Virus record (IMG/VR): IMGVR_UViG_3300048835_000834
Coordinates: 1 to 29,663 of that record
DNA length: 29,663 nucleotides
DNA from: a virus
Reading direction: 5' to 3' (one strand)
The translations under genes were made by a program, and so were the position numbers. The notes under the pieces were generated by a model, which worked only from the letters and a program-made list of their open reading frames with translations, had not been told where the DNA came from and did not search any database. Below, in pieces: positions 1-29,663 of this stretch (its first letter is position 1; each line of letters begins with the position of its first letter).

Positions 1-90
1 GCCACAGATGGATGGATTGCCGTTTTCAGAAAGAGCATTCAAGTTGACTCTGGAGAGTTTCCTTGGGAGATAAAGGAGTCTGAACCCTGA
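1..90 (+). CDS. 3' end of an unidentified gene (partial)
   Basis: The first frame is open from base 1 to a TGA at 88-90 and encodes 29 residues with protein-like composition (for example GWIAVFRKSI and SGEFPWEIKE). The start lies outside the window, so the family cannot be named. It may be a host gene beside the prophage or another prophage gene; nothing here decides which. It runs opposite to the methyltransferase operon, and the two 3' ends converge across about 195 bp of dyad-rich DNA. Confidence 0.35.
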   Translation, partial: ATDGWIAVFRKSIQVDSGEFPWEIKESEP

Positions 91-94
91 GAAA

Positions 95-191
95 AGACTT
101 CGGGACTAGCGCACAAGTCTGGGCGCTACCAACCCGATGCAGCAGAACCGTATAATGGACGCATCCACATACGCGGATGCACGAATCGGGT
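95..191. other. dyad-rich convergent intergenic segment
   Basis: Several inverted repeats overlap here: AGACTT 95-100 with AAGTCT 115-120; TAGCGC 107-112 with GCGCTA 123-128 (interleaved with the first pair, so a pseudoknot is possible); and a nested pair, ACCCGAT 132-138 with ATCGGGT 185-191 enclosing GCATCC 161-166 with GGATGC 175-180. The segment lies between two converging genes, so terminators are the simplest reading. There is no T-run typical of intrinsic terminators. A structured RNA or a recombination site are alternatives. Confidence 0.3.
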
Positions 192-213
192 GGATTGTCT
201 CACTTGGCTTCGC

Positions 214-230
214 GCCATATTTGGTATGGC
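214..230. terminator. possible terminator hairpin after the methyltransferase gene
   Basis: GCCATA 214-219 and TATGGC 225-230 form a 6-bp stem with a 5-nt loop, about 55 bp beyond the methyltransferase stop codon. No clear U-tract follows on either strand, so termination is only suggested by position. Confidence 0.25.
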
Positions 231-284
231 TTATAAGATTGTAATTTCAAGTTCAGTTCAAGGCCTTTCCTTTCATTATTCCAC

Positions 285-1361
285 TTAGGCTGCGATCTCT
301 TTTTGATTGCTTTTCGGATTCGATTTTTGCTTAACCGCGCTTCTGGGCATCTGTGATAGGCATTCGATAAACTGCTTTCCAAAGAGTAGACCTATCAATG
401 GGGGAACCGCATTACCGATTTGCTCATACTTGGACTTAATCGTTCTACCATAAAACACAAAATCATCTGGAAAGCTTTGGAAGCGCGCTATTTCTCGTAC
501 TGTAAAGATCCTGTCTTTCCAGGGATGCCAAACGGCAGCATTCTCAGGCTTAAAAGCTGCAGTAACAGTACTCATTATCGACTGTCTTGAGCATCTTCTA
601 TAAATAACGGGTGATCCATATTCCTTCATGTTAGCGCGTATTTTCTTCAATCTATCTGGTAGGTGCTGAGTAGCAATGTCCTTCCAGCTACCACCCTCTG
701 GTACAAATTTGCCAAGTTTAAGCGCCTGGGGATTTAGACGCATTATTTCAGTTTGATTTGGTGTGTCCTTAGACAAGCCTCTCAGCGTTGCTTTTATTGA
801 TAGATCTACCGGGTCGATCATTTTTGGAAACACATACTCAAGGTGATTCTTGTTTTTCGTTCCAACCAGGATCACCCTCGTCCTTATCTGAGGGACGCCG
901 AAGTGACTAAAATTGAGCAGCTTATACGTAGTGTGATACCCCATATCCCGGAGAGATTCTATTATGACGTCAATTAGCAACCGATCCTCGTATTTTGCGG
1001 AAAGTAGCCCACGAACATTTTCGATCATCACTATCTTTGGCGACAATTCTCTACAAAATTTTAAAGTAGTCAAAAAATGAAGCCCTCGGTAGTCATCTAC
1101 ACCTTTTCGATTTCCCGCACTAGAGAATGGTTGACAGGGAAATCCGGAGACCAAAAGGTCGAGGCCTTTTACTTTTGGGACTTCGATGACAGATATATCA
1201 GCCTGAATAATGTCACCAATGTTTCTTCGATACGTCTCACATGCGTCTGGATTTGAATCACATGCCCATACAGAATTGAATCCTGCCTTTATCAAACCAA
1301 GGTCGAGGCCTCCACATCCGGAGTACATGCTAATAAAGGTAGGGCTTTTTCGGATCGACAT
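285..1361 (-). CDS. DNA (cytosine-5) methyltransferase
   Basis: A 358-residue C5-cytosine DNA methyltransferase that transfers a methyl group from S-adenosylmethionine to cytosine in a specific DNA sequence. The family motifs appear in order: motif I SGCGGLDLGL (about 14-23, cofactor binding), motif IV PCQPFS with catalytic Cys76, motif VI ENV (114-116), motif VIII QIRTR (158-162), a variable target-recognition stretch (about 170-290), motif IX FTVREIARFQ and motif X GNAVPP (316-321). The length is normal for the family and no key residue is missing. The start is supported by AGGAGG a few bases upstream. It is the last gene of the minus-strand cargo cassette and is separated from the nuclease gene by 606 bp, so it may have its own promoter. 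Likely role: protecting self DNA from the neighbouring nuclease/helicase. An orphan phage methylase is the alternative. The target sequence cannot be read. Confidence 0.95.
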   Translation of the reverse strand: MSIRKSPTFISMYSGCGGLDLGLIKAGFNSVWACDSNPDACETYRRNIGDIIQADISVIEVPKVKGLDLLVSGFPCQPFSSAGNRKGVDDYRGLHFLTTLKFCRELSPKIVMIENVRGLLSAKYEDRLLIDVIIESLRDMGYHTTYKLLNFSHFGVPQIRTRVILVGTKNKNHLEYVFPKMIDPVDLSIKATLRGLSKDTPNQTEIMRLNPQALKLGKFVPEGGSWKDIATQHLPDRLKKIRANMKEYGSPVIYRRCSRQSIMSTVTAAFKPENAAVWHPWKDRIFTVREIARFQSFPDDFVFYGRTIKSKYEQIGNAVPPLIGLLFGKQFIECLSQMPRSAVKQKSNPKSNQKEIAA

Positions 1362-1967
1362 TATTAATCCCTCCTGCAGGTGAAGATTCTAAGTTGTCGC
1401 AATATTTCGATAGCCCATTTTCTTTAAAGGGCTGCTATCGTAGCGTCGATGCCGTCTGCCTTCGGTCGTATCTGGATTCTAGGTTCGGTGCTATGAATGT
1501 TTACTTGAGGTAGATATCGGCTCAGGAATACACGTCTTTAGTGGATAAGGTAGGCGAATTACGCCCGAACACGAGGTTTTTGGTTTGTATAAACCTGATT
1601 TCGTTGAATCTTTGGACTCTATTTGTTGCATTCTCATGTTCATTTATATTTTAACAGATCTCTCTATAGCATCGGGGCTTTCAGCCATCTTTTTCCATGG
1701 CAGCGTCTTCATCGCAACGTCATGTTTCTGATTGCCGCAGTCAACAAGCTGACGAAAAATTAGCAGTTTCTTTTGTTCATCCGTTGACTTGCGCTGCCGT
1801 TTCACACCCGTGGAGGACAGTGTTTTACTCATCCCTAGGAAGCCTTCCCCAGGTAAGCTTCGAGGCATAGCTTTAGAAATTGAGGTCAAACCTGAAAGTG
1901 GGATTAGGGAAAGGTTCTTACATTTAGCAGAAAAGTATCAAGTGATGCATGGCCGATCGCTTTGCGT
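1362..1967. other. 606-bp gap between methyltransferase and nuclease genes
   Basis: No convincing gene lies here. A hairpin at 1408-1440 pairs CGATAGCCC with GGG and CTATCG (3-nt bulge, 12-nt loop). It ends about 47 bp before the methyltransferase start codon, where it would sit in that gene's leader RNA. The minus strand carries an 81-codon open frame at 1644-1889 (62 codons if started at 1832) with a lysine-rich N-terminus and only a weak AAGG element. The plus strand carries overlapping short frames. I would not call any of these a gene without homologues. The gap may hold a separate methyltransferase promoter. Confidence 0.4.
1408..1440 (-). promoter_or_regulatory. leader hairpin upstream of the methyltransferase gene
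   Basis: CGATAGCCC (1408-1416) can pair with GGG (1429-1431) and CTATCG (1435-1440) around a 12-nt AT-rich loop. It lies 47-79 bp before the methyltransferase start on the coding side, where an attenuator or operator would fit. No U-tract follows it in the direction of transcription, so a simple terminator is less likely. Confidence 0.3.
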
Positions 1968-3158
1968 TTAAAATAAGCCGAGAACGTTTGTTGGATCTTG
2001 GATTCGATACGGCCACTGTTTACTATTGCGGTAGATTAATAGAGTCACTCCATTCAAAAACAGAAAGTCTCTCATCTCATTTTCCAGACAGGGATTTCCA
2101 CATTCTTCCACTAGAACGCATTTATGCATCACAGTTTTATCTTGTTTTTTTAAAAGAAAATCATAATATGATATCTGTATCATGCCTTTGCAACACTGCT
2201 CAAAAAAATTATCTCGTGTAGTGCTTTTTATTTCCAAGATTGTGTGCCCATTCCCCACTGAAATAGCAAGGTCGATACTCGACGAACGAAGTGGGGTGAT
2301 GCCCTTGCTTCGTAAGAAGTCCACAATCTCTCTGAGTATAGATTGGTGTCTTGCCTCTGCTTGCTCAGTCTTTTGAAGAATTGAGTTCCAATAGCCATTG
2401 TCTTCATTTGTCTTTTTGATGTATCGTCGTGCCGCAATATTATGTTCAGTGACTTCTTTGAAGTGCCCGTCGAATCTCCTATTTGGAGACACTGAGAAGC
2501 CGTTTTGTGGGCTGAAATTTGTCTTTCTTTCTAGCTCAAATATTGTATGTTCCTTATATAATCCATCAAAACAAAAACTGAGCCACCAAAGGTAGGGTTC
2601 ATCACAGTAAGCTCCGGTTGATGGCGTAGTGAGTTGCGATGCTACAAACGTCCTCTTAAACTTTTCAAGCGCAAGAGGGAATGGAGTTGATGGGGTTATT
2701 CCCAAAATATCACAGCGTTGTTTGAGCCTTTTTTTGTCCGGTGGGCCAATAGACTTTTCTTGTGCCTGTTGTGCCCAGTTTTTAAGGTATAAAGACATCT
2801 GTTCAGTAGCAATAGCAAGTGTTTTTCCTGATTGGATCTGGACGCTGGAGGTTAAACGCTGCCAAAGAATGCCTTCTAAACTACCTGGATGAGTGAAATA
2901 GGTTGACCGCAATAAATCAAAACTCAGTAGATACTGACCGGATCCGGGCCCAGAAAGAAGTTCAGAAATTAACTCTGGATAAAATGCTCCAAAGAGCGTT
3001 GAGTAAGTCTTATTTCTGACTATCACCCAAATTCGGGAGTCGTAAAGATCCTCAATCCTGATCGGCATCACCTCAGGCGGGACTAAAAGCTCGAATGTAA
3101 ACGGAGCCCTTAACTCAGGTAAATTCTCCGATGGAATGTGCAAAACAAACTCAGACAT
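1968..3158 (-). CDS. PD-(D/E)XK nuclease-domain protein, probable restriction component
   Basis: A 396-residue protein whose C-terminal third carries a PD-(D/E)XK endonuclease signature: Asp296 in SIDLAIS and, 13 residues on, LEIKS with Glu309 and Lys311. These are the acidic-acidic-lysine metal-binding residues of this fold. The helix before Asp296 (RHQSILREIVDFLRSKG) also fits the fold. The first 270 residues resemble no family I can name and may recognise DNA or a partner. Its ATG overlaps the end of the SNF2 helicase gene by 8 bp (ATGTCTGA), so the two are probably translationally coupled and act together. Expected role: DNA cleavage in a multi-subunit restriction-like system, with the downstream methyltransferase giving self-protection. 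The fold call is motif-based and the function is inferred from context. Confidence 0.8.
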   Translation of the reverse strand: MSEFVLHIPSENLPELRAPFTFELLVPPEVMPIRIEDLYDSRIWVIVRNKTYSTLFGAFYPELISELLSGPGSGQYLLSFDLLRSTYFTHPGSLEGILWQRLTSSVQIQSGKTLAIATEQMSLYLKNWAQQAQEKSIGPPDKKRLKQRCDILGITPSTPFPLALEKFKRTFVASQLTTPSTGAYCDEPYLWWLSFCFDGLYKEHTIFELERKTNFSPQNGFSVSPNRRFDGHFKEVTEHNIAARRYIKKTNEDNGYWNSILQKTEQAEARHQSILREIVDFLRSKGITPLRSSSIDLAISVGNGHTILEIKSTTRDNFFEQCCKGMIQISYYDFLLKKQDKTVMHKCVLVEECGNPCLENEMRDFLFLNGVTLLIYRNSKQWPYRIQDPTNVLGLF

Positions 3159-4848
3159 TTTCGAGCTCTGAGATAGCTTCGTCTAGGCTTGAAGGGAAAT
3201 TGACTTTATCGTTGAGCAACTCATGCTGGTTCGTTACTTTGTGGCCTAATCGTGCAACTTCACTTTCCTCAATCGTTCCTTCTGCCACAAGGAGCGTAAC
3301 TTCAACTTTGTCTGCATTCTGCCCAATTCGGTGAATGCGGTCGATGGACTGTAAGAAGTGAGCTGCTTGGTTTGAATATGAAAGATAAATAGAATGCGCC
3401 GCAGCATGAAGTGTTATTCCTGCCCCTGCCGCTGCGGGATTGCCGACAAAAATTTTGATATTAGGATTGGATTGGAACTCTTTGACTGCACTTTTTCTGA
3501 CACTTGTGGAGACGCCCCCATCGATTCGGACAATCCCAAGGTGTTCGTATCTAGTGCATATATCATTGATGCTTTCGGTGTAGAATGACCATATCACAAC
3601 TTTTTCATTATTCTTCTCTACAATCTTATGGATAAGCGAATCAAGGGCTAAATACTTGGCGGGTTCATCGGTAAAAAGAGGGTCGATCAGTGTTGGTCTT
3701 AAGCAGATTTGGAGTAACGCGGCCCGTTTTTGGAAGTATGACGAAAGTATTCTCTTAAATGAGCGGTTGTCCATTTGCTTTAATTCTAAAACTAGGGACC
3801 TTCTAACATTCTCATAAAGTTCCCGTTGCTTCCTGCCTAATTTCACTTTATGAATAGTAAACAATTTAGGTGGTAGTTCTGGCAATACTTCCGACTTTAG
3901 GCGTCTGATTAAAACTCCACGGGATTCAATGCGATTGGTTATTGCCTCTTTAATTTTTTCATCATGTTGTGGAACGCTGAAACCAGCAAAAGTATAGCCA
4001 TCATCCGCAATATCAAACTGACTAATGATATCTAGCGGTGAGTTTGGTGCAGGTGTGCCGCAGAGTACCAATCCAAATTTGCAATATCTTCTTATCTCGC
4101 GAATGGCAACAGAGCGTATAGCGCGGTGATTTTTGACGTAGAATGACTCATCGACTACGAGAATAGTATGCTTTCCTCGGAGAGTTCCTTTGATAGTTGC
4201 GAGATGAGACTGAACAGATTCAAAATTCAAACAATATATCTGGCTAGCAGAATTCAAAAGTTTATGTCGTTCTTGAAATGATCCCTCAACTGTTGTGACA
4301 GAATACTTTTTCGGAAGAAAGCGATCTATTTCCTTTGGCCATTCGTGGAGCATACTTTTAGGAGACAAAATTATCGCTAGGTCAACGCTCCCTTGAGCAA
4401 ACATTTGATCCAACAAAGAAATCGCAGTGATGGTCTTTCCAGCCCCTTGCTCATCGAAAAGACATGCACCTAAAAGTCCATTTGTTAGCAACGCCTTGAC
4501 AGCTTTTGCTTGGTAAGGCTTAAGTAGTGAGCCCCAGTAGGTATCAGTTGCCTCATAATTGTCGTCTGACAGGGCGGTTTCTGCGGCGAGTTTGCCATTA
4601 AGATGAGCTTTTTCCTTGTGAAGACGTTCTTTAAATATCTCGTCTAAATTCTCGCTCTGAAAGTGTCCACTCTTCTGTAGATGCTCTATTACTAATGTCG
4701 CACAATCTAGCGGGACAGAGAAGCCGGACGATGATTCATGACTTATGTTGGCTTCAGTCAATTCCTTGATAATATCAGCTTTAAGGCGAAGCAATGCAAC
4801 CCCATGGCCTTCAATACAAATGCGATTGTTTGCAATTTTAACTCGCAT
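3151..4848 (-). CDS. SNF2-family DNA helicase/translocase
   Basis: A 565-residue superfamily 2 ATPase of the SNF2 type. Visible motifs: KPYQAKAV before motif I; Walker A DEQGAGKT (132-139); motif II DESF (233-236) followed by YVKN; motif III GTPAPN (264-269); motif IV region VVIWSFY; motif V GNPAAAGAGITLHAA; motif VI QSIDRIHRIGQ (500-510), diagnostic of SNF2 proteins. The first 105 residues are outside the helicase core and unassigned. SNF2 enzymes track along double-stranded DNA using ATP rather than separating strands; in defence systems they commonly scan or drive DNA for a nuclease. AGGA lies 5-6 nt before the ATG. It is 20 bp after the ParB-like gene and overlaps the nuclease gene, so it is in the middle of an operon. 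Confidence 0.92.
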   Translation of the reverse strand: MRVKIANNRICIEGHGVALLRLKADIIKELTEANISHESSSGFSVPLDCATLVIEHLQKSGHFQSENLDEIFKERLHKEKAHLNGKLAAETALSDDNYEATDTYWGSLLKPYQAKAVKALLTNGLLGACLFDEQGAGKTITAISLLDQMFAQGSVDLAIILSPKSMLHEWPKEIDRFLPKKYSVTTVEGSFQERHKLLNSASQIYCLNFESVQSHLATIKGTLRGKHTILVVDESFYVKNHRAIRSVAIREIRRYCKFGLVLCGTPAPNSPLDIISQFDIADDGYTFAGFSVPQHDEKIKEAITNRIESRGVLIRRLKSEVLPELPPKLFTIHKVKLGRKQRELYENVRRSLVLELKQMDNRSFKRILSSYFQKRAALLQICLRPTLIDPLFTDEPAKYLALDSLIHKIVEKNNEKVVIWSFYTESINDICTRYEHLGIVRIDGGVSTSVRKSAVKEFQSNPNIKIFVGNPAAAGAGITLHAAAHSIYLSYSNQAAHFLQSIDRIHRIGQNADKVEVTLLVAEGTIEESEVARLGHKVTNQHELLNDKVNFPSSLDEAISELENV

Positions 4849-4868
4849 ATTTCCTGCTTATAGCATAA

Positions 4869-5990
4869 TCATGGCTGAATGGTGGATTTCCACATATCTG
4901 TGATCAATTTTATCGCGCCTTGTAGTTTGTTAATGTCTTCCTGGGAGAGGCTCTTTATGTCTATGGCTTGAATTGACTGTAGATACTCAATGAATTGATT
5001 TATTGTTTCGCGGGCTTCAGATTCGCCTTTGAGAATTCGCTTATGATAATCGAGAGAGGCCTTGGCGTCTTTAGCAGCTGTAGATTCTTTGCTAGTAATA
5101 ATTGATCGTATTTTTGGGTGTTTCCACGCCTCGTATGCGATACGGACCTCTGGAAAGCTTGCAAATTTATCTTCGTGAATCCACCTGAAAAACTGAAATT
5201 TGAATTCAGCATCGCTCAAGAGACTTTCATAGAACGACTTTTGAGCTTCGTTAAAGAACTGATAATTTCGAGAAGCAATAGACTCTGCTTGGTGCTCAGC
5301 TAAGCCAAGCCCTCCGCCATATTCGTCCTCATTGTCTACTGGGTCAGTCGCAAACGTGATGAAATCATCAATAATTTTTATGATTTTAAACGTTTCCTTA
5401 ACTTTGCTTCTAGTCCATCCATACTTATCTGCTATCTCCTTTTCAGTTAGACCTTTTTCTTTGTCCAACCTAATGTATGTCGCTTTAACGAAGTCTGGCC
5501 ATTCGATCTTCAGAGATGGTTGGAAGTTTTCTTCAACCAAAACGAGCTCTTCGTCTACTGAAGTAGAGTCTGTGGTCAAGACGTATGCAGGGAGTACCTC
5601 GAATTCACGCCTTTTTGGATCGTTGAGCGGGATGGTTTCAAGGAGTAGTTTCAGCGCGAAGAATCGCCTATTCCCATCGAGAAGTTGGCCCGCACTCGAT
5701 ATGATTATCGGTTCACGAAGGCCTCTTTTTAAAATGTCATCTCTAAGAGCTGCGAGGTGAATAGAAGGCTCGCTTTTCATTATTTCGAATACTTCTTCTT
5801 GTGTAAGATCCCGGTCACCTACGTTCAACTTGCGTTCTTGAGCTGCCAATTGAATGCGTGGATTTTGCACCCAGCCACATACGTTTTCAATATGTACTTT
5901 GCCCATCCAAAGCATAAGTTGGCGACCCCCGAAAGAACGCTGCTGAATGGAAGGGTCTGGCTTGCTTTCCAAAATTTCGGGGCGTTGCAT
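4869..5990 (-). CDS. ParB/sulfiredoxin-fold DNA-binding protein
   Basis: A 373-residue protein with a ParB-like N-terminal domain: HLAALRDDILKRGLREPIII followed by the phosphate/nucleotide-binding GNRR motif (106-109) and FFALKLL. A helix-turn-helix follows at about 180-202 (LTEKEIADKYGWTRSKVKET), the usual ParB order. The remaining 170 residues are mainly helical and unassigned. In this cassette a plasmid-segregation role is unlikely because no ParA-type ATPase accompanies it. ParB-fold proteins also occur as nuclease, CTP-binding or targeting components in defence loci such as Dnd and Dpd, which is the likelier setting. A GAGAGA element precedes the ATG. Spacing is 47 bp after the upstream gene and 20 bp before the helicase gene. 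The domain call is good; the biochemical activity is unknown. Confidence 0.85.
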   Translation of the reverse strand: MQRPEILESKPDPSIQQRSFGGRQLMLWMGKVHIENVCGWVQNPRIQLAAQERKLNVGDRDLTQEEVFEIMKSEPSIHLAALRDDILKRGLREPIIISSAGQLLDGNRRFFALKLLLETIPLNDPKRREFEVLPAYVLTTDSTSVDEELVLVEENFQPSLKIEWPDFVKATYIRLDKEKGLTEKEIADKYGWTRSKVKETFKIIKIIDDFITFATDPVDNEDEYGGGLGLAEHQAESIASRNYQFFNEAQKSFYESLLSDAEFKFQFFRWIHEDKFASFPEVRIAYEAWKHPKIRSIITSKESTAAKDAKASLDYHKRILKGESEARETINQFIEYLQSIQAIDIKSLSQEDINKLQGAIKLITDMWKSTIQP

Positions 5991-6037
5991 GGTTTTTCTC
6001 TCGGTTTAAGTAGGAAACGAAATAGTGTGCCACTTTC

Positions 6038-6910
6038 TCACGATGTCTTTGGTATTTTTTCTTCGGCTATTAATTCCAACTCACTTAGTCGAGACCGAAG
6101 TCGATCAATTTCTAGTCTCAGATTCGCGTTTTCAGTTCGCAAGTTCTTCAATTCTTCATTAGATTCAATTGAATGGTTGTCGAAATCAGGGTCTATTTCG
6201 CTTACTCGTGCAAATGAATGTCCGAATATTTCGATGTTTCCTTTAAAAAAACGCTTTTCTACGTCTAGCCGCTGATGGACAAAATCACGAATGTCATTTG
6301 AAAAGCAACTTGATGCAATAGTTTTTAGTGTGTTGGAAATATTGGGGTCAGGGCATGCTATTGGTATTGCACGAAAGAGGAATAGCATAAGGTCTGTCCA
6401 CGGAGTGTTTGACCTGCGGTCGTCAAGATATCTTAAAATATTGCTTTTCCAGTCGGGATGAATACTTAGTCCCCATCGATGTCCGTAAATCTCAACACCC
6501 ACAAGTAATAAAGGAGCTGGTCGACGAGGATAGCTCTGGGGATTTGCTCCCCGGCTAGATGTAGTTAGAATAGTTGTTAGAAAATTTGCCTTAATTTTTT
6601 CATCTGGACTTCGTTCTGAAGATATTACTGATCCGAGATTGGCAACCATTGTGTTTGGTGAATCGAGATCAGATACAAAGCCGCTATAAATACTTTCGAA
6701 ATTTCTGCGATTTTCTCTACTGAATTGAACGTTGGGATTAAGACAGACGCTGTCGCAACTTAGAGTTTTAAGGAGCCTAGCTAACGTGAAAAAGTACATC
6801 AAAGCAGAAGTACGTTCTTGACCACGCTTAGTACCTGGATCAGTCTCCTTAAGAGCCAAAAATGCTTTCTTTACTAGTGCTGCATTCAGGTATATTGCGT
6901 CTTTGGACAT
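6038..6910 (-). CDS. unrecognised protein with C-terminal coiled coil, first gene of the cargo cassette
   Basis: I do not recognise this 290-residue protein. The frame can extend to an ATG at 6991 (317 residues), but that ATG has no ribosome-binding site. The ATG at 6910 has AGAGGA about 10 nt upstream and begins MSKDAIYLNAALVKKAF, so I prefer it. The last 45 residues (EELKNLRTENANLRLEIDRL onward) form heptads of Leu/Ile typical of a coiled coil, suggesting oligomerisation or binding to a partner. No catalytic motif, membrane segment or signal peptide is visible. It heads the minus-strand cassette, 47 bp before the ParB-like gene, so it probably belongs to the same system as a structural or sensing subunit. 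It is strongly AT-rich compared with the virion genes. Confidence 0.7.
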   Translation of the reverse strand: MSKDAIYLNAALVKKAFLALKETDPGTKRGQERTSALMYFFTLARLLKTLSCDSVCLNPNVQFSRENRRNFESIYSGFVSDLDSPNTMVANLGSVISSERSPDEKIKANFLTTILTTSSRGANPQSYPRRPAPLLLVGVEIYGHRWGLSIHPDWKSNILRYLDDRRSNTPWTDLMLFLFRAIPIACPDPNISNTLKTIASSCFSNDIRDFVHQRLDVEKRFFKGNIEIFGHSFARVSEIDPDFDNHSIESNEELKNLRTENANLRLEIDRLRSRLSELELIAEEKIPKTS

Positions 6911-7175
6911 GCTATTCCAATCCTCTTTGAACCATAACTTTCGGCTGTATTCAGAGGAATTTGAGGAAATAATGTTAACGCTTAAATACATAAATAAAAT
7001 TAATTAGTTATGTTTTGGTGGGTGCTTCGAACATTGGCAAATTTTTCACTGTCTAGAGTGATCGGCTTTTGATTCGTACATACTATAAGAACAGAGGATG
7101 CCTATTCGAAGAATTTGTTGAAATCCCTAAATAGACATGACTTGCTCGCGGGTCCTTTGTGCAATTAAATCAAGT

Positions 7176-7190
7176 GGTTGACGATCAACC
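7176..7190. promoter_or_regulatory. palindrome, possible operator
   Basis: GGTTGA (7176-7181) and TCAACC (7185-7190) are perfect inverted repeats around CGA. It lies in the divergent intergenic region about 265 bp from the cassette's first start codon. An operator is plausible but nothing identifies the protein that would bind it. Confidence 0.25.
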
Positions 7191-7375
7191 TCCCCCTGTT
7201 TCACTTTTCAAAAAAATTTTTGCGTCACCGTCACCAGCGTGCCTGCAAGACCAAAGACCCTGACCCCCCGGTAACAATGGCTTTGCCACGTAAAATGCGC
7301 TGCTGTTGTATTTGGTGATTATAAGATGCGGAAGCCGCTGATCAGGTGCAGCGCTTAGTTCTCGCTGGAGATTTG

Positions 7376-7403
7376 TTGATGAAGTCAAGCTCCAGACTGT
7401 AAT
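7376..7403 (+). promoter_or_regulatory. candidate promoter for the terminase operon
   Basis: TTGATG (7376-7381) and TGTAAT (7398-7403) are separated by 16 bp and match the sigma-70 elements at 4 of 6 and 5 of 6 positions. The 20-bp palindrome begins 5 bp after the -10-like element, overlapping the expected transcription start, where an operator would act. Consensus matching alone is weak evidence. Confidence 0.35.
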
Positions 7404-7407
7404 GCAG

Positions 7408-7427
7408 TGTCCGCTTTTGCGCGGACA
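7408..7427. promoter_or_regulatory. palindrome copy 1 (TGTCCGC-N6-GCGGACA), candidate late operator
   Basis: A perfect 7-bp inverted repeat with a 6-bp spacer, ending 79 bp before the small terminase start. An identical pair of arms with the same spacing occurs at 13050-13069, 65 bp before the capsid protease start. The shared arms, shared spacing and similar distance to the first gene of two late-gene blocks suggest a common regulator binding site. A shared mRNA leader hairpin is the alternative. Confidence 0.55.
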
Positions 7428-7476
7428 GTCCCATGCTTTCCATTATTCCCTGACATCGGTAACACTCCTATGAAAG

Positions 7477-7492
7477 GCCGCGCCAGCGCGGC
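7477..7492 (+). promoter_or_regulatory. GC hairpin next to the terS ribosome-binding site
   Basis: GCCGCG (7477-7482) and CGCGGC (7487-7492) pair around a CCAG loop, ending 3-4 nt before the GGAGG at 7496-7500. Such a stable stem beside the Shine-Dalgarno sequence could set translation rate or mRNA stability. It leaves GGAGG unpaired. Confidence 0.35.
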
Positions 7493-7506
7493 AACGGAGG
7501 AAGATT

Positions 7507-8130
7507 TTGCGGAAACAGACTGCATCCATTCGAGAGTTTGCGCGGATTATCGGCGTTGACCACGCCGCTATCAGCCGTGCAGTCAAAGGCGGTGATCGCC
7601 TGCGGAAATCAGTGGTCGACGAGGACGGCAAAAAAAAGATCATCATATTTGATGGCTGCCTTGAGTGGCACCATAACAAGCACTACCGCAAAGATACTCG
7701 CAAGGACCAGCCTCGGACGCCAGCAGGAAACGCGAGCCCGGGCATCATGCCGAGGGAAGTTTCTTCGGATCTTGATAGCCACTACTCGGCTCTGATCAAG
7801 CAGGTCGAGCACGGGCGGCTGACCGGTCAGCTCATGCCTGCTGCGAGGATTCAGCAGGAAGCGGCTGAATGCTTCCGCGCCTGCCGGGATACCCTTCTCA
7901 ATCTTCCACTCTCAGTTTCAGAAATTGCCAAGGGCATCATGTTTCGGCTGGTTCGGGATCAGGGTGGCGATGAAGGTGTCCAGACAATGGAGCAACCCCT
8001 GAATGATGCGGCTTTGAAAATTCGGGTGGGGGCCAAGGCCGAGGTGCGCAAGGCGCTGATCCAGGCCAGCAAGATTCTTCAGGATGGCGGCAGGGAACAA
8101 GCCGAGAAGGCGACATATGCTGATGACTAA
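7507..8130 (+). CDS. terminase small subunit (lambda Nu1-like)
   Basis: A 207-residue DNA-packaging protein. The N-terminus contains a helix-turn-helix (SIREFARIIGVDHAAISRAV) of the kind small terminases use to bind the phage packaging site, and the C-terminal part is helical. Position directly before the large terminase gene supports the role: it would recognise cos or pac DNA and recruit the large subunit. The start is TTG, chosen because GGAGG (7496-7500) stands 6 nt upstream and no in-frame ATG precedes the HTH. It overlaps the large terminase start by 14 bp. Length is near that of lambda gpNu1 (181 aa). Confidence 0.85.
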   Translation: MRKQTASIREFARIIGVDHAAISRAVKGGDRLRKSVVDEDGKKKIIIFDGCLEWHHNKHYRKDTRKDQPRTPAGNASPGIMPREVSSDLDSHYSALIKQVEHGRLTGQLMPAARIQQEAAECFRACRDTLLNLPLSVSEIAKGIMFRLVRDQGGDEGVQTMEQPLNDAALKIRVGAKAEVRKALIQASKILQDGGREQAEKATYADD

Positions 8131-9973
8131 CGCCTATGAATTTCAAAGCTTTGCCAGCATCAAGACGATAGTCTCAGAAAGCATTCTGCCGCCGGAAGAA
8201 ATTTCAATCCGTGAGCACGCGGAAAGAAACCTTTACCTTCCCGCTGGTAAGAACCCATTCCCCGGCCTTGTCGATTTCTCCAAGACCCCATATCTTTATG
8301 AGCCACTCGACGCCCTGATGCCTGACAATGGGGTCGAAAAGGTAGTCCTCATGAAGGGCTGGCAGACCGGGGGAACACTTTCGGGACTCGCCTGGATGCT
8401 TTGGGTCATGGACGCGGCTCCTGCCTATATGCTCATTGTCCAGCCCAACGACGAGCTCCGGAAGACGTTTTCCCAGCACCGGATTAATCCCATCATTGCG
8501 CACTGCATTTCACTTAGGGAAAAGGTTGAGCATGAGGCGCGTCGAGAAAGGCTTGAAAAGGACAGCATCCTGACCAAGTCCTTTCCGGGTGGCTGTCTTT
8601 TCCTCGGAACAGCGACTTCAACCTCTGCCCTGAGGTCTCACAGCTTTCAATATGTGATGTTTGACGAGGTTTCGGCCTATCCGGCCAATACCCAGAAGAA
8701 TGGCGATCCGTGCGGCCTTGCCATTGGCCGGACGTCCGCCTATGAAGGCCGAAAAAAGCTCTTCTATGTCTCAACCCCTTCTATCGCTGGTCAGTGCCGG
8801 ATTGAGGCCGAATACCTGACCACCGATCAAAGAAAATACTTTGTCCCATGCCTTGGCTGTGGCCACATGCAGCTCATCACCGAGGCTGGAATGGACTTTT
8901 CCCTGGAGCTGCCGGTTTTCCGCTGCGAAAAGTGCCGCCATGCCCACGTGGAGCAGGACAAGACCGAAATGCTGAGGCTTGGCGAATGGCGACCCACGGC
9001 AAGGGCCAAAACCTCCAACTGCCGCGGCTATCATCTGCCGGCGCTTTATGCGCCGCCCGGCATGTGGTCGTGGCGAAGCACCAGGGAGCAGCTCCTGAAG
9101 GGGGTTGATAACCCTGAGGAGAGGAAGGTCTACTTTAACAATTGCCTCGGCCTTCCCTATGAGGATGCTGCCATCAAGCCTCTGGATCCCAATGATCTCA
9201 GAAGCTGCATCGATAGCGGCTGGCCGGACGATAGGTTGCCGAAGGGAGTCGGTTATATCACAGCAGGCGTGGACACCCATCCGGATCACGTTGATATGGT
9301 GATCATGGGCTGGGGCCGCATGGGCGAAAGGTGGGTCATCGATCATCATAAGCTCCAGCGGGATTCCAACCATGAGGCCACCTGGCTGGAGGTTTACTGT
9401 CTTCTCCAGCGCGAATACCTGCACCATACAGGGGCCAGGCTTAGAATTGCCGCCACCTGCATTGATACGGGTGGCCACAATACAGGCGCCGTCTATGACT
9501 TCTGCCGCGGCCGCGAGCACGAATTTATCCTGGCTATCAAAGGCTCCAGCAATCGCTCTGCCCCGATCATTGCGGCCGCGACATACAGGAAGGAGGCCGA
9601 CATTTATCTCTTCCCGGTCGGACAGCTCGCCACCCACGGCCGTCTTTTCTCTTCGCTCGCACGCTCCGTTAGAAAACTCGAGGAGATCAAGGCCGCCCAG
9701 CGGCGCGGCCAGACCATGGAATATACAGGGCCTGGTCTGATTCATTTTAAGCCAGGACTGGATCACTCCTTTTTCAAGGAACTGACCACGCCCAAGGCCA
9801 AGTGGGTTCGGCGGGATGGCAAGGATCAGCTGACTTATACGACGGTCGCAGGCATGGACGATCACGCACATGACTGCATCCGCTACGCTGATGCCGCCAG
9901 GGAGTTCATGCATCAGGATATTGACGGCATCTGCGATCAGCTTGATGGAATCACGAGCGAGGGTGCCGCATGA
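8117..9973 (+). CDS. terminase large subunit (lambda gpA family)
   Basis: About 618 residues, close to lambda gpA (641). This is the ATPase/nuclease that cuts concatemeric DNA and pumps it into the prohead. Visible: a Walker A-like KGWQTGGT (about 80-87), Walker B VMFDEVSA (about 180-187), a CxxC...CxxC zinc-binding pair (about 245-273), then nuclease-type acidic motifs including GVDTHPDHVD and the C-terminal DDHAHDCIRYA typical of this family. The ATG at 8117 is preferred because GAGAAGG stands just upstream; an upstream in-frame ATG at 8084 is possible but deeper in terS. The stop overlaps the next gene by ATGA. Confidence 0.95.
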   Translation: MLMTNAYEFQSFASIKTIVSESILPPEEISIREHAERNLYLPAGKNPFPGLVDFSKTPYLYEPLDALMPDNGVEKVVLMKGWQTGGTLSGLAWMLWVMDAAPAYMLIVQPNDELRKTFSQHRINPIIAHCISLREKVEHEARRERLEKDSILTKSFPGGCLFLGTATSTSALRSHSFQYVMFDEVSAYPANTQKNGDPCGLAIGRTSAYEGRKKLFYVSTPSIAGQCRIEAEYLTTDQRKYFVPCLGCGHMQLITEAGMDFSLELPVFRCEKCRHAHVEQDKTEMLRLGEWRPTARAKTSNCRGYHLPALYAPPGMWSWRSTREQLLKGVDNPEERKVYFNNCLGLPYEDAAIKPLDPNDLRSCIDSGWPDDRLPKGVGYITAGVDTHPDHVDMVIMGWGRMGERWVIDHHKLQRDSNHEATWLEVYCLLQREYLHHTGARLRIAATCIDTGGHNTGAVYDFCRGREHEFILAIKGSSNRSAPIIAAATYRKEADIYLFPVGQLATHGRLFSSLARSVRKLEEIKAAQRRGQTMEYTGPGLIHFKPGLDHSFFKELTTPKAKWVRRDGKDQLTYTTVAGMDDHAHDCIRYADAAREFMHQDIDGICDQLDGITSEGAA

Positions 9974-10170
9974 CGATCGAGGAGCAGCTGGAGTCGGTGG
10001 AGAAAGCCATTGCCACTATTGAAGCAGGCGGCCAGGAGACTGACATCGAGGTGAACGAAAACAGGCGCCGGGTGGTGCGTGCCAGGCTGCGGGATCTTTA
10101 TGATCGGGAAGCGAAGCTGAGGATGGCAATCAGAAGGCGTGATGGTGGGAGCGTGTACCGTGTTCAATAA
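9970..10170 (+). CDS. head-tail joining protein (lambda gpW-like)
   Basis: A 66-residue protein located between the large terminase and portal genes, exactly where lambda W (68 aa) lies. It begins with a charged helix (MTIEEQLESVEKAIATIEAG) and ends with a basic stretch, as in the gpW family. gpW stabilises DNA in the filled head and forms part of the connector. Its ATGA start overlaps the terminase stop and its end overlaps the portal reading frame, indicating translational coupling. Confidence 0.8.
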   Translation: MTIEEQLESVEKAIATIEAGGQETDIEVNENRRRVVRARLRDLYDREAKLRMAIRRRDGGSVYRVQ

Positions 10171-11656
10171 AAACGGGACTTCATTCTGGTCAAATCTGAA
10201 GGGAATTTTCAGCCGGGGGGTGTATTTTGAAACGCCAGAGGTGGACGAACCCTATAGAACTGCATCGAGACATGACATTCCGGACTGGAACCCTTCCTCC
10301 TCTAATGCCGACGAAGCCCTGCTCCCGTCGCTGTCAGCGCTTCGTAATCAGTCGCGGGACCTTGACCGCAATGAAAGCCTCGCACGCGGTCCCATTGAAA
10401 ATTACGTGACCAATGTCGTGGCTGATGGTCTTCGACCCCAGGCCCGTATTGACCATGAGCTGCTTGGGATCAGGGAAGAGAAGGCCAGGGAGTTTGAGCG
10501 GAAGGCCGAGCGGATATTCGAGCTTCACATGCGAAAGAATACTGCCGACTTTCATGGAAAGGCCAACTTTCAGACCATTCAGGCTCAGGTCCTGCGTGCG
10601 GCGCTGCTCGATGGGGACTGCCTCGTCATCCGCCGCCACCGGGAACGCCCGCACGGTATCCTGCCGACCTGCCTTCAACTGATCGAAGGCGCTAGGATCA
10701 GAAACCCGGCCGTAGCAAAAAATCCCAAAACAGATATCAGGGAAGGCGTGGAATTGGACGCCACAGGCATGCCGATTGCCTTTCATATTGCAAGGACCGG
10801 AGCCGATCACTTCCTTGGCTCCGAAACGGTGCGTGTGCCGCGCTTCGATAATTCCGGCGCGCCCGTCGTTCTGCATATCTTTTCAAAGCGTCTTCCCGAG
10901 CAGAGCCGGGGCGAGCCGCTTCTGGCACCGGTTATCAAAAAATTCAAGGAGATCTCGGACTATACCGAGGCTGAAATCAGGGCGGCCGTGGTCAATGCCT
11001 TCTTTGCCATCTACGTGACATCCGAAATGGGGTCGGTCTTCGGCGATCGGGCGAGCGCACACCTTGCGCGTCAGATCGAGGAAAAGCCGAAGGAGCGGAA
11101 GTTTCAGAAGTTTGGACCGGGCGGCCTCATGGTCGATCTTCTGCCAGGTGAAAAGGTGGACAACGGCGCCCCAGGCCGGCCGAACAGCAACTTTGATCCC
11201 TTTGTTCAGGCTGTTATCAAGCAGATCGGTATTGGTCTCGGTCTTCCCTATGAAGTCCTTACTCAGCACTATAGCTCATCCTACAGCGCCGCCCGTGCGG
11301 CCATCCTCGAAGCCTGGAAGTCCTTTAAGGTCTGGCGTGCCTGGCTCGTGGCTGAATTCTGTCAGCCGGTCTGGGAGTGGGTGATTTCCGATGCTATTGA
11401 AAAAGGACTCATCGATGCGCCTAGGTTTGATGATCCTCTCAAAAGGCACGGATGGCTTTCGACCCAGTGGGCCGGAACCGAGATGGGGTCAATCGATCCT
11501 TTGAAGGATGCGAAAGCGAGTGAAGTTGAGGTCAATGCCGGTCTCCGCACGCGCCGGTCGATCGTCGAAAGTCAGGGAAGGGACTTCGACAAGCACGTCC
11601 GGGACTATGAGTCTGAAAAAGAAGCCTTCCAGGAATCCAGGAGGATGGAGACATAG
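10160..11656 (+). CDS. portal protein (lambda gpB family)
   Basis: About 498 residues, the ring through which DNA enters and leaves the head. Family-like segments include LRNQSRDLDRNESLARGPIE, VRAALLDGDCLVIRR-type sequence near the middle (LRAALLDGDCLVIRR), and the conserved GLPYEVLTQHYSSSYSAARA before the C-terminus. Order after terminase and gpW matches lambda. The start is probably GTG at 10160, with GGGAG eight bases upstream; ATG at 10139 in the same frame is the alternative and would lengthen the overlap with gpW. It ends 98 bp before the 3' end of an opposite-strand lipoprotein gene instead of running directly into the protease gene. Confidence 0.93.
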   Translation: MFNKNGTSFWSNLKGIFSRGVYFETPEVDEPYRTASRHDIPDWNPSSSNADEALLPSLSALRNQSRDLDRNESLARGPIENYVTNVVADGLRPQARIDHELLGIREEKAREFERKAERIFELHMRKNTADFHGKANFQTIQAQVLRAALLDGDCLVIRRHRERPHGILPTCLQLIEGARIRNPAVAKNPKTDIREGVELDATGMPIAFHIARTGADHFLGSETVRVPRFDNSGAPVVLHIFSKRLPEQSRGEPLLAPVIKKFKEISDYTEAEIRAAVVNAFFAIYVTSEMGSVFGDRASAHLARQIEEKPKERKFQKFGPGGLMVDLLPGEKVDNGAPGRPNSNFDPFVQAVIKQIGIGLGLPYEVLTQHYSSSYSAARAAILEAWKSFKVWRAWLVAEFCQPVWEWVISDAIEKGLIDAPRFDDPLKRHGWLSTQWAGTEMGSIDPLKDAKASEVEVNAGLRTRRSIVESQGRDFDKHVRDYESEKEAFQESRRMET

Positions 11657-11740
11657 GCTTGAATTTGGAATAAAACCATCACCAGCTTGCAGTTTTTACA
11701 GGAAAATTGCATACACCTCGTGATCTAACCTGTAGCAGAT

Positions 11741-11750
11741 TCTCGCGAGA
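11741..11750. terminator. small palindrome between converging portal and lipoprotein genes
   Basis: TCTCGCGAGA is a perfect 10-bp palindrome lying 4 bp beyond the lipoprotein stop codon on its downstream side and 84 bp after the portal stop. It could be part of a bidirectional termination region, but no T-run is present. Confidence 0.2.
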
Positions 11751-11754
11751 GCGT

Positions 11755-12672
11755 TTAGTAAGAGTAGCGCACTGAGTGCATTAACGTTCCCGAGCTGATT
11801 TCGTCCAACGTGGAAGCGCGTCCTTCACTATCAAAGGTGAAGGTAATTGAACCTGTCACCGAAGCTGGACTTCCGCTCAGTACCTGAGCGGATGTGATAA
11901 ATTCAGTTGATTCGTCGTAGGTGAATTTCAGAGTTCTTATATGTATGGACCCGTGAGCATACTCAGCGAATTCCGTGATGCGATTGCCCGCTGATGCATC
12001 GAGGGAGATTCGAATCTGGTCCATTATTTGATTATCCTTGTCGCGTGATTCCACTGTTGTCAACAAACCGCTGTCGCCGTAAGTCAGGGTAATGCCTCCA
12101 CCAGTACCATCGTCCGTGGCGGACTGGATATCTGCACCACTTAGGCGGCCTGAGTTGTCGAATTTGAGTGTTCGGGTCGTTGTATTGCCAAAGTAGGTCT
12201 TGGAATAAGATGTCAATGCGCCTTGCTCGTCAAAAAACGGTGTGATCACTGTATCGGAAGCCCCGCTTAACGTTTCTCTGATTTCGGCCAGCCGATCTCC
12301 GTCGTATGTGTGGGTTATGGTGTTGGTCGTAGAGCTGGATGTAATTGTTTCCAGAGCGATACGGTTTTGTTCGTCATATGTATATGCAACAGTATAGGGG
12401 GACGTATTTCCGCTATAAGATTTGCTCTTCGCTAAGTATTTTTGTGCAATCTTTTCGAAGAAGTCCCGATCCACAGAGATGAAGTTGTCGTATAGGTATG
12501 CCACAAGATAGCCCTGTTTCCTGGGATCTCCTTCGGTAACGGGGGAGTCGGAATTTCCACCGCCGCCACCGCCACTGCTACCGCAAGCGCCCAAGAAAAA
12601 CGCCATCGCAAGCGCTGCAACCAGCATCCATAAGTTCGAATTCAGCGTTTGATTCCTAGAAATGGTGCTCAT
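11755..12672 (-). CDS. lipoprotein with YD/RHS-like beta repeats, probable lysogenic-conversion gene
   Basis: A 305-residue exported lipoprotein. The N-terminus has a hydrophobic segment ending in the lipobox LGAC with Cys30 as lipidation site, followed by a flexible SSGGGGGGNS linker. The rest is a run of beta-strand pairs such as YTYDEQNRIALETI, HTYDGDRLAEI, LKFDNSGRLSGA, FTYDESTEF and FTFDSEGRAS, which look like YD/RHS-type or DUF4595-like repeats, giving a surface-exposed beta structure. AGGAG stands 6 nt before the ATG. It is on the strand opposite to the head operon and is inserted between portal and protease genes, so it would be transcribed separately, likely from the prophage in the lysogen. 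Role unknown: surface alteration or superinfection exclusion are reasonable guesses. Confidence 0.85.
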   Translation of the reverse strand: MSTISRNQTLNSNLWMLVAALAMAFFLGACGSSGGGGGGNSDSPVTEGDPRKQGYLVAYLYDNFISVDRDFFEKIAQKYLAKSKSYSGNTSPYTVAYTYDEQNRIALETITSSSTTNTITHTYDGDRLAEIRETLSGASDTVITPFFDEQGALTSYSKTYFGNTTTRTLKFDNSGRLSGADIQSATDDGTGGGITLTYGDSGLLTTVESRDKDNQIMDQIRISLDASAGNRITEFAEYAHGSIHIRTLKFTYDESTEFITSAQVLSGSPASVTGSITFTFDSEGRASTLDEISSGTLMHSVRYSY

Positions 12673-12699
12673 GGAGGTCTCCTGCCTGATTCTTAACAG

Positions 12700-12822
12700 A
12701 TGGTTCTCGCTCTTTGCTATGGTTCGAGAGTCGATTGTCCTGAAGCGATGGTTCGGCCGTTCATCAGCTACCCTACGCTCTGGGTATTACCGCCATTAAC
12801 AAAAGACTAATGGTGGAACCAT
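12700..12822. repeat. ATGGTTC repeats upstream of the lipoprotein gene
   Basis: ATGGTTC occurs at 12700-12706, 12719-12725 and 12748-12754, and in inverted form (GAACCAT) at 12816-12822, where it forms part of a short palindrome ATGGT-GGA-ACCAT (12810-12822). All lie 28-150 bp upstream of the lipoprotein start, a position suited to an operator cluster. Function is inferred only from position and repetition. Confidence 0.4.
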
Positions 12823-13049
12823 AACGGAGAATGATATGTATTTTCAAAATGGTATCAGACTCAAAAATGATCAGCAAGGTTAAAGCTGACTCGAATCGCT
12901 TAAGAAGAAAGAAGAGAAACAAGCGGTCATAGAAGGCTTCGCTGAAGGATGTGGATAAGGAGCGGCGAAGCAGAATGAAATTCAAAGAATGCTTTTTGAA
13001 GCGAATTCTACCCAACCATCGCAGGCGTCAAGTTAATTCAAAACGAGGA

Positions 13050-13069
13050 TGTCCGCGTCCTGGCGGACA
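13050..13069. promoter_or_regulatory. palindrome copy 2 (TGTCCGC-N6-GCGGACA)
   Basis: Same 7-bp arms and 6-bp spacer as the palindrome at 7408-7427, with an unrelated spacer sequence (GTCCTG here, TTTTGC there). Conservation of arms but not spacer is what a dimeric DNA-binding protein site or a structure-based RNA element would show. It lies 65 bp before the protease start, just after the accessory lipoprotein insert. No clear sigma-70 promoter is seen next to this copy. Confidence 0.55.
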
Positions 13070-13134
13070 CCTGAAACCTTCACCAGGAAATACCTTTAGA
13101 GCTATCCTTGGACCGATTAACACGGGAGTTAATT

Positions 13135-14340
13135 GTGTCCTTTGCTCTCAATCAAATTTTAAATTCACAGTGGGCCATGACCGAGGAGGCTTTGCGCCTC
13201 ATGCTCTCTGTTGTGGAAAAACACGGTAATATCGAAGCTCTTGAAAAAATCCGTGGCAATCGACTTAAGGCCATGGAAAAAGCCACTATCCGGAGCGGGG
13301 TGGGAGTCATCCCGGTCCGTGGTCCATTATTCAAACGCGCAAATCTCATGACCGAGCACTGCGGGGCGACCAGCTACGAAACGGTGCTTCGCGACTTTCA
13401 TCAGATGGTGGCTTCCGATCAGGTTCAGAGCATCATCCTTGACATTGATAGCCCCGGCGGCGAGGCCAATGGCTGCTCGGAGCTGGCCGACCATATCTTT
13501 GAGGTCCGCGGCCAAAAGCCGATTGCAGCCTATATCGGTGGCACAGGAGCATCCGCAGCCTATTGGATCGCCAGCGCCTGTGACCGCGTCTTCGGCTCCG
13601 ACTCAGCGATTGTCGGGAGCATTGGGGTTCAATCTGCGCTCAGATCCGAAAAAAGCGAAGGGGAGATCCGCTTCGTTTCCAGCCAAAGCCCCAATAAAAA
13701 CCGCGACCCAGCGACCCAGGAGGGCGCTCGGGAGGTGCAGGCCGTTGTCGATGGCCTGGCCGACGTCTTCATTGGCAAGGTCGCCCGTAACCGTGGCGTG
13801 AGCCGTGAAACGGTCCTCGAAAGATTCGGCCAGGGGTCAGTCTTCGTGGGATCGGAAGCCAGAAACCGGGGACTTATTGATGAAATTGCCACACTTGAAA
13901 GCATTATTGCCAATTATGGAGCCCAAGGAATGACAACGGAAAACATCACAGCGGAATACATTGCTGCAAATCACCCGGCGATTGCCGAGCATTTCATTAA
14001 CATTGGAACTTCAAGGACGCTTGCAAGGTTCGAGGCGGAAAAAAAGCGCGTTGCCGGCATCAGATCACTCGCCGAAGGGCAGGTGCCCGAAGACTTTGTG
14101 CAGGCGCTTATCGAGCGAAACCTGAGCTGTCAGGAGGCGGCGGTGGAAATTCTGCAGGAAATCAAACGAAACCCGCCAACGCCCAAACCGGATCCGAAAA
14201 AGGAGTTTGACGCTCACTTTCAGGGGCTCGACGTGCCACCCATGCCGGCCGAGGGCTCCGCTACTGAGATGGCCGCTCAACAGGATGCAGCCATTCTGCT
14301 GGCAAGAAGAATGGGAATCACCGGAGGGATCGGCGCATGA
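13135..14340 (+). CDS. S49-family capsid maturation protease with scaffold C-terminus (lambda gpC-like)
   Basis: About 401 residues. The first two thirds is a ClpP-fold peptidase S49 domain: IILDIDSPGGEANG (about 101-111), then GGTGASAAYW with the likely nucleophile Ser at about 140, and SAIVGSIGV. The C-terminal part is helical and charged, as expected for an assembly scaffold. In lambda-like phages this protein is built into the prohead and processes it. The start is GTG at 13135 because GGGAG stands 6 nt upstream; longer in-frame starts (TTG 13108) are less likely. It follows the accessory lipoprotein insert rather than the portal gene directly, and its stop overlaps the decoration gene by ATGA. 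Confidence 0.92.
   Translation: MSFALNQILNSQWAMTEEALRLMLSVVEKHGNIEALEKIRGNRLKAMEKATIRSGVGVIPVRGPLFKRANLMTEHCGATSYETVLRDFHQMVASDQVQSIILDIDSPGGEANGCSELADHIFEVRGQKPIAAYIGGTGASAAYWIASACDRVFGSDSAIVGSIGVQSALRSEKSEGEIRFVSSQSPNKNRDPATQEGAREVQAVVDGLADVFIGKVARNRGVSRETVLERFGQGSVFVGSEARNRGLIDEIATLESIIANYGAQGMTTENITAEYIAANHPAIAEHFINIGTSRTLARFEAEKKRVAGIRSLAEGQVPEDFVQALIERNLSCQEAAVEILQEIKRNPPTPKPDPKKEFDAHFQGLDVPPMPAEGSATEMAAQQDAAILLARRMGITGGIGA
13930..14340 (+). CDS. nested scaffold protein (lambda Nu3-like), internal start in the protease gene
   Basis: Within the protease gene an in-frame ATG at 13930 has GGAG at 13918-13921, 8 nt upstream, and would give a 136-residue protein identical to the protease C-terminus. 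It begins MTTENITAEYIAANHPAIAE and is helical and charged with a proline-rich stretch. Lambda makes its scaffold Nu3 from an internal start in gene C in just this way. The internal ribosome-binding site is visible; use of it is inferred by analogy. Confidence 0.5.
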   Translation: MTTENITAEYIAANHPAIAEHFINIGTSRTLARFEAEKKRVAGIRSLAEGQVPEDFVQALIERNLSCQEAAVEILQEIKRNPPTPKPDPKKEFDAHFQGLDVPPMPAEGSATEMAAQQDAAILLARRMGITGGIGA

Positions 14341-14732
14341 ACTACGATCCGCATTTTCGCGAGGTATCAAGATACGAGCCGAGGTTTCTAAACCGGGGCA
14401 GCTTTCCCGCCTACCGGGGATCGGTAACGATTGAAAAGGGACAGGTCCTGAAAAAGGGATCAGTCCTCGGCCGGAAGACCGCCAGCGGCAAGTATGTCCT
14501 TTGCTCAAAAACAGCAGAGGATGGAACCACGGCCATTTCCGATGGAAGTGAGAAGGCCCGCTGCATTCTTCAGATCGACATCGATGCCACGGCCGGTGAC
14601 CGGTTCGCCCCTGTTTTTCGGACGGGAGCCTTCCTGCGCCTGGACCTCACAGTAGGCAAGGGGCACACGCTGGAATCGGTTGAGGATGATCTTGAAACGC
14701 ATAACATTTATCTCGAAAACGGCGAGGACTGA
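14337..14732 (+). CDS. head decoration protein (lambda gpD-like)
   Basis: A 131-residue protein between the protease and major capsid genes, where lambda D lies. Beta-rich sequence such as YRGSVTIEKGQVLKKGSVLG and the later DATAGDRFAPVFRTGAFLRL match the style of head-decoration proteins (HDPD family), which trimerise on the expanded capsid and stabilise it. Slightly longer than lambda gpD (110 aa). Starts at the ATGA overlap with the protease stop. The next gene begins 3 bp after its stop. Confidence 0.8.
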   Translation: MNYDPHFREVSRYEPRFLNRGSFPAYRGSVTIEKGQVLKKGSVLGRKTASGKYVLCSKTAEDGTTAISDGSEKARCILQIDIDATAGDRFAPVFRTGAFLRLDLTVGKGHTLESVEDDLETHNIYLENGED

Positions 14733-14735
14733 CCC

Positions 14736-15764
14736 ATGACGCTGCCGATTTACAGCACATATTATCTGAACCGGCTTATCACACGGCTCTCGCCAAAGAC
14801 CCGATACTTCCGCGACCGCTTCTTCCCTGTTGAAGTTCAGTCTGACAAGGAGGAGATCTACTTCGATGAAAACCAGGACAATCGGATCGGGGCGGCTCCC
14901 TTTGTGCATCCGCTGGTCGAAGCGCCGATGTTCAGGGATGAAGGTTACTCGACCAAATCCTATAAGCCGGCCTACATCAAGGAAAAGACCGGTATTACAT
15001 CCGAGGATGGAAACGACCGTCTTCCCGGCGAGGATTTCGGAGGCGAGTACACCCCGATGCAACGTGCGGAGCTGAGGCTGATTCAAAAGACAACCCGGCT
15101 CTATGAGCGCCTGCGCGTGCGCGAGGAGCTGATGGCTCTTGAGGTGGTAAAAACCGGAAAGCTCACCATCAAGGGCGAAGGGTTTGACGCGGTTATCGAC
15201 TTCAAAAGGGATCCGGGCCTTTCCAAAAAGCTCGCCGGTGACAAGGGCTGGTCGAATCCCGATTTTGCCATGACCGCTTTCTTTGAAGGCATCCAGCGTG
15301 AGATGGCTTCCAAGAACCTGAACCAGTCGCGACCGCGCAAGGTGATCATGGGCATCGATGCCTTTGATATGTTCCGTGCGAACAAGGAGGTTCAAAAGCT
15401 CCTGCCCGATTACATGCGCCTTGTTGCCGATATTGGCCTCAAGCTCACGCCCCAGGACTCATCCTTTGAAAACCTCCTTTATCGCGGAAATTTTGGCAAT
15501 ACCGAGATTTGGGTCCATGAAGGCAAGACCGATCAGAAGAATTACGACATTGCCCCAAAGGAAGTGCTTTTCACCTGTGACAATATCCAGGGCGTTCGGC
15601 ACTACGGGGCCATCCGGGATCTGAAAGCCAGACTGGTGGCCCAGCGGGTCTTTGTCAAAAGCTGGGAAATTGAGGATCCAAGCCAGAGGATCGTCCTGCT
15701 TCAGTCGGCACCGCTCTTCGTAACCTACGATCCCAACACAGCCGCGCTCGTAACTGTCGCCTGA
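14736..15764 (+). CDS. major capsid protein (lambda gpE family)
   Basis: A 342-residue protein, almost exactly the length of lambda gpE (341 aa), following a decoration protein. It begins MTLPIYSTYYLNRLITRL and includes RFFPVEVQSDKEEIYFDENQ and the later VMGIDAFDMFRAN and VRHYGAIRDLKA stretches typical of the family. This is the HK97-fold shell subunit. It closes the lambda-like head module; the next gene is the Rha regulator rather than the expected head-tail genes. Confidence 0.92.
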   Translation: MTLPIYSTYYLNRLITRLSPKTRYFRDRFFPVEVQSDKEEIYFDENQDNRIGAAPFVHPLVEAPMFRDEGYSTKSYKPAYIKEKTGITSEDGNDRLPGEDFGGEYTPMQRAELRLIQKTTRLYERLRVREELMALEVVKTGKLTIKGEGFDAVIDFKRDPGLSKKLAGDKGWSNPDFAMTAFFEGIQREMASKNLNQSRPRKVIMGIDAFDMFRANKEVQKLLPDYMRLVADIGLKLTPQDSSFENLLYRGNFGNTEIWVHEGKTDQKNYDIAPKEVLFTCDNIQGVRHYGAIRDLKARLVAQRVFVKSWEIEDPSQRIVLLQSAPLFVTYDPNTAALVTVA

Positions 15765-15802
15765 ACATCGGAATTTGAAGCCACCATTCGAGGAGGATCC
15801 TC

Positions 15803-16567
15803 ATGACTGAACTTACGACCAGACAGACCGAACGCGTATATCTCGGCAATGGCAATGAGCCTGTCACCAACTCGCTCATTTTGGCCAAGGAATTTGACAA
15901 GCCTCACTACAACGTCCTTAAGGTCATCCGCAAGAAGATTGCTAACTATCCGAAAGAATTTGCTAAAGTAAATTTTTACGCCAGTGAATACAAGGACGAG
16001 ACCGGCAAGCTGAACCGGATGTATGAACTCACCAAGGATGGCTTTTGGGCCATCGTGTTCGGCTTCACGGGTCAAAAAGCAGGCCGCATCCAGGCTGAGT
16101 TCATCACCGAATTCAATCGCCGGGCTGAGATTATCCGGAGCCTCCAGGAGCGAATCCAGGACGGAAGTTCCAATGTTCTTCCCATCTCCCGCAGGGAGTA
16201 CAAGCACAAATACGGCTACCTCCAGATCAAGGCCACGGCGGATGGTTATGTGGAGCAGGAGTGGGTGTCAGGTGCCAAAACCATCGCCGAGATGAGCGAG
16301 ATGGAAAATCACGCAAGGCTTCAGCACAAGCGGATCAGCCTCGTCCAGGGCAACTTGAAATCCTTCATTTCTGATCTTCATCCATCCGATCGCTACAGTC
16401 AGCGATTTGTCGACCTTCTGGACGACGTGAAGGAACTTGCCGATCGTTTCAAGCCCAAGGCGTATGGAGCAAAAATCATCCAGGTTCCCATCTTCTCGAT
16501 GAGTGGGGTACCGCTGATTGGAATTGATACCGGGACTGAGGGCGGCCAGCAGCATGCCGATTCCTGA
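15803..16567 (+). CDS. Rha-family phage regulatory protein
   Basis: A 254-residue protein. Residues about 18-115 form the pRha domain: LILAKEFDKPHYNVLKVIRK, then NFYASEYKDETGKLNRMYEL and the family hallmark TKDGFWAIVFGFTGQKAGRI followed by QAEFITEFNRR. The remaining 140 residues are less conserved and may hold a second DNA-binding or dimerisation region. Rha proteins are usually found in early or regulatory regions of temperate phages. Here the gene lies between major capsid and head-tail genes and is co-directional. GGAGGATCCTC before the ATG is a strong ribosome-binding site. It could regulate late genes or resist host factors; the exact target is not visible. Confidence 0.88.
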   Translation: MTELTTRQTERVYLGNGNEPVTNSLILAKEFDKPHYNVLKVIRKKIANYPKEFAKVNFYASEYKDETGKLNRMYELTKDGFWAIVFGFTGQKAGRIQAEFITEFNRRAEIIRSLQERIQDGSSNVLPISRREYKHKYGYLQIKATADGYVEQEWVSGAKTIAEMSEMENHARLQHKRISLVQGNLKSFISDLHPSDRYSQRFVDLLDDVKELADRFKPKAYGAKIIQVPIFSMSGVPLIGIDTGTEGGQQHADS

Positions 16568-16844
16568 ACTGTCTGAACCGTTCGAGCACCAGGGCCATGA
16601 GTTCCAGGCAGTATTTACTGAATTTGATGAAAAGGCCGAGGGCTATGAACCCGGCCGTCTAACCCGGGTGATCCGGATTCTGGTTCTGGATGAGGATGCC
16701 GGGCAGATGGAGAACGGCGATGTTATCAAACGCCTCAAAAGCGGTCAGCTTTATTCGCTCAAACCGAAAAAATTGTCCGGCGCAGGGCTCGTGGAAATTG
16801 ATCTTCACCCTCTGGACGGATGCAGCGTTGAAAGAACGTTTTGA
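16554..16844 (+). CDS. small head-tail connector candidate
   Basis: A 96-residue protein starting at ATG 16554 (MPIPELSEPFEHQGHEFQ), overlapping the Rha stop by 14 bp. It is rich in acidic residues and beta-strand-like segments (LTRVIRILVLDEDAG). I do not recognise a family with certainty. Its position between capsid and baseplate genes, its size and its 3'-adjacent partner suggest a head-tail joining protein comparable to lambda FII. The longer frame starting at 16518 lacks a good ribosome-binding site. Confidence 0.6.
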   Translation: MPIPELSEPFEHQGHEFQAVFTEFDEKAEGYEPGRLTRVIRILVLDEDAGQMENGDVIKRLKSGQLYSLKPKKLSGAGLVEIDLHPLDGCSVERTF

Positions 16845-17315
16845 ATGTTGATCGCGATTCGAACCGAAATTGAACGTGCTCTGGGGGAAGTGCTTCCTGA
16901 TTGGAAACGTTTTTCCGCTCGCGTGCAAAGGATATCCGAAGCGGATCTGCCTTGCGTGAATATGTTCTTTCACAGGGACCGGCTGATCGAGGAAGGCAAT
17001 GGCCTTGAGAGGCGACAGGTCATGGCCCAAATCGAGGCCGGATTTATTGTCAAATCCGATGCCGAGCAGGAACTTTCTGATCTTCGTACCCGGATTGAAC
17101 ATGCGATCGAGTCGAGTGAAGCTCTGGCACGGAAGGCCCTGAAGCTTCTTTTTATGAATGTGGAATTTTCGCATGACATGGCGGGCAGTCAGCGCGTGGC
17201 GGTGCTCACGATGTCGCCCCGAATTGACTATGAAAGGGCCTGGCCTTCGCAGAAAGCCCAGGCCATAAACCCTGCGCTTATGCCCACGATCAACGGGGAG
17301 AAGGCCGATGGATAA
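16845..17315 (+). CDS. tail terminator/completion candidate
   Basis: A 156-residue protein whose ATG follows the previous stop directly (TGAATG). It opens MLIAIRTEIERALGEVLPDW, resembling small phage tail-completion or terminator proteins that cap the tube and join it to the head. Its middle is helical with many charged residues. It overlaps the next gene by 8 bp. In this hybrid phage it occupies the junction between lambda-type head and P2-type tail, so a connector role fits. Family identity is not certain. Confidence 0.55.
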   Translation: MLIAIRTEIERALGEVLPDWKRFSARVQRISEADLPCVNMFFHRDRLIEEGNGLERRQVMAQIEAGFIVKSDAEQELSDLRTRIEHAIESSEALARKALKLLFMNVEFSHDMAGSQRVAVLTMSPRIDYERAWPSQKAQAINPALMPTINGEKADG

Positions 17316-17904
17316 CGAGGTGGCGGTCCAGGACCTTGTGCGGCGCATGGATAATCTTTTGAAGCCGGGAAAGATCATGGCCGTAAATCACGAGCTGGCC
17401 AGAGTCAGGGTAAAGCTTGGTGAGAATCTTTTTACGACCTGGCTTCCCTATTTTGCGCGCCGCGCGGGAAACACGATCGACTGGGATCCGCCTGAACCCG
17501 ATGAGCAGTGTCTCGTCATTGCCCCGGGAGGTGAGCTGGCCGGAGGCTTTGTGATGACCGGGCTCTATTCTTCAGCTCATCCGGCTCCAGCCAGGAAATC
17601 AAACCTCACGCTCAGGAAATATCCGGACGGTCTTGAGCTTTCCTATGACCATGCCGCCCACACGCTCACGATCGAGCGGCAGGGAGATCTCAATGTGATT
17701 GTGAAAGGCTCGCGGATGGAATTTTGGACGGACAAATTCGAGGTTTTAAGCAGGGCAAAGGTGGGGCTGATGAAGACAATCTCCGACGCCCTTAAATCCA
17801 TTCTGAAGTCGAAGACCTCCACCATGATGGGGCCTCAACCGCTCCTTCCTGGAGCCTCAGAGCTGCCGACCCTTATTCAATCAATAGATTCCTTTGGAGG
17901 ATGA
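17308..17904 (+). CDS. baseplate assembly/spike protein (P2 gpV-like)
   Basis: A 198-residue protein matching the gpV family: an N-terminal helical part (NEVAVQDLVRRMDNLLKPGK), an OB-like fold (IMAVNHELARVRVKLGENLF then TTWLPYFARRAGNTIDWDPP and EQCLVIAPGGELAGGFVMTG), then a beta-helical spike region (LTLRKYPDGLELSYDHAAHT). P2 gpV (211 aa) forms the trimeric spike at the tail tip that pierces the outer membrane. It is the first gene of the P2-like baseplate block, as in P2 (V, W, J, I). It overlaps the preceding gene by 8 bp. Confidence 0.9.
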   Translation: MDNEVAVQDLVRRMDNLLKPGKIMAVNHELARVRVKLGENLFTTWLPYFARRAGNTIDWDPPEPDEQCLVIAPGGELAGGFVMTGLYSSAHPAPARKSNLTLRKYPDGLELSYDHAAHTLTIERQGDLNVIVKGSRMEFWTDKFEVLSRAKVGLMKTISDALKSILKSKTSTMMGPQPLLPGASELPTLIQSIDSFGG

Positions 17905-17905
17905 A

Positions 17906-18094
17906 GTGCCACTTCAGGGTTCTGAACAAAGCCTCGCAGTCGCGCTCAAGTCTGCGGCCAAATCCACAGATGGCGATGCGGACAAGGCCTGGGAAAAGGT
18001 CGCTGGGATCATTATTCAGCACATCATGGAAAACGCCATCATCACAGGCACGACGCCCAATGGCGGACCGATCAAGGATGGAAAAATCACATGA
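17906..18094 (+). CDS. small conserved-type phage protein in the baseplate block
   Basis: A 62-residue frame starting at GTG 17906, chosen because GGAGG (17896-17900) stands 5 nt upstream. It contains AWEKVAGIIIQHIMENAIIT and ends in GTTPNGGPIKDGKIT. Small proteins with an amphipathic helix and an ITGTTPNG-like tail are common in myovirus tail operons, but their job is unclear. It lies between gpV and gpW genes and overlaps the latter by 4 bp, so it is probably expressed. An overlapping ATG frame at 17901 reads through three genes and is very basic, so I regard it as a shadow. Confidence 0.6.
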   Translation: MPLQGSEQSLAVALKSAAKSTDGDADKAWEKVAGIIIQHIMENAIITGTTPNGGPIKDGKIT

Positions 18095-18402
18095 TGGGAA
18101 TGGACGAACGCACGGGAAAGCTCATCAGTGGCGAGGCCTGGATCCAGCAGGCTGTCAGGCGAGCCATCAGAATTCAAAAGGGCTCACGGCCGATGCTCCG
18201 CTGGTACGGGGTCAATCATCTGAAGTATCTCGGCCGCCAGATCACAGCCGGCTCGGTCCTGGATCTGACGGCTGACCTTTCCGACAGCATCGAGGCCACG
18301 ATTCCCGGGGCAAGGCTCAGGACGGTGATCGGCCAGGAAAACGGCGAACGAATCAGAGTCTCACTTGAGCTTGAGACAAACAATATTGAAGTGGAAGTGT
18401 AA
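18091..18402 (+). CDS. baseplate wedge protein (P2 gpW, gp25-like)
   Basis: A 103-residue gp25-like protein (P2 gpW is 115 aa). Typical sequence: EAWIQQAVRRAIRIQKGSRP, MLRWYGVNHLKYLG, DLTADLSDSIEATIPGARLR, then a final strand pair ending LETNNIEVEV. These proteins connect baseplate wedges to the sheath and help start sheath contraction. Position between gpV and gpJ fits P2 order. The start overlaps the previous stop; ATGs at 18094 and 18100 are possible alternatives. Confidence 0.88.
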   Translation: MMGMDERTGKLISGEAWIQQAVRRAIRIQKGSRPMLRWYGVNHLKYLGRQITAGSVLDLTADLSDSIEATIPGARLRTVIGQENGERIRVSLELETNNIEVEV

Positions 18403-18404
18403 CC

Positions 18405-19244
18405 ATGGAACTGCCCAAAATTATCGAAACGCCTGACTTTCAAAGGCTGCTTGAGGAAAACCTCGAACGCTTTACGGCTCTGGCGAGGGAGAAAATCCCC
18501 GGCTTTGCAAGGCCCACCCCTGCGGATCCCGCGTACCATCTGCTGGTCGAGATCACCCTGCTTCGGGTCATCATTACCGAAAAAACCAATGCCGCGGCAT
18601 ACGCGCAGCTCATTAAGCTTTCAAATGACCTTGAATTCATCTTCAAGGGCAGGCTTCGTCCAGGGGAGGATTGCGAAGCCTTCCGGGCTCGGATGCGCGG
18701 CACAAGGTATCTCGCCTCGCCTGCGGGAACTGTGGCCATGTATAAGGCGCTTTCATTTCTTTACGGCGAAGCTACCATTGGCTCTGGGCGGGAGGCGCGT
18801 TCGGCCTCGGTGAAGGATGCCTATGTTCAGGTCTCCGGAGGAGCCATTCTCGTTCATGTGCTCGTGAGCAGTGAGTCGGTTGATCTCAAATCTGCTGTGG
18901 TTTCCGCTTTGACGGAAGCCTTCAAACAGGAGGCGGTCAAACCTGCGCTGGATTCGGTGACATTCCGCGCAGCGCTTACAACGCCCTTTCCGATCGCTGC
19001 GACAATTTCCCTCATGCCAGGATTTGGCCAGGATTATAAAGCTATGATTGAGAAAAACTTTCGTGAAAAGTTTGAATCTGAAAAGCGTCTTGGCTGGGTT
19101 CCGACCGTAAGCTGGATCATCAAAGAGCTGCACCAGACGGGCGTTCGGTCTGTGGTTCTGCGTTCCCCTGTAAGCAATATTCCCGTTCAGGCAGAGCGCT
19201 ATGCGGTGATCTCCACACTTGATCTTACGGTGGAGACAGCATGA
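18405..19244 (+). CDS. baseplate protein J (P2 gpJ-like)
   Basis: A 279-residue protein of the baseplate J family (P2 gpJ 302 aa). Family-like features include the N-terminal helical region (LLEENLERFTALAREKIPGF), the early AYHLLVEITLLRVIITEKTN segment, and the C-terminal ALTTPFPIAATISLMPGFGQ region. gpJ forms the core of the baseplate wedge. The ATG follows the previous stop by 2 bp and the stop overlaps gpI by ATGA, so expression is coupled through the block. Confidence 0.9.
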   Translation: MELPKIIETPDFQRLLEENLERFTALAREKIPGFARPTPADPAYHLLVEITLLRVIITEKTNAAAYAQLIKLSNDLEFIFKGRLRPGEDCEAFRARMRGTRYLASPAGTVAMYKALSFLYGEATIGSGREARSASVKDAYVQVSGGAILVHVLVSSESVDLKSAVVSALTEAFKQEAVKPALDSVTFRAALTTPFPIAATISLMPGFGQDYKAMIEKNFREKFESEKRLGWVPTVSWIIKELHQTGVRSVVLRSPVSNIPVQAERYAVISTLDLTVETA

Positions 19245-19645
19245 TTGAGCCAGTTTTCCGAAAGCTATATCCGGCGTTCGATCCGGGACCTATCGAGAAC
19301 ATCCGGCTTCGCGCGGACCCGGAGATCAGGGAAGCCATCCTCTGGGAATACAGCCTGGAGCTGCTTTTGCCATACGCCGTCGATCCCAAAAGGCTCGATG
19401 AGGAGATCCAGGAATTCATGCGGCTTCATGGAACTCTCTTTGCGATCCGGACGGCCATGCGCTGGGTCGGATTTGGGAGCATCAGGTTCATTCCGCTTTC
19501 CCACTTTGAATATGAAGTCGATCCCGGGCGCATTCCATCCGAACGGGAAATCAGCGCAATCCAGGCTGCACTTTCGGTGTCCGTGCAGGCCCGCGGCAAA
19601 CTTAAACGAATCTTTCATGGATTATTCGAGGTCAAATATGAGTGA
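19241..19645 (+). CDS. tail protein I (P2 gpI-like)
   Basis: A 134-residue protein following gpJ, as in P2 (gpI 176 aa). It contains IRLRADPEIREAILWEYSLE, LLPYAVDPKRLDEEIQEFMR and LHGTLFAIRTAMRWVGF, consistent with the tail protein I family that binds the baseplate and receives tail fibres. It is shorter than P2 gpI. In P2 the fibre genes H and G would follow; here the sheath gene follows at once, overlapping by 8 bp. Confidence 0.85.
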   Translation: MIEPVFRKLYPAFDPGPIENIRLRADPEIREAILWEYSLELLLPYAVDPKRLDEEIQEFMRLHGTLFAIRTAMRWVGFGSIRFIPLSHFEYEVDPGRIPSEREISAIQAALSVSVQARGKLKRIFHGLFEVKYE

Positions 19646-20117
19646 CGCACTCTATGTGCATGGAATCATCATCAGCCAGGCGACAGGCGAAGCCCAGGAG
19701 ATCCGTTCACCATCGACCAGCGTTGTCGGAATTGTGGGAACGGCGCCAGCGAGCAGGGAGCTGACGGTCAATTTTCCTGCGGCGTTCCTCGGGGAAAAGA
19801 CCGCTCTTGATGCCATTTATCCGGCAGGGGCAACGGGCGACAAGGGAACGCTTTACGAGTCCGTGATTGGGGTTCTGGAGCAGGGTCTCGCGCGCGTAGT
19901 CCTTGTGAAGTCCGCATCCAATTCCCAGGCGGACATTTTAAAAGCCATCGATGCTTTGCCGATGGCGAAATCAGTGACGGGCTACAAACCAAAGATTCTG
20001 ATTGCACCCGGGTTTGGCAGCGAAGTCACGCAGAATACGGTGAATCCGGCACCGACACCCAGCCCTGCACCAGACCCGACGCCGGAAAACAATCGAAACA
20101 GACCCCGGGGGACTTGA
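19638..20117 (+). CDS. tail sheath protein, N-terminal half (P2 gpFI-like)
   Basis: A 159-residue N-terminal part of a contractile tail sheath subunit: VHGIIISQATGEAQEIRSPS with TSVVGIVGTAP, then FPAAFLGEKTALDAIYPAGA, and the family signature KPKILIAPGF. After that point the sequence turns into a proline-rich run (NPAPTPSPAPDPTPENN) and stops at TGA 20115-20117. The C-terminal half starts only one codon later in the same frame. Together the halves give about 411 residues, close to P2 gpFI (396). The sheath surrounds the tube and contracts on infection. The break may be a real two-gene sheath, a nonsense mutation or readthrough. Confidence 0.85.
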   Translation: MSDALYVHGIIISQATGEAQEIRSPSTSVVGIVGTAPASRELTVNFPAAFLGEKTALDAIYPAGATGDKGTLYESVIGVLEQGLARVVLVKSASNSQADILKAIDALPMAKSVTGYKPKILIAPGFGSEVTQNTVNPAPTPSPAPDPTPENNRNRPRGT

Positions 20118-20120
20118 TCC

Positions 20121-20879
20121 ATGGCTGATACCGCAAATCCAATTGTGACAAACCTCCTATCCGCTGCGCGGCGGCTTAAGGCCATTGCGATTGTTGATGG
20201 CCCGGAGGATGAAAAGGAGCTGAAAAAGTTCCGTGACCTCAATGGCAACGCCCGCCTCTATATCGTCTCGCCAAAGGTCAAGATCTCGGCTGGTGACAAA
20301 ATCACTACAGTCCCGGCCAGTTCCCATGTGGCTGGGGTTTTTGCCAGGATCAACTTCTGGCAGTCGCCATCGAATCAGCCGCTTTATGGAATTCTCGGGA
20401 CGAATGTGGGGATTTCCTTTGAGATGGATGATCCGGAATCCACAGCCCAGCAGTACAACGCGATGCAGGTTGCAACCCTTATCCGCGAGGATGGAGGCTT
20501 CAGGGTCTGGGGCGCCAAAGGCACAGGAAGCCCGGGGGATTCCAAGACCAGCCAGATACAAAAGGTCCGCATTGCCGATGCCATCGAGGAGGCCATTGCC
20601 GCCTCAACCCGCTGGGCCGTGGCGGCGGGAATCAATCGCGATTTCATAGGAGCGGTTGAAAGAAAGGTAAATAACTTCTTTTCGGATCTGATCCGCGAGG
20701 GGGCCATCGTCGGCGGCGAGTGCAAGGGCGATAGGGAGCGCAATACAGCCGAGGCTCTGGCCCGCGGCGATGTCTACTGGAAGTACAGCTTCACTCCAAC
20801 TGCCGTGGCCGAGACGCTTCACTTTGAAGGATTCAACACTAACAAGTATTACGAAAATTTTGGGGAAGGAGTCCAATGA
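20121..20879 (+). CDS. tail sheath protein, C-terminal half (P2 gpFI-like)
   Basis: A 252-residue frame, in the same phase as the N-terminal half, starting at ATG 20121 right after TGA-TCC. It continues the sheath sequence: AARRLKAIAIVDGPEDEKEL, then SSHVAGVFARIN, the WQSPSNQPLYGILG segment, and the C-terminal domain with NNFFSDLIREGAIVGGECKG and YWKYSFTPTAVAETLHFEGF, which form the inner ring contacts. GGGGGA about 8 nt before the ATG could serve as ribosome-binding site, so this half can be made on its own. The stop overlaps the collagen-like gene by ATGA. Confidence 0.87.
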   Translation: MADTANPIVTNLLSAARRLKAIAIVDGPEDEKELKKFRDLNGNARLYIVSPKVKISAGDKITTVPASSHVAGVFARINFWQSPSNQPLYGILGTNVGISFEMDDPESTAQQYNAMQVATLIREDGGFRVWGAKGTGSPGDSKTSQIQKVRIADAIEEAIAASTRWAVAAGINRDFIGAVERKVNNFFSDLIREGAIVGGECKGDRERNTAEALARGDVYWKYSFTPTAVAETLHFEGFNTNKYYENFGEGVQ

Positions 20880-22045
20880 ATTCATTTCGTCTGATTTTAT
20901 TCGCAGCCATTTTCTTTCTAGGTTTTGCCGCCTTCGCGCAGCAAACCGCGCCGCTGTTTTCCGACAACGACAGCCCAACATTCGAGAACACCTATCTTAT
21001 CGACAATATCGGCACCAACAGCAAGGGAGCGGATCTTACCCTTCGGATCCACAAGACGGCTCCGTTTGGAGAATGCAAAGACAAGGTGAATTGCCCTGCA
21101 TCAGTGATTGTTTCCGGGGCGACGGGCAATGTGAACATGCCTGTTGACGTGAATGTCCGCTCACTCCATGTCGGCAAAAATCCGGTGATTGATGCCACAG
21201 GAAAATGGGTAGGACCTCCCACGGGACTTGCTGGTCCCAAGGGTGACAAAGGCGATCCCGGCGTCCCGGGTCCAAAAGGGGATAAGGGTGAAGCGGGACC
21301 TCAGGGGCCTCATGGTGAGTCTGGCTTTGATGGTTCCGTGGGACCAGCCGGCCCCAAAGGTGACAAGGGTGATCGCGGCACTCAAGGCCCTCCTGGCGAA
21401 AAAGGCGAAGCGGGTCCTCCTGGTCTCCGTGGCGATCGTGGTCCAGAAGGTGCCATGGGACCAGCCGGCCCCATGGGTGATCCCGGAAAGTCAGGCGAAG
21501 GCTGCTGGTATGACAATGTGAATCAAAGGATCAACTGCGGGGAAACCTGGATTGAGATCGCAAACCTCAAAGGCCCGAAAGGTGACTCCGGGCCCGCAGG
21601 ACTGAAAGGTGACAAAGGTGATCCGGGAAAACCTGGTGAAGGCTGCTGGTATGACGATCAAGCGCAAAGGATCAATTGTGCGGGCGGCACCTGGATTCCG
21701 ATCGCACTTCTGAGGGGGGCGCAGGGTGAAAGAGGTCCCATGGGGCTTACGGGACCAAAGGGCAATACAGGTCCTGCCGGTCCTCAGGGGCCAAAGGGGA
21801 CTGTTGGAAGCTGCAGAAGCGTTTCTGCTGAGGTTTCCATTTTCCAGATGGCAGAGGTTTCCGCTTCCTGCGAGAGCGGCGAGATTCTCATCGGTGGCGG
21901 CTGCCATATAACTGGGGGGACTGGAGTGCAGCTTCAGACGTCGGCTCCCATCATTGAAGAGCTTACCTACGCCTGTGAATGGATCTGGAAATCGGGAGCC
22001 AGTCCTCTGGTCAAGGGTACTGCTGTTGCCACCTGCTGCAAATGA
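20876..22045 (+). CDS. exported collagen-like (Gly-X-Y) protein
   Basis: A 389-residue protein with a classical signal peptide (MNSFRLILFAAIFFLGFAAF, cut probably after AFA at 21), a 95-residue N-terminal domain with two cysteines, then three Gly-X-Y blocks (about 117-209, 234-255, 281-317) rich in GPKGDKGD/GPPGEKG. The blocks are separated by two copies of a GCWYDxxxQRINC module (about 210 and 256). The cysteine-rich C-terminal domain ends ATCCK. Expected to form an exported trimeric collagen-like fibre held by disulfides. GGAG precedes the start and the ATG overlaps the sheath stop (ATGA), so it is translated with the tail genes. No fibre gene is present nearby, so a host-contact or virion-decorating role is possible, but an export signal is odd for a virion part made in the cytoplasm. 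Confidence 0.88.
   Translation: MNSFRLILFAAIFFLGFAAFAQQTAPLFSDNDSPTFENTYLIDNIGTNSKGADLTLRIHKTAPFGECKDKVNCPASVIVSGATGNVNMPVDVNVRSLHVGKNPVIDATGKWVGPPTGLAGPKGDKGDPGVPGPKGDKGEAGPQGPHGESGFDGSVGPAGPKGDKGDRGTQGPPGEKGEAGPPGLRGDRGPEGAMGPAGPMGDPGKSGEGCWYDNVNQRINCGETWIEIANLKGPKGDSGPAGLKGDKGDPGKPGEGCWYDDQAQRINCAGGTWIPIALLRGAQGERGPMGLTGPKGNTGPAGPQGPKGTVGSCRSVSAEVSIFQMAEVSASCESGEILIGGGCHITGGTGVQLQTSAPIIEELTYACEWIWKSGASPLVKGTAVATCCK
21505..21690 (+). repeat. two copies of a cysteine-bearing module in the collagen-like gene
   Basis: The sequence encoding GCWYDNVNQRINC starts at about 21505 and a diverged copy encoding GCWYDDQAQRINC at about 21643, each followed by a short hydrophobic strand (TWIEIANL, TWIPIALL). 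They interrupt the Gly-X-Y repeats. Two cysteines per copy suggest an intramodule disulfide, consistent with an exported protein. Silent and replacement differences show an old duplication rather than an assembly artefact. Confidence 0.7.
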
Positions 22046-22054
22046 GGAGTGGAA

Positions 22055-22576
22055 ATGTCCGTTAAGTTTCCTTTGTATCTCAAGAATTTCAATTTGATCC
22101 TCGGGCCAACGGATTATGCGGGCGTCGCGGAGGAGGTTACTTTTCCAAAAATTGCCTACAAAACCGAGGAGATTTTGAACGCCGGCATGGCGATGCCGAT
22201 CAAGATGCCGACCGTGCTCGAAGCGATGGACGTGACTTTCAAAATGTCCGAGCAGACCTTTGAAGGTTTTGTTCTCGCCGGCGCTCCGACCGCAGGGCTT
22301 GTTGATGCCGTTGTTTACGGGCACATGCAGAATGCACTCGGCGCGACATCGGAGCTAATCTATGCGATGCGCGGGAGCATTCTCAAGATCGATCCAGGAT
22401 CGGCAAAAAATGGTGATCTCAAGGCGGGCACACAGACGCTGGAGATGAATCTTATGTCGCTTCTCGTGACGCGCGACAACATTCCTATCTTTACAGTCGA
22501 TGCACAAAACGGTGTCGTCAAACACGGACCTCTTGATCACTTTGAGTCGGCACGAAAGAACCTGAAACTTGGTTAA
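22055..22576 (+). CDS. major tail tube protein (P2 gpFII-like)
   Basis: A 173-residue protein almost the length of P2 gpFII (172 aa). It starts MSVKFPLYLKNFNLILGPTD and includes the family-like VAEEVTFPKIAYKTEEILNA, GMAMPIKMPTVLEAMDVTFK and ALGATSELIYAMRG segments. It forms the inner tube surrounded by the sheath. The ATG at 22055 is chosen over GTG 22049 because GAGGAG lies at a good distance. In P2 it directly follows FI; here the collagen-like gene stands between them. Confidence 0.92.
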   Translation: MSVKFPLYLKNFNLILGPTDYAGVAEEVTFPKIAYKTEEILNAGMAMPIKMPTVLEAMDVTFKMSEQTFEGFVLAGAPTAGLVDAVVYGHMQNALGATSELIYAMRGSILKIDPGSAKNGDLKAGTQTLEMNLMSLLVTRDNIPIFTVDAQNGVVKHGPLDHFESARKNLKLG

Positions 22577-22612
22577 TGCTACGGATATGATTTTAAGACA
22601 GGAGAATTTCGA

Positions 22613-23005
22613 ATGTTCCATAAACTCATTCATCCATTCGAACACAATGGAGAGACCTATACCGCTATCAGCCTGCCAGACGCTCTGAAGCTCCGGCATC
22701 AGATCGCATCCATGCGCGCCGCACAGCTTACGACGGAAAAAAGCGCCGCTCTTAAGGTGGATATCTCATGTTTTGATGAAGCCACGGCGGACCCTGATGT
22801 GTTTCGCCTGCTGGAGGTGAGCTTTGAAAGTGACAAACTCATGATTGAGGCCTTCTGCGAGGATCTCCCATCTGATGCGATCGGTGAGCTGGCCATGGAT
22901 GATGTGGATGTCATCAAAACTCATATCAATGGCCTTCTAAGCCGCAATAAAGGTGACGAGGCGGAACCCGCAAAAAAGCCGAGCCGGCCCGCGCCATCCG
23001 CATGA
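22613..23005 (+). CDS. tail assembly chaperone (P2 gpE-like), upstream frame
   Basis: A 130-residue protein between tube and tape-measure genes. It starts MFHKLIHPFEHNGETYTAIS with AGGAGA 7-8 nt upstream and includes DISCFDEATADPDVFRLLEV and LPSDAIGELAMDDVDVIKTH, as in the gpE family. Together with its frameshifted product it would guide the tape-measure protein during tail assembly. A slippery AAAAAAG at 22972-22978 lies near its 3' end in the correct phase for -1 shifting. The last residues (KKPSRPAPSA) are low complexity and may only mark the bypass region. Confidence 0.85.
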   Translation: MFHKLIHPFEHNGETYTAISLPDALKLRHQIASMRAAQLTTEKSAALKVDISCFDEATADPDVFRLLEVSFESDKLMIEAFCEDLPSDAIGELAMDDVDVIKTHINGLLSRNKGDEAEPAKKPSRPAPSA

Positions 23006-23017
23006 TCATGCGGGCCG
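22972..23017 (+). other. programmed -1 frameshift site (A-AAA-AAG plus hairpin)
   Basis: The heptamer AAAAAAG at 22972-22978 is phased A-AAA-AAG in the upstream chaperone frame. After a 6-nt spacer, CGGCCCGC (22985-22992) can pair with GCGGGCCG (23010-23017), an all-GC 8-bp stem. The -1 frame is open from 22978 into the downstream frame at 23002. This is the arrangement used by phage tail chaperone pairs (G/G-T in lambda, E/E' in P2), here with an A-rich slip site. Confidence 0.85.
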
Positions 23018-23223
23018 TGGCTATCATGCGGGAACGCTATGGCTTCACAGCCGGCGAATGCCTGGAGATGACCATGGACGAATTTGAGGAATGGCTCGGA
23101 GCACTGGATGATTCGAAAGAGGATCCGAATGATGGAGAGGTGGCGGTAAATGTCGAGACAGGTCAGTGTATTGATCCGTGCAGCATTAGACAGCGCGTTC
23201 AAAAGCACTTTTCAAACGGCTGA
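23002..23223 (+). CDS. tail assembly chaperone extension (P2 gpE'-like), -1 frame
   Basis: A 73-codon frame whose first part (AVAIMRERYGFTAGECLEMT then MDEFEEWLGAL) resembles the P2 E' type ending, with a conserved MT-DEF-W pattern. It is expected to be made as a C-terminal extension of the upstream chaperone by -1 frameshifting at 22972-22978; independent starting at the ATGA overlap (23002) is possible but there is no good ribosome-binding site. Its last 24 codons overlap the tape-measure gene in another frame and may be poorly constrained. Confidence 0.8.
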   Translation: MIMRAVAIMRERYGFTAGECLEMTMDEFEEWLGALDDSKEDPNDGEVAVNVETGQCIDPCSIRQRVQKHFSNG

Positions 23224-26200
23224 TGAAAGGCTGCGCGGGGTGAACGGTGCGCTAAAGGAGATGAAACGCACCGCATCCGAGATGCGCGGGCTCCAGCGGA
23301 CAAGGGATGACATCGCCGGGCTGACCGAGAAACTGGAGGCCCAGAAAAAGGTTCTTTCTGATGTTCAGGCAAGGCTTGAGCAGCAGCGTCTCGCCTATGC
23401 GGAGCTGGATCAGAGAATTGATGCGGCCCGGAGGGGAGTCAAGGCCGCGGCCGAAGCCCATGCAAAACACAAGGAGGAGCTGGATCGCGAGCGTGCTGCT
23501 ATCAAGGCTTCAGGATCCGCTACCGCTGAGCAGACTAAAAATCTCAAGGTTTTTGAAGAAGCGGTCAAAAGATCCAGGGAGGCTTTAAAAAATGCCAAAA
23601 TGGAGGAGAAGGATGCCACTGAGGAGCATCGCCGGCATGCGAAGGCGGCGACCCAGGCCGGCGCAAGTCTGAAGGATCTTGAAAGGAGGGAGCGGGAATA
23701 CGCGGCTTCAGTGGCTGCAACTGAGCACCAGATTGAACGTGCAACCGGAGCCTCCGAGCGCCATGCGGCATCACTCCGAAAGCAGGGGCATCGTGTCGAT
23801 GATCTGACCGAAGCTCAGAGGCGGCACAACCAGGCGATTGAACGGCAGCAGTATCTTGCCCGACGGCAGGAGGAGATGAACCGGCTTCGGGACCGCTCCC
23901 AGGATCTAAGATCCCAGGCCATGAGCCATCTTTATTTCACCCTTGGCAGTGGCTATTTATTCACCACTCCACTCAGGCATGCCCTTGAGTTTGAAAAAGC
24001 CATGGTCCGGGTAAAGGCCATGTCGGGTGCAAACTCCGAGGAGTACAGGCGTCTCAAGGATGAAGCGAGAAGGCTTGGCTCGGAGACCATTTTCTCGGCA
24101 AAGGAGGTGGCGGAAGCCTATAACGAGCTGGCTACTGCGGGCTATCGCACAAATGATATGATCGCGATCATGCCGAGCATGCTGGCTCTTTCTGAAAGTT
24201 CGATGACGTCACTCGCCCGCACGGCCGAAATAACAAGCGAGGTGCTGCAGGGCTTTCGGATTGACGTCTCGGAGATGGCCAGGGTTGGTGATGCCCTGAC
24301 AGCCGCCTATTCCTCTTCCGCTTCCAGCCTTGAATCACTTGGGGAAATGCTGAAATACGCGGCCGCTCCAGCCGTCGATGTTGGCTCGTCGCTGGAGCAG
24401 ACACTTGCCGCATCATCGATTCTTCATAACACTGGCATCAAGGGATCCATGGCGGGAACGAGCATGCGGGCCATATTTCTTCGCATGTCCAAGCCTCCAA
24501 AGGAACTGAAGAAAATTCTTGATGCCATGGATATCAGCACCGTGGATAAGGGCAATAATGTTCGGAACTGGATGGATGTGCTTTCGGATATCAATCTGAG
24601 GATCAAGGGGGCCGGCAGCGCAAAGCGTGCCGCTGTCTCCAAGGCCCTTGGCGGCGAGGAGCATGCGCCGGCCGCCTCCAATCTTTTGGCCTCCGTCGAC
24701 AGCGGTGCGCTCCGTTTCATGGAAAAAACGCTGAAGCTTGCCGGCCCCTTCAATCTCATGGCCAAACGGCTTCTTTCCATGCCGGACGCGGATCTTCAAA
24801 AGGCTGCGGATAGCCTTGGCGTCAAACTGACCAAGGTCATGAGCGGAGGCGGGATGGCTCTGGCTTTCGCTGAGTCCCTCAAAGGACTCAAGGGCAAGGC
24901 ATTTGAGCGAAAGATAGAGGGGATTTTCAGCGAGCTGGGGCTGACACCCAAACTCGAAGACATGAGGCCCGATGAGTTTGTCGGCACGGGCAAAAAGGTT
25001 GATGCCGCTCTTAATAGCCTTCAGATCAGTCGCACCAAGCCCCTTGGGGGAACAAAGAGCAACGAGGAAATCACGTCCGAGATCAAATCGCGCATTCAGA
25101 TGCTGCCCGTGTCCGAGCAGCTCAGACTTGTTGAAATATTTTTCTCGCGCACGCGAAGTGGAGTGGCTGAACTTTTCACTGAATTTCAAAAGAGTGGGAG
25201 GAATGCCCACGAGCTGCTCAAGGGTCTCGACGAAACCCTCAACATGGAAAAAGCCAAAAAAGGACTCAGCGAATCGACGATCAGTGATCTCAAGAAAATG
25301 GAAAGCGCCTGGGACGACATCAAAATTTCCCTCGGAAATTCCCTGATCCCCGTGCTCAAGGACCTTCTGGTCTCGATTCAGCCCATTATCGATGGGCTTG
25401 GCAAATGGCTGAAGGAGAACCAAACCATGGCCAAAAACATCATGCTTGGTGTCGGATCCCTCTTCGCATTCAGCGCCGCCATGGCCGCAGCGAAATTTGC
25501 ACTATCAGGTTTCGTTGACCTTTGGCGCATGGGAAAGTGGGCCAGTGGTCTCCTTGGTCCTGAAACACGGGGACGCGCGGCCGCCGGATGGCTTAAGACC
25601 GGCCTTGGCATTGGAAAAAATTTTCTTGTGGAAGGGCTCGTCAAATCGGGTTCCCTTGCCCGCTCATCGCTCGGCATGATCATGAACGCCGCCCGTGCGG
25701 CCGGCGCCGCCCTTCTTGCCATGGGACCTGCAGGATGGGCTGTGGCCGCGGCAGTCGCAGCGGTTGCGGCAGCCGGGATTTATCTTTGGCGGAACTGGGA
25801 TGAGATCGGACCAAAACTGAAAAGGACCTGGTCAGGTTTGAAAGCCTGGTTTCAGAATATTTGGACGTCCATGGTCAATGCTGCCGGCGCCGCCTGGGGC
25901 TGGATTCTGGAAAAGATCAGCATGGATCCTCTGGTATGGGTGAAGGAAAAGTGGGAGCGTTTCCTGGAATTTTTCAAGGGGATCCACGCCCGGATCCGGC
26001 CTTATATCGCCGGGATTTTCCCATGGATGGAGAATGCCGGATCCGATATCAAAGGCTTTCTCTCGGATGCCGCCACTGCCGGGAAAAGCGCCCTTCAAGG
26101 CATGTCTGATTTCCAAGGATTCAAGTATGTGGCGACACCATCCCAGGCGATTGAGAAGGCGGCGGCCGCCACAAGGGTCACTCAACGCAACGTGATCACG

Positions 26201-26335
26201 GTCAACGCTACGATTCATGTGGAGGCCGGATCGGCAGCACCCGCGCAGGTGGCCAGCAGGATTAAAAGTGAGATTCAGTCGGCCTTCCGAAACGTTCCGT
26301 CCTTTTCATTTCTTGATCCAGTTGTGGTGAGCTGA
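23150..26335 (+). CDS. tail tape-measure protein (P2 gpT-like)
   Basis: A 1061-residue protein that sets tail length. Residues about 20-250 are a long charged coiled coil. A TP901-type tape-measure core follows at about 280-440 (LEFEKAMVRVKAMSGANSEE, then AEAYNELATAGYRTNDMIAI and LGEMLKYAAAPAVDVGSSLE). A central helical region leads to hydrophobic stretches at about 764-790 and 844-880 (LLAMGPAGWAVAAAVAAVAA), as usual for proteins that insert into the host membrane during DNA entry. The C-terminus has aromatic-rich helices. The ATG at 23150 overlaps the chaperone frame by 74 bp. P2 gpT is 815 aa, so this tail would be longer. Confidence 0.95.
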   Translation: MSRQVSVLIRAALDSAFKSTFQTADERLRGVNGALKEMKRTASEMRGLQRTRDDIAGLTEKLEAQKKVLSDVQARLEQQRLAYAELDQRIDAARRGVKAAAEAHAKHKEELDRERAAIKASGSATAEQTKNLKVFEEAVKRSREALKNAKMEEKDATEEHRRHAKAATQAGASLKDLERREREYAASVAATEHQIERATGASERHAASLRKQGHRVDDLTEAQRRHNQAIERQQYLARRQEEMNRLRDRSQDLRSQAMSHLYFTLGSGYLFTTPLRHALEFEKAMVRVKAMSGANSEEYRRLKDEARRLGSETIFSAKEVAEAYNELATAGYRTNDMIAIMPSMLALSESSMTSLARTAEITSEVLQGFRIDVSEMARVGDALTAAYSSSASSLESLGEMLKYAAAPAVDVGSSLEQTLAASSILHNTGIKGSMAGTSMRAIFLRMSKPPKELKKILDAMDISTVDKGNNVRNWMDVLSDINLRIKGAGSAKRAAVSKALGGEEHAPAASNLLASVDSGALRFMEKTLKLAGPFNLMAKRLLSMPDADLQKAADSLGVKLTKVMSGGGMALAFAESLKGLKGKAFERKIEGIFSELGLTPKLEDMRPDEFVGTGKKVDAALNSLQISRTKPLGGTKSNEEITSEIKSRIQMLPVSEQLRLVEIFFSRTRSGVAELFTEFQKSGRNAHELLKGLDETLNMEKAKKGLSESTISDLKKMESAWDDIKISLGNSLIPVLKDLLVSIQPIIDGLGKWLKENQTMAKNIMLGVGSLFAFSAAMAAAKFALSGFVDLWRMGKWASGLLGPETRGRAAAGWLKTGLGIGKNFLVEGLVKSGSLARSSLGMIMNAARAAGAALLAMGPAGWAVAAAVAAVAAAGIYLWRNWDEIGPKLKRTWSGLKAWFQNIWTSMVNAAGAAWGWILEKISMDPLVWVKEKWERFLEFFKGIHARIRPYIAGIFPWMENAGSDIKGFLSDAATAGKSALQGMSDFQGFKYVATPSQAIEKAAAATRVTQRNVITVNATIHVEAGSAAPAQVASRIKSEIQSAFRNVPSFSFLDPVVVS

Positions 26336-26338
26336 AAG

Positions 26339-26779
26339 ATGGCATTTGATCCGATTCCGCTCTTTAAAAAAGAGGTCTTTGCGCGTCTCGGGGATTTCAG
26401 TTTCGAGCTTCTGACGCTGTCTCCGGAGAAGGTCGAACGCGAAACGGGCTATAGGTGGGCGACACAGGAGCCCATCGGCGCTCTGCCCATTCACCAATAC
26501 ATCGGGGCCATGGGAAAAACCACAGGACCATCCGAGGATAGACTGACAATTGCGGGTGTTCTGCATCCTGAATTTTCAGGACGGATTGATCATCTGAAAA
26601 GGCTTCGGGACATGGCCGCCATGGGAAAGCCCCAGCGGCTGATCTATGCCGACACGGAAATTGGTCAGAATCTCGGCCTTTGGATCATTCAGAAAATCAA
26701 GGAAACACGCTCCATTTTTTATGGCGACGGTATTCCACGACGCATTGAATTTAGCCTGGAGCTTGAGTTTTATGGCTGA
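26339..26779 (+). CDS. tail protein U (P2 gpU-like)
   Basis: A 146-residue protein directly after the tape measure, as in P2 (gpU 159 aa). It contains FARLGDFSFELLTLSPEKVE, the later WATQEPIGALPIHQYIGAMG and TIAGVLHPEFSGRIDHLKRL, and the C-terminal GDGIPRRIEFSLELEFYG, all typical of the gpU family, which helps complete the tail. It starts 3 bp after the tape-measure stop and overlaps gpX by 8 bp. Confidence 0.92.
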   Translation: MAFDPIPLFKKEVFARLGDFSFELLTLSPEKVERETGYRWATQEPIGALPIHQYIGAMGKTTGPSEDRLTIAGVLHPEFSGRIDHLKRLRDMAAMGKPQRLIYADTEIGQNLGLWIIQKIKETRSIFYGDGIPRRIEFSLELEFYG

Positions 26780-26999
26780 ATGGCAGCTGCGGGATGGAGA
26801 TGCAATCGACCACATCTGCTGGAAATACTATGGGGATCTTCCCGGTGCTCTTGAGGCGGTGCTAAGAGCCAACTGGGAGAGGCTTCATCTTATCGATGAC
26901 CTTGGAACAGTGAAACCTCTCCCAAAACCGGCCTTCATTGCCCTTCCCGATCTTAAACGTCCAACCACAGTGACCCAAAGCATAAGGCTATTTGAATGA
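26772..26999 (+). CDS. tail protein X (P2 gpX-like)
   Basis: A 75-residue protein matching P2 gpX (67 aa), a LysM-like tail protein. It begins MAEWQLRDGDAIDHICWKYY, then has VLRANWERLHLIDDL and the proline-rich LPKPAFIALPDL end typical of the family. The start at ATG 26772 is chosen because the frame upstream of it overlaps deep into gpU; ATGGCTGA gives an 8-bp overlap with the gpU stop. The stop overlaps gpD by ATGA. Confidence 0.9.
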   Translation: MAEWQLRDGDAIDHICWKYYGDLPGALEAVLRANWERLHLIDDLGTVKPLPKPAFIALPDLKRPTTVTQSIRLFE

Positions 27000-28000
27000 T
27001 TCCAAACTACCGTATCGAGACCAATGGCAAGGATTTAACCGAGGCAATCCGCTCGCGGCTAATAAGGCTGACAGTCAAGGATGAGGCCTCCTGGAAATCC
27101 GATGGAATGAGCCTGGAGCTGATCGACGACGGCATTGAGTGGCCAAAGGCCGGCCAGGAGTTTTCCGTGGCCCTTGGCTATGACAACGTCCTGACCAGTG
27201 TCGGGCGCTTTGCCACAAAGCATCTCGGTGTTGCCATGGATGGAAAGCGGGTCCTCAAGATTGACGCCACAGCCATGGAGCAGAGCTCATCCCTTAAGAG
27301 CCAGCGGGAGCAGTCCTGGGACGGGACCACACTTGGTGCCATAGCAGAGGAGATCGCACGGCGGAACCAGCTCAAACCTGCGGTTTTCGATGAGCTGAAG
27401 TCGATCATAATTGAGCACGAGGATCAGACCGAGTCCGATTTGGCTTTCCTTTGCCGGCTTGGGCGGCGTCATGATCTCACGGTCAAAGTCAGCGGTCGCT
27501 ATCTGATGCTGACTCCTGCTGACAAAAGCGGGGCAGACCCGGACGGCACCATCCCGGTCATCCGCATCGAAAAGCCGATCCGGTTTGAATATTCAGGCGA
27601 TCAAACCCAGCGCTACACCGGAGTCCGAGCCTACTGGTACGACAATGAAGCTGGCGAAAAGCGCTATGTCATGTATGGCAGGGACGGCGTGGTTCTTGAG
27701 CTTGAATACAACAAGATCACGGAAGCGGGCGCGCGTAAAGCGGCCGAGGCAAAGTTCCGTGAGGCCGTGCGCAAAGGGAAGATCTTAACACTTACGGTTC
27801 CTGGCAATGTGCAGCTGGTAGCAGAGCGGAGAATCGATGTTCGAGGCCTCGGGGCAGGCATTGATGGGGAATGGGTGATCAAATCTGTGGAACATATAAT
27901 TGACGGATCAGGTTTCTGTAGCAATGCGGAGTGTTCCGTAGAACCAGACTCTGACTCGAAACTGAAGTTTAAAGAATCATCAGAACTAAATCAGCGTTGA
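26996..28000 (+). CDS. late control/baseplate hub protein D (P2 gpD-like)
   Basis: A 334-residue protein of the gpD (late control D) family, the baseplate hub that joins tube and spike (P2 gpD 387 aa). Features: IRLTVKDEASWKSDGMSLEL, AVALGYDN-type strand (SVALGYDNVLTSVG), IIIEHEDQTESDLAFLCRLG with RHDLTVKVSGRYLML, and RIDVRGLGAGIDGEWVIKSV near the end. It closes the tail operon, as in P2. A strong dyad follows the stop. Confidence 0.92.
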   Translation: MIPNYRIETNGKDLTEAIRSRLIRLTVKDEASWKSDGMSLELIDDGIEWPKAGQEFSVALGYDNVLTSVGRFATKHLGVAMDGKRVLKIDATAMEQSSSLKSQREQSWDGTTLGAIAEEIARRNQLKPAVFDELKSIIIEHEDQTESDLAFLCRLGRRHDLTVKVSGRYLMLTPADKSGADPDGTIPVIRIEKPIRFEYSGDQTQRYTGVRAYWYDNEAGEKRYVMYGRDGVVLELEYNKITEAGARKAAEAKFREAVRKGKILTLTVPGNVQLVAERRIDVRGLGAGIDGEWVIKSVEHIIDGSGFCSNAECSVEPDSDSKLKFKESSELNQR

Positions 28001-28004
28001 AGGG

Positions 28005-28040
28005 CAGTCTGCGGCATCTGCTGATTCCGCCGCAGTACTG
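28005..28040. terminator. hairpin after the tail operon
   Basis: CAGTCTGCGGC (28005-28015) pairs with GCCGCAG (28029-28035) and, past a one-base bulge, ACTG (28037-28040), with a 13-nt loop. It starts 5 bp after the gpD stop, at the end of the late operon. No U-tract follows, so it may be a factor-dependent terminator or a 3'-end stabiliser. Confidence 0.45.
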
Positions 28041-28079
28041 TCAGGTGGTCACCATGAACACATAAAGGATTAGTCTTTC

Positions 28080-28346
28080 ATGATAGTCAAAAAGAAATCG
28101 ACGTTAATGGTATCCATTGTTAAAAAGAAAGGACTAGGTTCAGAAGACTCTGCGGCGGTCAGCCACGCGGAGAAGATCTTTGACAATTGGATAACGAAAA
28201 AATTGCTGGCTTCGCACCTCGGTATGTCACTTAGCTTTGTGAATAAGTACATGAAGGAAGGACTGCCGTATAGGCGGCGAGGTAGAGCAGTGAGATTTCG
28301 AGTGATCGAAGTTGAAGAATGGCTTCAACGGAGATTCATTCAATGA
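28080..28346 (+). CDS. excisionase-like HTH protein
   Basis: An 88-residue basic protein. Residues about 40-85 form an AlpA/excisionase-type winged helix-turn-helix: WITKKLLASHLGMSLSFVNK, YMKEGLPYRRRGRAVRF and VIEVEEWLQRR. Such proteins bend DNA at att sites and direct the integrase toward excision. The AT-rich gene overlaps the integrase start by ATGA, so the two are coupled. The first 35 residues are lysine-rich and unassigned; a start at the later ATG (28107) is possible. Confidence 0.78.
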   Translation: MIVKKKSTLMVSIVKKKGLGSEDSAAVSHAEKIFDNWITKKLLASHLGMSLSFVNKYMKEGLPYRRRGRAVRFRVIEVEEWLQRRFIQ

Positions 28347-29623
28347 AAAAGTTCAATCCTAAAGTTTATCAGGGCAAAAATCGCGTATATCCTCCCGTTC
28401 CAGGAGCCCCAAATGTTCGAAAAATCCTTATCTGGGATGAAGATAAGAAGGAATATAGGCTACCCGCGAGAGGTAAATTATATCTTGCTCGCCGATATGA
28501 GATTGATAGCAGGGGCAAGAAATTTAGGAAGACTGAATACTTTGAAAGCTTGGAGTCTGCCCGTAATTGGCAGTCATTCATCAGCTTGGACGCTGGTGAA
28601 GTTCAATCATTCGAGTCTTTAGTCAAAAAAAGTGATGCTCCAACTTTTCAGGAAATTTTTCTGGAGTGGAAAAAGCGCAAATTTTCCAGTTTGCGAAAAT
28701 CCAGTTGGGTGGCGTATGAGAATCTGGTCAATCGACATCTTCAGATGTTTCGTGATTACCCGATCAATACAATCTCTCCGAAAGATATTGATGCATGGCT
28801 TGCTGACAGAAAATTGAACTTGGTGAACTCTACTCAAGCCAAGACACGGAATAGCTTCAAGAATGAACTTGTCGTGCTCAGCATCATTTTGGAGTATTAC
28901 GCGGAGTATTACGAGGAGGATGCGACATTCCGCTTTCCGATTAAGAAACGTCATTGGAAAGATGCAAAATTGAATATTTCGCGTCCACCAAGACAAAAAG
29001 ATCTCACGGAAACAGAATTCCAACTCTTTCTGTCTCAACTTGTGACATTGACTGACGGGGTTGTTCTTTCTGACTTGGCGACGTGCCAGTATTATCAGGC
29101 TTTGAGGATTTCGGAAATTGCTGCGCTGGATTGGTCTAATGTCGTTTTTAACTGGTCAAATCCGAAAGAATCGAAATTGATGATTAGTCAGCACGCTGTT
29201 TATACGGTCGAGAAAGGTGCTATTCCCAAAGTCGAACCTGGATTTAAGAATTCGGATTCGTGTGGCGGGATAAAGGAGTTGCCAATGTTTCCTCCTACAT
29301 TCAACGTCTTGAAGAGATTGCATGGAGATGGAGGTAAAAGCGGCCTGGTTTTTCCCACTAGCACTGGAGATTTTTTTAGATACCATACCGTCTATGACAG
29401 ATATAATAAGGCGTTCGAGAGGGCTGGTCTGCCATACAAGGCCACGCATGTCTTACGCCATGGATGGACCAGACAAATCTTTGACTCGACCAACGGTGAT
29501 TATGGCATAGCCGGACAGCTGCTCGGCAATACGTCACGAATTTCTATCGAAACCTATGCACAGCGAAAGAAAAGCGCATTAGCAACTGTGGCGCACGATA
29601 GGTGGAATGTAGTAGGAAATTAG
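28343..29623 (+). CDS. int: tyrosine-type site-specific integrase
   Basis: About 426 residues with tyrosine recombinase residues visible: Arg255 in YYQALRISEIAALDW, His369 and Arg372 with His373 in THVLRHGWTRQIFD, and nucleophile Tyr405 in ISIETYAQR. The N-terminal part carries a SAM-like core-binding domain (TFQEIFLEWKKRKF, then VAYENLVNRHLQMFR). The enzyme would insert the phage into the host chromosome by recombining attP and attB. The start is ATG 28343 with GGAG 9 nt upstream and an ATGA overlap with the excisionase; ATG 28319 is a longer alternative. The prophage end is expected just beyond its stop. Confidence 0.93.
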   Translation: MKKFNPKVYQGKNRVYPPVPGAPNVRKILIWDEDKKEYRLPARGKLYLARRYEIDSRGKKFRKTEYFESLESARNWQSFISLDAGEVQSFESLVKKSDAPTFQEIFLEWKKRKFSSLRKSSWVAYENLVNRHLQMFRDYPINTISPKDIDAWLADRKLNLVNSTQAKTRNSFKNELVVLSIILEYYAEYYEEDATFRFPIKKRHWKDAKLNISRPPRQKDLTETEFQLFLSQLVTLTDGVVLSDLATCQYYQALRISEIAALDWSNVVFNWSNPKESKLMISQHAVYTVEKGAIPKVEPGFKNSDSCGGIKELPMFPPTFNVLKRLHGDGGKSGLVFPTSTGDFFRYHTVYDRYNKAFERAGLPYKATHVLRHGWTRQIFDSTNGDYGIAGQLLGNTSRISIETYAQRKKSALATVAHDRWNVVGN

Positions 29624-29628
29624 CTAGC

Positions 29629-29646
29629 TGGTCGCATTTGGTCGCA
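29629..29646. repeat. tandem TGGTCGCA repeats after int, candidate integrase arm sites
   Basis: TGGTCGCA occurs at 29629-29636 and 29639-29646, exactly 10 bp apart, so both face the same side of the helix. Directly repeated short sites next to int are typical of integrase arm-type binding sites in attP. The crossover core is not visible because the window ends 17 bp later. Confidence 0.4.
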
Positions 29647-29663
29647 AATGGCTTCGAAAGAAT

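Follow-up and report, generated by a model that had tools for sequence, protein, structure and literature searches.

The stretch of DNA analysed here, which we call the window, is an IMG/VR virus record of 29,663 bases. Family scans of its open reading frames (ORFs) identified a contractile-tailed temperate phage in its right part, with recognisable genes for terminase, portal, head protease, major head protein, baseplate, sheath and tape measure, and a phage integrase gene lies at the far end of the record (28319..29623, plus strand; phrog_1, 2.7e-34). The left end is taken up by a minus-strand cassette of five genes, adjoined by the genes for the terminase small subunit, terminase large subunit and portal (7507..11656, plus strand). 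Among the ORFs scanned, none was recognised as a lysis or replication gene; the phage may be incomplete or its record cut at the left end. End repeats of at least 12 bp that would fix prophage attachment sites were absent from the window, bar one chance-like match, scans for tRNAs and Rfam families returned nothing, and promoter and terminator scans did not rise above shuffles. Among the phage genes, a minus-strand gene resembling one for a lipoprotein (11755-12672) separates portal from head protease and is odd in a phage late operon, and a collagen-like triple-helix repeat protein (PF01391, 5e-23) is encoded among the tail genes (20876-22045).

Read along the minus strand, the cassette consists of co-directional genes for a coiled-coil protein (CC), a ParB-like protein, an SNF2-family ATPase and a nuclease, followed by one for a C5-cytosine DNA methyltransferase (MTase). 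The ORF coordinates bear out the arrangement proposed in the initial annotation, with spacings of 47, 20 and -8 bp within the four-gene part and 606 bp to the MTase; no conserved gene was recognised in that last interval (1362..1967, minus strand). The ORF of the first gene of the operon, CC, opens at 6991 (6038-6991, 317 aa), but the start at 6910 adopted earlier (MSKDAIYLN...; 6038..6910, minus strand) fits the homologues better than this mechanical one and is preferred. The cassette had also been described as AT-richer than the virion genes, and the GC content of its five genes is indeed 0.40-0.43, compared with about 0.51-0.58 over most virion genes.

The SNF2-family ATPase (3151..4848, minus strand, 565 aa; SNF2-rel_dom 1.5e-27, Helicase_C 2.6e-12) has both RecA lobes and motifs I-VI, including Walker A GAGKT, DESF, GTPAPN and a motif VI of the form QSIDRIHRIGQ. 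It contains no nuclease domain, and its ResIII match is generic. The ParB-like protein (4869..5990, minus strand, 373 aa) matches known families weakly (phrog_4715, 2e-9; HTH_ParB weak), and its profile matched Spo0J (1vz0) at 0.005. Its P motif (LLDGNRRFFA, residues 103-112) is invariant across the homologues, which are 45-53% identical. Having this motif with its conserved arginine (GNRR) as well as a helix-turn-helix (HTH), the protein belongs to the ParB/Srx type and is predicted to bind NTP. According to the accessible parts of PMC12704722, tested ParB-fold proteins bind CTP, ATP or GTP, and the arginine of the GNRR-type motif is required for NTP binding. The MTase (285..1361, minus strand, 358 aa; PF00145, 3.8e-69), taken to be intact from the outset, has all of the C5 motifs I, IV, VI, VIII and X in the window and its own upstream ribosome-binding sequence (AGGAGG).

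Neither the nuclease nor CC had a significant family match in Pfam, NCBIfam, PADLOC or PHROGs. For the nuclease (1968..3158, minus strand, 396 aa), the suggested PD-(D/E)XK identity is backed by invariant residues and by weak fold matches to restriction enzymes. D296, E309, K311, N317, Q321 and K324 are invariant in 10 sequences, the catalytic residues being kept although identity between most loci is only about 25-30%. The predicted model (pLDDT 65, modest confidence) suggests a beta-rich N-terminal domain (about 1-90) and a PD-(D/E)XK C-terminal domain (about 250-380), whose core runs alpha-beta-beta-beta-alpha-beta and weakly matched PaqCI (prob 0.97) and Nt.BspD6I (prob 0.98), both with E above 0.01. 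The model also weakly matched YTH and other base-reader-like folds, none with E <= 0.001, and these matches may belong to the N-terminal domain. An endonuclease with an intact catalytic motif (D296, E309, K311), as expected of a restriction–modification (R-M) system, is thus present. For CC, the description as a coiled-coil protein holds for the C-terminal tail and fails for the conserved part, which is a globular domain (33-250; pLDDT 78 for the whole model, above 80 in most blocks of the domain). A fold search with CC against PDB and BFVD gave nothing with E <= 0.001. Its homologues at 10 loci are about 26-34% identical, and E59-R60-T61-S62, N136-F137, Y154-P155 and R157-P158 are invariant in the nine that were aligned.

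Searches with the nuclease, SNF2 or ParB as single queries brought up no relatives, whether in viral contigs, plasmids, phages or genomes; the best plasmid matches to SNF2 were large generic helicases without the cassette. The way in was a degenerate pattern for SNF2 motif VI (YLQSxDRIHR), which led to proviruses with a ParB-like gene before SNF2. Alignment of those gave two proviruses (L016 and L017) with SNF2 proteins 42-43% identical, and an alignment of these two with the SNF2 of the window revealed 32 loci among 84,980 species genomes. Ten of them form the window's own branch and 22 a sister branch. Seven of the ten hold all five genes contiguously and co-directionally in the order MTase-CC-ParB-SNF2-nuclease: L096 (Kaiserbacteria), L098 (Gammaproteobacteria), L099 (Methylobacillus sp. 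MM3), L100 (Aliidiomarina maris), L101 (Nitrospira lenta), L102 (Kiritimatiellae) and L126 (Nitrospinota). In L097 (Chitinophagaceae) the contig ends after MTase-CC-ParB-SNF2, and two loci from Actinomycetota (L103 and L114, L139 being the ParB end of the latter's system) keep MTase, ParB, SNF2 and nuclease with an unrelated gene in the CC slot. As these two replace the CC gene, CC is not essential to the scheme. A scan of IMG/VR seeded with ParB alone added two contigs (L140 and L141), both of which hold all five genes in one order. Several of the homologues come from metagenome bins, and a nuclease with the catalytic residues kept is present wherever the contig allows.

Co-occurrence of the five genes elsewhere had been set beforehand as a test able to refute the proposal. 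The same five-gene block recurs in seven genomes and two viral contigs, and the gene set is therefore beyond chance. Its distribution is patchy: in samples of 399, 396, 296 and 380 genomes from four phyla, and of 60 and 100 genomes from two families, a window-type ParB was found in the seed genomes only. Other matches to the ParB profile in these samples were weaker, the best of them (9e-39) adjoining a sister-branch SNF2, and in small samples, searches by nuclease or CC profile likewise picked up nothing beyond the seed genomes.

The five genes have evolved together. The MTases of the cassettes, including that of the window, form one clade with a support of 100, and within the window's branch the SNF2 tree follows almost the same branching order as the MTase tree. 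The distance matrices of the five proteins correlate for all ten gene pairs (Mantel r 0.76-0.96), values reached in no more than 8 of 5000 permutations. A cognate MTase linked to the nuclease genes, again expected of an R-M system, was thus found in all complete loci, with congruent trees and distances. The nearest relatives lie across phyla, the gammaproteobacterial L098 grouping with L101 from Nitrospira, and the flanks differ between loci (seryl-tRNA synthetase, aminotransferase, glutamate-cysteine ligase, sugar kinase), which indicates that the block moves as a unit. The cassette spreads horizontally as such, carried by phages and genomic islands. Carriage by a phage, as first supposed for the window, was seen again in L140 (516-17110), where the cassette sits between the terminase large subunit gene and the portal and head genes of another phage; in L141 an endolysin-like gene lies upstream, and large serine recombinases are found near the cassettes of L098 and L101. 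In L102, a goat-reticulum genome, the genes for a class II Argonaute (5e-144) and the SIR2 protein paired with it (7e-106) lie 739 bp downstream (13753-16744). Two further loci carry genes for repair enzymes: in L126, Vsr (1.5e-29) is encoded next to the MTase, and in L099 the nuclease gene is followed by one for an HhH-GPD glycosylase. Both are usual companions of 5mC methylases and repair the T:G mismatches arising from 5mC, and their presence fits a 5mC mark on the host DNA. As separate observations, near its cassette (2067-4813) L100 has a methyltransferase-HNH fusion (mad2-like) and another gene of ZorD-like nuclease similarity, and a gene overlapping the nuclease end in L141 (12053-12841) matches the CRISPR/Cas-associated phrog_1706 (5e-9).

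The MTase is the last gene only in the window and the first elsewhere, and its start in the window is 41-124 residues closer to motif I than in the homologues with a located motif I. Given this last position, the 606 bp gap and the shorter stretch before motif I, the window MTase may be regulated differently from its homologues. The extra N-terminal part of the L103 MTase resembles a helix-turn-helix.

The second refuting test set in advance was a match to an already named system, and we found none: no PADLOC model fits the five-gene set as a whole, and the set is not described in the open literature searched, including the accessible parts of PMC10853773, PMC12839542, PMC3710099, PMC5512222 and PMC12704722. 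Within PADLOC and this literature, the system is unnamed. In their logic, Type I and Type III R-M systems are like the cassette, with a self-marking methylase, an SF2 ATPase motor and a PD-(D/E)XK nuclease, but the cassette differs from them in having a C5 rather than an N6/N4 methylase, an additional ParB-like protein, and the motor and nuclease on separate chains. No HsdR, HsdM or HsdS was among the Pfam, NCBIfam and PADLOC matches shown for the five proteins; they likewise include no Mod or Res of Type III, the MTase being of the C5 kind and SNF2 having no fused nuclease. A Type II system pairs a stand-alone ATP-independent REase with its MTase; here an MTase and a nuclease are present, but always together with SNF2 and ParB. 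DISARM shares an SNF2 ATPase and a C5 MTase, by generic similarity to DrmD and DrmMII, respectively, while Dpd and Zorya share SNF2 by generic similarity to DpdE and ZorD only. The absence of DrmA/B/C and DpdA reported at the start was confirmed among the PADLOC matches of the five proteins. These proteins include no DpdA-type transglycosylase, and the combination of DpdA with preQ0 modification genes that defines Dpd was not found; in PADLOC, they also gave no match to ZorA or ZorB of Zorya or to PglZ or BrxC of BREX. Dnd neighbourhoods come close in having the ParB-superfamily protein DndB, accessory nucleases and sometimes cytosine methylases (PMC10853773, accessible parts), but the cassette has no DndC/D/E or DndF/G/H, and the ParB-SNF2-nuclease-C5 MTase set is not described in those parts of that paper.

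Judging from sequence, we consider it probable, at roughly 0.7, that the cassette is an unnamed multi-subunit NTP-dependent R-M system built on a ParB-SNF2 core. The C5 MTase would mark the DNA of the host and prophage, and ParB, SNF2, CC and the nuclease would jointly attack unmarked DNA. In such a machine, the ParB-like protein would bind DNA via its HTH and be switched by NTP binding, the SNF2 ATPase would translocate on double-stranded DNA driven by ATP, the PD-(D/E)XK protein would cut, and CC would serve as an adaptor or as part of target recognition. We infer complex formation, methylation-sensitive cutting, restriction of phages, an antidote role for the MTase and the exclusion of rivals, and likewise what ParB and CC do and which subunit recognises the target site. 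By analogy with canonical ParB, one may also guess that the ParB-like protein acts as a sliding clamp.

The same biochemistry could serve R-M addiction, the module being selfish and keeping the prophage in place through the death of cells that lose it, with phage restriction as a secondary effect. Type II R-M systems can act as addiction modules, and carriage by phages (the window, L140 and L141) and by islands with serine recombinases (L098 and L101) would suit this. We nevertheless regard the explanation as unlikely, since the gene set exceeds a plain Type II pair and the L102 cassette lies beside the pAgo and SIR2 defence genes. Still less probable is a function in phage self-protection or anti-restriction, where the MTase would mask the phage DNA and SNF2 and ParB would help in loading or translocation at DNA entry, like DarB-type methylase-helicase dyads. 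The cassette does adjoin packaging genes, and SNF2-methylase coupling is known in phage counter-restriction (PMC5512222, accessible parts), but DarB-type methylases are adenine methylases whereas the enzyme here is a C5 methylase. The unfailing presence of a catalytically preserved nuclease where the contig allows also argues against it, as do the seven complete cassettes in bacterial genomes, with annotated flanks that are cellular (seryl-tRNA synthetase, aminotransferase, glutamate-cysteine ligase).

The weak matches of the nuclease to YTH and base-reader-like proteins, together with the MTase lying 606 bp apart in the window, would agree with a modification-dependent (Type IV-like) system in which the nuclease uses an N-terminal beta domain to read modified invader DNA and the MTase is an orphan with loose linkage to the rest. 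Such a system is very improbable: the fold matches are not significant, the MTases of the cassettes make up a single clade that agrees with SNF2, and in other loci they immediately precede CC. The least credible explanation is that the prophage has here a partition or replication module based on ParB, on which R-M genes hitchhike. The adjacency of a ParB-like protein and a helicase-like ATPase might speak for it; against it, no ParA was seen among the family-scanned cassette genes, and ParB, SNF2, nuclease and MTase co-evolve as a unit in bacterial chromosomes.

If the R-M reading is true, the cassette represents an architecture that falls under none of Types I-IV, DISARM, Dpd, BREX or Zorya, and one that builds a ParB-type nucleotide switch into a defence machine that degrades DNA. 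Phages of unrelated kinds carry the whole system, one of them among its structural genes. The 22 genome loci of the sister branch and the proviruses L016 (the same locus as L123) and L017 hold genes for a sigma-like protein, ParB (about 400-540 aa), SNF2, a small PD-(D/E)XK nuclease (PDV...GEAK) and a C5 MTase, the last in 19 of the 22; some loci miss some parts, and Vsr and HhH-GPD are present or absent. The ParB is homologous to that of the window over its full length (hhalign E 8e-53), and the SNF2 proteins are 38-46% identical with the NPAAAGxGxxLH signature in common, but the MTase is of a different lineage and mostly on the opposite strand. By profile comparison, we found no homology between the window nuclease and the small nuclease of the sister branch, or between CC and either the sigma-like protein or the actinobacterial first protein.

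A more distant branch is represented by a provirus (L012, 3085-8538) with an N4/N6 MTase, a BglII-like REase, ParB, SNF2 and an NOV_C nuclease in a row; ParB-SNF2-NOV_C-like genes are also found in L013 and part of them in L010. Here too ParB and SNF2 are adjacent and followed by a nuclease, which has an EVKS(T/S)T motif, but SNF2 is only about 27-29% identical, the nuclease is of another family, and the methylase is N4/N6 instead of C5. As the nuclease, the first gene and the methylase differ between the branches, the ParB-SNF2 pair is the constant part. We see even odds that restriction systems centred on such pairs make up an undescribed class of their own, in which the SNF2 translocase would be controlled by a ParB-type protein that is switched by NTP and perhaps acts as a sliding clamp. 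The nuclease, first gene and methylase would then be swapped between branches, and phages would use the whole against rival phages. Because the pair stays while nuclease and methylase change, a clear test is possible, namely of its action on unmarked DNA. One locus, L119 from Nitrospirae, has two ParB-like genes, one on each strand (4257-9663).

Follow-up and report, generated by a model that had tools for sequence, protein, structure and literature searches.

A phage's tail fibres determine the cells it is able to enter. Such fibres are taken to be made in the cytoplasm, where the tails of tailed phages assemble. H and G are the usual fibre genes of P2-type tail operons. Phage proteins are also exported during infection, as seen for the lytic conversion lipoprotein (Llp) of T5, which is a small phage-encoded lipoprotein. 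Collagen-like tail fibres are known from prophages of Escherichia coli O157:H7, where EPclA and EPclB have a Gly-X-Y stalk between N- and C-terminal domains and attach via the phage-fibre N domain PF08400; a signal peptide is not part of the described architecture (PMC3368898). The mosaic adhesive trimer (MAT) fibres of Bdellovibrio are cellular proteins with a conserved beta-rich domain behind a signal peptide, beta-helical shafts and variable tips, some of them ending in S74 domains (PMC10769870). A tailed-phage fibre with a signal peptide could not be found in the literature searched (mostly non-subscription journals). To our knowledge, no tailed phage adds a Sec-exported fibre to its particle.

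The window (the whole stretch of DNA analysed, a 29.7-kb IMG/VR record) covers in full the head and tail module of a P2-like contractile phage and has an integrase at the right end. The P2 tail gene order V-W-J-I ... FI-FII-E-T-U-X-D is conserved in the tail operons of its clade. An open reading frame at exactly 20876-22045 (+ strand, 389 aa), here called COL, encodes a collagen-like protein with a predicted signal peptide of the form MNSF-R-LILFAAIFFLGFA-AFA, followed by QQ. The features of the locus are:

19638..20117, + strand: N-terminal half of the tail sheath with a Pro-rich tail (split sheath, context)
20121..20879, + strand: C-terminal half of the tail sheath (Pfam Phage_sheath_1/1C), translationally coupled to COL
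20866..20871, + strand: ribosome-binding site AAGGAG (sequence)
20876..22045, + strand: COL, putative exported collagen-like fibre gene (ORF, Pfam, family comparison)
20876..20938, + strand: predicted Sec-type signal peptide, residues 1-21 (n-region Arg, hydrophobic core, AFA before and QQ after the cleavage site)
20939..21223, + strand: conserved N-domain, residues 22-116 (95 aa), with conserved Cys 67 and 73 (identity, dN/dS)
21224..21502, + strand: collagen block 1, 31 Gly-X-Y triplets, from residue 117 (Pfam, triplet count)
21503..21571, + strand: Cys module 1 (CWYDNVNQRINC...), residue 210 (sequence)
21572..21643, + strand: collagen block 2, 8 triplets, from residue 233 (triplet count)
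21644..21715, + strand: Cys module 2 (CWYDDQAQRINC...), residue 257 (sequence)
21716..21814, + strand: collagen block 3, 11 triplets, from residue 281 (triplet count)
21803..22042, + strand: C-terminal six-Cys tip, fast-diverging and apparently exchanged between phages
22055..22576, + strand: tail tube FII (PF04985), with ATG at 22055 where the ORF list has GTG 22049

The initial annotation had described three Gly-X-Y blocks, Cys modules and a Cys-rich end, and these were recovered as runs of 31, 8 and 11 triplets, two modules and the six-Cys tip. The Pfam Collagen family (PF01391) matches with E 5e-23, and mature COL has 12 Cys residues. The ATG of COL (20876) overlaps the upstream TGA (20877-20879) in the sequence ATGA (20876-20879), and this 4-nt overlap is kept in close relatives. 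The reported overlap with the sheath gene is thus exact, but what this gene encodes is just the C-terminal half of a sheath made from two genes. The placement between sheath (FI) and tube (FII) was borne out by the Pfam sheath match upstream and PF04985 downstream, and the tube ATG lies 9 nt past the stop of COL. No promoter-like site on the + strand could be identified in COL or just upstream of it. The absence of the usual fibre genes also held, as no H/G-like gene is found in the tail module of the window and comparison of the larger contigs gave no other fibre-like gene common to the clade. A wrong start masking a shorter cytoplasmic form could be ruled out, since translation from the next Met, residue 88, would begin within the domain that is conserved best. 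Modelled as a monomer in AlphaFold, the N-domain gave an uninformative structure with a mean pLDDT of 48.

Searches of 50,697 annotated phage records, Pfam, PHROGs and PDB sequences gave no match to the N-domain, and neither Pfam nor PHROGs showed a virion-attachment N-domain such as PF08400, even with E values as high as 10 admitted. Neither the N-domain nor the tip has a PHROG match. PDB sequence matches to the tip were antibodies with E 0.08 or worse and were rejected as chance. The N-domain and the tip were used as separate queries; tblastn with full-length COL was uninformative, because low-complexity filtering may mask collagen. Scans of genome contigs with the N-domain and with the sheath C-half gave no relatives, and no tRNA was found on the contigs searched. 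A relatedness to Oligoflexus/Bdellovibrio, suggested by GC content and cargo, is only a hunch that we do not claim.

COL shares with EPclA and EPclB a phage-encoded Gly-X-Y stalk, a likely trimeric state and a likely receptor-binding role, but differs from them by its signal peptide, an unrelated N-domain, Cys modules in the stalk and a Cys-rich tip (PMC3368898). The resemblance to MAT fibres is one of layout only (signal peptide, conserved domain, shaft and interchangeable tips), whereas COL is encoded in a phage tail operon, has a collagen shaft and no S74 match, and gave no PDB sequence match for its N-domain. COL lies in the same kind of tail operon as P2 H and G and may fill their role, but it has no sequence relation to them, occupies slots between FI and FII or after D, is predicted to be exported, and a chaperone gene was not found. 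From T5 Llp it differs by having no lipobox, by its collagen stalk and by its place in a late tail operon. By the tests made, COL would look like a blend of collagen phage fibres and MAT fibres, being a member of neither.

Scanning IMG/VR with the COL N-domain gave 22 contigs, and in all 22 of these closer-clade loci COL lies directly behind the sheath C-half gene, with the tube gene next wherever the contig extends. The longer ones continue after COL with tube, tape measure, gpU, gpX and gpD in the same order. A second scan with the sheath C-half gave 17 further, more distant tail operons. Three of these (L148, L163 and L165) have COL in the sheath/tube slot and a fourth (L149) ends inside that slot; other distant operons have sheath and tube adjacent and a COL family gene directly after gpD. 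Scanning with the N-domain type found after gpD brought the number of such contigs to ten in total, and the whole family to about 36 IMG/VR contigs, an ecologically thin sample because nearly all of them come from a few IMG metagenome numbers and one genome record. In the cultured Jilinvirus phages ep3 and PT1, the nearest by sheath similarity, the tube gene is coupled directly to the sheath gene and nothing intervenes.

We define the COL family by a signal peptide, a two-Cys N-domain, collagen with Cys modules, a Cys-rich tip and a tail-operon position, and the window fits this description; one copy (L095a) is without a stalk module. Stalk length and module number vary across the family. No contig without COL was found among the fetched contigs spanning both slots, though absence is rarely provable because IMG/VR contigs are fragments; five sheath-bearing contigs (L153, L155, L156, L158 and L162) are too short for the after-gpD site to be assessed. 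The initial annotation had named absence from close relatives as what would refute it, and COL turned out to be present in every relative that could be judged. A stray cargo gene is ruled out by the same presence, and COL is, as far as gene content tells, a core tail-operon gene of the clade. The second operon slot goes beyond the initial annotation, as do the tandem copies, the tip exchange and the even Cys numbers described below.

Homology between the two slot groups extends along the entire N-domain (hhalign E 3e-15; single-sequence E down to 2e-12). Tandem COL copies with differing tips were found in L095 (second copy behind the tube), L165 (in the sheath/tube slot) and L185 (two after gpD). 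Neither the N-domain nor the tip could be found elsewhere on the fetched contigs. In two distant contigs (L148:6742 and L163:6742) the COL frame starts at ATA, not ATG; a GGAG precedes it and no alternative start is usable. A 61-aa COL remnant, in which the signal peptide is fused to the tip end, precedes an intact-looking copy in L149 (4221-4406) and may be a trace of recombination between COL copies.

Export was assessed by a crude signal-peptide rule that asks for a positive n-region, an 11-residue core with mean Kyte-Doolittle hydrophobicity of at least 2 and small residues at -3 and -1. The rule is satisfied by 17 of 18 COL family members, as against none of the 58 further collagen-like phage proteins retrieved alongside them, which supports the clear signal peptide originally described; the 18th member misses narrowly (1.91 against the cut-off of 2.0). 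Within the window only COL and a lipoprotein satisfy it. Members found after gpD have the same n-region, core and -3/-1 features. Between distant members the signal sequence falls to 30-50% identity, yet its hydrophobicity and cleavage motif are retained. All 24 COL proteins examined have an even number of Cys residues beyond residue 24 (8, 10, 12, 14, 16 or 20), although these are not 24 independent observations because the sequences share ancestry. The sheath halves, tube, tape measure, gpI and gpU have 0-1 Cys each.

The N-domain is under strong constraint, with a dN/dS of ∼0.03 for most comparisons to the window (0.03-0.09 when every pair is counted), similar to sheath and tube. Its clade-wide identity is 66-80%, against 39-64% for sheath and tube. 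Tips, in contrast, are only 30-40% identical even where the sheaths are 88-92% identical. Between L089 (sheath/tube slot) and L166 (after gpD) the N-domains share 30% identity and the tips 84%, and for the window and L171 the figures are 26% and 58%. The tip of L008 is 95% identical to that of the window and 69% to that of L003, whereas the L008 sheath is 98% identical to the L003 sheath. Judged from these identities, tips are swapped between phages, including across operon slots.

The ATGA overlap and the ribosome-binding site suggest that ribosomes finishing the sheath C-half gene would start COL. Its conserved signal features and the even Cys numbers point to export across the inner membrane. 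Outside the cytoplasm, as the domain content suggests, three chains could zip into a collagen stalk, and disulfides could close the N-domain, the Cys modules and the tip. The contrasting constraint is consistent with an N-domain that docks on a constant partner and an exchangeable tip that binds a variable surface ligand. Leaving its final location aside, we consider it likely that COL is an exported, late-made recognition fibre. The sequence fits alike all three roles offered in the initial annotation, namely a secreted adhesin made late, a coat binding released particles and a lysogen surface fibre, although the last is weakened (see below). The constant partner might be the phage particle itself, met at lysis, with COL serving for adsorption where P2 uses gpH/gpG; the particle is favoured because COL accompanies tail genes in either slot, no other fibre candidate is present, and the evolution of COL resembles that of a receptor-binding protein. 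The full chain, a Sec-exported trimeric collagen-stalked recognition fibre docking on the phage particle, is plausible at somewhat less than even chances; against it stand the assembly of phage tails in the cytoplasm and the lack of a recognisable virion-attachment module in the N-domain. We hold more tentatively that COL is an adsorption fibre exported via Sec, folded and cross-linked in the oxidising envelope and attached to the finished particle at lysis.

The same evidence of export, Cys content and late-operon position would fit a protein that stays on the envelope of the dying host, blocking the phage's own receptor against superinfection and loss of progeny on debris, in a role analogous to that of T5 Llp. 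This reading needs no new assembly route; the conserved N-domain could be an envelope anchor, and the tips would track receptor changes. Such a shield should be swapped together with the receptor-binding protein, yet no other variable fibre-like protein is common to the clade, and tandem copies with different tips fit a set of fibres at least as well. Neither a lipobox (in a scan of the family N-termini) nor a transmembrane anchor after the signal (in the sequence) was found, and the gene lies within the tail operon, not among early genes. We regard retention on the envelope as possible but rather doubtful, and as a close rival to docking on the virion.

Alternatively, COL could be an ordinary cytoplasmic tail fibre whose hydrophobic N-terminus only resembles a signal peptide and whose disulfides form after lysis. 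The tail-operon slot, the collagen stalk and the exchangeable tip are typical of phage fibres, and the best PHROG matches of COL are tail fibre families, through the Gly-X-Y stretch only. This is improbable, however, given the lack of such an N-terminus in the 58 comparison proteins and the persistence of its n-region, core and small -3/-1 residues across members ∼25% identical, while its sequence drifts as signal peptides do. All members carry a predicted signal peptide, in both slots, despite N-domain identities between the slots of ∼25-30%, in keeping with the recognition-fibre reading. We give equally little credence to a surface adhesin of the lysogen or phage-plasmid, acting as a host fitness factor. 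These elements carry many exported cargo proteins, and the layout is comparable to that of MAT fibres, which likewise have a conserved beta-rich domain behind the signal and variable tips (PMC10769870). But COL is a core late-operon gene, unlike accessory cargo, and its N-domain and tip are seen nowhere else on the fetched contigs; the embedding in the late tail operon (4-nt overlap, tube ATG 9 nt on) and the lack of a promoter-like site weaken this option.

If particle attachment is true, COL would represent a two-compartment route of tail assembly, which is not known for tailed phages. With its secretion signal, even Cys numbers and swapped tips, COL would either break the rule of cytoplasmic assembly or be a conserved late envelope factor diversified like a receptor-binding protein. 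The family also supplies short, naturally modular collagen-tip constructs.

The sheath of the clade is encoded by two genes, at 19638-20117 and 20121-20879 in the window and also in L003-L012, L089-L098 and L148-L165. The split falls at one loop: a low-complexity tail, often rich in Pro, closes the N-half, and the C-half begins again where the ep3/PT1 sheath has an insertion of roughly 85 residues. At least three forms of the junction were seen (TGA-NNN-ATG in frame, TAA-NNNN-ATG in a different frame and an 8-nt overlap), and sequencing error or decay is therefore unlikely. One-piece sheaths of 388-389 aa are found in the more distant L152, L157 and L162, and the ep3/PT1 sheath is also unsplit. 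A two-chain contractile sheath is known from TssB/TssC of the type VI secretion system (PMC9230969).

The slot after gpD contains excisionase/integrase genes in the window (28080-29623), L082 and L083, and ParA/ParB-like partition genes in L087, L088, L091, L094 and L098; lysogeny in this clade seems to alternate between an integrated and a plasmid-like form. Five genes on the minus strand of the window (285-6991) encode a cytosine methylase (PADLOC MTase_II), a protein without PADLOC hit, a SNF2 helicase (ZorD/DpdE-like), a ParB-like protein and one unknown, and this block looks like a defence or restriction island. The lipoprotein gene of the window (11755-12672, - strand) lies on the opposite strand between portal and protease, and different exported genes are seen in this region elsewhere (e.g., L106:9955-11057). 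Four tandem genes in L100 (15505-18833) encode short exported proteins, two of which weakly match the tail fibre family phrog_11393; they may be another exported fibre-like set, within the cargo of one contig. Finally, the gpV-like spike of L009 (4325-4912) is only 45% identical to that of the window, while the neighbouring gpW, gpJ and gpI are 85-87% identical.
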